The notes under the pieces: generated by a model
Databases searched by the model: none
What the model saw: only the letters and a program-made list of their open reading frames with translations
Told to the model about the DNA's origin: nothing
Source of the DNA: Lophium mytilinum
Taxonomy: Eukaryota; Ascomycota; Dothideomycetes; Mytilinidiales; Mytilinidiaceae
Direction of reading: 5' to 3'
Length of the DNA stretch: 64,000 nt
NCBI GenBank assembly: GCA_010093605.1
Contig: MU004183.1
Span: 2,655,436 to 2,719,435 of the forward strand
Made by a program: the position numbers and the translations under genes
Shown: positions 1 through 64,000 of the stretch, piece after piece
Layout: each line of letters opens with the position of its first letter
Numbering within the stretch: position 1 is the stretch's first letter

Positions 1-1591
1 CGTACCGTCCCTGACGACCCCATAAGCGGTCTGCCGCGGTCCTGGCATGGGGCCGAATGCTATTGGCATGCGCCAATAGATATTAGGGTTCCTCTTCCAT
101 GTCCACTCTCGGAGTTTCTGCGTTGAGTTATCCCATTCGTCATGGCCAAAGTTGTAGTTTGAGAATTCGTTCACTGCCGACGTTAGCTGCTATTCAACAC
201 CATGCTCGATTATCTCTCTTCAGCTTACTGTCTAATTTGGTCTTTCCATTCCGGCTCTCCCCAAGCATGCGCGAGAATTCCTGGATACGATTTGCTCGCT
301 CATACCGAATTTCCTGATAGAGTTTCAGCCTGTCGGCTACCTCCTCCGGCGGGGTGCCGTAAGGGAAGAGTATTGCTAAGGAGGCCGCATCCTCAATGGC
401 AACACCTGCACCTTGGCCCTGGTGGGGTAAGAATGGATGTGCCGCATCTCCCAGAAGAGCCAAGCGCTCGTACGTCCAATTTGGAATAACTTTCATGTCC
501 AGCAGGGTCCACACTTTGACCGTCTTTGGATCAACCTTGCCAATAAGTGCTCGTACGGCTGGGTCGAATGAACTGTAGATATGCAGCATTCTATCACGGT
601 CACCAGTCTGATCCCATCCGTCGCCGGACTCAGCCGCCGACTCCGACTCCGGATGGACGCATACGAAATTCAGCACGCTGTTTTTCGAAGTCGGGTACAT
701 GATGATCCGGCGGTCTTCCGCGTACCAGATCGACAGCTCCCCGGGCGTCTCGACAAATTGCTGTGTTGCCGGATCCGCTTGCGCAGCCTCTTTCGGCACC
801 AGAAATCGATAGGCACTCTTACCACAGGAGAATGGCTCGACATTGCCTTCTGGGACTTGTTTCCTTGCAATAGAATGCACACCGTCTGCTCCTAAGACCA
901 CATCACCGTGGAACTGGCTTCCGTCCTCAAGCGTGATGCTCGCGGTAGTTGGCTGAATGTCAATAACTCTGCTGGACAAGTGCAATGCTACTGGCTTCCC
1001 CGTCTCGTGCGGAGTCGTTGCGACAGACTTTAGCTGATTGTGCAACTCGATACGGTGAGCAAGTAGCCAAGGCTGGAGGAGAGTCAGTAAGAATGACTCC
1101 TCCTGGCAGGAGTAAGTGAGTGGGACTTGCATGCTGCCATAACTTGTTCGCCTCTCTAAGGTCCATCGATCTCTCCGTATCTCCTGTTGCAGAGTACTCT
1201 GTAAGCTGTCGTTTCAGTCAGTCCATATTTAAAAGTCGCCAGAGGTTTAGAGAGACGCATTACTCTTTCCATGGGGTTCGCGCCGAACGTCTCGGCGAAT
1301 ATCCCCAGTCGGCGCAGGATACCATTTGCGTTTGGTGCCAGATGGATTGCTGCTCCGGTCTCGCGTGCAAGAGCTGACTGTTCAAATACCTGCGAGATGC
1401 GCTGAGCTTAAGTCTGTTAGGTTCAATATCACACGAACCTGAACATGATGACCTTGCTTTCGTAGAGCGATTGCTGCCGTCAAGCCTCCAATACCAGCCC
1501 CAACTATCAGGATATTCAAATGAGCCCCCTTAGCTGATGCCGATTCCTCGCGCGCGGCCGCGCCATTCACACTAGCCATTCCGTTTGACAT
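1..1591 (-). CDS. FAD-dependent monooxygenase, salicylate 1-hydroxylase-like (3' end cut by window)
   Basis: Flavoprotein hydroxylase of the salicylate/6-hydroxynicotinate monooxygenase group, expected to hydroxylate an aromatic acid with NAD(P)H and O2. Model: complement(join(<1..173, 229..1072, 1131..1205, 1264..1389, 1439..1591)). Every junction keeps frame. Seen: the Rossmann motif GAGIGG at residues 31-36 after a 22-residue Ala/Ser-rich lead, and the second FAD motif GDAAHPFLPHQGQGAG in the long fourth exon. The last exon contains the family-typical run NPNIYWRMPIAFG and leaves the window still open. The third intron (1073-1130) begins GCAAGT rather than GT; it has a good TACTGAC branch site and is the only choice I found that joins KLWQH to PWLLAHR in frame. 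Substrate is not determined by sequence. The neighbouring dehydrogenases and extradiol dioxygenase suggest aromatic catabolism. Confidence 0.88.
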
Positions 1592-2261
1592 TCTCGCGGG
1601 TCTCTAGTCTTTAGATTTGCGACTGCTTGAAGACTTGAAACGATGTGAACAGTTGAGAGGCTCGAAGCTACTCGTATATGTGTGAATAGGGCACCCGGAC
1701 TCGATTCGGGCTTCTTGAGGATGTACATGCGGCTCCACTGATCGTCTCAGAGAAACGCTCGGGATGTGGGGCTTGGGGCCGGTAAGGCGAGCTCTAGGAA
1801 TCCGGCCGATAGCCCCCTCGGCAGATGACTTCTAGCACTGGCTTGTGGTATTGTTTTGCAAACATGGATTGGTACACTACTTCTGCCCGGTTAAGTTTGG
1901 CTGGCCTTATTTCATCCCATCGTAAGGTCAGGTTTTCAACCACTGTTAAAGTTTTGACGCTACAGCGTCTAGCATTAGGGGGTAAAAGGCTGTCTACACC
2001 AAAAATCACGACTCAGCTCTCTCTGGAAGAATTACTGATTGGGCAAACTTTACCCGTGCACTCCCAAGCGCCCCACAGCTTTTGCCCTCTGTAAGCCCTT
2101 CCCCCTGCAGGTGGTGAGGGACCAAGGGACCTACCATGGGATGGAAGGCCAAGGAGAGGGTTGTCGCACTTTATACGAAAGTCATGGGTGATTCAAAGAG
2201 ATTTGCTCAAAATGTGACCCTTTATTTCAATGCCGCATATCAATACTTTATCGTTGAATGT
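1592..2261. other. Intergenic spacer
   Basis: 670 bp upstream of the monooxygenase start and downstream of the histidinol-dehydrogenase-like stop. Two short ORFs of 71 and 89 codons overlap here on opposite strands, with no recognisable motif; I treat them as chance. It presumably holds the monooxygenase promoter and the neighbour's terminator. I see no RNA gene or repeat. Confidence 0.5.
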
Positions 2262-3778
2262 CTACAACTGTGCTTTCGTGCCATTTTCTAGCTCTTGATA
2301 ATCTTGAATCCAGGCCACCTTGTCGCTAAGATATTTTTGCGCCCGCAAGTCTCCTGAACGCGCATGGCCTTCAAAGTTTTCTGCTCGAGCAGCACGACCG
2401 CATAGTCTACCAAGTTCCCCGCTAGCTTCGCTGCTCTTGACCTCTTGATAAGTCACTGTTCGCAAGAACTTGCCAGCCCAGAGTCCGCCTGTGTACCTCG
2501 CTGCCTTCCTCGTGGGAAGGACGTGATTTGTCCCAATGACCTGCAACTCGCGTGTTAGATTTCAAGCGTAGGCAGGACGTTCACAACAGCAGAGCTGCGG
2601 CAACGTACCTTGTCTCCATAAGAAACACATGTCTTCTCTCCCAGAAATAGAGCTCCGTAGGCGGACATGTTTTCCAGTGCATCTCGAGGTCGCTTCGTAA
2701 ACACCTGTACGTGCTCGCTGGCGTATTCATCCGCCAACTTCCAAGCTTCGGCCAGGCTGTCAACCACTATTACTTCACCAAACGCATTCCAAGATGCTCC
2801 AGCAGTGACACCCGTGGAAAGGTTCTTCAAAAGCTCGTCGATGATTTCGATAGATTTTCGACCTACAGCCTCTGATGTCGTGATGATAACCGCGGGAGAG
2901 TCCGGACCATGCTCTGCTTGTGAAAGTATGTCCGTGGCGATGGTGAATGGATCCGCTGTTTCGTCCGCCACCAGGAGGATCTCTGTAGGTCCGGCAAACA
3001 GATCAATACCGATTTCGCCAAAAAGCTGTCTTTTGCCCTCGGCCACGAAAGCATTGCCTGGACCTGCGATGAAATCAACTTTGCGAATCGTTTGGGTACC
3101 AATTGCCATGGCTGCTACAGCTTGAACTCCCCCTAGGATGAAGATCTCGTCGGCGCCTGCCAGATGCATTGCGGCCACGGTTGCATTGGGGATCTTGCCA
3201 GCGATAGGCGGCGTGCATCCTACAACATGTCGAACACCGGCAACCTTCGCGGTGAGAATGGTCATGTGGGCCGAAGCAAGGAGTGGGTACCGTCCGCCCG
3301 GGATGTAGCTACGCAAACACATCAGTCCAGCGATTAAGGCCATGTGGTGTGGCGTACTCACGCGCCAACGCAGTCGATTGGAACATTTTTCTGGCCAAGG
3401 AAGACTCCCTTTGATAGTGTTAGTGTCATAGGAAGAACCCGAACAGCCGAAGGGATTGCTCACGGGGCGTATTTCCAGCTCGAAGTCTCTTATCGAGTTC
3501 CGTTGTGCGGCTGCAAAGGCTTTGACGTTTGACTGCACTTGCTTAATATCGTCAATCGTCTGTTTCGGGCACGCGGCTATCGCAGCCAAAGTCTCTTCTT
3601 GGGTGAGCTTGAAAGATTGAGGTGCCCATTTATCAAATTTCTTAGAGTACTTGCGAACAGCGTCATCTCCAGTCAATCGTATTTCGTCGATTACACCCTT
3701 GACAATGGCGCTGACATCAACTCTGGGTGTATTCGCCGCCTCGGCTGTGGAACCGCTCTTGAGGAACTTATGGCCCAT
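2262..3778 (-). CDS. Stand-alone histidinol-dehydrogenase-family protein
   Basis: Zinc-dependent NAD+ alcohol dehydrogenase of the HisD fold, 446 residues, close to the usual single-domain length. Model: complement(join(2262..2540, 2609..3308, 3362..3408, 3464..3778)); introns are 68, 53 and 55 bp and rebuild the motif VGAYIPGGRYPLLASAHM. Catalytic elements of the family are visible: LSQAEHGPDS (Gln and His zinc ligands), ASEHVQVFT (Glu-His acid/base pair), a GDKVIGTNHVLPT stretch with a ligand Asp, and a C-terminal EGHARSGDLR with the last ligand His. So it looks active. In ascomycetes histidine biosynthesis uses the fused HIS4 protein. A separate copy beside an SDR and a cupin therefore suggests another substrate, as in the HisD-like sulfopropanediol dehydrogenase HpsN of bacteria. 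The substrate is inference. Confidence 0.93.
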
Positions 3779-4422
3779 TGTTTTTAATCAATAGTGGGAG
3801 GTTGCTAGGGATCTTTGTTGTTGAGTGCACACAGTTCGACGTGATACTAGTTGCATTTGGGCATCTCTACTCTCGTACTAATAGCCTACGACGTCCCAAA
3901 CGAATTAGGTGAGCAGAGTACCGGCTCCACCTTGATTGTCAATCCGACATCGGAGGATCTAGAAAACTTGCTCTTGTGTGGAGTGGGGTGAAAGTTGAAT
4001 CCGAAATGTTGTCGCCCACAGGAACAGCGGGAAATGGAGTATTTCCTACCCATGCACGGAACCCTCGTTCGTTCGCTGCTCACCAGGCTCCAGTGTGGAA
4101 GGGCATAATCCCACGCCACTAGTCTTCACGGGACAATTGGAATCAACGGTGGTAATCTGCATGTTCAATAGTTCCCATACATGGGTCTGCTTTGCCAAAT
4201 CATGCAATGTTGCTGGGGCGAAAGGAGATCAAAAGCCAGAGGCGCCCGGTGCATCCCTGCAGGATTGCCTCTCTTGCAAATTAGGAGGAAGAGAAGATTG
4301 TTGTAAAGGTTGTGTGAAAATTGCTTTGTAAGGACGGCACAGCGGCTAGCTATACGCCGGTTGAGGTGGCTCGTAAAAAAAGGGGCTAGGCCCAACCACT
4401 AGAAATCAACAACAGCCTTCCA
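3779..4422. other. Intergenic spacer
   Basis: 644 bp between the start of the HisD-like gene and the stop of the cupin gene; both are on the minus strand, so the HisD-like promoter lies here. Overlapping ORFs of 76-78 codons on both strands have no recognisable content. No repeats or RNA genes seen. Confidence 0.5.
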
Positions 4423-4971
4423 TCATCTCGACGGCTTTACATCATCCATTCCGCCACCGTAGTCTTCTCCCAGTTGCACCCCATTGAATTCCAAAGGCTG
4501 AGCCTCCTGCAAAACGTAAAGCATTCGTGCCCAAGTAGTTGAGCTCGGATTCCTCCATGCGTGATTTGTCCCCCTCTGAATCGATATGTCTCCGCGCTTC
4601 AAGAGTCGCGTTTCGCCCGAATCCAGTACCAGCTCGACCTCTCCCTCGAGGACCACCCCGTAATCCAGACTGATTGTTCGATGCATCGGCGACAACGACC
4701 CAGGATTCATGTCGACAACTCGTATGACTGTGCCACCTGGGATCGTGACTCCAGGCAGGTTGTTCGTGTAGTGCTGGTAGACCTCCAGGTCTTTGTTCCC
4801 GCTGAGATTGACCGGATATTCATTCGTGGCGTAGCCCAGGCTGAATCGAGCCCCATTCGCAAGCTGCTGCCATTGGAGAGTATCCGGCACGGCTTTTGAG
4901 AATGTGGTTACGCCTCGCTCATCGTGGTTAGTGATATAGCGACTGAGCGGCCGGAGTCCGTTATCATCCAT
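4423..4971 (-). CDS. Single-domain cupin protein
   Basis: Intronless 182-residue protein with one double-stranded beta-helix cupin domain at about residues 75-150. The second cupin motif is recognisable as RGDISIQRGTNHAWRN, with its His and Asn. The first motif is atypical: it reads SPMHRTISLDYGVVLEG, so only one His is present where most metal cupins carry HxH, and Asp stands where Glu is usual. Small fungal cupins of this type are often found beside oxidoreductases in metabolic gene clusters, but their reactions are mostly unknown. It may be a metal-poor isomerase or cyclase-like accessory, or a binding protein. The start is the first ATG of the frame, 29 bp after a stop-containing stretch, and gives a compact N-terminus. 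Confidence 0.85.
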   Translation of the reverse strand: MDDNGLRPLSRYITNHDERGVTTFSKAVPDTLQWQQLANGARFSLGYATNEYPVNLSGNKDLEVYQHYTNNLPGVTIPGGTVIRVVDMNPGSLSPMHRTISLDYGVVLEGEVELVLDSGETRLLKRGDISIQRGTNHAWRNPSSTTWARMLYVLQEAQPLEFNGVQLGEDYGGGMDDVKPSR

Positions 4972-5310
4972 ATCGAGTGTGCTGATTGAGTGAGAGTGGA
5001 AGGGTGGCGGACAAAAAGGTTGTTCGAAGACCCACGACTAGCTGCTAGCCCATTCATGAACTGCGGCCTGGCGGCTCAACGGCCCAAGTGCCAGGAACAC
5101 GACCCGATGGTGGTGAGCGCTAGGCGAGGGAAGTCAGTCACGATCTCGGGAACTCAACATAGGGGAGTGGGGGTGTGGGGCCGAAAGCCATCCTCAAATT
5201 AGGAGAAACGAAAAAGCATTCCATGTCGAGGAGGACAATAATCAATGGAATGGTACAATCATGCGATTTTCTTGGAGCTGGATTCTCTTGCCTTCTATCA
5301 TTGACCGATC
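4972..5310. other. Divergent promoter region between cupin and SDR genes
   Basis: 339 bp separating two divergently transcribed genes, so it should carry both promoters. No repeat, tRNA or clear regulator-binding palindrome was picked out by eye. Confidence 0.5.
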
Positions 5311-6247
5311 ATGGACACATCCAAAGTTGCTCTCGTTACGGCTGGGTCGAAAGGACTTGGGGCAGCTATTGCTCGGGTTCTGGCTACCGAAGCTCACATG
5401 CGAGTCGTGATCAACTACCACTCGGATTCTTCTAGTGCAGATGAACTTGTTCAGGAACTGAAGCACTTGACACGAACAAACACACGGCACGATGGAAGCT
5501 TGTCCAACGCAGAACGTTTCATAGCGATAAAAGCGGACATGGCATTCCCCGACCAGATCAAACAACTAGTTGAAGAAAGCATTGCTAAGATGGGACGATT
5601 GGATGCTGTGGTCTCAAATGCAGGATGGACACGCATGACAAACTTCATGGATCTACAGGATGCAGATCGTGAAGCTGATTGGGATCAATGCTTCAACATG
5701 AATGTTAAGAGTCACTTCTTCCTATTTATGGCTAGTCACAAACACCTGAAGAGTAGCGAAGGCGCATTCATTGCGACAGCAAGTGTTGCTGGCGTCAAAC
5801 CAAGCGGTAGCTCGCTGGTGAGTCTGTCTAGACCACTAATCATCCCTATCGCGCTAACAGTAATATAGCCTTATGCTGTCACTAAAGCTGCTCTCGTTCA
5901 TTTGACAAAGTCCCTTGCAGTCATTGCTGCTCCTCAAATACGTGTCAACTGCGTCTCCCCAGGCGTCTTACTCACGGTGAGTTCTTGCCAACGTTGTACG
6001 TGTGTCAATGGCTGAAAAGAATAGGACTGGGGCCGTCAATTTTCAGAGGAACGGCTCCAGACCGTGAAAACAATAAATGTCCTCAAGCGACTTGCAAAAA
6101 CTGAGGTGAGTGTCGTACCATTCCATGAGATTGTCAGCGCTTACGTGTGTTCACTCCAAGGATGTCGCACAGCAAGTAAAAGTCCTTGTACTTTCTCAGT
6201 CCGTAACTGGGGTAAATTCGGTTGTTGATGCTGGCTTTTCTCTATGA
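5311..6247 (+). CDS. Classical short-chain dehydrogenase/reductase
   Basis: NAD(P)-dependent oxidoreductase of 260 residues, the normal length for classical SDRs. Model: join(5311..5817, 5869..5976, 6025..6105, 6161..6247); all introns are GT-AG, 48-55 bp, and every exon is a whole number of codons. Seen: the cofactor-binding motif TAGSKGLG at residues 10-17 (first Gly of the usual TGxxxGxG replaced by Ala), the SNAG motif, and a catalytic triad of Ser158, Tyr171 and Lys175 with exact family spacing (ATASVAG then YAVTK). The YAVTK motif is created by joining exons 1 and 2. It ends with the usual VNSVVDAG segment before the stop. It is transcribed away from the cupin gene. The substrate cannot be read from sequence. 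Confidence 0.94.
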
Positions 6248-6549
6248 ATAGGGTCATCCATACGTTAGACGACGACGAGGAAGTGACAGAGACGAAAAGT
6301 GTAATCCCATCCAGGGAATAGAAAGCTACATACGTAATTCTCCAGCACCAGACTGCTTCACGTTTTGAACACCAAGCAAGGGGTGCAGCTGCCGAGCTTC
6401 GGGTAGTGGTCTTCTTCGTATTTCAATAGCATTTCGAACATGTTCTCAAAGGAGAAAAGGCATATATTACTTCCCACGCAGGATAACTGTTGATATGCGA
6501 ACCTTTGCTCAAAATTTGGCCTAAATCAAATTGAAAGACAGCTCCATGC
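6248..6549. other. Convergent terminator region
   Basis: 302 bp between the convergent stops of the SDR and extradiol dioxygenase genes. It should hold both polyadenylation regions. Nothing else is visible. Confidence 0.45.
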
Positions 6550-7480
6550 TCAGGCGCTGGCTATTGGCACGCTCTGCCAGCCACCAATGATGAACTGCGA
6601 ATTGCACATGTTGGTGAGTTCCCAGGTCTCGGCCTTCAATTCGCCATATGTTCCCAAATCATCCTCGCTACCTGCTGCGCCAGCAACAAACATTGCAGCC
6701 ATGAAGTGATCGTCAGTGGCGTGCGCGTCTCTAAACCTGGGATGCTTCATCAACCTGGTGACAGCTCGCCGGAGGAAGGGGCCGCTGTTGTTCGAAATGG
6801 CGTCTTCCACGGCTTGGCGAAACTCCATTGCCCAATCCCCTGGTGGTTTTTCCTGTGCAAAGTTGTCCGAGTATTGCAGCATGGGCCGCCATTCATTGCG
6901 ATACAAGTTGTGGACCGCACCGCCAGTGCCGATGAGAAGGTACCCTTGTTCTCGCAAAGGGCGCAGCGCGGCTCCCGCCTTCATGTGAAAGTGTGGATCA
7001 AAGCGGGAATTGAGCGAGATGATGGTTGTGGGAGGACATTTTGCGGGGAACATGCGGATCAGAATGAGGTACGTGTCGTGGATCCAGTCAAAGGTTTCGT
7101 TGCCAGTAACGTTGAAGCCGCTGGCTGACAGCATACTGATACAGCGCTGTGCGCCTTGCAGATCGGGCACCAACTCATAATCGACGTACTTTGACGGGTG
7201 GACGTAGGCAACGGGAGACTTGGTAGGCTTCGGGTTCGTCGAGACTTGGATCTTGTCTTTGCCAAGACAGTCCCAGTGTGCGCCCTTGGTGGTGTTAGAA
7301 TAACTGCCTGTGCGAACGTGTGCGATGACTTCCTACCATCATAACCACGCCCTTGATGCCGTGCGCCAACGCATCGTCTCCGCATTTTTTCCAGTAGTCG
7401 GCCGAATCCGACGCTTCGCCCAGCATCATGGTCGAGCCATGCGAAAAGAAGTGCACTGGTGTTGGAGGGGACATAGTCAT
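6550..7480 (-). CDS. LigB/DODA-type class III extradiol dioxygenase
   Basis: Member of the 4,5-DOPA extradiol dioxygenase-like family, 292 residues, which opens catecholic rings using a single metal ion. Model: complement(join(6550..7284, 7337..7480)), one 52-bp intron restoring GVVMMGAHWD. Family marks: HFFSHGST near the N-terminus (His10 and His14), GAHWD with His51, then YVHPSKYVDYELVP, SRFDPHFHMKAG, and GTGGAVHNL with a further conserved His. The C-terminus KAETWELTNMCNSQF is typical of fungal members. It converges with the SDR and diverges from the regulator gene at 7797, with which it shares a 316-bp promoter region. With the salicylate-hydroxylase-like enzyme it could form a hydroxylation and ring-opening pair; this is inferred from neighbourhood. 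Confidence 0.92.
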
Positions 7481-7796
7481 TGTTTCCTCAGAAATTCGCT
7501 ATCACGCTTCAGCAGCAGGCCGGCCGCTGTCCTCTTGATTGCGCCTGCGCATCCCATGGACTGGCACTGCAAGCCGACGACTCCAGCATGCCCACCTCGG
7601 AGCCGCTTCGATCGGCAAGCGGTCCCGAGAAGCATGCGCCCGGCTCTTCGACGCCGAAAAACGAGGCCGGAATGCAGCACCCCGCATTTGAAAGGTATTC
7701 TAAGGGGTAACTCGCCCACTTTCCCTACACCACACCACACCACGCTCTCCCCACTTTCACCTCCACCTTTCCCAGCTGTGCAGCCATATTCCTACC
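7481..7796. promoter_or_regulatory. Divergent promoter between dioxygenase and zinc-finger regulator
   Basis: 316 bp between the divergent start codons of the extradiol dioxygenase and the C2H2/Zn2Cys6 regulator. Overlapping ORFs cross it on both strands but are not supported. A pyrimidine-rich tract lies at about 7715-7775, just before the regulator start, a common feature of fungal core promoters. A shared promoter suggests the regulator may control the dioxygenase. Confidence 0.5.
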
Positions 7797-10667
7797 ATGA
7801 CCACCATGTCCGATGCTCTGCCAACACCACAGCCAGCGTCTGCCACTCCCGAGCCTTCACCCGCGTCGCCCGAACATGGTGCGCGACCAGCCCGTGGCGC
7901 GTTCCAGTGCGGAACCTGCTCGCAGTCCTACACCCGACTCGACCACCTGGCCCGCCATGTGCGCTCACGTTCGTATCCTTGTCCTGTTGTGGCGTCTATC
8001 ATGGCTATGCTGACGGCCCGCCCCGCGTAGACACGCAGGAGAAGCCCTACGCCTGCCATGCGTGCGAGAAGCGTTTCAGTCGAGTGTAAAGAGCCAGTCC
8101 GCACCCGGTCTGGCTGTCACCATGCTGACTAGCCTCGACGCAGCGACCTGCTACGGCGCCATGCTGCATTGCACAGCCAAGATTCGGGAGCCGAGCCGGC
8201 CAAACGTCGTCGAATTGGCACCAACGCGGCAGGTGCAGTACGCGTGTCTCAGGCTTGTGAAGCTTGCGCAGACAATCACCTGAAATGCGAAGACCAGAAA
8301 CCGTGCAAGCGATGTCGGAGCAAGAACGTCTCTTGTCATGTGGCTCCGAAGGCGTCGGCGAGAGACATGATTGAAGTGAGAGAAGAAGAGTGCGAGGAGC
8401 TGCAGGTGGCTTTGGACCCCGCACTGGTAGCTGCGTCGTCTGTAGGCAATCATGAACCCGATCTACAACACCAGTCGGAGAGGATGCCCTTCAACAACGA
8501 CCATTCCGCTCCTAAAGACATTTCCAATCTGAGTAATACTTTTTCTGCGAATGGAGAAGTGCCTTTCTATTCCTTCTTGCCCTCGGAACAACAGCCTGAA
8601 ATGTTGGCGCATTCCTCAGAAAGAACCATGATGAATCCGACGGTCGATGGCTTGCCTGATGCAATGAACATGCCATTCACGGATTCCATGGATTTGCTTC
8701 CTGCCACATTCATGCCCATCCTGCCGAGCGGCACAAGGACGCCCCGAGGAGTATTCGACTTCGGCCTCGAGACAAATCTGGAATTTAGTGACAGTGACCT
8801 TGGTTTCCTCAACTCTTACAACACTCGTATCCCTTTTGAATTCGAAAACCATTGCGAAGCAGTTAACCTACCACGTTCCGACACAGTCAACGACGACATC
8901 GTTGATGCATCAACTCCGAAGACTGCGAGCCCTTTACAGACATCAATCTGGCGCTTTGTTCCCGACTCTCGCGACCATGCGGCAGCAGAGCAGCCACATC
9001 TATCGCTTCCGGCCGCTGAAAGTGGTGGAGATGGTGCTGCGAGTCGCGTTGAACTTGGTCGGCGGGCTACGACAGAGAAGCTCGACATGCTGTCACGCGA
9101 CAGGATTCTCGGTATCGTGCTCAGCCAAGTCAAGCCGCACATCTCTCGGGCCTTGTATTCGTTCCCCTCTGTAGACTTGCTTGATAGCTTGCTACAGTAC
9201 TTCTTAACCGCCCCATTCTCCGGTGCCAGCTCTTGGTTCCATGCTGCCAGTTTCTGCCCAAGCAAGTCGCGGCCGGAACTTTTGGCTGCAATGGCTGCCG
9301 CTGGCGCTGTCTTGACACCGGACATGTCGCTACGGAAGCTCGGCTTCGCCATTCAGGAAATCATCCGTAACTATTTGCCCACTGTATGGGAGAACAATAA
9401 TACCGAAATCCGGGATCTTGAGCTTGCGCAAGCCTTCATGCTGCAATTGGAGATCGGCATCTGGAGTGGTAATAGTCGCAAGATTGAAATTGCCGAAAGT
9501 TTCCAACAGCCACTGCTGACGATGCTTCGTCGCGGAGGCAAGTTCAGGCGGTCCAGCTATCCGACGATTCTGTTGCAACCTGACGACAATAACGAGACGC
9601 TAAGCGAGAAGTGGCATACGTGGATCAAGCAAGAGTCTTTCAAAAGATTGGTTTTCCATCTCCTCCAGCATGACGCACAGTCCTCCGTCGCACTTCTGGT
9701 AAGCCCGCTGATATCTTATGCTGAAGTCGGTCTTCCGTTACCAGAATCACAATCTCTCTGGACAGCGACCAGCGCAAAGGACTGGAAGGCGCTGTACTTG
9801 GCCAACACGATTAATGCTTCGATTCGCATACCAGCACTGACGGACTGTATTAATGATCTGGAACTGCTGGAGGCGAGTAGCCATCTCATTGACGTGCCAT
9901 TATCAAGTCGTGCATTCCTGCACGCGCTGTGGGGAATGGTCTGGGAATACCGCCAATTAGCTCTGTTGTTTCGTGGGCAGCCGCATTTCTGGGATGGCGG
10001 ACTTGTAATGATGTCCCGATACCAAGAACTAATCAAGATACTCGACCACTTCCGCCTTGGCTATGCGCAAGGCTGCAACCTACTTTTGGAACTAATCCTC
10101 ATGCATATGCACCTATCACTGGATGATGTGCAGCTTTTCGCAGGATTGGAGGGTCCGGACGAGGCCCGCCGCGTGTACCAATCAATGGGAGAATGGGCGC
10201 GAAGCAAAGCCTCGCGTCAGGCCGTATGGCACGCAGGCCAGGTCGTTCGAGCTGCCAAGTCTCTGCAGCCTCAGCATCTGCGAGACATCAACGCCATCGC
10301 CGTATATCACGCAAGCCTGGCGTTTTGGGCATACGCCTTAGCTTCCAGGATAGTGGACTCAGAAAGAGCTTCTATGGCCGCACAGAGCACGTCAGCAAAT
10401 CCTCGCGCTGCGGAAATACAAATGGTCTGGCTAGATAATGCGGAGACGGTGGACACCCAAAAATTTGTTGCCCTGAAACGAGGCTCGCCTGCGTTACGCG
10501 ACGTTCGGCCAGGCACCCAAGCAGTGCCACTTGAGGCCCCAAGCGCTGTGATTAAGGTTTTGATCGAGACAATGCGCCAAAACCACATCGAGCTGGATCG
10601 CCCAAAACCACCGCTTGTAGAGAACCTTATCCAGCTTATGGAGGCATTGAGGGATACGGCGAAATGA
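7797..10667 (+). CDS. Transcription factor with two C2H2 fingers and a Zn2Cys6 cluster
   Basis: Predicted nuclear DNA-binding regulator of 916 residues. Model: join(7797..7968, 8031..8085, 8144..10667); introns are 62 and 58 bp. Residues 38-58 form a first C2H2 finger (C-x2-C-x12-H-x3-H) and residues 66-86 a second with identical spacing, completed across the exon junctions. A basic KRRR patch at 96-99 is a likely nuclear signal. Residues 114-140 form a Zn2Cys6 binuclear cluster (C-x2-C-x6-C-x5-C-x2-C-x6-C). The rest resembles the fungal-specific transcription factor domain, with low-complexity acidic and Ser-rich linkers. The first intron sits inside the finger pair, so the fingers are visible only after splicing. 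It is a good candidate for the local pathway regulator, being divergent from the extradiol dioxygenase. Confidence 0.92.
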
Positions 10668-10789
10668 CAGGTCCCATATGTGTGTATCTAGATACCTGAA
10701 TTCTGCCTCCCGAGAGATGATACAATTGGAAGCTACAGATACATTGCTCTCTAAGACATGAGAAAGTGGAGGGCTTCAAAGTGCCAGTT

Positions 10790-12520
10790 TCATGACCTTC
10801 TGCTCATTGCAAAGCGAACCGCATAATATCCCAACGCGCCCAGTCCCATCAGCGCCGGCATAGCGATGAGACCAATCCCAGTAAATATACCCTGCTCAAA
10901 AAAGCCAACCTGACCTTCTTTCATACGCTTGACACTGGGCAGAAGCTTGTCTGACACTTTCTGAAGCACTTTCTCTGAGGCACTAAAACTAGGATCGTGC
11001 AGTGTTTGCCGCACAAGCTGCGACTGGACTGAAGGAGTAACAAACCGAGAGCGTTGAACAGTGAATAGAGCGGTCGGATAGCGTGTGGACCGTTCTACAG
11101 GCGAGCTGAGCGGTGCAGCGGGTCCAACTACAAAGGTGGTCAGAACAACTAGTGAAGTCATTGTGGTGGACGACATGACAATAGACGCAGACTCACGTAA
11201 CATCTCCAGGGGTATTTGATTGACAAATGACACATGAGCGCCAAGGAACTGGCTCAAATATTTGCTTGCTTTCAAATCGGCAAATACATATGAAGCCAGC
11301 AGTTCTCCGTTTCTTCAGAAGTTAGCAGCCACCGCGCTAATATCAACCAATCAGACTATTTGACAACTTACTGGTTGGCAAGATCAATTGCGTCGTCCAA
11401 AGACTTTACACTGTGCACGAGGAGACTGCGGGTTGATATCTTCCTGCTCAACGTCTTGGAGGACCTGCGAGGGTTGTTAGCGTACGAGGATCTTGTCTTG
11501 TGGCCGCTTTCCATGACTGCAAGACTAGATGGTCTGGAAGCCTACCTGCTATTCACCTCAATCACCGCGCAGTTTGCTATTGAAGTCACCACTTGTATCT
11601 CGTCGGTTCTTTTCAACTCTTTCATCAAGCTGTCCGCCTCGCTTTGACTCGTTGACGCTGAAGACTTTGATAATTCGAATTCGGTGGCAAATTTCATTGT
11701 CTCTTCCACGACAGCGTTCAGGAAAGGCTTCTTGCAGAACTCATTGACCAGAACGATATCCGGGGCATAGGGAGATCGGCCGCCAAAGCCAAACCTCGCT
11801 ATGACAAGCGCCTTTGCCGCTTCCGAGAAATTGGCAGTGCGATCAACAACGGCGACGACCTGCGCTTGTGAAGGTGAGATCAGTCTCATGGCAGTTGCTG
11901 GCTCCTCAGATCCTCTCTGGAGAACCTTCATGTGATGTAAACCTAGCTCATCATCTGTGGCGCGACTTGAAACGATTTCGAAGATATCGGAATCCAAGGC
12001 GATTTTCAGAATTCTTTGAAGCAACGAGGGCACTTCACGGAGGGTCTTTTCCAGCTGTAAGACAGTGATTGTTAGTAAAAGTGCGTGCCCGGTCTGGAAA
12101 CTTGAGGTTTTTCGGTCATCTTACCTCGATCACCACACAATTACCAGCTGCGACAGCAGCGGAAAGCGGTACAACGATGGAGTAAAACAATGAATACGTT
12201 GTCGGAACGATATACACGATTCCCACTCCCTCTCTCAATGACGGCGCGTCCTCTCCGCGTGCAACCGCGTACTCTTCGTGAAGGGCCTTCGTCGCGTCTA
12301 GTGACGCGTAGTATTCTCTCAAGCACATGAGTGCCAGTAAGTACTCAACCCGCGCCTCGGGGATGCTGTTGCCACCATCCCTGTAGATTGCCTGTATGAC
12401 TGACTCACTATTGTCAATGAGGACATTGTGCAGCTTTTCCAATTGGGTTTGGCGATAGATCACATTCTGGCATCGTCCGTCAATGGCGGCCTCACGGATG
12501 CGCTGTAACGGCCCTGGCAT
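10790..12520 (-). CDS. ALDH3-like protein with C-terminal membrane anchor and no catalytic Cys
   Basis: Aldehyde-dehydrogenase fold protein of 483 residues. Model: complement(join(10790..11127, 11197..11312, 11372..11464, 11546..12054, 12125..12520)). Introns are 59-81 bp and the splices restore PLEMLLGPAAPLS and RSLLVHSVKSLDDAIDLANQ. ALDH3 hallmarks: VGIVYIVPTTYSLFYSIVVP early, then NCVVIE. At the catalytic loop the protein reads GGRSPYAPDIVLVNE (from residue 223) where active ALDH3 enzymes have GQTCIAPDY, so Pro227 replaces the nucleophile Cys. The LELGG segment holding the general-base Glu is LISPS. Near the C-terminus, FTGIGLIAMPALMGLGALGY is a transmembrane segment, as in microsomal fatty aldehyde dehydrogenase. 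It is probably not an ordinary aldehyde oxidase. An upstream in-frame ATG at 12715 would add 65 residues. Confidence 0.85.
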
Positions 12521-12835
12521 GTTGGGGTTTTGGCGAAGGTGGCAGAGTGGCGCAACCAGCAAAGTGCGACTAAGTCCAATGTAAGGGCTGTCGAATTCTG
12601 CTACAAGCCCCTTGTGATATGCTCTAATTGAGTCATGTCTTGCGTTTCGGCTAGCGCTCCCCACCTGCTTCCCGCTCACTCCACATATCTCCACTTCCCG
12701 AACGGCCAAGAACATGAGCTTCGATTTGCTCCAAGCAACCGGAACTAACCTACACGGTTTCGTCGCCCATTATGAATCTTCATTAGACACCACAATTTTT
12801 CCCTAGAAAGTGATCCACCACCAGTCAATTCCAGC
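12521..12835. promoter_or_regulatory. Divergent promoter region
   Basis: 315 bp between the chosen ALDH-like start and the small orphan gene on the other strand. If the ALDH-like protein starts at 12715 instead, the promoter shrinks to about 120 bp. No clear motif is seen. Confidence 0.4.
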
Positions 12836-13320
12836 ATGTCCACCACTACGACCACGGATACAACCCGCTATGCAGTACACAGCTACTTGGCCGACTACGA
12901 GCTCCATCACTCAGACCACCCCTCCACGTCTGCACCCAGACCGAACAGTCATCCAGATCCCCGCCAATTGGGCTCGTCCGCATCGCCACACACAACCGCA
13001 GAACTTGTACAACTAAACCCACCACAATGGCCCTCGAACCACCGCCGCATTCCTCCATATCGGCCCATCAATAGAGCTTTAGATCAGAGCCAAAGAAAGG
13101 TCTTTCTAAGTACAGGGGAGAGGATCTTCTTATTTGTTATGTTCACAGGACTACAGGTGAACGTGGTAAGCCACAGTCATCTTCTTGCACGTCAAAGTTG
13201 GTGTACCCATATAGCTGATACTGACCAAACTGTGCCCAGGACATCAATCGCTTGTGGAATGCCACTGGTGGAAGGCTTGCACAATCTGTATTTCAGTACA
13301 AGATTGGGGGTGAGTGGTGA
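12836..13320 (+). CDS. Small orphan protein, 136 residues
   Basis: Model: join(12836..13165, 13240..13320). The 74-bp intron has GTAAGC, a CTGAC branch site and CAG, and splicing gives a sensible C-terminus, VDINRLWNATGG. Unspliced reading also stays open to about 13327, so splicing is an inference. The N-terminal half is Thr/Ser/Pro/His-rich and probably disordered. A short hydrophobic stretch, ERIFLFVMFTGLQVNV, lies at about residues 95-110 and is too short for a confident membrane span. I recognise no family. It diverges from the ALDH-like gene. Confidence 0.5.
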
Positions 13321-13581
13321 TGCATGAATAGTTGAGTTAGGGTACACTGAAGAGCCAGTCTATTTGAAGACCACTACAAGCATATGACTGCTCCGATGCA
13401 AGCTTAAATATCATGCAATACCACTCCTTTATTCAAGTTAGATCTAGCCAGGCGTTCAATTGAACTCTTCACACTGTAATGGCATGAGGAAGTTATACAA
13501 GGTGCTACTATTTTGAGCTGCATGCTATGTAGCCTCTGATCCCAGATCTTGATCGCGGTGCTCGCTCAACTCATCAGCATA

Positions 13582-15589
13582 TCAGGCTGGCGGAATGATA
13601 GGAAGGACGATGTAGTTCGGCGATGTTGAGCCAAAATGAATGTGGTTCATTCCGTCGAACTTCTCTTGACTCCTGCGATGATGTGAGAACAAGCTTTGGA
13701 TGGATGCTTGGAGCAAGGCGACTTACCTATCAGCTGGATCATTATGCTGGAATCTGTCACAACCCTGCGTGTCACCAGAAGCGACTTCAAAGATGATCTT
13801 CCCTCCCTTCTCAGCTACCACATTCGTCGGCCATATTTCGACGTCTACGGCATAGATCTCTCCAGGGATGACTGGTTGGGTGTCTTTGCTCGTATAATGT
13901 CGATAAGGTAGCCACGGCCGATCTTTGGGGTGGTTGGGATCTGTGTTGCGCAAACTAACTCGGAGCCAGCCTTTTGTCAAGGGCACAGGATCACCTGCCG
14001 TACCAGTGTAGTGCACTTCCTTGCCCTCAGGAGAGATGTACCGGAGTGTGATGAACAAATCGATGTCCGTCGGAACCGTTTTGTTATTTGGGTAAGGACT
14101 CACTGAGACGTTCAGATGCGCTACGACGTGGCCCGTGATTTCGGTATCGGCATCAAATGGCGCGGTCTCAAATTGGACGGTTTGGGGATTTTCTAGCGTT
14201 CCGAGAGCTTGGTATGAAAGCTTCCTTTGCTCCCTGTTCGGCTCATTTTGCGACAGTCTTTTTTCCGGTGTGAGGTAGAACTTCGAATAGCGAGTGCGTG
14301 CTATCGGCCACTCGCTTTCGCTCCTTCGGTGGTACTTTTGCTCTCCTTCGGCGTTGTTGTATCCAACATCACCCTGGCGAAGTATCAAACTGACAGGAGG
14401 AACTTTGCCCTTCACGGTCCACCCTTCCCGATCGTCCCCTTTAAGAAAAGCGTCGAGGAAGCTGCGCTGAACCTCAGCTTCGGCTTTGTAGTAGAATGGT
14501 AAGTCGTGGCGCCCCGTGATGAAACGTAAGTACTTCATGTCGGAACCTGCCCACGTATAACCTTGAACATTCCCGCGAAGATGCAGGCAAATACCTCCCC
14601 AGTTCGCGACGCTCAACAAAGGGACTTGGATGTCGCTCATAGAATACTCTTTCGACGCATAATACGGATCGTCCCGATACTTGAACATCGCATTATCTTT
14701 GGTCTGATCCTGCCGGTTGCTCACGAGTTCGGCTTCGGGAAGATCTCCTTCGATGGTATCTGGCCCCCATTTGCGAGCAGCTCTGCCTCCTCCGCCGTAC
14801 TGATTCGAAACCACTTGGCGATCCCACCAGAACTTGATGAACCCATTGGACAATATTCCACCCTGCCGGCATCGATCGCGGTAGTAGTCAGACATGCCCT
14901 CCCATGGGATGATTGCAGACAGGCCTTTTGGCTGACGAGCTGCAACACGCCATTGGCTTCCACCATAGTAACTATCCCACAGCTTCTTAGTCAATGGCCT
15001 CAGAACAGAGCTGGAGATGCCTTACCTGATACCAAGCAAGCCCACTTTGCCTGAAGACCAAGGCTGTGCTGCTGCCCATTCGACCACGTCGACAAACGCG
15101 TCGCTGGTGCCACGCGACATGGTATCTAGGAGACCTGGGGACTGCCCACATCCTCGCTCGTCTGCGCGGACAACTGCATAGCCATGGCTAGTCCAAAAGC
15201 CTGGATCTGGGACTTCCCAAGCTGAGTGGGCTGACTTATGCTCTGGGTTGACCTCGGCGAACGAGTTTGGATGGAAACTGAGAATCGTTGAAATTTAGCG
15301 CTTGTGCTTGCTATAGGGGTCTTTTCTCCTTTTGAAAGTGATGAGAGGTTCTGCATTGCTGCTTTAATCTCTTGGGGCATTCTTACTCCTCGTAGGGGAT
15401 GTCTTTTCCGTACGGTCCATAAGTGACAATGACGGGGACCTTGGAGTGTTCCCCCGAGCTCTTCGGTCGATAAACATTGCAGCGAACTAATCCTTCGCCT
15501 GCTTGAAGCTCAATGCTAGCATTTTGCTCAAATATATAGGCAAAGGAAGAGGAGTCAATTGTGTGAAGGTCTTTGATCGGGTTCGGCAT
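13582..15589 (-). CDS. CocE/NonD-family alpha/beta hydrolase (X-Pro dipeptidyl-peptidase S15 fold)
   Basis: Serine hydrolase of 596 residues acting on ester or amide bonds; named relatives are cocaine esterase and glutaryl acylases. Model: complement(join(13582..13672, 13727..14971, 15026..15277, 15387..15589)). Introns are 54, 54 and 109 bp. The nucleophile motif GISYYGG (Ser152) is built across the second junction. Other family marks are VTYGPYGKD, HGYAVVRADERGCGQSPG, IPWEGMSDYYRD and a C-terminal jelly-roll domain with HVVAHLNVSVS. The end NYIVLPIIPP is typical. I prefer the Met at 15589 because a TATA-like TATATAA lies at 15645-15651; an in-frame Met at 15634 would add 15 residues. It may remove an acyl or ester group from a cluster intermediate; this is inference. 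Confidence 0.9.
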
Positions 15590-15644
15590 GATGTATTGAG
15601 ACAGCCCCTTTGCTGGAGACAGAGAGAGATGCAAGTGGTGGGCC

Positions 15645-15651
15645 TATATAA
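15645..15651 (-). promoter_or_regulatory. TATA-like element upstream of the hydrolase gene
   Basis: TATATAA-type sequence 56-62 bp before the preferred start codon at 15589 and only about 10 bp before the alternative one at 15634. This spacing favours initiation at 15589. Seen directly; function inferred. Confidence 0.4.
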
Positions 15652-16807
15652 AGCGCGTCCGCCGGCCCACCTGCACTCGTGAAGCGGGAGTGGCCGGGTG
15701 CCGCCGCATGGGGCCGAACTTGGCACTCAGGGCAGCCGTGAAATGTCGGGACCACTCACCTTTGCTCAATCCGAATGAACAGCCAGTCATAGTGTCTGAG
15801 CACATGTCAGGACCTACCGTACTCTCTCCATAATGAGAAGTCCCCTTTGGCACGCCAGTTAATCCCCTAAATTAAAGGGTGTAGCGGACTGAACCCTAGC
15901 TGAAGTACGTATCAGGCCGACTAAGGGGCGGGCGGCCCACAACTCAAGTCGCTCGTGTTGACCTGATTCGCTGGATATTTATGCTTGAGATAGCGTGCCA
16001 AGGTGAGCTTCCCAGTTGATTGAGAGAACAAACGGCATGCCACGACCGTGGACTGAAGGCTACAATAAAGCCAACGCAAAAGACCGAAGGCAAATAACCG
16101 CACCTTCTGCGTAAATGCACGCGATGACAGGGGCATCTGCTCGGCGATCGAATTCTCAGGATTAACAATTAACAGTTCTTTGGAAAGGGCCACGCTTCAT
16201 GCGAGTTGCGATGACGAGAGAGAAAGTCGCAGAGACGGAGGGATGCAAAGTTGACAACCAAGATAGTGACGCAGGAACGATGACTGCATCCTTGCTTCTG
16301 GACTCTATACGTCCACTATGAGGTTTTATAGTCAAGTTTCGGTGACGATAAACTTAGTACTATGTTGGAAATGCAAGAAAATGTAGGAAGGCAATACCCA
16401 GGGAAAGAATCTATAGGAAAATGGTCATGATGAGAGTCACGATTCGATTAAACAAAGACACGAAAGGGAGCGACGCAGAAGCAAGTAATGAGCACGGCGT
16501 AGCGACGGTAAGCCATTACAAGTGTGGGGGATAATCGGGTTGCGTCTTTTGCCGTCAATGTATCGCGCTAACACCCAAAAGAAGTAGCTTTGTGTCTCAA
16601 CCATATAGACAGGAAGACTTGTGCCAAATAGGCTCAAGAGTTCCTAGAGACTAATTAAGAATAGTGTACGACCACGATAAGGCGCAGCAAACAGTCAAGG
16701 GGTTCGAGATCTTGTAATCATCTTCATTGAGTGCAGTATGGGGTACTGTACAAACGCAAAATTGGAAGAGAACGATCCTTAGCGGCTGCTTGTAAGACAC
16801 TAATAGC
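15652..16807. other. Intergenic spacer
   Basis: About 1.2 kb between the hydrolase promoter and the Ppo stop codon. Short ORFs on the minus strand (60-90 codons) have no recognisable motif. No repeat structure or RNA gene was detected by eye. Confidence 0.45.
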
Positions 16808-19800
16808 TTAATCAACTAGATCTAGCTCGGCCTTCCGCTTGCCCAAAATAGCTTCAATCTGGCCGAGTCCAAGGCTCTGACCCACCTGTGCTGGCGGCGC
16901 CTTAAAGGAGCCTTTACCATGTCCACTGAAGTGGAGCTTCCAGGCTAGACGTAATGTTAGCGAACTGAATATGTTTGGAGGTCTTCGAGGCACAAACTAA
17001 GGGTGGGCCGAACTTACTACTTGCATCGAAAGAAAGATAACTCCAACTGTCATTAAGATAGCACCGCTCCGTGCCAACTTGGATAGTCTTGACCGTTCCC
17101 ATGAGGCCCGGCGCAGGCCGCAAGTCCTTCAGCCCAGCAGCCAGCTTGACCATACCGACAATAAATGCTGTTGCAATCTCGCGACCCACGCAGTCGTGTG
17201 GGCCGGTGCTGAAAGCCGTGATCAGGCCGTCTTGCTTGCGGGTTGGGATGAATTTGTCGGCGTCGCGCACAGCCTTTGGGTCGCGTCCAGCCGCACCGAG
17301 AAGCAGCACGACGGCCTCGCCAGGCTTTATGTCCTGTCCCTCGAGTGTCACAGCTTGCGTGGCAATGCGAAGGTTGCGCTGTGCTGTTGTCAGTCGCAGT
17401 GCCTCGAGCACGTACGACCGCAGCATCTGATCGTCGTTGGCGGCTGCGAGTGACTGCACGCGGTTCCAGTGCTCCTTGTTCTCTTCTCGAAGGAAAAGTT
17501 GCATGATCTCGCAAAGCTAGGTACTCAGTCAGCTGCACATCTTGACCTTGAATGCATGCATCAACTTACTGCTGAAACCGGCACACCGATACCGCCGAAG
17601 GCCGTCAACCAGCAAATGTCAGCGGTTTCTTCTGGAGTTTTACCCCTGGCAAGGAAGCCCTCGACGATCTTGCGCCCACATGAGCGAAGGGAACCCTGTT
17701 TGATGGCAGCGCTTCGGGATCTGTACTTCTCCGAGAACATGGCGGCCAGGTAGCCAGCCAAGCCCAGACTTCCCTTCTCACCTGCCACGTCCTTGACCAG
17801 AGTGCGGCCTGTTTCGGTCATAATCGCGGCACCCTCCTGGGCCCAGCGACGCCGGTTCCAAGCCATCGCAGGGTCATTGTTGTTGACACCCCACACACGG
17901 ATGTTGAGCAAGTGCTTGTACAGCTCAGTGGGCGAAAGTGAGCCGCTCTTGTTTTCATCTGTCCGGATGTCAAGGTAGAAGACGTCCGCGAGCAACTGAG
18001 CATTCAGTGGAATTGCAATATCGCGGATAAAGTCAATCTGGTAGAGATCTTTCTTCATCTCGAAGGTTTCCTTGGCCAGAAGCTTCGAGCCTACCTCTGC
18101 GACAAAGTTCGAAACTGCGGCCCCGAAGCCTGGCACGCTATGAAATACATCCTGTACTAGCCGTTTCTGTGCAGCATTCTCGGGCTTGTCGGCGCCAAGC
18201 ATGAACCAGCTGAAGTCTTTGCCCGAGCCTGGGAAAAGATCATTGACGGCTGGAAGCCATGGCACAACAAATCGTTGTTTGTCCTGGAGGACTTCTTTCA
18301 CAGCGGCTTGCTCAGCAAGGACATGGATGGGTCGTGGAGCTTTTGGATCTTTGTCCGTATAGAGCTGGATGGTACCAATCTCCTTTGCGATGGCCTCGTT
18401 CGCCTTCTTAGTGTACATAGGCTGCATGACGTGTAATGAGTTAAATGGGAACCAGCCTGGCAATGCACGCTGAATGAGCTTGTAAAACATGGAGCCACCC
18501 AGGGTCTTGTAGTCCTGTTGGACCTCGTTGTAGCCCCAAGCGGTAAGATTGCTAACCGTATAGTCGATGGTGTTGAACCGGTCGGAGCGGACCAACGTGA
18601 TTGCATCCGACAAGACGGCTCGGCCGACGGAGTATGTTGGACAGATGCCACAGCCTGGATTGAGCGCAGGCTTGAAGTCCTCAATCATCAGACCAGGATA
18701 CAACTCGACCATGTCCGGATGGGTATACAGCTTCTCCAGCAGGCCGGCAATTTCCGTGTCAGAGTTAATGTCAGAGAATTTGGCATGGCGCTTGAGTCCA
18801 AAGAAGTCTCTAAACTCATTCAGGCTCGCAACTTGCCATCTTCGCCCTTGCATGATGCCAAGAATCTCAACCACGCGAAGGGCTTTGGGGACCATACGAG
18901 CACCGAAGCACCCTGCCGGGTCTTCCATGCTTTCCTTCATCACCTTAACAAGATCTTCATCCTTGAACATGCCATTGTCTTGTCTGTGAAGACCGCCGAA
19001 CTCTCGCTTACTGGGATCTGGATCCAGATTGCCGAAGAACTTTTGCAAAGCCCCTAGTAGCTCGTACATGTCGATTTTGTTGATATCTTCCATGGTTTTC
19101 CCAGGGAACGCCGACAAGAAGAAGTCATTGGTCCACTTCTCGTCTCTCTTGGAAATGCAAGAGTGGAAACGGTATAAAAGGTTGAACTCAACACTGACCT
19201 GGTTTCCAATCCCACGTGGAGCTCCTTCGGGATCGAAGTGCTTGTCGATATCAACGCGAGGATCCAAAGTCCACGTGCTATCCGAGTGATGTGTATTGGT
19301 AATGGCACGGAGATAGTCGTGTAGACAGATGTTGATGTACAAACCGCCGACGATCAGTCTAGCAGTATTGAAGAGATCGTGGTCCTGTTTAGCGACAGCT
19401 TTGGCGATGTCTTCGGGAGTGGGATTCTTGAGCTGTGCGAGAGAAAAGCGTCCGTTCTCATTGATCTTCAGTAGTATCCCCGCGACGTAGTTGTGGAATC
19501 TGTTGTACATGACAAGCATGACGTTGACACCCGGAGGTTGGCCTAATAGGCGCTTCTCGTGGAAAGTGTCTGGCTTCAGCTTGCCTTCCTTCATCGTGCG
19601 AATCTCCAGCTGGTCTGCAAGGCTGGAACCATACAATGGCGCCAAATCGAGGTACGAAGATGTATCCGAGATGTTCATGTTGGTTCTGTTGGTACGGAAA
19701 ATGTCGTGGATGATGATGGATGCATGGTAGAACAGTATCGACGAGATACCAGCGGGATTCTCCTTGAAAGTACCCTCCTCGCGGGCCATCAGTAAGTCGA

Positions 19801-20548
19801 AAAGAAGTCCTGGGTCTGGCTTCACTCCATGGAGCTTCTTTGTCGTATGCACCGACTTCGCGTATGGCGTCCCTGCCCGGCCAAGATCGGGAGTGAGGAT
19901 GTTGTTGTAGCTTCCGTCGGGCGTTCGGTACTGGTACATGGCATGCGGTGGCTGCGGCATCGTCTCAGTGATCGTGACGCCATTCTCTGGGGACTTGTAC
20001 TCGATGGTGTCGGTCAACTTCTCGTCTTTTTTGTCGGTCTCCACCTCAAACTTGACGTCGCCGCCCATGTAGCTCAAAGGCGGATGCTGAAGGTTGTCCC
20101 ATAGAGTGTCGATCAGCTTGTTGGTCAAGTTAATCCGGGTCTGTGAGCCTTCAGGTAAGGTGGTAAGGACATGGATTAGCGTCTCTGTTGATCCTTTCTT
20201 GTCATCCAGAGGCTCGCCTTTGTTGAGTAGATCTTGGATGATAGGAATGAGTTCATGAAGCTTGATCTTACTCCGCACTGAGGCGTAGTCACGGAGAAGA
20301 CTGGTGGCAATGGCCTTCGGGTCGGCAAAGAAGTTCCTTGCCTTTTTCTGCTCGCCAGCATAGCTCTCGCCAGCCTGATATTTCTCTTCTGGTGCTGTCA
20401 TAGCTGTGGCTTTGGCGATGTCACCGGCATAGTTGTACAACACGAATGCAGCGGCACTGGCAAGTGCAGCCGTACCGAGTTCCACACTCTTGGCGATCAT
20501 GTTCAGGTAAGGGTAATTGAAAAGGGGAGGATGTGGGCAGAATATCAC
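16808..20548 (-). CDS. ppo-like: Psi-producing oxygenase: fatty-acid dioxygenase fused to a P450 domain
   Basis: Bifunctional oxylipin synthase. The N-terminal haem-peroxidase domain oxygenates C18 fatty acids, and the C-terminal P450 isomerises the hydroperoxide to a diol. These products act in fungal development signalling. Model: complement(join(16808..16944, 17018..17516, 17570..20548)), 1204 residues from the first Met. Seen: distal His281 in IIIHDIFRTN, and the YRFH motif (Tyr459, His462) characteristic of the family. The P450 part has EALRL (ExxR helix) and the cysteine haem motif GPHDCVGREIA. Because the P450 Cys is present it resembles PpoA-type diol synthases rather than PpoC-type proteins lacking that Cys. 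Met17 (20500) and Met50 are alternative starts; the stretch before Met50 includes a hydrophobic ELGTAALASAAAFVLY segment. No frameshift or truncation. Confidence 0.95.
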
Positions 20549-22371
20549 GAGAATATACTGGGACTTTTATACAAAAATCCGTGACAATTGGCAGCTACCG
20601 TGGATAGAGGTACTTGTGGCTGCATTCACAGCCGACGACGCGAGGATCAGCTCTAGCTAGCTGCAGCTGATCTAGTTCCAAAGCGCATGGTAAATTCGAG
20701 TGGATCATTAATGGCTTGCGGCGCTTCCGGAGATGCATGTGGCCGCCTCGCGTGCACGCTGAAGCTGGCCTGAAAGACAATATGCCATGATAGACGGCGC
20801 CACAAAGCATGGCGCCCGGGAGAGACAGCTATTTCTGCAGGGTACAGGGGCAGAAACGCGAAAGGTGTCGAATGAAGAATGTAGATCGGAAGCATGTAGA
20901 GCGGGGGCACCGGGGAACGGCTGGCTGAGGCGGGAACAGCCAGGACAAGCTCGCCCTGGGCTTGCATTCTGGACCCCGAGAGGTCTGTGTGGCTGGCTGT
21001 ATTCGTGGGGCAGTCCGGATGGGGGTTGCGCAGGTGCCCAGATGGGTGGCTGCAAGAGTAGATTACCATACCGGAAGATGATGAGAGAGCTTTGATTGGC
21101 CGAAATAGCCTTTGCAGGTTAGAAGGCCTTTTATCACGCAGCATTTACAAGATATACTCACCACAACATGTAGCAAGGTGCTGTAGTGTGTGTGCCCGTG
21201 TGAGAGTGTCCTTGCAATATGGTATTGTGTGAGGCGGGCGCAAGCTCTGCTTTTACTCCCCTTTCCATCAACATGGCGAATAACGCTCAAAACGCATCCA
21301 AAACCCTTTATTCGAGTAATATTTCTGCACAGTGATTAGAGGAGAGTAGTTTGCGATTAAGGTTCATGACTATTGTGGGTGGATACTAGTGATGGAGTTT
21401 GTTCGATGTGTGGTGTTTCACTCGCTGTCTCGCCGAGTGCGTCTGGCCCAGCGCATGGATCGCAAGGTAAGCGACTTACGGGTGCGGTGGCGGACCGCGC
21501 CGACAGTTAGGGGCGGTCTGTAGCCCGTGCCCGGGTGGGACACCTGCTGACGATCGGAGCTTCCTCCACGCCTACAGCTTATGGACGCATGCTATGGTGA
21601 GTGTATCGAGTAGATGCTGCGTAACAAAGGCTTCTCAACCCTGCAAAGGCTATTCCGGCCAATTGGATCTCTCTCATCAGCTTCCGGTACGGTAATTACC
21701 CTTACAGCCGCCTGCAAGCTAACCAAAGCATGCGGCCATAGGCTGAAGCCTCAACCCACGTCGTCTAAGCGAGCATAGCAGTGCTCATTCGGCCCCTTTC
21801 GACCAAGTGCTCCGTCGCTAGTGGCGCTGCCATATTGCCGGGTATGGCCCAAATGCGCCATCACTTGCTCGCATAGCATGTAGTGTCTGGATGCCTCGTA
21901 GCTGGACTCTGCAAGAAGGCGAGCTTCTCCACAAGTTGGCGCCAAAGCCTTCTCAAATCGGCATCTCAGCCAGCCACAGCGGGGCAGCGGTAGTGCTAAA
22001 GCCTTTTCGAACCGGTAGCTCAGCCAGCCACAGCCTTGTGTTCAGCTTTGAGCTGATTAGGCTTTCTGCCAGGACCGCTTTTGGCTATCGGATCGCTAGT
22101 CCGTGCTTTCCAAGCACGGGATCAGGAGCTTGCTTGCAGGCAATTGACCCCTCCATGTGGTCAAATCTAGGACGACACCATCTCTCTCACCAATACAGTG
22201 ATCGGCGAGCCCGTCTGCCCTCACCTTTCTTGACAACGCAGTCTAGAACAGCCTTCTTCCAGCCGTCCTACCACTTGTAGGGTGTGGGAATGGATTCCAT
22301 GCTAGCTTTACCTCTTTCCCGCAATATATCTATGCCCACTCCTCCGTTCCCCTCTTCCTTGCTCTAGATTA
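20549..22371. other. Gene-poor spacer
   Basis: 1.8 kb between the Ppo start and the DUF2235 gene, and so the promoter region for both. It has several overlapping ORFs below 170 codons on both strands with no recognisable motif or conserved start. It contains one 37-bp imperfect direct repeat (21944-21980 and 21998-22034). No tRNA-like fold was found by eye. Confidence 0.5.
21944..22034 (+). repeat. 37-bp imperfect direct repeat, two copies 54 bp apart
   Basis: Copies at 21944-21980 and 21998-22034 share an AAAGCCTT start and end in CTCAGCCAGCCACAGC. They differ by a few, mainly transition, changes. It could be a duplicated promoter segment of the DUF2235 gene or a remnant of a local duplication. 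Confidence 0.7.
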
Positions 22372-24314
22372 ATGCACGTTCGAAGGCCCATCACCACGAG
22401 ATTCCATTCTCTATCAAGGCAGTCAACATCCCACGTGTTTGGCGCTGTCAGACGTCGGCGCTTCATTCTTTCCAACTCTACACGCCCCTCCCTACCTCTC
22501 GTTCAGACCAGAAGTCTGCCTCGTCGCTGGTGTCAGACTGCGTTCCTTACCACGATGCCCCATGCTAATGATGATATGCCTACGGATGCAGGCAAGCCTG
22601 TTCCAAGGAAGCTCGTCCTCTGTTTCGATGGCACTGGAAACGTATTTGAGGGGAACACCTCAGATACCAACATAGTCAAACTTTACGACAAGTTCGACAG
22701 AAAAGACCCCATGCAGTACCACTACTACCAAAGTAAGCAACATGCCAACCCTCAATGGTGCGAGCCTGACTGAATGTCCAACTGTACAGCCGGCATTGGC
22801 ACCTACAACGTCGATGGGGGTCCTGTCAATAAGACTTTTATTGGCAACATCCAGTCAAACATCTCTAAAACTCTTGACGGCGGCTTTGCTACAACCTTCG
22901 ATGCCCATGTTATCGCAGGCTATCGCTTCATCATGCGATACTACAAAGAGGGGGACAGAATCTATATATTCGGCTTCTCGAGGGGTGCTTTCACCGCCCG
23001 CTTCCTTGCCCGCATGATTTTCAGGGTCGGCCTGCTCTCTGAAGGCAATGAAGAGATGGTCCCTTTTGCATACGACCTGTACCAGCAGTATGAAAAGGGA
23101 TTGATCAATGCGCCTGAGCAGGAACAGGACCCGAAGACTACTTCAAAGCCCTCTGGGCCGGCCAATGGAGCGGCCGCGAGCACGGAAACGGAGCTCCTCA
23201 TCCCCAAAGACCCTGATGAAATTGTGGAACCCGATGAGCAACAGCTCACCAAGAACAAGCTCAATGCTTTCAAAACGACGTTCTGCAGGTGCGACAAGAT
23301 TAACCCAACCGGTGGCGACAGTGCAGACAATTTGGGCGTCAAGGTTTACTTCCTGGGCATCTTCGACTGCGTCAGTAGTGTCGCAGTCTTGGACAGTCCC
23401 TTTGGCAAGGCCCCCAAAGCAGTCTCCGTGGTCGGGACCGCCCATCACGTTCGCCATGCCGTCGCTGTTGACGAGCATCGCGTTAAGTTCAAAGCAGCTT
23501 TGCTCCAACAAGACAAAACCCACCCTACCACGAATGATGAAGACATCAAGGAGGTCTGGTTTCCCGGTAATCACGGCGATGTCGGTGGGGGATGGCCAGC
23601 TCCAAAACCTCCACAGACTGTCGAGATCAAGACCAAGAGGAGCTGGTGGGAGACAGTCCGCAGAGTGTTGGCCACCTGGAAGGACAATCAAGCCTCTGTA
23701 GCGAGCGAGGATCCCTATCAAATGAGCGACGTGCCTCTTGCTTGGATGATCCGTGAATTGGAGCTGATAGGAGCAAAGGACCCAAATTCCGCAATCAGAT
23801 GGAGTAACAGGAAGGACGGGTTCAAACGGAACTTCTTCAAGAAGAGAGAACAAGCGTACGATAGCCCAATGCATGACACACTCCGGATCGGGCGTGGCTC
23901 CTCGCTATTCAAAGTCATGCTTTGGAACTTTATGGGTAAATGCACGCGCAAATCTCCGAGACGGCCTGTAGCTGACAAATCGAAACAGAATGGCTGCCTA
24001 TTCGACGTTGGGAACTCCAGATGAAGACGACGTCGGAGACTCGGGGGTATGATTGGGCCTATATCATGTGGCCGCCAAACAGAAGAGAGGCGCGAGACAT
24101 TCCTGACGGCGCTCTTCTGCACGAGTCGCTCCTGCGAAGATTGACAACGAAATCGAACTACCTCCCGTCCAATAATCGCGGCGACAATTCGCCACCTTGT
24201 TTAGTACCCGGAAAGTTCCACCCCAAGCAAAAAGATGAAGGAGTAAGACCGACATCAGCTGCTGACTTCACTGAACCTCCTGGCGTTCATACCATCTACA
24301 CACTGAAAGAGTAA
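22372..24314 (+). CDS. DUF2235 alpha/beta hydrolase (Tle1-like catalytic domain)
   Basis: Predicted serine hydrolase or phospholipase of the DUF2235 family, which also contains bacterial type VI secretion Tle1 lipases. Model: join(22372..22732, 22790..23935, 23989..24314), introns 57 and 53 bp. Motifs: [10 protein letters not shown], the nucleophile elbow [12 protein letters not shown], then [14 protein letters not shown] holding the His/Asp region, and [11 protein letters not shown] completed across the last junction. A conserved-looking start lies at 22555 (549 residues). The frame is open back to Met 22372 (610 residues), and that extra 61-residue segment is rich in Arg, Ser and Thr and almost free of acidic residues, like a mitochondrial presequence. 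The gene is intact although RIP-saturated DNA begins within 300 bp of its stop. Confidence 0.92.
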
Positions 24315-25237
24315 GGCTTGCTTCGTCGTGGGGAACAGGGAAACGGGTGGGCCAAGGTATTTTCATGTCCGTGTATTCCACAAGAGTGTCTTTTGTGCTA
24401 CGGAAGCTTTGCGTTGCCTTTGAATGTATGAGATGTGAGGTCGCGCGAGCTGGCATGTTAGGGAGGTTCCGGTTCCGCAACAGGGTTAGGGTGTGGCTTT
24501 ATGCAGCGACGAGGCTGAAATTATTATTAGTGGGGAAGCAGACTGGGTTCTATTTTAGTTTCCGTGTTTAAAATACTTTATTGCATATATCTTTCTATAT
24601 ACGTGCTATATAAGTCGCCGATTCTACTAATAATTATAAATACTAATTATAGCTATAAAGGGTGCAGCCTAGTATATAATTAAGTTACTACTAAAATTTA
24701 TAAGTTTACTTATATAGCTACTATATAGCTATAATAATTTTTCTAGCCTTTTAGTAACTATTAAAGATATTTCTCTAAATATATCTATTTTTCTAAAACT
24801 TATTATTTTATCTTACTATAGAAATATAGCTATTAAAAGGTATTAATTCTAGACTATTTTAATATTTCTTACTTTATTTAGCTACTTAAGACTTAATTAT
24901 ACTTTAAGTAGTATTCTTTTATATATCTTTATAGGCTAATATTTATATAGTAATACTAGTATATTATTACTATTAGCCTACTAATAATATATAGACTTAT
25001 AAAGTTATTTTTATAGATATTTTATTATTATTTTCTAACTATATCTAATAAAATCTATCTTTATTATAGCTAGTTTAAATATTAAAAGAATTTAACTATA
25101 AAAGAACTTTCTATAAAAGAATATTAAAGCTAATATATAGAATTAATTAAAAGGTAGGCCTATTTTAATTATTTTATTAGTTAATATACTAGTATATAGA
25201 GCCTATATTCTAATTACTATCTTTATTATAAAAAGTA

Positions 25238-25356
25238 GTAGGTTAGAGTTATACTATAGAAGTAAGTTTAATATAGAGAAAATTAACCTTTAAAAATTAT
25301 ATATAGTATAACTTTATACTACTATATTTAACTACTATAATATAAAATAGAGTATA
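25238..25356 (+). repeat. Truncated third copy of the 1.77-kb subtelomeric repeat
   Basis: About 119 bp closely matching the first part of the repeats at 30405 and 37128, from GGTTAGAGTTA through TAAAATAGAGTAT, after which similarity stops. It is more heavily TA-converted than the other two. Confidence 0.75.
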
Positions 25357-26922
25357 CTATAGTAAAATAGATTAGTATAGGTATATAAGTAGTATATAAT
25401 AAATATCTAGGCCTCTTTTTAATTATAGAAAGTAAAGCTTTATTATCTATTATCTTTTCTTTTTATAAAGTCTACTCTAGGTAGTATAATAGCTATAGCC
25501 TTATCTTTAATATAATATAATTAAGGTTATTCTTTTCTATACTTTCTCTTTCTTAGTAAATATAATTTTTACTTTTATAACTATTCTACTTTCTACTACT
25601 ATATAAATAGTAACTAGTATAGAACTTTAATAGTAATAGCCTTATTCTTAGAAAAAGTAACTAGCTAAGTTTCTTATTTTCTTCTATATTTCTAATAGAG
25701 ATATCTATCTATTTCTTTTAGTATTAGTTATAAAGTAGTATTAGTAGCCTATTATTAGTTTAGTATTACTAGTTAGCCTATAGCCTCTATAGTCTATTAA
25801 TAGTTTTTCTATTTTATATTAGCTATTATATTCTATATTAGCTACCTTATATAGTTATAGCCTTACTATCTAGATTTAATTCTACTAGAGAGACCTAGTA
25901 AATACTAGGCTATAGCTAGCTATTTACTTAAGAAGAGAATATAGATAAGTATAGTATTAATAGACCGCCTAGTAAGATTAATACTTCTACTTACTATATA
26001 GAAAAGACCTTACTAGAGCTTATATAAAATACTCTAGGCTATTTTATAAAAAAAATTAACCTTTATTAACTATTCTATAGTTAGCTAAGTAGACTAGCTC
26101 TAACTTATTTAAATTAATAATATATATACCTACCTCTTACTAAAGAACTTAATAGATAGACTTTATCTTAAATAAAATATAGTTAAGAAGAAAAAGAACC
26201 TAGTCTAAAATAGAGGTAATAAGGTTCTTATTCTTAAGAAATAATAAGTAGAGTAGAGCGCTAAAATTATTATACTAAAGAAGAAATAGAAGTTAAGGCT
26301 AATTCTAGTAAGTAATACTAGATTCTCTAAGAATATAAGATATAAGCTTAGTATAAGAAAGTTACTTATAAAAATATAGAACTTTACTATAGATCTAATA
26401 GCTAAATATAATTAGGCTATTACTAAGTATAATACGCTTATTAATGCGTCTTCTAGTAAATAGAGCTAGCTACTTAAGACTAAGACTAATAAGTAAGAAT
26501 TATAACTTTTAAATAAGTTAAAAAAAATACTCTAATAGAGCGCCTATATTAAGAAGCTAAAGTATAAGATTAAAAAAGCTAAGAATAAAGCTAATTAATA
26601 TAAAGATAAAACTAAACGCTAGATTACTAATACTACTATTTAGAAAGATAATTTCTTATCTACTAAATAAGTCTATAAGAACTATACTACTTTTATTAAA
26701 GCTTTCTAGGCTAAGAATAAGAGACTTAAGTATTAAGTAACTATTATTACGCCTATAATAGTAACTATAACTCTATCTAATAAAACTATACTAGTTATAG
26801 CTATAGCTATAACTTTAAAGAAGCTAGATACTATTAATAGGCTATTTCTATTTACTAAAGTAATACTAGGCTAATATATAAGATTAATTAGAATATAGGC
26901 CTATTTTAATTATTTTATTAGT

Positions 26923-27514
26923 AGGCGTACTAGTATATAGGGCCCGCGTTCTAATTACTATCTTTATAGAATTAGAATATATATTCTCTAATAGAAGAAA
27001 TAGATATAAATAATACTAAAGGTATAACCTATATTAGTATATTAAATATACTATCTATATATAAAAAGAATAATAAATAATAGTTATAATTAATAAGATA
27101 AGATATTAGTAAGAAAATATTAATAGAGTTATATTATATATAGAACTATTAGAGTTTTATACTACTAATAACTATAACTACTAGAGAGACTTACGCATAT
27201 AAATAATAAGAAGATACTAGGCGTACTAGTATATAGGGCCTGCGTTCTAATTACTATCTTTATAGAATTAAAATATATATTCTCTAATAGAAAAAATAGA
27301 TATAAATAATTCTAAAGGTATAATCTATATTAGTGTATTAAATATACTATCTATATATAAAAAGAATAATAGATAATAGTTATAATTAATAAAATAAGAT
27401 ATTAGTAAGAAAATATTAATAGAGTTATATTATATATAGAACTATTAGAGTTTTATACTACTAATAACTATAACTACTAGAGAGATACACGCGTATAAAT
27501 AATAAAAAGATACT
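26923..27514 (+). repeat. 296-bp tandem direct repeat, two units
   Basis: Units 26923-27218 and 27219-27514 abut exactly. Both begin AGGCGTACTAGTATATAGGG and end GATACT. They differ at scattered sites, mostly transitions. A shorter related piece occurs at about 25185-25230. The size and arrangement would fit two solo LTRs in tandem, but terminal TG/CA and target duplications are not evident after RIP. Confidence 0.85.
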
Positions 27515-28814
27515 TTATATTTAGCGCATTTTATATTATTATAAAATAGTAGAGTATAAAGTAATTATATATAAACTAAAGCTAATATTAAGTATATTAC
27601 TTAATAGAGTTAGCAGCCTAAATATCTTATATGCGCACCTATTAGTCTATAGCGCACTAAAATATATAAACCTTAAAATCTAGTAGCCGCCTCTACTATT
27701 TATAAATATAATATCTATATAAATATAGAGTAGAATTATTATAGTTAATATATATATTAAAATAACTATATTATATATATATTTATAAGCTATAAAAGAA
27801 TTAGAAATATATATTTTAAATTAGCGCGCGTCTAGTAAATATTATAATATTAGTTTATTAGAAATTATAGAAAAACTATAGTAGTATAAAAGAGATATAA
27901 TATATTATAGTTCTTAATTAGTAGGTTAGCTCTAGCTACCTTAGATAGAAAGATAGAAGTAATAATAGAATTTACTATATATTCTATAGTTATAGTAAAT
28001 AGATAGTTAAATAATAAAATATTACTTAAGAAGCTCTAAAGATTCTTAAAAGTAGTTATAGAATAAGTTTCTACTAAGCTAACTAGTATAGAGATAGAGC
28101 TTTAGAGTAATAATATAGAACTTTCTATATTATAAACCCCCTATATAAGATATAAATATCTATACTAAATAGCTAGTATTTAAAACTTAAATTTAATACT
28201 ACTTTTATATATAGCTTTTACTAGTAATATATAACTCTATATATACTATAGTACTCTTTATTTCCCTTATTCTTTTTCTCTATAGAGTTTTAGGGTTATT
28301 TTAATAAGGCTATATAGGTTTAGAGTTAAACTCTCTAATAGAGGGGGGGTAGTATAAGATAACTAAAGTATTTATAGTAAATAGATAGCTTATAGTAAGG
28401 CTATATAGCTTAATAGTAAGACTATATATATTCTTTCTATATAGCGCCTTATAAGCTATAAGCCTATAAGGCCTCTATAAGTAATATATTTACTTTAGGC
28501 CTAGATATATCTAGGCCCTCTATATATATTATAATTCTATAAGGATTTATCTCTTAATATATAAATATTATTAATTCTATCTATAAGCCCCCTACTATAT
28601 ACTTTTCTCTTATAAATAGAAGTAGGTATAGTAAACTTTACTATCTCTAACCTTTATATATTAATATAGTAATCTCTTTAGTACTAGTAGAGTTAAGTTT
28701 AACTTATATAGAGGTAAATATATTACTTAAAATTTAGCTTTATAACTCTTTTTAAGGTAAAACTAAGTCTTTTTCTAGTTATTAGTTATAAAGGTAAGTA
28801 GAGGAGATTAAAAG

Positions 28815-28946
28815 TAAATAATAGAGTTAGTAAAGCTATATAAAATAATAGGGATTATTAAATAATAGAGTTAGTAAAGCTATATAAAATAATAGAGAGT
28901 ACTAAATAATAGAGTTAGTAAAGCTATATAAAGTAATAGAAATTAC
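28815..28946 (+). repeat. 44-bp tandem repeat, three units
   Basis: Units start at 28815, 28859 and 28903 with TAAATAATAGAGTTAGTAAAG and diverge mainly near their ends. A simple minisatellite inside RIP-saturated DNA. Confidence 0.85.
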
Positions 28947-30404
28947 TAAAAAAAGAGAATAAAGTTAAAGCTATAGATAGTGTATGCGTAGTTAGTAAAA
29001 GCTTATAGAGTTTAGTTATAGGGTAGATTAGTACTAATACTAAGAATTATTTTAGCTTATAAACTAGACTACTCTTAACTTCTATATTCTACTATAGTAT
29101 AGTTACTATATTATTACTCTTAGTAGATATATTATTATCTTTAGCCTTAATAATTTTAGCTAGTAGCTTATTTAATTAGTATATTCTATATCTAGATAAC
29201 TAGCTATATAGAGAGATATAGTATTTTAATTATATTAGCCCTCTATAGTATCTATTTAATAAGTATATAAACTTTTTAGACTAGAAAGTATAGATAGTAA
29301 CTAACTAGCTTATATTACCTTTATTTATCTTACTTAGCAGCTTCTAGATATTAGGTTAGTTTTCTATTCTTACCGCGCCCCTTTATTAGCTATACTAAAC
29401 TCTATAGCTAGAAGAAAGATTACTAGATAGGGAAGCTTACTACTATAATATAGAGAGAATTATTAAAACTAGAGTTATAAAGTATAATAAGCTATATATA
29501 AAAATACTTTACTACTACTATATCTTTATTATAGCCTATACTACCCTATATAAGGTAATATACTAGCAGGTAAATTCTAGTAATAAAAAAAGAAATAGAT
29601 AGTTAGATAAATACCTCTAGCTAATTACTACCTAGGTAGTACTTCTAGTTAGATATATAGTATTCTCTTATATATAGAATAACTAGGGCATATTAGTTCT
29701 AGATAATAAAACTACTACTAGACTTAGTATCTTAACCCCGCTAGAACTTAGAAAGAGGGCGTATCTACTAGTAGGCTCTATAATCTAGTATATAAAGTAT
29801 AATATAACCTAGTTATAGAGATAGTACTAGATATATAAGTAGTAGTACTATAAATCTAAATATAGATATAAAGTAATTATCCTCTTCTACTATTATATAT
29901 TTAGGTAATTATATATTTAAGTATATATAGTACTATATATATTAAGTTATTCTATATATAGAGCTAAGGTTCTTAAAATTCTAGTACTCTAGAAGATTAA
30001 AAATTAAAAGAAGAAGCGTATAATTAGAAATTAGCTTAAGTCTAGTAGAGATTTACTAGAGAAGAAAAGCCTAGAAAGAGCTACCCTACTACTACTTTAG
30101 AGGTAGTAAGTAGAGATTTATCTAAAGAAAGCTAATTATTATTATAAAGAGCTTATTAGCTTTACCTAGTACTATCTAGAGAACTCTAAAGATATATCTA
30201 CCTTTTTCTATATAATAGTAATAATATACTAGTTATACTTAATTTAGTTTAATATTATAGAATATATAGCCCTTAACTATAATTTATATAGTAAGTAGCT
30301 AGAATTTAAATACTTAAGATATAGTATTAGGGCCCTATATCTATATTAATATAAGCAGGGCATACTATAAATATATAGAGGGTAGCTACTATAAAGTTTA
30401 CTAG

Positions 30405-32180
30405 ATTATAGAGGCTAGAGGGTTAAAGTTATATAGGGAGAAGTAAGTTTAATATAGAGAAAATTAACCTTTAAGAATTATATATAGTATAACCTTATAC
30501 CACCGCATTTAACTACTATAATATAAAATAGAGTATATATATAAAGAAGAATACTTAAAATATAATATAATAGCGTTCTATTAACTTTAATTTAATTTAT
30601 AAGCTATAGTAATAGCTTAAGATAGATATAGAGAGGCTGCAGGGTATATAGGCATAGAATAGAAATTACTTAAAGGGTTTAGCGTAAGAATAGCCTTACG
30701 CTTAAAAATTAGTATAACTACTACTATATACAACTACTATAATATAGTATAGAAGAAATATATAAAGAATTATATATAATATATAATATAATAGTAATCT
30801 ATTAACCTAGAATTAATATATAGGCTATAGTAGTAGTAGTAGTTATATATAGAGGTAAGATTCTAAATAATAGAAGTTACTTAAAGAGTTTAGTATAATA
30901 CTAGCCTTATACTTAATAAAGACCTTAACTAGCGCTGCATAGAACTACTATAATATAAAATTAAAGATATTTATAAGAAAAACTACTTATTATATAATAT
31001 AATAGTATTCTAGCAATTTAGAAATATTTTATAGGCTATAGTTATAGCTCTAGGTAGATATAGAAAGTAAGAGAAAAGGGCGGCTAGTAGTATAAAGTAT
31101 AGCCCTATAATTAAGTAGCCTTCTACTACTATATATAATAACTTCTAGATATTAAAATACTATAATAGAGCTATAATACTATATATAGTATATATAATTA
31201 AATTTAAAGTATTATAGAAAAGGTAAAGTTCTAGTAGTAGGTGCCTATAGAGGGTAATAGATATAATAGAAAGAGTTTTATATTATAATAGCCTTATCTT
31301 AGTATAGGTTACTACTAGATAGTATTCTTATATAATAGAAATTTTAGCCGCATTAAATAAAATATATAAAGTAAAGAGTAGAATATAGTTTATATAATAT
31401 TTATAGATAAAGTAATTAATAGGGCTACTATAGAAAGCCTTTCTACTAGGGCTCTTCCCTAGTAACCTTAACTAAGTAGCTGTATCTATAAGGGGTGTTA
31501 AAATAGATTAGATAGAGTAAGCCCTATAATAAAAATATTAATAAATTCTTATTTTTAACTAATTATACTCTCTAACTACTTTCTACTTCTTAGCTTTATA
31601 TTCTAAACTATTATCCCTTTTACTACTATATCTAGTAGTTAGTATAGAACGCCCCTAAAAGTACTAGAATAAAGAAAAGTAAAAAGTAGCTAAATTATAT
31701 TTAATAGTAGATTTAAACTAATATAAAAGAAATAAAAAGAAGAGGGCTATAGACTAAATAGCTATAGTAGAAGAGGCTAGTAAGCCTACTTCTACTTCTA
31801 CTCTAGATCTATTTCTAATTATCTTTAAAAACCCTAGAGGTCTTTCTAGTATAAATATTAGGGCCCCTTATTCTACCCGCCCTACGCCTATACCCTTTTA
31901 ATAACTAATTATACCTTAGAAGCCTTTAGAGGAAACTATTATATAACTTATAATTAGTATATTTTTTATAATTTTCTAGTATTTATAGTTAGGTTCTAAT
32001 AAACTTAAGTAGAACCTATCTTAATAGAAGAATTATTACCTTCTACCTCTACTTAATCTATATAATATACTTCTCTATAGTAGTCTACTTATAGTAGTAC
32101 CTATTCTACTATTTCTTCTTTATCTATCTAATCTATATAATCTATATAATATACTTCTTTATAGTAGTCTATCTATTATA
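30405..32180 (+). repeat. 1.77-kb subtelomeric repeat, copy A (heavily RIP-mutated)
   Basis: Direct repeat partner of 37128-38903. Similarity starts at ATTATAG and ends abruptly near 32180. The first 800 bp are themselves about four degenerate tandem units of roughly 205-218 bp. The second half contains a basic, coding-like frame. It carries one 39-bp palindromic element (31421-31456). Compared with copy B nearly all differences are C/T or G/A, with copy A the more TA-converted. Confidence 0.85.
31421..31456. repeat. Near-palindromic 39-bp-family element
   Basis: Contains TAGAAAGCCTTTCTA at its centre with partly matching outer arms ending in TAGGGCTCTT. It lies at the same place in copy A of the 1.77-kb repeat as 38144-38179 does in copy B. 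Confidence 0.75.
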
Positions 32181-33249
32181 GCTATAATATAACTCTTATT
32201 ATAATATATTTCTATTATAAATAATAGTATTATATAGCTTCTATTATATACTACTATTATATAACCTTACTTAGCGCTAGCCTTATCTACCTCTTAGCCG
32301 GCGCTCCGCGCCCTACTCTCTCTTCTTATAGCTACTTTATTATATACTTAATACTATCTAGTTTTCTATTATAATTCTATATTATACTATAATATAAAGT
32401 AGCTACTCTTCTAGCTTCTAGAAGATATTAAAAGTACTCTTTTTACCTATTTATTTATCTATATCTATCTACCTATATATATACCGGCACCCCTATAGCT
32501 ACTAAATTTAATTTCTATAACCTTTATTAATAAGAAACTAAAATAGAAGAAGGCCCTATAATCTTATAGTAAAGATACTATACCTTATTATCTATATAAA
32601 CTAACGCGTAGGCCCTATAAACCTACTTACTATAGTACTTCTACCCGCGCGTGCATAAACTAACTAAACTAAGCGTAGTTATTTACTAATTAATTTAGCC
32701 GCTAAGAATAGTGCTAGGCGCCTAGCTACTATATCTACTTACTAGCTTTTATAGAGGCCCTATAATCTTTCTTTCTATACTAATCTTTTTCTTTATCTAT
32801 CTACCTAGACTATTATCTATCTACTAAAATACCCTCTTCTATTAACTAACTAGTAATAGTTAACTAGTATAACTCTCTAATACTAGTTTCTTTTTATTTA
32901 AGACTCTATAAGTAGAATTAACCGCCTATAATACTAAGTTGCGGTAAATATACTATAGTATATTTAAAAGCTTTCTCTATCGGTGTATATACTAATAAAA
33001 GTAGTAATACTAACCTATACTCTACCCTTAATAGCTAAGCTACCTAGTTAATACTAGCCTCTAACTCTTAGTAAGTATAATAAGAGACCTAATATACTAA
33101 AGCCTTATATAAAAAGGTAGGTAAATTATCTTAATATAGTATTAGTTCTACTCTAGAGTAGCTAGCCGCTTATAGTAAACTCTATATACTAAAGGCCGGT
33201 ACTATTAAACTAGGCGCAGCTATAGTTTATAGTTAATAACTAACTACTA

Positions 33250-36200
33250 TTCTTTAGCGCAGTAGGCGCTCTCTTAATCTAGAGAATAAAGAGTTCTATA
33301 TTACCTCTAATAAGAAAGATAATAAGTAGCTAGACTAGGAGCTAGATAAGCTTAATAAGAAAGATAATAATACTTAATTCTAGTTAGCTATAGACCTTAG
33401 AAAAGTAGTTTACTTTACTTAAGGTAACCTTCTTAATATATAGAATAATAATATTTCTATAAGCCTAGTTCTTCTATTTACTTAGAAAGCCTAGCGTACT
33501 AAGAAGTATATAGATAACCTACCTCTATTAGTATAGAGTCCCTCTACTACAGCTATACTATTATAGCCTAACCTAGAGTTACCTATACTAGGCCTAGTAT
33601 ACTATAACTCTACCCGCTATAAGTTATACTTTACTATAATAGCTAAAGGAATTATATTCTATATTAACTATAATAGAGTTGCTAATACTATTAATATTAA
33701 CCTTAACTCTACTAAAGTATTCTATAATATAGTTTCTAAGTACTATAAAGATATATACTATAGAGTTACTATATTCTAGTAGAACCTAGAATCTTATTAA
33801 GAGAATTACTAAGCCTAAGATATAGAGCTAACTACTCTTTATAACTAAGCTTAAGACTCTAATAAAATTTTATATCTATAAGCTAAAGTTACTTAACTAA
33901 CTAAAGATATTACACGTCTTTAATTAGAAAATAAGAAGGTATATACTAAGTATACTTAATAGTTTATAACTAAATATAAAGCCTATAAAGCTAAAACTCT
34001 TCTTCTTACTAAAGTATACTTAGTAAATAAAGCCCTCTAATAAAATATTACTATAGCGTAATAGAATTTAGACTATCTATAAACCTAGCGTAATTACTTT
34101 AAAGAGCTTAGCCCTATCTATAAGTAGTAGTATACTAATCTAAAAGTAAACTAGATAGTAGTATTAGCGCCCGCCTAATTATATTACGCTGCCGCCGCCG
34201 CTGCAGGCAACCTTAACTATAACTTAAAAGATAATAATAATAATACTAATTATAATAACTTTACTATTATAGATAATAATACTATAACTTAGCTTATACG
34301 CCTGTAGCTCTATAGAGACTATAAGCCTAAGTTCTATAACCTCTAGAAATTTACTAGTAAGAGTAATAAATACTAATACCTATCTTAGAAGAGCTACGCC
34401 TATACTATCTTCTAATATAAAAGCCTAGCCTACCTAGATAAGTAGAGTAAGATAGAATATATTAAATTATACTATATTAATTATATAGAAGCTACTATCT
34501 ATAGCTATACCTAGTTTAAGAAGCCCTTACTAAATAAGAACTTTAAGACTCTTAATAAAATATTTACCTATATAGACCTATATTTTACTATCTTTAATAA
34601 GTCTACCTATATTAATAATATTCTCTATAGTAATAAAATAAAGATAAAGGGCTATAAGTTATAGAATATATATATACTATATTTTAAAGAGATAACTAAT
34701 ATTAATAATAAGAACTAGATTTCTTTCGCCTTTAAGAAAGAATAGCTTAAGCGCCTGCTACGCCTAGATCTTAGCTACTAAGTATTTAGCAGTACTAATA
34801 GCTACTAAGATTAGCCTACGCTTATCGCTATAGTATTCCGCGCTAAAGCCTTTCTTTAGAATAATGCTTAGCGTAATATAACTACCTAGCTCTCTTAATT
34901 ATCTAGATTCTAAAATAGCTATAGTAATAACTACTTAAGTAATTACTAACTAAATAACTACTAGAACTAAGACCGCCGCCCTAAGTAGAGCTATAAATAA
35001 TAGTTATCTATTTATAATAATAAGAAGAACTAAGGTAACTGCCCTATTTACCTTCCTCTAGTAGTTATAGTAGTACTACGCACTAAAGGCTATTATTTCT
35101 ACTATATTAAGAAGAGCTATTAAGCTAATAACTCTAAGCGCCTATATGCTAATAAACCCCCTCTATTAAAGTGTAAGCTAACTAAATATCTATCTAAAGC
35201 TAATAATAGCCTTAAACTTAAGCTTTCTATAATTTATTATATAGATAAAGATAGTAATAATTTAATTTCTATTAATAGTAATAGAGAGAACCTTACTATT
35301 ATTACTTATGCTAATAAAACTTTATTATCTAGTATTCTTAGTAATAGTAATAGGGATAATAATAGTAATAGTAATAGAAAGAATTTTATATAGGCTCTAA
35401 CTATAGTTATAGATAGAGCTATATAGAATTCTTTCTAAGTACTATTATAGTCTATATCTAGAAGCTAGAATAGCTACCCCTAGAGCTAGATAAGATCTAG
35501 CTATTAGCTTATTCTACTAACTTAATCTAAGAAGTTACTTATAGTAAATAGTTAAATTTTAAATATAGAATTTAGATACCTACTAGTATAACTAATAGCT
35601 ACTACCTTACTAATATAGGCTACTTCTACTTTACCTTTATCTTATATTTATATGCTAAAGCTAATAAGCTTATAATACTACTACTAGCTACCTCTATTCT
35701 ACTATACTTAGCTAATAGTATACCTATAAAGCTTATAACTTATAAGGCCTAGTTTATATTATTCTTAGAAGCCTATATAGAGAATATATAGTACTATATT
35801 ATTAATTTTAAGAGCTATAATATTATATTAGGCATACTATAGTTTAAAAAGTATAAGCCTAATATTATATAGGGTAAATACGCCCTTAATTTTAATAAAG
35901 ACTTCTATTATAATTACTATCTTTATATAGATAGATATAGATATATATAGAGTAATAGTAAAGACTATAATATTATTTAAGTAGATAAGCTTATATATAA
36001 TAACGCCCTATAAAATATTTTTAATAAATATTAAAAACTAGGCTTAGAGCTAGATAAAGCTAAGAATATAATAGCGGCCTACTAGAAGCTTTAGTATAAT
36101 AGTAAAGAGAACTATATTATTTAACTATAAGATAATAATTAGAAAAAGCTATAATAAATAGAAGATTATAAGCGCTATTAGCTTTAGCCTATAACTTATT

Positions 36201-37127
36201 CTCTATAGAGCTCTACTCTAGAAGTAGATCTAGTATTATATAGCCTTACTAAACTTAATAATATTCTTAATAATGCGTAAATAGCTGCTTTTACTACTAA
36301 TATATTTACTATTAATCTATCTAATTATTATAAATTCTTTAAAAAGATAAACCGCCCCCCTATTACTAACTAGAAAATTAAAGCTTTACTTTCTAACTAG
36401 CTATATTATATAGCTAAAGCGTAGAACCCCTAAGAAGTAAATAAACTACTGCCTTATAGGCTAATAGATTATATAACTAATATTCTCTCTAGCTCTAAAC
36501 TATCTACTTATAAGGTATATAGCCTTTTAAGAGACTAGGCTACTATTATTAAAGCCTTTATTAATAAGATGCATACTAAAGAATTTATCTATTCTAGCTT
36601 ATTATTATATACTATACCTATACTAGTTATTAAGAAACTAGAAGAAGAACTTTAAGTCTATATTAATTATTAAGGCCTTAATAAAATTAGTATTAAAAGT
36701 TATAATATACTACTACTTATTAAAGATAATCTCGCCTTATTAGCTAAAGCTAGGTACTATACTAAGCTTAATATAATTAGCGCATTTAATGCACTATAAA
36801 TTAAGAAAGGTAATAAATATAAGATAGTCTTTTTTACTTATTAGAAGTTATTTAAGTTTATAGTACTTCTATTTAGATTATATAATATATCTAGTTTCTT
36901 CTAGGCCTATATTAATAATACCTTATAGAAATACCTTAATAACTTCTATACTATATATATAGATAACGTTCTAATATATAGTAATATATTAGAAGAATAT
37001 AAAGCGTATATTCTTATAATTATTACTAAGCTTTATAACGCTAGACTATTTCTTAATATCTATAAATATAAATTTACTATTAATAAGGTTAAATATCTTA
37101 GTATACTTATTAGTATTAACGGTGTTT
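33250..37127 (+). mobile_element. Truncated Gypsy-type retrotransposon, gag-protease-RT (RIP-mutated)
   Basis: Plus-strand fossil of a Ty3/Gypsy polyprotein. Around 35815-35875 the frame reads YNIILGI then KKYKPNII, the flank typical of Gypsy aspartic protease. At 36620-37120 it reads as reverse transcriptase, with LNKISIKSYN, KLNIISAFN and, at about 36955-36982, YIDNVLIYS, where one catalytic Asp is Asn by a G-to-A change. Upstream (34.5-35.2 kb) is gag-like. It stops inside the RT domain exactly where copy B of the 1.77-kb repeat begins. RNase H, integrase and a recognisable 3' LTR are therefore absent. The left limit is approximate. Confidence 0.8.
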
Positions 37128-38903
37128 ATTATAGGGGCTAGAGGGTTAGAGTTAGGTAGGGAGAAGCGAGTTTAATATAGAGAAAATTAACCTTTAAGAA
37201 TTACGTGCAGCATAACCTTGCACCGCCGCATTTAACCACTACAACATGAAATAGAGTATGCATGCAAAGAATAATACTTAGAACGCAATATAATAGCGTT
37301 CTATTAACTTTAATTTAATTTACAAGCCGTAGTAGTGGCTTAAGGTAGGTATAGAGAGGCCGCAGGGTACGCAGGTATAGGATAGAAATTACTTAAAGGG
37401 TTTAGCGTAAGAACAGCCTCGCGCTTAAGAATTAGTATAACTACTACTACATATAACTACTATAATGTAGCATAGAAGAAATATATAAAGAATTATACAT
37501 AATACATAATGCAATAGTAATCTATTAACTTAGAATTAATATGCAGGCTATAGTAGTAGTAGCAGTTATATATAGAGGTAAGATTCTAAATAATAGAAGT
37601 TACTTAAAGAGTTTAGCGTAATACTAGCCTTATACTTAATAAAGACCTTAACTAGCGCTATATAGAACCACTATAATACAAGGTTAAAGATATTTATAAG
37701 GAAAATTACTTATTATATAATATAACAGCATTCTAGTAATTTAGAAATATTTTACAGGCTGTAGTTATAGCTCCAGGTGGGTGCAGAGGGTAAGAGAAGA
37801 GGGCGGCCAGCAGCGCAGAGTATAGCCCTATAATTAAGTAGCCTTCTACCGCTGCATATAATAACTCCTAGATATTAAGATACTATAATAGAGCTATAAT
37901 ACTATATACAGTATATGCAATTAAATTTAAAGCATTATAAAAAAGGCGAAGTCCTAGTAGTAGGTGCCTATAGAGGGTAATAGATATAATAGAAAGGGTT
38001 TTACATTATAATAGCCTCGCCTTAGTATAGGTTGCTACTAGATAGTATTCTTATGTAATAGAAATTTTAGCCGCATTAAATAAAATATATAAAGTAAAGG
38101 GCAGAATACAGTTTATATAACGTTTATAGATAAAGCAATTAATAGAGCTACTACAGGAAGCCTTTCTACTAGGGCCCTTCCCTAGCAACCTTAACTAAGT
38201 GGCCGTATCCGTAAGGGGTATTAAAACAGGTTAGGCAGAGTAAGCCCCACAACAAGAATATTAATAAATTCTTATTTTTAACTAATTATACTCCCTAACC
38301 GCTTTCCGCTTCTTAGCTCTATATTCTAAACTATTATCCCCCTTACTACTACACCTAGTAGTTAGCATAGAACACCCCTAAAAGTACTAGAATAAAGAAG
38401 AGCGAAAAGCAGCTAAATTACGTTTAATAGTAGATTTAAACCGACGCAAGAGAGATAAAAAGAAGAGGGCTGCAGACTAAACAGCTGCAGTAAGAGAGGC
38501 TAGTAAGCCTACTTCTTCTTCTACCCTAGATCCGTTTCTAATTATCTTTAAAAACCCTAGAGGTCTTTCTAATATAAATATTAGGGCCCCTTATCCCACC
38601 CGCCCTGCGCCCACGCCCTTTTAATAACTAATTACACCTTAAAAGCCTTTAGAGGAAACTATTATACAACTTATAATTAGTATATCTTTTATAATCTTCT
38701 AGTATTTACGGTTAGGTTCTAATAAACTTAAGTAGAACCCGTCTTAATAGAAAAATTATTACCTTCTACCTCTACTTAATCTATATAATATACTTCTCCG
38801 CAGCAGTCTACTTATAGTAGTACCTGTTCTACTATTCCTCCTCTATATACCTAACCTACGCAACCTACGTAATATACTCCTTTATAGCGGTCTACCTATA
38901 GTA
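37128..38903 (+). repeat. 1.77-kb subtelomeric repeat, copy B (lightly RIP-mutated)
   Basis: Second copy of the repeat at 30405, retaining many CA and TG. It begins inside the RT domain of the plus-strand Gypsy fragment. It has four degenerate tandem units starting near 37205, 37409, 37627 and 37834. A downstream frame at about 38395-38640 reads as a Lys/Arg-rich segment followed by a Ser/Pro-rich one. The function is unknown. It could be the left part of a larger element extending past 38903. Confidence 0.85.
38144..38179. repeat. Near-palindromic 39-bp-family element
   Basis: Same element as in copy A, less mutated: the left arm keeps CTACAGGAAG and the right arm TTTCTACTAGGGCCCTT. Confidence 0.75.
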
Positions 38904-38990
38904 GTATCTATTCTACTACTCCTCCTCTATCTACTAAACCCACCTAATATTCTACTCTAGGGCGGGCTACTTATAGCAGTACTTATTCTC
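38791..38990 (+). repeat. 76-84-bp tandem repeat, about 2.5 units
   Basis: Three successive units starting near 38791, 38875 and 38951 share a TCTACTTATAGTAGTACC-type core. The original codons were probably Pro/Ser/Thr-rich. Copies A and B of the larger repeat lose similarity inside this array, so it may have served as a recombination point. Confidence 0.65.
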
Positions 38991-41900
38991 TCGCTTCTCT
39001 AACCTCTTAACCTATTTAACTAACATAACTTTCTTATACCTAGTAGTCTACTAGCAGTAGTATACACTCTAGTAAGTTAAAAGCGGCCTAATATATACCT
39101 GAAATTTAAAGTAATATAGAATTAATAGAAGCTGCAGAGCAAGATTAGAGTAATAGTAGTAAGCATGCTATTATATAGACTATTAAGGAAGCAGTAGTTA
39201 AAGAAGAAGAAGAAGCGGCTAAAGAAAGCAAAGTAAATAAAGAAGTAGCCTAAGCAGATAAAGAAGTAGAAGAGGCAGTATTAGAGTTACTATTACCTAC
39301 ATCTTCCGCGTTGTCTCCTTATACACCTGCATTACCACCGCCTCTAGATACTAGAGAGGTATTGCCCTCTCTATTACTACCTTACAGCGTAGGGACACCT
39401 TAGTAAGCCGTAAATAATAATAATAGAGCTCTAGGCTAGGTTCTACCCGCTATACACTATCTCTATAAAGCGTTTCTTAAACCCGCAGCTATACTACACA
39501 TATATATAGGCGTATATACTATTCTTACCCTCTAGAATACCCTATAGATAGCTATAACACTATATATAAGTTTACGCGCTTAATAAACTATAGCGGCTCC
39601 TACTCCTATATAACTAGAACTAATAATACAACGCTAAATACTAGCCCTTATTACTATATTACTACTCTACGTACTTGCGTAAATAACTAATAAAGAGATT
39701 ATAGCGGAATTATTCTTAGCGCAATAAAATAAGGCTGTAGAAGTGCTCTCTAGAATAGACGCTACAGAATAAATAGATAAGGAGAAAATGCTGGCTAATA
39801 TAAGTTAGTTTATGCAACTAGCGCACAACAACGGTTGGGTTTAAATAGAGTAGTACGCTGCCTTATTATCTCTCCGCCTAACGCCAGTAACCGAGGTCGT
39901 AGAAGAGGAATTTACCTAATTTAAGAACAAGGTAGAAGCAGGTGCAGATATAGATAAGGTATTAGATAATAGAGTTAAAGAGAGTAGAGAAGGTATATAT
40001 ACGCAAGGATAGCAAGATACTATAGATAAATTACCGGGTTTACTTAATAAAGTTACGCTAGAGAATTAAGGCAGTAGGGCAGATAATACAGCCTTAAATA
40101 GTAAAGGTAATAGCAAGATTACAAACAAAGTTATAGATAAGATAGACCCTAATAGGTAAGTATTATAAGCTCTATAGTTTATATAAAGCTAATATATATA
40201 GGTATAATAATCTATTAGTAAATACTCTATATATAGTAAGTATAATCTAATTAGCATTAGAAGTCTAGTATACTTACTATATATCTTAACTCTTTCTATT
40301 TAGATAATATAGTAGCTAATATTATAATATAGCAAGTAACTATACAATAGTTCCTTAGAGTAGATCTCTTAGCCAAGTTACTAGCTTTCTTCTAGCTTAG
40401 AACCTTCCCTCCTAATAAGAGCCTATTATAGCTAATACAGCCTTCTATTTAATAAGCCAACTAGAGCTATTATAGAGAGAGGATAATCCTAACAACTTTA
40501 ATAATGTCCCATAGAAATTAATATTAAGTAGAGAAACTAGTAATATAGAAACTCTAAGGCTTAGTTTTATAAGGTCTAAAGCTAGCTTTATAGCAAATAA
40601 AGAGATTAAAATCTAGCAAGTATATAATATTAATAGCGTTATTATTAGCATCTCTACTTTAGCGGCCTATAATTTATACTTCTTACTATCTCTATAACTA
40701 TCCTTTCTCTAAAGCATTACTTAAAACTAACGCATTATAATACGCGGCTATAAGCTCTATATAATAAAGCAGCTTTATATAGAGTATAGGTATAAGCATT
40801 AATTTAAAACTCACGTGTTTTTCCCCTAGATACCGACACTAAATAAGTAGAAGGGCGACACTTTACATCTACTAGATATAATGCAAGCAGCTTAGCTTAA
40901 TAATATTATCTTACCTACAGTAAAGCATACTCTAATACCCGATAAGTAGCAGTATATACTATACAGTTTCAATATTATATAGGGTAAAGTAAGCGTTAAG
41001 AAAGAAAAATATACAACATTATCTAGAGACTCTTATATTAATACTAAGTATACAATTCTATAGTATTAACTCTAAGAATTCTAGAACTAAGTTCTTTATA
41101 ATATAGAAAACTTTACAGGAATAGATACTATACCTAAAGATTTATTTAAAGAAGTATTCCTAGTAGTCTTAAGTTATAATCTAAAAATAGTATATAAGTC
41201 CTTAAGTATAATTTAAAGCAGAGATTAGCTACTATATACTTTAACTACTACTTTTAATAAAAACCTAATTAATATGCTAGATAAGGGGATATAGGTTAAC
41301 TATAGATATAAAGATGTCCCAACTACTAATTAGCTAGATACCGGGGTTACCCTTCTACGCAAAACTAGCTACAATAACTACTAGGCCACTTACTTCTATA
41401 ACGGTGGAAAAGAAAAGATTTATATAATATTATACCCCTACCATCTTACCTAGGGCGCATTATCTCTAACGGTAGAGCTCTAAGCAGGTAACTATAGCCG
41501 TATTAGTAGTATAGCATATAATAAAATCTATAATAGTAATAAGATTATGCTTAAGTTACCTATTAAGAATATTACGCCCTTTTATAATACTTAACTAGAA
41601 GCTCTTACATTCTTAACTAAAATAATTAAGTAGTAGTTTAAAGTGGCAGGTAGCTCTAGAGGATTATTAAAAAGAAAATAGCTTTAGAATAGTCTTGCTA
41701 CTATTCTCTAACGCCACTATACTATACTCTAGAGAGACAGATACTTATCCTATAGGGTTTAAACCGAGTTCCAAGTACTTCTTACTATACTTAAGCAACT
41801 TAAAGAAAGCGCAAGTCCTAAATTCACTATAAAGAATAGGCTAAATAATAGTAGTAAGCCTTATTACCCCTACTAGGTTCTTTCTATAGAAGAAGTTAAT

Positions 41901-43067
41901 GCCTTTACTATTATAAACCTTAATTACTAGGTATTTCTTTTCTAGGTACTATCTCTTTAGGTTACCCCCGGGCGTAATACTAGGCATATAGCAACACTAG
42001 ATAAACAGCTAGTAAATAGTTATTTAGCATCTCTTTATATCCGCCTTACGCAAATTACTACTAGATGTAGTAATTCTACTTAATTATCCGTACTATAGAA
42101 AAAAGAGTAGATAAATTAAAAAGACCCCTAGAATCCTATAACCTTATATAGCCTTAGGTTATTAGACTCCCTTAAGAAGTATAGCATAGCTTAGCTAAAG
42201 TTAGAGTACTTAGATTAGATAACAACGCCCCTATAACTTAGCCCTTAAGGCGTTAATTGACTGCAAGCCGGCCTTAGAAATTAATTCCAAGCTATATTTA
42301 CTAAAGCTTAGATCTAGGTATCTCTTACTAGAGAGGATATAGAGATGTAGTATCTATAGTATAGTATTATAGCATAGTACACGCTAGCTATTTAACACAA
42401 AAATAGGACTAAAGTGCAAAAAGATTAGCGATTAGCACCGCTATAGATGGGTAAGGCAGCTGCGCTTATTATTAAGGCATACTATACCAATATATATAAG
42501 CTTCTAAGTAGACAGTATATAGAAGAAGATAGAAATACTAAAATATAATAGGAGAGTAAAGAACTACGCAACTAATTTCTTAAGAGTATTCTAAATAGAT
42601 CTATAGTTACGCTTTATTCTAACATACTTATAAAGCTATATAGAAAGTTAGAACTTATAGTAAGCTACACCTATATATAGAATATAGCTAGAAATAGTAA
42701 TATAAATTATCTAAGGCACTTAACTAGACGCTAGATTAATTAAGTCTAGCCGCTATTTAACATTACAGATCCAGCTGCAGAAACTTAAAAATAGAACAAC
42801 AGTTCCTTCCGCATAAAATTGCGAAGATTAAATGCAATAATTAGAAACAAAGCGTTACTAAAAACAGTAGAATAATTCCTTAATAATCTATAAGTAAGAG
42901 CCGCCTTATTACTCTAGGTTCTTCTAAGATACAATAATAACAAAATTTTAACCACGCGTTAAGCTAAATAAAATAACTCTAAAGATACATAAGATAATAT
43001 TAGGGGAAGAGATGTAATTATAAATATATAGTAGATCTATATATAACTACTAAATAGCTACTACTAT
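38991..43067 (+). pseudogene. Unidentified large fossil ORF, 5' portion
   Basis: From about 40.8 kb to the Gypsy insertion at 43068 one plus-strand frame can be read for some 750 codons. Its only stops, apart from one TGA near 42260, are TAA and TAG at positions consistent with former Gln or Trp codons. Segments such as ITTRCSNST and NIYKLLSRQYIEEDRNTK look protein-like. The upstream part (39.1-40.2 kb) is Glu/Ala-rich and may belong to the same or another gene. I recognise no family. The frame resumes at 51625 beyond the retrotransposon. Confidence 0.45.
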
Positions 43068-43258
43068 TATTAGGGCTTAAGGTTAAAACGTTGGATTAAA
43101 TAGTATTAATATTAACAAAAGATAAATACAAGAGAGAAAGAGGTTCCTAGAACGGACGTTGTAATAACCTAAAGGGCGGAGCAACATTCGCCTATTCTAT
43201 AGAGCCTTCATTACGTGACCTCTAGTTACGTATTATGCGCAATTATATAGCTATAACA
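43068..43258 (-). repeat. 3' LTR of the minus-strand Gypsy element
   Basis: 191 bp. On the minus strand it starts TGTTATAGC and ends CCCTAATA (the terminal CA having become TA). It differs from the 5' LTR at about two dozen sites by my count, all transitions and many in CpA or TpG context. Confidence 0.92.
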
Positions 43259-43275
43259 CGTCTCCCCCCTCTAAA
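43259..43275 (-). other. Polypurine tract of the Gypsy element
   Basis: On the minus strand AGAGGGGGGAGACG lies immediately before the 3' LTR start. This is the expected second-strand priming site and fixes the orientation of the element. Confidence 0.85.
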
Positions 43276-43824
43276 GAAGCCCCCTAATTAAAGCCTTCGT
43301 AAGAGAGAGTTCTTTCTATGCTAGAGTATCTATAACCACTTAAATATCTATTAAATAAAGTGCCCAATCGTGTTACAACTTAAGTAAACAAAGGAAATAA
43401 ATTAATTTTGTAGAGGATCGCTTATCCTTCCTATTTTTCATGCAGCCTTCCGCAGCCTTACTATTTAGTGTAGTGTCTAACCGACTCTAACAGTTTGCCA
43501 GTATTACCTCGCGCAGTGCCATCTTATTATTCATTTAAACTGGGGCCGGCTATAACAGGGCCGTAAGAAGCTATATAGCCTTTATAGCTGCTAGCCTACT
43601 ACTAGGTACTTATAATAATCTGCGCTATTATATCGCATTTAATTATTGCGCACGTCCGCGGTTAGGCCTCCTTAATAAATTAATTTAACCGCCAGTCTAG
43701 TAATTAAGTTACGTAGCTTCCGCAGCGTTAGTTATACGGAGGTCCATAGCGGCGAGGATAGCAGCTAAGGTTAGTTTCTAGTCTAATAGTGGTATAAATA
43801 ACGGGTAAGGTTCTAGCTTCTTAG

Positions 43825-46800
43825 AGTAGTAGTAGTAGAAGTCTACTATAAGATATAGATAACTATCGGCATAATTATAGTTATTCTATTAGGGTTTATT
43901 ATCCCATCCAATAAACTTAATTTTATATTGCAGCATGCCCCTTTTCCCTATAGCAGGGTTAAGTTATCTTCTATTAAGACGGTAGTTAACAACCTCCTTA
44001 GCGTTACCTTTCTAATACGTTGGCGTTATCTATATAGGTAGAGGCTTAGAATTACGCTATCCTTTTATAGGAACTACGTTAGCCGGGTGGAGTAGCCAAG
44101 AATAGAAGATAGGGTGTAGGTTTTCTATACCCTTAGGTAGCTTAAGTTTATATGCGCTGCCGTTTTCATAGCTTTCTAGAACTTTAAAGGGGCCCAGCTT
44201 CTTAAAGTTAAGCTTCTTATTTAGGCGGTTCATTTTAATAAACTATCTATTAAGTATAACTTAATCGCCTAGATAATATATATATGCTAGTCGTCGTCCT
44301 GCGTTAGTATACTCTTTTTACTTAGCTTAGGCCCACTTAATCTCTATACAGAGAAAGGCGCAAAGCTTATCTATCCTAGCAACAAATTTGTCTGCAAGCT
44401 TTATAAGACGAACTGTTAGCGCGTTTGCATTATCGGGCAGTTATGCAGCTAGTATAGTGCCTGCGCTAGGAATATAGCCCTTAGTAGCTATAAATAGCGC
44501 TACTCCTATAGAGGCGTTCTTTAATAAGTTAGCCTTAAATTTAGCAACAGCAAGGAAGTTACACTAGTTATCTTGCTAGTAGTTAATGTATGCCCTAAGG
44601 TATTACTTCAAGCCTATGTTAGCAACTTCTGTTTATCCATCTATCTTAGAATAGAACGCTGTAGAAAGCTTTAGTTTTATTCCAATGCATTTACATAGGT
44701 GGGACTAGAAGGTTAATATAAATTATAATCCGCGATTAGATATAATAGACTCTAGGTATTCTTTAGTGCGCTAGACCTATTCTAGAAAGGCTTATGCTAC
44801 TTCTTTAGCCTCCGTTATTACCATTAGAATAAACTTGCGCATCTTAGAAAGTCTATTAATAACCACTATAACGTATTAGTAGTCTTATCCAGCTTGTATA
44901 CATTTAGGCAGTAGGCCAATAAAGTTAACCGTAAGGTTAGTCTAATATCGTTCAGGAATTAGCAGTAGTTTAAGAAAACCTTGCTTTACCTCTTATGCGT
45001 GCTTAATGCGATCACATAGCTAGCAGGCCTTAATATAACAGTCGACGTTAGAGGTTATTCGTGGCTAGAAATAGTACGTTGAGACACGGTCGTAAGTAGA
45101 CGTAGTTCTACTATAACTAACTAGCGGAGGCTTATATAGGCTTTTAATAATAGCTAATTAGAGTTCCTCTTTTATAGAAATGTATAAGCGGTCTTTTTAA
45201 ATAAAAATAAGGCCGTTATAAATTATACAGTCATGGAGTTTAAGCTTAACACTATAATTTTTAACTATGTCAGTAGGGAGGCGGCGTAGCTTAGCTCCGA
45301 TAGCGTCTTTAATAGCGTTGGCAACAGTGTTATTAGTAAGGGCCTCTCGTATACAATCCACAATGTCTTATTCTACGGCACCATTAGCAGGGTTATTCTA
45401 TAACTCCCCCTGCCTACCTAGTAGCTCCTATAGTTTATTATTAAGGTTACTCTAAGACTCCCCTTAATTAAGTTCTATTTTACTAAGGTTATATATTATT
45501 GCTACAAGGGAGACTACGTTATAAGTCACGCCGTTAGTTATAATGTTAGCTAGTTTAATAGCGTAATGCATTCCTAGTTTAAGATTATAGTCCTTTAAGA
45601 TGGTTTATTACTAAATCTTATAGCGCTTGTTGTTTTCGTCCGGTATATTACCTGGGCGCCTAGTTAGCAGGTCAGCTTTACTATTATCCTTGCCTGGCCT
45701 GTATATAATCTAGAAGTTAAACTTAGAGAGAAATTTAGCCTATCTAGCCTATTATTAGTTAAGTTGCTTAGTCTCTATAAAGTATTATAGGGTCCAGTAA
45801 TCTAAAAGGACTTTAATAGAATTACTATGCCCGTAGCCGGCAAGTTCTATGCGCCATTCTTTAAAGGCGCGGACGATTACTAGAAGTTCTTTATTATAGA
45901 TTTAATAATTAAGTTAAGCTGCGCTCATTTAGTAAGACATAAACGCGATAGGGCGGAGGACTCCGTTAGCTTACATTTAAGATAGTATAGCGGCCGTAAC
46001 AGTGTTAGATACATTACATTCCACCTACGTCTCTAGGTCTAGATTAAAATAAGCCATCTAAGAAGCGTTAACAAACGCTTGTTTTATTTATTTAAATAAA
46101 AAGTCTTTAGAGCTGCCTTCCTACTATAGAAAGGCAAACCACTTATAGACCTCAGCCCTAGTAAGTCTTATAAGGGGTCCTGCAATATTAGAATAGGCGA
46201 CAATAAATCGCTAGTAGAAATTATAGAAGCCTAGGAAAGCTTATATATTACAGAGGTTCCGTAGTTATAGCTAGTTAACTACTGTTTTAACTTTAGCTGG
46301 ATCTATTTTTAGGCCATTAATGCTAATAATAACGCCTAGATATTTAACTTCCTGTTTATAGAATTCACACTTAGTAATATTAAGGAAGAGGCCGGCCTTG
46401 CGGAGTCGCTGGAGAACCTTCTTAACGTGGCCTACGTGTTCCTCCAACGTCTTACTAAAGATAAGGATATTATTAAGATAGGCCGTGCAGAAATCATTAA
46501 GGTATTTAAGCAGAATATTATTAATAAAGGCCTAGAAGGTCGCTGGAGCGTTACACAGGCCAAAAGGCAAGACAGTGAATTCAAATAGGCTATATCTTGT
46601 AAGAAAAGCCGTATATTTCTTATCTCCTTCTCATATTCTAATGGCATTAAAAGCGGCTATAACGTCAAACTTCGTATAATACCTAGCGTGTTTTAATAGC
46701 GCAAGTGTGTCTTTTATAGCCGGCGGAACATTACAAGCTTTAATTGTAACAGCGTTAAGGCCTTAATAGTCTACGTAAATGCAAAGGCCTCCTCCTAGTT

Positions 46801-49800
46801 TGCGGACAATAATAATAGGAGCGGCGTATTAACTATTACTTTTCCTAATATATCCTTTGCCATACATCTCGTTAATAAACGTTTTAACAACTAGCGTTTC
46901 GTCTCGTAAGAGCCTATAGACTTTTCAGGCTAGGGCCTTAGTTCCTAGCTTAATATTAATGTAGTGGTTAATATTAGTACCATCCTTTACTTTACGCCGG
47001 GGTAGAAGCTTATTAGCTTCCTTTAGGTCCTATATATTAAGAAAGCTATAGTATTCTATAGGTACCAGTACTTTAAGTGCATCACAAGTTATTAGCTTGC
47101 GTTCCATTTTCTTAAAGAACTTTTGTTAGTTATCTTTTAACATTGCGTAGAGGCTAATAGCTGCAAGGTTATTAGTAAAGTTAGCTGGACCCATAACCTT
47201 GTTAGGTTTGTACGGGCGTCCATTAGCGTGCGCTTAGTCTTCCGCTTTTTTATTAGCGAGCGCTAGTTCAAAGTATTTAGGCCAGATGTAAATAGTGTTC
47301 TCTTCTAGTAACTATTGTAAATTATACAAGCACTCGTCGCTAGACACGGCGTTAATATCGAGCGCTTTAAAGGCCGCGAGCTAGGCGTCGAGTTTCTACT
47401 AAAATAGGCGTTTACCGGTGCGGGCTATAGGGTCCTTTAACTAAACGTAGACAGGTTTATAGTTAACTAGGCATTAAGAACAGTAGTAGTCTAAATCTAG
47501 CTATATTATTTAGGTACTAAACTTTATATAAGCGTTGTGCATTATAAGCCAGCCCATGCTAAGAATAATATTATAGCCCTTAAGGTTATAGATTAGAGCC
47601 TAGAACTTATTATAGTGGCCTTTAATCTACATAGTAACTTTAGCTGCCTTATTAATAACTAATATAGAACTGTTTAGCAGCTTAACGTTGCATAGAGTGG
47701 CTTTACAGACGTTAAGCTTATACTATTTTATAAAGCTTATAGAAACGAATATAAAGCCGCCGCATCTAGAGTCTATAAGAACAGTTAATTTAACCGTTCC
47801 GGTTAAAGTAATAATCTTGCAGTTAAAGTCCATTTGCTTGCTAGAAAGAGAAGTAAGTCTAATAGCGCATGCGGAGAGCTTAATATTAGGTGGTTTTAGA
47901 GAAGGTAGCTTAAGCTCTTAAATACGTGCAAGAACTTAAGCTAGCGTGTCTTCTAACTATCTCTAACGACGACTTTCATTAGAGATTAAGCATTTTCCAA
48001 GTAGTCGGAATGGACGGCTTTATTATTGTCGTCTTAATCTTAGTCATCCTCGTATTTATACTTATATTAGTACTCCTAATCGCTACCGTAGTTAAACGCG
48101 TTAAGTTCTATACTATTAATGCCAGCAGCAGCAAGGCGCTTATCGCGCTAAGCCTCTAATATAGTCTTTCCAGCTATGGCGCATTTAGGGTTACTAGCTC
48201 GGTGGTTCTTCTTAAAGCAGCCGAAGTAACGTCCTTTCTTACTAAGACGCAGGCGGACGTGCGGTGGGACGCTCAGCAGCGGAACAGTAGTAGTCTTCTT
48301 AACTATAATGCAATTATTAGTCTTAGTAATAGACTACTTACGTTGGGCGCGGTTTAAATCTTAACGGCTATCCTGCGTATGTGCGTTATTTAAGCGGCGT
48401 ACTAAAATTTATGCTGCTAGAAGCTTATCCTTAAGTCGCTTTTTACGCTAAATACAATGTTAGTCTTTATATAGGATATTATCTTTTACCTAATACTATA
48501 TAGGTAGGTTAAAGTTAATATAGGTAGATAGATCTATGCGCAGTATTTCCTTAAGATAGCGGTAACAAGTTACAAGGCCGTTGTTAATCTTACTGTACTT
48601 TAGCCCGTTAAGAACAACGTCAAGACGTTATAGAAAGTCAGACGTCTTCTCGTTAGAACGCTATTTTATGCCCTAGCTATTAAGCTAATTAAGAAGGCAA
48701 TTACAACGCACGGCATTACTCTCTTAGAATGTGGCGTCTAGGTCCTAGGTAAGTTTCTTAAGTAAACGATACGGGTTAGTAGATATAAGGAGTCCTTAAT
48801 CTTCTACAACTTTATATGCGCGCCCCTTATAATAACTAACAGCAAGCTGGATTTAAGTTATAGTAGTGGGGTAAGTCTACTAGTCTACTTAGACTAAGTA
48901 GATTAGGTAGTTCTTCTAGGCTGCGTATGCTATAGCTCCTAATTTAAAGTCCCACAGGTATGTATATTTAGGGCGAGGGCCCTATTATTATCTATATTAA
49001 GGATAGATAGGTCCGTATACCTATAGCTAAGTAAAGCTATCTAGTTAGCTTAGGTTTAGGTTATCTCTACCTCTACCTCCACCTCTACCTGTGGTGAAGT
49101 ATTAGCCTAAAACGCAATTACATTAGAAATTATCTAGGTTTAGAGTGTATAGTCCTGTTAGTAGGGGAGAAGAGTAATTATCTACGGAATTATAGTTAGA
49201 TAGATGTCCGTATAGGTCCGCATACGTGTTGCTAGGTCATTCTACGGGCAAGTTGTAACGAAGTTAGGCTTTAAGCTAAGTAATTCAGTCTAAGGCTTAT
49301 TAGTGTATAACATCTAGCTTGTTAAGCTAAGCTATCTAAGCTTAGAACTAGGCGTGCTTCTTATCCCGCCTACAACGCACTTATACTAAGTCTATCTTTA
49401 AGGCTTCTAGTATATTGCTAAGGGTGCAAACTTATATATAAAGCTTAGAGAGTTTACCGTTAGTAAGTAAATATTTCTTGTTTAGCTCTTTAATAGTAGT
49501 GTTGGCAGTATCTTATTCTCGGGTGGCGACGTTTATTCTATGCTTATAGTTGTTGCTATCTTAGTAAGCTAGCATAATGCAGTTCTACTACTATTTAGGT
49601 GTAAGTTAGACGTCTTTAATAAGGTCTTATGGACCTTGTAGTTTATATTACTAGTAGACGCCGTCTCCATAGCGCATCTTAAAGATAGAGCCATTAGCGC
49701 GCTGCGCGATTGCAAGACATAACCGCTAGCAATCCTCCGCGCGTATTATAGTATAGTGCCTACTACTCTATTCTATGCCCGCTACTTACTGGGCTAGGTC

Positions 49801-50652
49801 GGAAGTATTAAGTCCCGTAATGGATTTAACGCGGGTAGATTAGTATTATAACGGAGACATATTAGGTAAGAGAATACTATAAATAGGTAGTATTCTTAGA
49901 TATTTAGGGTCGCGCGACTAAAGGTTAGATTTAGAAACAGTGTTATAATATGCCGTAGCTTTAGGGGTGTTAATAGTAACGCCTTAATAGGCTGTCTCGA
50001 GCTAATTAACTTCGTCGTCTGCGTTATTGCTAAACTGTCGTTCCTCCTCTTATTAGTTATATTCATCGGCCGAATTAAAGTTAGAGAAAGAATCCTTACT
50101 ATAGGCGGCAGTTATATTATTAAGGCCGGTAGTAGTATCCTTAAGTCCTTTAGGTAAATTAAAGTCGCCCGGTATATAGCTACTAACGCGGGAGAGTAGA
50201 AGTATGGTTTCCTCTACTATAGTTGCTGCTAGAGGGGCTAAGGTAATTAGTAGGGGCTTGCCTATAGTACTAAACTTAGTCTAATAATATTACAGATTAG
50301 CGGGTGTTACTAGAGGAGCTGGTCCAATAAATAGAACTAATTAAGAAGTGGCAGCTAGTGTCTATAACTAGGATTAAGTCGCGCCTTAGAAGGGTGGAAT
50401 TAATAGTTAAATAAGAGAAGGCTGTAGGCCATAATTAATCTATATTATATTATTATTATTATCTCCTATAAGAAGGTGCTATAGATTTAGGGCGCCTTCT
50501 TAATGTAACATAATGCTAATGCGGCGGGGGTTAATAGGAATGCTATTGGCGTCGCTAAATAGGCGTCTAGTAGTGGAGCGTCCACTAGAGACCGAGTTGC
50601 TAAACTGTAGGGCTTTAGCGCGGTTAAAAGTATAGCGGTTAGAGTTAGCCAT
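43825..50652 (-). pseudogene. RIP-mutated gag-pol polyprotein of the Gypsy element
   Basis: Starts with MANSNRYTFNRAKALQF at 50652. At 48165-48235 is a zinc-knuckle-like segment in which the first Cys has become Tyr (RYFGC then KKNHRASNPKC). Protease flank YNIILSMGWL lies at 47531-47575. RT spans about 46050-46700, with [25 protein letters not shown] and YLNNILIFS, where both catalytic Asp read as Asn. RNase H follows at 45.6-46.0 kb and the integrase core at 44.3-45.1 kb, with SIISNRG near its second acidic residue. At 43825-43937 is a chromodomain-like YKIKFIGWDNKP. Gln and Trp codons are frequently TAA or TAG. Frame is otherwise well kept. Confidence 0.88.
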
Positions 50653-51428
50653 GCAAGGAGGTAAAAAAGTTAGTGTAGGAGGAAGAAAACTTAAAGGGGC
50701 GAGGTGTTGAATTTATATATGAGCCGTTGACAAATTTTAGTTATTTACTACGAGCACCGGCGGCGTAGAAGGCTTAAGAAACTAGCGCCTATTACAGTTA
50801 GTCGCGGCGTTATTAGAGGAGCTGTAGTAAATAATAATATTAGGTGGTCTATTTATAAAACGGGTAGTATATAGAAAATAGGTAGTCTATAGATATTTAT
50901 TCTATAACGCTAAGCATGCATATAGGCTAGCTGTTATTAATACTAAGCTTTCTAGGTGTTAGTCTCCATGTGGGCATAGCAATTAATTAGTAACACTAGG
51001 CGCGCGCACGCGCTATTATTAATACTAAGCTTTCCGGGCATTAGTCTCTATACGGTAATAGCAAAGTAGATAAAAGAAAGAGTTGCAGAGCCGTTAAAGT
51101 AATAGACAAGAATTAGTAAGAACTTTCTAGAGTGCTGCTACTACCCCTCTATTATGGGGGCTTATTATAAGCGCTGCCATAGTTATAAGGTCTATTATCC
51201 AGCTTTGCGCACAATAGCTAGATTACTTTATTAGGGGCCCGCGGCGCTGCTAATAGGTGTACTACATTATTAAGTATAGTCTTTATTAGGGGTCCGCGAC
51301 GCTGCTAATAGTCGCTATATTAGTAGGTATAAGTATACTACAGCTTATTATAAGAGCGCACTCTATTACGGAAAATTTTCTAGGGGTTGCTTCTGTCGCT
51401 CCCGGAAGCTAGGAGGGTATTTATCTTA

Positions 51429-51619
51429 TATTAGGGCTCAAGGTTGGAACATTAGATTAAATAGTATTAATATTAACAAAAGATAAATATAAGAGAGAAA
51501 GAGGTTCCTAGGACGGACATTATAATAATCTAAAGGGCGGAGTAACGTTTGCCCGTTCCGCAGAGCCTCCATTACATAACCTCTAGTTACGTGTTATGCG
51601 CAATTATATGGCCATAACA
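51429..51619 (-). repeat. 5' LTR of the minus-strand Gypsy element
   Basis: 191 bp, paired with 43068-43258. On the minus strand it starts TGTTATGGCC. It retains more CpA/TpG than its partner, so the two LTRs were mutated to different degrees. Confidence 0.92.
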
Positions 51620-51624
51620 ACTAT

Positions 51625-52080
51625 AAGGTAGCCTAACTAAGCTAATATATTAAAGAACGGGCTTAAGGGGGGGCAGTTAACCTTAGTATAGACGTAGTTG
51701 CAAAGAAAGTATAGAATATAACCTAGGGAAGCCCAGGAAAGTTAAAGATAATAATAATAGAGGATAATATTATAGGCCCTAGGGGTTAAGTTAATCTAAA
51801 ATATATCTAGCTTAGATTTAAGCACTATACACTAAATAGCCCAAGGGCTTATTTAGGTAGGATTCTAATAATTAAAGAATTCCGGAATTATTTAGCAATA
51901 TAGAAGAAGCAAGAGGGGGATATAAGTAGTTAGTTATTAGATAAAGAGTATAAGTATAAAGAGAGTTTAGGTAACTATAGCTTAGAAATAGAGGACTTAG
52001 AGGACTCAGGGCAAGAGGCCTAGAAGAATAAGGCTTAAGTAGAAGAGTTTTAAGGAGCATATAGATTTAAGTATTAATAG
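51625..52080 (+). pseudogene. Unidentified large fossil ORF, 3' portion
   Basis: When one copy of the 5-bp target duplication and the retrotransposon are set aside, the plus-strand frame ending at 43067 continues at 51625 with no shift. It runs about 150 codons to near 52078. The end is acidic and Lys-rich (LEIEDLEDSGQEAQKNK). Stops inside it are TAA or TAG only. No family recognised. Confidence 0.45.
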
Positions 52081-52154
52081 GTAGACTAGTAGGGGCAGCG
52101 TTATAAAGAAGAATTATTAATAAGGAAGATAGTAAAGTAATTAGTATAAGATAT

Positions 52155-52191
52155 AAAGGGCGTTAGTAGAAAGGCTTTTAGCTAGGCTCTT
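52155..52191. repeat. Near-palindromic 39-bp-family element
   Basis: Left arm AAAGGGCGTTAGTAGAAAG, centre G; the right arm is decayed (TAGCTAGGCTCTTA). Confidence 0.75.
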
Positions 52192-52280
52192 ATATAGTAC
52201 GCAAATACTTATCTAGTAGGTGCGTAGCGGTAATATATATAAGAAGAGAGGCAATAATAGGCGTGCTTAATATAAGTAGT

Positions 52281-52319
52281 AAAGGGCCCTAGTAGAAAGG
52301 CTTTCTAGCAAGACCCTTA
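52281..52319. repeat. Near-palindromic 39-bp-family element
   Basis: Left arm AAAGGGCCCTAGTAGAAAG is a consensus match; centre G, right arm CTTTCTAGCAAGACCCTTA. Confidence 0.85.
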
Positions 52320-52932
52320 TACTATAGGCAAATAGTTATATAATAACGCGCAATGTTCTATTAACCTATCTTAGCATAGTGCTATATTACTAGAACTAGG
52401 TAATATATAGTGTAGTATTGCAGATTAACCGTAAACGCTTACATATTAGTAAAATTAAGTAAAACGCCGATATATTTACACCTATAATATTTTAACCTTA
52501 TATAATACACAGCTATTATATTAACCTTAAGAGTTAACTTAAGCAGTTTACTGTTAAAGGCTTAGCGTCTTAGCGGCCAGCGGCTATTAGCCCGGCCGCC
52601 TATAAACTTATCCGCTACCTAGTAGCTTTAACTTTCTTACTTCTATACTAATCTCTCCTTCTATACTACTGCACCCCTATTACTTCTACTTATCTAGCTA
52701 CCTGCAGAACGGTTGCGCGCTAGTTTCTTACTTGCTAGACAATAGTTAGCAGCTTTCTAGCTACGTTAGAGCCGCAATTAGCTTATTTTAGGTGTGTTTT
52801 TAGCTAGCGGTTAAGCCTTTTAGTAAGTTTACTATCTAGTAGATAAAATCAAGTTACGTTATAGCTAATTCTGCTAATAGGTTTATTCCATCGCAATTTC
52901 TCTAAGAGTAGAGTAAGGTAAGCGTATTATAA

Positions 52933-52969
52933 GGATTATTATAGGAAGGCTTTCTACTAGAGCCCTTTA
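52933..52969. repeat. Near-palindromic 39-bp-family element
   Basis: Left arm decayed; core GGAAGGCTTTCTACTAGAGC followed by CCTTTA. Confidence 0.75.
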
Positions 52970-53062
52970 CTAGTCTTAGTAGATTAGTCTACCTTAATTT
53001 TAAAGATGCGGCGGCAGGAAATATTAAGAAAATAATAATACTAAAAATACCCGGCATAGTAT

Positions 53063-53101
53063 AAAGGGTCTTAGTAGAAAGCCTTTCTACTAGGGCCCTT
53101 T
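53063..53101. repeat. Near-palindromic 39-bp-family element (one of the best copies)
   Basis: AAAGGGTCTTAGTAGAAAG, centre C, then CTTTCTACTAGGGCCCTTT. The arms pair at all but two positions. Confidence 0.9.
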
Positions 53102-54084
53102 ACCTGCCTCTATTCTTCTATTATTTAAAATAAGCTAATACATTAATAGGCTAGCTATAAATACCTTAAGTAATAGGGACCCTAGTAAAGTAGTAGTAAA
53201 GGTTGCATCCCTATATATATTACCTGCAACTAACCTAGTAGATAGCTATAAGAAATAATCTACTTCTTCTAAAGTACTAGAAGATCTAAATTCTACCTTC
53301 CTACTAGTTACTAAATTAGGGGTTAATACCTATAGCGATTTAAAGCGCAATTAGCCGGCCACTATAATAGATCTAGAGACGCTTACATTAGTAAATAGCA
53401 AAGTAGTTTATCTAGATAGTAATAACTATAGTAATAACTCTAATGTCCCTAAGAACTCTAATAAAAAGTAAGAGAAGATTTAAGCGCTAGTTACTAGCAG
53501 TAGGAGAGATAAAGAGTTAGAGAAGTTATAGGCCTTAGTAAACACGCTGTATACTAGTAGAATAAAGTTAGCTAAGCTTTATAGTTAAATAAAAGCAGAA
53601 CTTAAAGTAATTCTAGCTAAGCCTAATTTCTAAGCAATTTAGAATAAGTATAAGGATAGGTATTTAGACCTAAAGCGCGCTATATATAGTTAGGATTAAG
53701 AGGCCAGTTTTACTACTATCCTAAACGCTTTTAAGACTAGCGAGTTATATAATCTACAGCAATATACTACTCCTTAGCCTAAGATAGATAACTATAAACC
53801 CGTAGATTAGGCAGCTTAATTTATTAGTTAATACTTTAATTACTACTAGAAGCGGTTTAGTAGGTTTTTATATAACCGCGCTAATATTACTAATAATAAA
53901 GCGCTTAGAATCTTCTTTAAATTAAAGAAAAATATAGAATTTAAGAGTAGCCCGTTTTAAGCCAGTAGAACCGCCTATACTAAGAACTAAATTAAGATAT
54001 AGAATGTTCTTTAAAAAACAAAGCTTAGTCTAGCACCGGCACCTAAGACCCCGGCCAAAACCATTACTTATAGCAGTAAGAATA

Positions 54085-54114
54085 TTAACAGGAAGCCTTT
54101 CTATTAAGGCCCTT
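54085..54114. repeat. Near-palindromic 39-bp-family element inside the SNF2 frame
   Basis: AACAGGAAGCCTTTCTATTA then AGGCCCTT. Read in the helicase frame it gives NRKPFY then GPS. Confidence 0.75.
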
Positions 54115-54769
54115 CTAGGCCTCCCTATTAGCAGTCGCCCTCTTATTTTACTAAGGAGGAACTCGCGGCCATTAATATAGAGGTTAACGTAGACAACCCT
54201 ATCTAGGGGTTATCTAAAGAGGAAATTGCTGCAAACCTAGTTAATAAGGAGAAAGGCAATATTAATATTACTAGCGCTAAGTACATTACCGGCACTATAA
54301 AATAGGAGCTTAAGTTAGTAATTACGCATGCTAAGCACACTAGAGTAATAATTAACCGGAACTTGTTAAAGTTTCAATATAACGCATATTAGGTAATTAG
54401 ATAGATAGCAGGAGATTTTATATATACCGTTAAATAGCACCTAAATATGCGCGCTGCAGATCTAAATAAGGATAAGTACGCTAATCTAGACGGTATTAAA
54501 CATGCCTAAAATATAAAGGCTAATATAAGGGCTACTACTATTAATGTAAAGGATATTATCCCCTTTACTATACTAACCGCGGCAGATCTTACAACGTAGA
54601 GTATACTCCGCCTTCTAATAACTAATAAAGCCTATTAGCTAGATAACCTTAAAGAAGCAATAAAGGCCCTACATATTTATAACTATTAGGAACCCCGCCT
54701 TATTATAATAAATAGCAATATTTACTTAAGGTAGTAGTAGATTACCGGGGCTTACTATATATACTATAT

Positions 54770-54800
54770 TATATAGAAAGGCTTTCTTAGTAGGGCTTTA
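54770..54800. repeat. Near-palindromic 39-bp-family element directly before helicase motif I
   Basis: TAGAAAGGCTTTCTTAGTAG followed by GGCTTTA; centre G orientation. It ends at the base before the motif I segment. Confidence 0.7.
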
Positions 54801-54874
54801 ATTATAGATAAGGTTAGTATTAGAAAGACATTTTTAATAGCTACCCTTATTAGATATATAAGTAATTTCTCTTT

Positions 54875-54911
54875 AAAGGGTGTTAATAGAAAGCCTTTCT
54901 ACTACCCCCCT
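54875..54911. repeat. Near-palindromic 39-bp-family element inside the SNF2 frame
   Basis: AAAGGGTGTTAATAGAAAG, centre C, CTTTCTACTACCCCCC. Motif I before it and motif II after it share one frame, so it does not disturb reading. Confidence 0.85.
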
Positions 54912-55688
54912 AATAGTTTCTCTTAGCATCTACTAATTTAATTATAGCTTATTGCTAAGCGCCAGCGCAAAGTTGCAGATAAGAAAGACCCCGGGCCGGC
55001 AAAGCCCTTTCTTTTTCTTATGCCTCCCGTTTTAGTACACTAAATAGCGAATAAACTTGCAAAGTTTAGTTCTAAACTTAAGCTCTATATCTATTTATTA
55101 AAGGGCTAAGTTACTTTCTATAGCACTACGTTTCTATATAACACCTTAACTAGGGACTATCCCTTATTTAATACTAAAAACGAGGCGAATACTAAGAGTA
55201 TTATAATCGCTAGCTATTAGGTAATAGCCGGTTAGTATAGTCCCCAGCCCGCATTAAAGTAGTATAGCGATAATAATCTTACTAAGCTAAAGAACTAGGT
55301 TAAATATTACCTAAGCTCTACCTAGCCCGGTCTTTTAAGTAGCTATTTTAACGTCTAATTTATAGATAAGTACTAGCTTATTAAAAGCAACTAAGTAAAC
55401 CTCTACCTAACCGCGTTATAGCTTTACTTAGACTTTACTATACTCTATAGTAGGACCCCGCTATATATAGGCATTACTAATATACCTACTTATATATCTT
55501 TTATAGAACTAAGAGATAAGCATCTATAATTCCGCACGTACCGCTTAAAACCCGGTAAAGCTAAGTTTATTCCAGGTACTAATAATCCGTTTAAGCTTTC
55601 TAATAACTATTTAGGTATAATTTTCTAGTATACACGCAAGGCTTTTAAAAATTTTATTCTACCTTTATTTAACCCGTAAGTTATTACA

Positions 55689-55727
55689 TAAAGGGCCCTA
55701 GCAGAAAGGCTTCTAGCCAGGGCCCTT
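55689..55727. repeat. Near-palindromic 39-bp-family element
   Basis: AAAGGGCCCTAGCAGAAAG, centre G, CTTCTAGCCAGGGCCCTTA. It keeps CAG and CCAG that other copies show as TAG, which helps infer the unmutated form. Confidence 0.85.
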
Positions 55728-57187
55728 ATCTCTCCTCTTATTTACTTTAATTTTCTAACATTTCTCTAGGATTATATAGGGGCTTTATTTACGCTTAATT
55801 TTTAGTAAGTGCATAATTGCTTACTTATACCCTTCTACATGCCTAAATAATTCTACTAATCCTGCTACCCGAATTAGAGGATTACTTCCGCGGTTAGTTA
55901 CGCGAGTAATTAAGCTATAGCCTATAAAACTAGGCCATATTATCTATACTAATAAATCGCTAAGCTACCTTAAGTTATTAATAGTTCCTACTAAGAACTG
56001 CGTAGGCTAGCGCACCTATACATTTAACGCATGCTCCGTGCATGCTCTTAACCTTATAAGTACTGCGCTATTTTTAGTCTACTCTAAGCGCGCTATAATA
56101 GCATATCTGCAAGAGGAGGTCTTAAATTTAGAGGGCAACAAGATTAAGAACAGCCCGAAAATTATTCCTCTTAAGAATAATGGCGGTTACTAGTTACAGG
56201 AAATAGACATTTTGCGAGGCATAATAAAGTAAATTGCCCGGAATAAGAATGTCTAAACTAACTCTAATTAGAAAGACTTTAAAGTAAAGTCCGCATTCTT
56301 TTATTATATTATCGCCCTTTTTATCTATAATGCCCCTAAAGTAGCTGCACTACTATACTATTTAGCTAACAACGTTATTAAGCGTATAGAGAAGGTTATT
56401 ATCTAGACTAACTACCTAGATAAGTAAATAATTCTCGCTAAGATTATTAACTATTACAAAATAGATGCTTATATATTAGCCTCCAATCTCTCTACTACTA
56501 ACCGGGACAACCTTATCTTAGTATTTAACAACCCTAACTCTAAAGTAAAGATCCTTATTACTAGTTACTAGGCTAATAGAGCTAGGCTTAATCTATAGTC
56601 TACTTACTATAATATATATCTTTTTAACCCTACAGGCTCTATTTAGATTAAGGAGCAGGCGATAGCGCGTTTATATAGAATTAGCTAGAAGTTTACTATT
56701 ATAGTAACCGCGTTCTTTATCTAGAACACATTTAATGCCTTTACTCTCTCGCGCCAGGTATAGATAGCGCTTCCTGGTCTTGCTACTGCGTTAAACACTA
56801 ACTAGATTAAGGTAGAGGGGACCTCTAAGAAAAAGCTAACCCTAGATAGCTAGTATGCGTAGGTAACCTATAATAATAAGAGTATCGCACCCCGCCTTAT
56901 TACAGGTAAAATAGATATTTTAAATATGCTAGTGGAATTATATATTAAGCGCTTTAACTTCCTATAAGATATTCTTATATTTCTAATAACTCTTATATAA
57001 GGTAATATAACTTTTTAGTCTAGTAGGTTTAGCAATAAGTTCTAAAAAGAACAAGCGTACGAATTTACTAAATTAGAATTAGAAGAAGAGTAGAAGAAGG
57101 GTGCAAGTAGAGCGCCTAAGAAACCGCGTGTTAATAAGCCAGGTTTAAGGCTTAAGCGTTGTCCTGCAAGCAGTAAGTTCGCCCTTA

Positions 57188-57223
57188 TAGGTTCTAGCAG
57201 GAAGGCTTTCTACTAGAGCCCTA
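57188..57223. repeat. Near-palindromic 39-bp-family element
   Basis: TAGGTTCTAGCAGGAAGGC then TTTCTACTAGAGCCCTAC. Confidence 0.8.
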
Positions 57224-57439
57224 CTTACCTCTTTATAATTTGCTAATCTGTATTTTATAGTAAAAGCCACCCTAAAGCTAAAGCTAAAAACGCTAGAGTA
57301 ATAAAATAGTAAAGCTTTAAAGTAGAAGCGCAAAGCTAGTACTACACTAGCGGCTGCCGTTAAGAAGTGTAAGCCTAACCCTAAGTCTACTATTATAGTT
57401 AAAGACTTAGATTCTACTAAATCTAATATGCCTACCCCT

Positions 57440-57475
57440 ATAAAGAGCGCCACTAGAAAGGCTTATGCCCCTTTT
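57440..57475. repeat. Diverged 39-bp-family element (weak)
   Basis: TAAAGAGCGCCACTAGAAAG then GCTTATGCCCCTTTTA; spacing fits but the right arm is poor. Confidence 0.4.
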
Positions 57476-57642
57476 ATCTATTAATATAGGCCAGAGCATA
57501 ACCCTTTACATTAAGTACCCGCTATTTTTAGTAATATAAACGGCGACAACTCTTTTAGTAGGCTAAATAGTAATAACTCTAAAGGTAAAAAGTATAAGAA
57601 TAATACTTTATTCCTTATAAAGTATATAGATAAGAATTTATC

Positions 57643-57681
57643 CTAGGGCCTTTTTAGAAAGCCTTTCTACTAGGGCCCTTT
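57643..57681. repeat. Near-palindromic 39-bp-family element
   Basis: TAGGGCCTTTTTAGAAAG, centre C, CTTTCTACTAGGGCCCTTTA. The right arm is a perfect consensus match. Confidence 0.88.
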
Positions 57682-57729
57682 AGTATCGCCTATTATATTA
57701 CTTAAGTGCTAACTATTATAGCAGCTCCT

Positions 57730-58545
57730 ACTTCCGCCCGTTAACCCACTTTAACTCTACCTTCTAGCCCTCTTAGCACCTTTAATAGACGCCTTATTAG
57801 GACCCCTTCTATAGACCCCGTCCCGTCGCCTAATATATAGAAGAAGAGGTAGCGCAAAATATCTACTATCTCCTTACAGGATTCTATAGATAATCTAGTT
57901 TTTTATTTACTACTAAAAGCTAACATTAATATAGATAATAAGCAGAATAAGAAGAATATTAAAACCCCCGACGTTAATATAGAGAACGTCCTATCTAAGA
58001 CTAATAAGTAAAATAGGGGGTATCTTAATAATTACCTGGATTTTACTACTACGCTATCTAAAGTTGCCTTTAAGTGTAACAGCAACTATAGTAGTAACTT
58101 AGACAACCCGCCAGAATTTATAGAAGGGGCCTTGCAGCCAACCCTAAAGACTATATTCTCTAGCAATACTAATAAGGGTTAGAAGCACTAAGACGTAAAA
58201 AAGAAGCCCACTATAAAGAAGAATAAAGCGGCTAAGAAAGACTCTATATCTAAATCCCTTATATATTATCTATATAAGTATATAATAGAGAAAGAGATTA
58301 CTAAGTAGCGCCCTTAGCGCGAAAGGAAGGCTACTAAGAAGAAAGCTACCGCGCAGAAGTCTGCAAACTCTACTAGACCGAAAATAGACCTACGCAGGCG
58401 GAAGAATAATCCTAATATTAGCTAACCGCCCGCGGCATTAGGTGCAAATACTAACCCTAATAGTAAAGAGAATAGCAGTAAATTAAAGAGAACTAGCATA
58501 GCGCTAGAGAAGTCTAATAGTAAGGTATAACTAGTAGAGTCTTTA
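57730..58545 (+). pseudogene. Fossil Lys/Arg-rich coding segment downstream of the helicase
   Basis: A RIP-mutated frame with strongly basic composition, for example ERKATKKKATA and KIDLRRRKNN at about 58320-58410, following an Asn/Asp-rich stretch. It could be the nucleic-acid-binding tail of the SNF2-like protein or a separate gene. No family is recognised. Confidence 0.4.
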
Positions 58546-58571
58546 TAAGAAGGCTTTCTATAGGGGCCCTA
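58541..58571. repeat. Near-palindromic 39-bp-family element (shortened)
   Basis: TTATAAGAAGGCTTTCTATA followed by GGGGCCCTAG; the left outer arm is lost. Confidence 0.7.
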
Positions 58572-61018
58572 GCCCTACTTTTTAGATTTAATTTAGCATC
58601 TCTTAATATCTTTTTCTTTTTCTTTCTAATAGTTCTAATTAGGACTACTTTCCTTACTATTAGTTTGCACCTACTTACTTAGTACTACTAACTTTTTACT
58701 ATTCTAATTTCTTGCTTGCGTTCTATTCCCTACCCTCTAATAGTTAGCACTACTCTATAGTAGTAGTACACTTTATACCCTTAAAATCTCCTAGTTTATA
58801 TTTAGCCTCTAGATAGCGGCTTACTTAACTATAGAATATAGCGTAATATTTACTACTATAACTATACCTTACGTATCTTATATATAATATAATATTTATT
58901 TTATTTATCTATATTATAGGGGGCGGTCTTATCCGCCGTAGTTTATATAGTTAGAGAGGGTAATTACATTCTAATGCTGCTCTATTGTATCTACACTATT
59001 AGCATGTGCTCCCTATCTTTTTTATAGTAAAGAATCTACTATTATATACCCTATAATTTAACCCTCTTTGCTAATATTAATTACACGGCTAGGCTAAGTC
59101 CTCTCTATAGACCCTATCTATTAATACGCTGTATATAACTTTATTCTATCTATAGTTTTCTAAAGCGTATATTATTGCATAATACCTAAACTAACTAGAA
59201 GGAGGGTTATTTACATATATTGTTGTTAAGTCTTTAGCGTACTAGGCGGCGGAAGGCAATTTAGGTGTCGCAGTTATACTTTCTAGTTTATCGGCGATAT
59301 ATTTAAACCTACTTATTATTAGTAAGGATAGTAATTCTTAAGGGGTTACAGTCTTACCGTTTATCGCTTTTAATATAACTTTCCTTCTTCTTATAGTTAT
59401 AAATAGTCTCTATATTATAAATAGAACTACTCTTTTATTCTAGTATTTTCCTTTACTTCTATTCTTATAGCCGTCTTAATAAGCGCTTTAGCCGTATAAG
59501 CTTCCTCCTTGCAACTAAATCTAGAGTGGTATTTACAACCTCGCGCCTAGACAGAGTATTAGGCGTAGTAAGGAAAGAAGCTAACCGCTCTATTAGAATA
59601 TATATATTAGGTAGACGTAGATATATCTACCCCTACTAAACATTATCCTCGGCGTTTAGAGTTGCTATGCTGCTGCACGTTAACCTTAGTATACCGGGCT
59701 ATATTTTATATACTTTAGCCTAGTTTAGGGTTGCAGCCGTCTCTATATTAGGTTAAGCCGCTTCTTATCTTATAAATATCCGCCGGAACGCTCTAGAAAG
59801 GACGTATATAGTATACTAATTAAGACTTATATATAGTATTATGCGTGGGCTGCTACTATACTATAAGGGGTAGGTAGTAGTTAGAAAAAGGTTTAATACG
59901 CTAGTTTCTATTAATCTTAGTATATTACGTGCTAACCTCTTATATTATACCTATACTTATAATTAACCTTTAGAGGTTAACTCTATATACTATATATAAA
60001 TAGCAGCTCTAAGAGTTTTATTTTATTACTATACTATATATATATTTTACCTTAGGCGGGACTAGTAGGTCCCTATAACGTATAGTTTACGTAACTATAC
60101 CCTGCGTCGCTTCAGCGCCCGCCCGATTTACTCTTCCTCTCTTTTCTTACTCCTTTAGCTTGTTCCTCTCTACACTATAGCTATAGGTAAACTAACAGCT
60201 AGAACTAGCATAGAAGAGACTCTTAATTATATTTAAAGCACTTTAGAGAGATAGATTAATAGTACATAAAGTTTTAAAGCTGGTAGGCTGTAGGAACACC
60301 TATATAACTAACTTAGAAGAGTAGCACGCTAAGAATAGCACCGCCACAACAGGCACACTAATAGGCTCGGGTACTATTACTTAGAACCCTCTTCTTAACC
60401 CTAATATACCTAGCAATACCGCAGATCTCGCCGCATAAAACGCCAGAAAGAAGTCCTTATTATTTATTTCTAAAATAACTTCTAAGCTAGCTAATATAGA
60501 CTAACTCTATACAACTAAACTGCTTACCGCGGAGGATACTACTAACCCTACCTACATCTATGCCTAGAGAGAAGCACTTTTTATAACTATCTAGAATTAA
60601 AACGGAGGTTCCCTCTTTAGTAATAGCCTAGGCACGCCTACTAATACTACTTTTAATATGCAGCCTACTATAACTAAGTCTTAAACTCTCTATAACTATA
60701 CTAACCCCCTATCCTAAGCTACTAGAAATAGCGCCCTACCTTTTAAGTCTAATATTAATATTAAGCCTAAACTAGCCAATAAAGTTAATATAAAGATTAA
60801 GCCTAGTATTAAGATTAAGCCCGGCCTTATAAGTAGCCCGGATACTACAAGTTTTTTAAGAATAATTCTAAGAATAAGGAGCTTCTACGCTTACAGATTA
60901 ATATAGAAGAGAAGAAGGCAAGGGCTATATAAATAAGGTTTAAGGCTATAGCTAGAGAGTAGAAGCAGTAGGGCCTAATCTACTCCTAAATCTAAACCTT
61001 AAATAGAAGTAGCAGCGC
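58572..61018. other. RIP-mutated sequence, unassigned
   Basis: About 2.4 kb with no element or gene I can name. From 60.1 to 61.0 kb a plus-strand frame has Asn/Thr/Pro-rich then Glu/Arg-rich composition, suggesting another decayed ORF. No LTRs or tandem arrays seen. Confidence 0.45.
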
Positions 61019-61169
61019 CCTAACCTATTTCTATCTCTACGCGCTTATTAGTAAATACCTAACTCTTTATCTAGCGCTACCAGGCCCTTACTATCTTCTA
61101 ACCTATCTTCTCCTTTAATAGTAACGCGTCTCTACCCTTCTAGAACTGCACCCTAGCCCTCCACGCTAC
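61019..61169 (+). repeat. About 150-bp direct repeat, left copy
   Basis: Matches 62109-62260. Both copies read CCTAACCTAT, then CTCTA and GCGCTTATTAG or ACGCTTATTAG, and include CTTTATCTAGCGCT. They differ mainly by transitions. Confidence 0.8.
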
Positions 61170-62108
61170 CTACGCGGAAATTATCTAATAGGCTTTACTC
61201 TTTTACTTTATCTTACTCTTATTTTCTTCTTTAATAGCTTTATCTCTACTCTTCTACTATTAGTCTTATTTTCTTCTACTATAGTAGAGCCTCTAGACCT
61301 AACTCCTAGTAACGGCACTAGTTTACCCTTTACTACTATAGTAAAACCTAAAGATTTATCTTCCATTACTACTACTACCGCGTTACTAACTTGCAAGCCC
61401 TAAAATTGCGGACATTATAGAAAGAAAGCCACTCTAAGGTGCAGTCGCTGCGCCAGCGTTATCTACTGCAATGCGGATTATTAAAAGGCTAACTAGAAAT
61501 TATCTAATGCGCCGCCTTCTTATATAAAGGTTATTATACTATAATAAGACTTCTATACTTTAGCTTAAATTTACTAATAGATAGCAAAGAGCGTAAAGTT
61601 TAGCGGATTATTTAAGGGGTAGAAATTAAAACGGGTTCCGGCTCTATTATATAACTATAAGCTGCGATATACTTTACCTCTTATAAACTTAGCCCGCTAC
61701 ACATAAATATAGAGTCTCTCCTACCTAAGTGCTAAAGAATAACTTCTAGTAGAGTAGCTACAGCTACTCTAGCTTATATAGATTAAACTAGCACTCTACC
61801 TTAGCCTTCTTAGGCTAGCCTTTAACCTTATATATATACTAGCGTAGGCAGTAATAATTATTCTTATTCTTCTTTTATACTAAGCTTAATTACTACACCG
61901 CTTTCTAGCTTTAAGAAGAGAAAGATGGAGGTTACAACTCCCCTTAGTAGTTAGAACTCTACCTACGCCCCGCCATTAATAGATTAGACACGCGGAGGCT
62001 CTATTCTAGGTGCCCTAAGCGTGCTATAAAATCTACTTAGCATTAATAAGTTTAAAAAGTAGCATAAAGCCGCCGTTACCGCCGCTAGAGCCTAAGCCTA
62101 ATCTACTC

Positions 62109-62260
62109 CCTAACCTATCCCTATCTCTATACGCTTATTAGCAAACACCCAGCTCTTTATCTAGCGCTGCCAGGCCCTCGCTATTTCCTAGCCTATCTTC
62201 TTATTTAATAGTGACGCCTTTCTACCCTTCTAAAACTACACTCTAACCCTCTACGCCGCC
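62109..62260 (+). repeat. About 150-bp direct repeat, right copy
   Basis: Second copy, keeping a few more CA dinucleotides (GCAAACACCCAG). The pair lies 1.09 kb apart and suggests duplication of an exon-like segment. Confidence 0.8.
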
Positions 62261-62274
62261 GGCTCCCCCTACTC

Positions 62275-62760
62275 CTTTATAACTACTAGCCCCTGCACCT
62301 TAAAGAAAGAAGCTAAAGAAGCCGCCTCTACTCTTAGCCTTACCCTCCTCTCCTCTCTTAAAGCCTTAGGTACAGTCTCTACCCTAAGTAAAAGTAAAAA
62401 ATACACTCTAACTCTAACTTCTACTACTTCTACCCCTAAAGAACTCTAAGAAAACTTTACTAGTATTCTTATAGAATTCTACTAAGCCTCTAAAATCCCT
62501 ATTCTAACCTTTGCTAAGTTTAAAACCAGCACCTACTTCTCTACTAAGCTATTGCTAGCCTTATACTACTAGTTAGACACCCCCTTTAGCGGCCGCGCTA
62601 TACTCTACCTATTAAAGAAAGCGGCTTATATAGCTATAGTAAGAAAGGCGGTACTCTAGCTATATATAGAGATAGCTACCCGCTATATATAAGCCCGCGT
62701 CTATAAAGAAGTAGTAGAAGACAGTAAAAGGTTCTAAGAACACCGCGGTGTAGCTGCTAG
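62275..62760 (+). pseudogene. Telomere-proximal fossil ORF, unidentified
   Basis: One plus-strand frame of about 160 codons interrupted only by TAA or TAG at Gln/Trp-like positions. Readable parts include LKKEAKEAASTLSLTLLSSL, LDTPFSGRAILYLLKKAA and IEIATRYI, suggesting a helical protein. It continues downstream into Gly/Ala- and Lys/Glu-rich low complexity to about 63070. It lies about 1 kb from the telomere. No family recognised. Confidence 0.45.
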
Positions 62761-63208
62761 GTAGTGCGGCGGCGCGGGTGCTAGCGCTAGCAAGCGAGCT
62801 AGGGCTACCGTAGCTAGAGTATTAGTAGGCGGCGCTAAGTGCGCTAGCGCCGGGGCTATCTATAGTAAGTAGTTTATTCCCAGGGAGTAGAGTAGGTAGG
62901 GAGGATAGAGTAGTAGTAACAGTAAGATATATAGTTAGAAAGAAGGCGGCAAGAAAGAAGTATGCGCGGTTAATAGTAATAGAGTTAGAAGAAGTATTAG
63001 AGAGGAGGAAGGGGGTGTTAGAAAAGGTATTAAAGAAGGGAAAGAGGAAGGTAGAGATAAGAAAGAAGGATAAGAACTATTATTCTTATTAGGAGTATAG
63101 AGAGACATATAATAGGAACTTATTTATACTTACTTAATTTAGGTTATAGTAGGGGAAGCATATTAGAAGTATAGTAAATAGAAAGTATAATTACTTCCGC
63201 AGTAATAT

Positions 63209-63245
63209 AAGGGTTACTATAGAAAGGCTTCCTATAAAAGCTCTA
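63209..63245. repeat. Near-palindromic 39-bp-family element (decayed)
   Basis: AAGGGTTACTATAGAAAGGC then TTCCTATAAAAGCTCTAT. Confidence 0.7.
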
Positions 63246-63302
63246 TAAAAAATATTAGTATAATATATATATATAAAAAAGATATATAAATTTATAATTA
63301 AA

Positions 63303-63335
63303 AGAATCTCTATAGAAAGCCTTCTAGTAAGAACA
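63303..63335. repeat. Near-palindromic 39-bp-family element (decayed)
   Basis: AGAATCTCTATAGAAAGCC then TTCTAGTAAGAAC; one base is lost at the centre. Confidence 0.6.
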
Positions 63336-63410
63336 CTATACTATAATTTAAAATATTTCTATAATATACATTAAAATAGATATATACTTAATAGAATTTA
63401 AAGAAGTATT

Positions 63411-63785
63411 TTATACTATATACTAGTATATAGACATATATTACGCCTAATAAGACTAATAGAAATATTTCTATACTATATACTAATATGTAAGTATAGG
63501 GTACGCCTAATAAAGCCTTAATAAATGTTTCTATAGTATATACTAAGATAAACGTATATAGTACACCTAATAAAATTTTACTAAATATTTCTATACTATA
63601 CGCTTAATAGTAGGTATATAGTACGCGTCTAGGGATTTTAGAGATACTTCTATACTATACGCTTACTAGTAGGTATATAGTACGCGTTTAGGGATTTTAG
63701 TAGATGCTTCTATACTGTACGCTTACTAGTAGGTATACAGTACACATAACAAAATTTTACTCAATGTTTCTATACTGTACTACTG
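63411..63785 (+). repeat. 60-bp subtelomeric tandem array, about six units
   Basis: Units of 59-60 bp sharing TTTCTATACTATAC, then a TAGTAGGTATATAGTACGC-type segment and AATTTTA or GGATTTTA. The leftmost units are TA-converted, while the last two keep CA and TG (ACTGTAC, CAGTACAC, CTCAATG). The array ends 15 bp before the telomere. Confidence 0.88.
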
Positions 63786-63798
63786 GTCGCCCGCTAGC

Positions 63799-63816
63799 AC
63801 AGGGTTAGGGTTAGGG

Positions 63817-63857
<41 letters not shown>

Positions 63858-63859
63858 GG

Positions 63860-63900
<41 letters not shown>

Positions 63901-63902
63901 GG

Positions 63903-63943
<41 letters not shown>

Positions 63944-64000
63944 GGTTAGGGTTAGGGTTAGGGTTAGGGTTAGGGTTAGGGTTAGGGTTAGGGTTAGGGT
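63799..64000 (+). repeat. Telomere, (TTAGGG)n with periodic TTTAGGG variants
   Basis: After ACAGGG, five TTAGGG hexamers, then three blocks each beginning with a 7-base TTTAGGG (63835-63841, 63878-63884, 63921-63927). The first two are followed by exactly six hexamers. After the third there are twelve hexamers to the window edge. The G-rich strand runs 5' to 3' toward the right, so the right edge is a chromosome end. Confidence 0.98.

Follow-up and report, generated by a model that had tools for sequence, protein, structure and literature searches.

Near-palindromes of a subtelomeric unit in Lophium mytilinum as the putative core of a short intron family in a helicase gene

Introduction

A stretch of 64,000 nucleotides from the ascomycete Lophium mytilinum (here called the window) contains many near-palindromes of about 39 bp, crowded towards one end. 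An earlier note on this DNA described them as a dispersed family and likened them to mitochondrial GC clusters. The locus raises the question of whether these palindromes form a free nuclear family or belong to a larger feature of the sequence.

A near-palindromic family above chance

When up to 12 mismatches are allowed, a 39-mer search finds 11 sites in the window (31419, 38142, 52155, 52281, 52930, 53063, 54077, 54875, 55690, 57186 and 57643). Simulated first-order Markov sequence for the region from 24 to 63.8 kb gave zero matches in 100 trials, the closest having 13 mismatches. The whole window holds 16 exact matches to the core RRAAGSCTTYY, one in its ordinary part (11722) and 15 in 24-63.8 kb, where 0.71 are expected; 11 of these matches lie in 51.9-58.7 kb (0.18 expected). 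The sites gained by the core scan beyond the 39-mer scan in 24-63.8 kb are 54776, 58548, 63222 and 63315. For a related pattern, 11 matches were counted against 0.11 in shuffles, contrary to what would be seen if the count were no higher than in shuffled sequence, the outcome that the earlier note had named as fatal to its proposal. The palindrome family is therefore real and far above chance.

Several details of that first description stand as well. The family is packed into a true subtelomere, as TTAGGG repeats at 63801-64000 close the window, which is the right end of contig C3. The central letter is G in some palindromes and C in others. A more GC-rich original arm is supported by less mutated copies at other chromosome ends, which have CAG at several places where the window has TAG; judging from the sequence, RIP-type C-to-T change is the likely cause of this difference. 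The count of eleven sites between 52.1 and 58.6 kb agrees with the core scan, but falls to ten once the match at 54776 is dropped. This match is probably incidental, because its arms are weak and it overlaps the helicase ATP-binding motif.

Table 1. Window coordinates of the palindromes, the candidate introns and the features that contain them
Feature	Coordinates	Strand	Remarks
Palindrome	31419..31457		In second partial copy of the unit (30405-32176)
Subtelomeric unit	37127..63800		About 18.1 kb excluding insertion 43068-51619; holds all listed sites but 31419
Palindrome	38142..38180		Inner part of unit
Palindrome	52155..52193		Upstream of helicase gene, without convincing intron signals
Palindrome	52281..52319		Branch/acceptor-like signal on downstream side only
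Candidate intron around palindrome 52930..52968	Donor GTRAG at 52918 (12 nt upstream); 3' end 53005 or 53017		
Palindrome	53063..53101		Acceptor-like CTGACACATTAACAG downstream in copy C21R, without clear donor
Probable SNF2/Rad54-type helicase gene	53150..58519 (start putative)	+	RIP-mutated; five exons once four predicted introns are removed
Palindrome	54077..54115		In frame in helicase exon (KDVNRKPSR...)
Predicted intron, 90 nt	54858..54947	+	Palindrome 54875-54913, between SNF2 motifs I and Ia; GTAAG donor in 2/9 copies (C5L, C9L)
Predicted intron, 94 nt	55676..55769	+	Palindrome 55690-55728; frame 0 to 1; GTAAGT in 9/9 copies
Predicted intron, 88 nt	57173..57260	+	Palindrome 57186-57224; frame 1 to 2; GTAAGT in 8/8 copies
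Predicted intron, 92 nt	57630..57721	+	Palindrome 57643-57681; frame 2 to 1; GTAAGA in 6/8 copies
Candidate intron, 3' end of gene	58520..58642 (3' boundary approximate)	+	Palindrome 58534-58572; GTAAGG donor in 6/7 copies
Weak palindrome	63208..63246		Close to telomere
Weaker palindrome	63301..63339		Close to telomere

Confinement to one subtelomeric unit

Genome-wide, 81 of 87 arm matches are located within copies of one subtelomeric unit of about 18 kb, at matching places, and the remaining six do not exceed the reversed-pattern control (10), so that there is no excess outside the unit and presence in many unrelated genes is not seen. The spacings between sites are the same between unit copies; those of 802 and 4580 bp, for example, occur on C3 as well as on C11. 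The earlier note had held that hits within a single repeat family at homologous positions would speak against it. This is largely what the genome contains, because the copies are the homologous sites of the unit and there is no excess elsewhere; yet inside the unit the palindromes occupy about a dozen unrelated places, and in this narrower sense they are dispersed.

The alignment of unit copies, which covers 4 to 9 of them at each site, showed no empty sites, for which the earlier note had proposed to look; by eye, no target-site duplications were seen around the palindromes. The end of the right arm of palindrome 63301 has been removed by a deletion in two unit copies. A role of the palindromes as breakpoints was considered and dropped: among the aligned copies, C5L is truncated inside palindrome 52930-52968, but the end of C8L at 57915 is not in a palindrome.

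The helicase gene of the unit

The unit carries a heavily RIP-mutated gene that is probably an SNF2/Rad54-type helicase, and its Pfam domains assign frame 0 to lobe 1 and frame 1 to lobe 2. In copy C21R, the least mutated one, Helicase_C exceeds its cut-off and SNF2-rel_dom scores 21.9 to 24.1 against a cut-off of 24.9, while in the window's own copy Helicase_C reaches 15.5, below the cut-off of 23.5. A PDB search returned a Rad54-family match for lobe 2 (E 1.5e-7) and none for lobe 1. No intact helicase copy is present among the matches listed, which are stop-ridden unit copies and weak matches to other SNF2-type genes. With regard to other genes of the unit, a six-frame Pfam search of the inner part of copy C21R was empty. 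A MYND-finger-like match near 61.4 kb lies slightly below its cut-off.

Association with candidate introns

Seven of the 12 tested palindromes lie inside scanned candidate introns on the + strand, where random places give a mean of 1.1 (P 3.5e-5); within 52.0-58.6 kb, the proportion is 7 of 10 (P 5.5e-5). On the - strand one palindrome falls in a candidate intron, as expected by chance. One scanned intron, 54076-54192, was rejected, as palindrome 54077 reads in frame in a helicase exon; with this site struck out, six remain in introns (P 3e-4 for all tested, P 6e-4 for 52.0-58.6 kb). Against the intron reading, the scan gave 33 donors, of which 24 have no palindrome in their candidate introns.

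A canonical GTRAG donor precedes the palindrome by 12-17 nt at six of the 13 sites, and four of these have a complete set of predicted signals (donor, branch site and acceptor) and a fitting frame. At five of the 13 sites the donor lies 12-14 nt upstream (chance 0.0079 per site, nominal P 3.7e-8 for an offset picked post hoc), and the sixth, at 54858, lies 17 nt upstream. The donor at 57630 reads ATAAGA in the window and in C11L. Alternative acceptors are possible at 54926 for the intron at 54858 (69 nt) and appear in the scan at 55805 for the one at 55676 (130 nt). No convincing intron was recognised at 38142, 52155, 52281, 63208 and 63301, and 53063 has no clear donor.

The frame with the fewest stops changes from 0 to 1 near 55.7 kb, from 1 to 2 near 57.2 kb and from 2 to 1 near 57.7 kb, and is unchanged at 54.9 kb. 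The intron lengths modulo 3 are 1, 1, 2 and 0 and agree with the frame change at each of the four sites; the best-frame plot is noisy, with further bins off the expected frame. With the predicted introns taken out, the SNF2-rel_dom score goes up from 16.0 to 21.9 bits, still under its cut-off. Lobe 1 alone gives 24.1 bits with 54858-54947 removed and 18.8 bits unspliced, while a stretch of equal size removed at offsets of -10, +10 and +20 codons yields scores of 13.6, 22.7 and 18.1 bits, the +10 shift being nearly as good. Downstream of the palindrome only 2 of 15 intron pairs are similar at P below 0.05 and the other 13 are no more alike than shuffles; therefore, copying of whole introns is not supported.

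Competing explanations

The reading that we favour, with a probability of roughly 0.55 and on sequence evidence, is that a family of short spliceosomal introns, in one SNF2/Rad54-like helicase gene of the subtelomeric unit, has the palindromes as its conserved core and would have arisen by old, introner-like copying. Computation directly shows that the palindromes form a family, that they are confined to the unit and that they are enriched in + strand candidate introns, and it also gives the donor spacing and the agreement of length and frame. The intron layout would be a GTRAG donor, 12-17 nt, the 39-nt near-palindrome, then a branch site and YAG. The candidate introns would once have been spliced, one palindromic intron having been copied to several places in an introner-like gain; afterwards the unit may have multiplied at chromosome ends and then undergone RIP mutation, the surviving copies being putative pseudogenes. 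The palindrome itself may have helped the copying or bound a protein. More tentatively, a nuclear palindromic element that made introns, or settled in them, at a set donor distance might have spread in a single gene of a mobile, chromosome-end-capping unit until all recognisable introns there carried it; these introns would then form a family found in a single selfish subtelomeric element and nowhere else.

A mobile palindromic mini-element, acting in the manner of mitochondrial GC clusters or Rickettsia palindromic elements, could instead have inserted at many positions in the ancestral unit and persisted in introns, in non-coding DNA or in frame in exons. We regard this as doubtful, and keep it as a live rival because one palindrome seems to lie in an exon and six are without a full set of intron signals. 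It would account for the dozen unrelated positions, which seem to include exonic, intronic and non-coding ones, for the palindrome as the sole part common to the introns, for the occurrence of both central bases and for the reading-through of 54077 in the helicase frame; the 39 bp would be free of stops if the TAGs had been CAG or TGG before RIP. However, random insertion would not be expected to produce a near-fixed donor distance of 12-17 nt at six sites or four introns of nearly equal length, and the lack of visible target-site duplications, of empty sites (the aligned copies all being duplicates of one unit) and of any excess outside the unit also speaks against it. A coding repeat (KG-x-x-RK-(A/P) at several places) was rejected as a general cause, as 55690 and 58534 lie in other gene frames and the conserved DNA boxes are off codon positions.

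The variation of the arms bears on two further readings. Transversions spare the outer box AAGGG and cluster at arm positions 7-12 (positions 3-14, P 0.0025; 12 related sites), and the arms vary independently, as might be expected of a binding site for a dimeric protein (a regulator or recombinase, perhaps coded by the unit) kept by selection in many places. This putative site appears improbable: it leaves the spacing to splice donors without a reason, the conservation of the inner box is partly a product of the site-finding procedure, and only 12 related sites were used. An RNA hairpin maintained in introns, bringing donor and branch site together, would fit the location of the palindrome between the two and the stability of three candidate introns, whose best folds reach -25.9, -26.1 and -28.9 kcal/mol. 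Nevertheless, paired cells amount to 81.8% against 80.6% in shuffles (109/500 as high) and the covariation score is equalled in 129/500, so that no arm covariation is detected. Of the RNA folds that the earlier note had called for, one of six introns clearly beats its shuffles (z -2.96), while the other five have z above -2 (-1.96, marginal at 9/200; 0.10, 0.17, -1.50 and -1.44). Selection for a hairpin is thus unsupported and, in our judgement, very unlikely. The sole match to a known RNA family, at 53035-53108, is sub-threshold and chance-like, with E 0.037 and 22.5 bits where the gathering score is 39.

The origin of new introns is an open question. If the intron-family reading is true, introns that share only a palindrome, within one subtelomeric gene, would preserve, in compact and natural form, a record of how introns multiplied within a selfish element, and the picture of a free nuclear palindrome family is corrected.

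Comparison with known systems

Mitochondrial GC clusters, double-hairpin elements and Rickettsia palindromic elements are short palindromes found at many places, some within genes. These elements are mitochondrial or bacterial and, to our knowledge, are not tied to splice donors. The analogy with GC clusters drawn in the earlier note does not fit best, because the palindromes described here show a preference for candidate spliceosomal introns, where their distance from the donor is almost constant. Among the titles and abstract openings listed from the open-access literature, none dealt with nuclear palindromes of fungi, or with subtelomeric introns, that form a family like this one.

Fungal introner-like elements are multi-copy spliceosomal introns, a likeness to the introns proposed here, and they are said to become impossible to tell from ordinary introns over time (PMC4457414). 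Fungal introners are said to carry neither target-site duplications nor terminal inverted repeats, and a proposed mechanism for them is reverse splicing (PMC9860276); in the present case, what the introns share is an inverted repeat, internal to the intron and restricted to one unit. Near-identity along the whole intron, by which introners are recognised, is not seen here, given that 13 of 15 pairs resemble shuffles downstream. The repeated introns of the dinoflagellate Amoebophrya also contain inverted repeats, for which hairpins are predicted, but these repeats join the two intron ends and come with direct repeats and mostly non-canonical splice sites, which differs from the present case (PMC7789003).

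In the symmetrical introns of Hypoxylaceae, an inverted repeat spans the intron ends around a central palindrome, whereas here the palindrome is off-centre, 12-17 nt past the donor, with no end-to-end pairing common to the folds. Copied fungal spliceosomal introns that are for the most part self-complementary around a palindrome are of similar size (93 nt in one example) and without short flanking duplications, of which none were seen by eye here either. Those introns are alike along their whole length, occupy many gene positions and have expression support, while the family described here shares a 39-nt off-centre palindrome alone, in one subtelomeric unit, and is known from its sequence.

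Palindromes and the subtelomeric repeat unit

The earlier note had described a dispersed family of 39-bp near-palindromes, each with two arms around a central G or C. The family and its core, RRAAGSCTTYY, are genuine rather than a product of chance, with 11 sites at up to 12 mismatches against none in 100 Markov sequences. The core has 15 exact copies between 24 and 63.8 kb, where 0.71 would be expected, and one further exact copy at 11722 in an ordinary part of the window. One of the 15, at 54776, has weak arms and coincides in part with the ATP-binding motif of the helicase, and is therefore probably incidental. Telomere repeats close the window, which forms the right-hand end of a contig of 2.72 Mb and is AT-rich from about 24 kb onward; past 24200, it contains no stop-to-stop frame of 120 codons. 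In filamentous ascomycetes, RIP is expected to leave AT-rich sequence devoid of long open frames, and both features fit this expectation.

Across the genome, an arm search allowing up to 3 mismatches returned 87 places (42 + 45; reversed-pattern control, 10), and a second pattern returned 112 per strand (control, 6). By hand count, 81 of the 87 fall in stretches aligning with one repeat unit; the others, with 2-3 mismatches each, are on contigs C2, C4, C5, C7, C13 and C19, and those on C2 and C19 could be near a contig end. The main blocks of this unit are found at the ends of C3, C5, C8, C9, C11, C13 and C21, with partial copies on C4, the right of C5 and C17, all about 90-94% identical to the window. 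Between 4 and 9 copies could be aligned per site, and every palindrome occupies the matching position in them, except at 52930, where one copy ends inside the palindrome, and at 63301, where a deletion extends into the right arm in two copies. The multiplicity across chromosomes is therefore due to unit duplication, and the term "dispersed" holds only within the unit, where a dozen places reflect an older spread.

In the window the unit is split by an insertion, possibly an LTR-like element, which is missing from this place in aligned unit copies, with related sequence elsewhere at the left ends of C11 and C3. The centromere-side edge of the unit is fixed, near TTATAGGGGCTAGAGGGTTAGGGTTAGG with telomere-like repeats (window 37127 and 30405; 13 places examined). 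Beyond it the sequence differs at the 13 places, while unit orientation is constant, and at the left ends of C5 and C8, where units are truncated, a new unit directly forms the cap. From its arrangement, the unit looks like an element added onto broken chromosome ends. An interstitial telomere-like stretch of four exact TTAGGG repeats is also present far from the contig end (C3, 155768-155791).

Features of the window (+ strand for introns and MYND-like match)
Feature	Position	Length	Signals	Length mod 3	Remarks
Predicted intron	54858-54947	90 nt		0	Lies between SNF2 motifs I and Ia; encloses palindrome
Predicted intron	55676-55769	94 nt	GTAAGT...CTAAC...CTAG	1	Encloses palindrome
Predicted intron	57173-57260	88 nt	GTAAGT...GCTAAT...TATAG	1	Encloses palindrome
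Predicted intron	57630-57721	92 nt	GTAAGA...GCTAAC...TATAG	2	Encloses palindrome
Repeat unit	37127-43067 and 51617 to telomere	about 18.1 kb
Insertion	43068-51619	8.55 kb			191-bp direct repeats at ends, 87% alike
MYND-finger-like match	about 61400-61500				Copy at right end of C21; 21.2 bits, curated cut-off 22.7
Tandem repeat	26919-27510	296-bp unit			Two copies, 95% alike; AT-rich part
Tandem array	63398-63780	about 60-bp unit			Immediately inside telomere
Telomere	63801-64000		TTAGGG		TTTAGGG variants about 43 nt apart

A helicase gene with palindrome-containing predicted introns

The least mutated unit copy, at the right end of C21 (loci L024 and L025), carries on the + strand, when stops are read through, a probable SNF2/Rad54-type helicase gene. 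In this copy, Helicase_C (lobe 2) exceeds its cut-off (E 1.9e-5) and SNF2-rel_dom (lobe 1) is under it (E 5.5e-4); the copy in the window yields just a Helicase_C match below the cut-off. Lobe 2 matches the Rad54-family helicase PDB 1z5z (E 1.5e-7), and no helicase was found in the PDB for lobe 1. The two lobes are in different frames, 0 for lobe 1 and 1 for lobe 2. In stop-density plots of three copies, the frame with the fewest stops switches near 55.7, 57.2 and 57.7 kb, with a palindrome at each switch; single off-frame 150-base bins occur elsewhere (53.65-54.1, 56.5, 56.65 and 56.95 kb).

The predicted introns at these switches have the lengths modulo 3 that the switches need. The donor GT of the 90-nt predicted intron is kept at the left ends of C5 and C9 and is AT in the other seven copies. 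The four boundaries were drawn with the frames already known; a blind scan proposes the same ones, along with alternative acceptors at 54926 (69 nt, 0 mod 3) and 55805 (130 nt, 1 mod 3). With all four predicted introns removed, the gene reads as a single long frame, and the SNF2-rel_dom score goes up from 16.0 bits to 21.9, short of the 24.9 cut-off. For lobe 1 alone, removal of the 90-nt predicted intron gives 24.1 bits against 18.8 unspliced, the top of four placements tried, with same-length removals shifted by -10, +10 and +20 codons giving 13.6, 22.7 (close behind) and 18.1 bits.

The blind scan (GTRAG or GTATG as donor, YTRAY as branch site, YAG, 50-130 nt, present in at least 2 copies) found 33 donors on the + strand, nine of which enclose a palindrome (7 different palindromes), and 24 on the - strand, where a single enclosure is at chance level. 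Seven of 12 tested palindromes are thus in scanned + strand candidate introns, against a mean of 1.1 for random placement in the unit (P 3.5e-5; 3e-4 for at least 6); the site at 63301 was left out, being beyond the range used. For 10 sites within 52.0-58.6 kb, P was 5.5e-5 for at least 7 and 6e-4 for at least 6, and a smaller run put the values for 7 enclosed palindromes at 1e-5 and 5e-5. The donor lies 12-14 nt upstream of the palindrome in 5 of 13 sites (expected 0.8% per site), an offset noticed before testing.

What the candidate introns share

Downstream of the palindrome, 13 of 15 pairs of candidate introns are no more similar than shuffles; for the 7 to 13 nt that separate donor and palindrome, the comparison was purely visual. 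The outer AAGGG box is spared by transversions (positions 3-14, P 0.0025), a test that speaks for this box and gives no verdict on the inner one, via which the sites were found. There is no support for an RNA hairpin being maintained, because the arms show no covariation (cells paired, 81.8%; in shuffles, 80.6%) and only one of six candidate introns folds clearly better than shuffles.

Origin of the palindromes

The location, spacing and frame of the predicted introns are shown by computation, while their splicing, their copying and the order of events are inferred. The likeliest course is that a single palindromic intron was copied into several places of the helicase gene, in the manner proposed for introners; the copies would then have decayed until splice signals and palindrome were all that remained, and the unit would afterwards have multiplied at chromosome ends and mutated. 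A mobile palindrome that survived where it landed in introns or in frame is kept alive as an explanation by the copy at 54077, one of the seven enclosed, which is regarded as exonic because the reading frame continues through it. The copy at 53063, which has an acceptor only, and those at 38142, 52155, 52281, 63208 and 63301, which have no assigned context, also keep this explanation alive.

The nearest published case found is that of the near-palindromic introns of Hypoxylaceae, exemplified in PMC8469720 by a 93-nt intron with an imperfect inverted repeat around a central palindrome. Compared with those introns, the palindrome in Lophium is off-centre and the sole shared part, and the set is restricted to one unit; for these reasons, the predicted Lophium introns are not filed as an introner.
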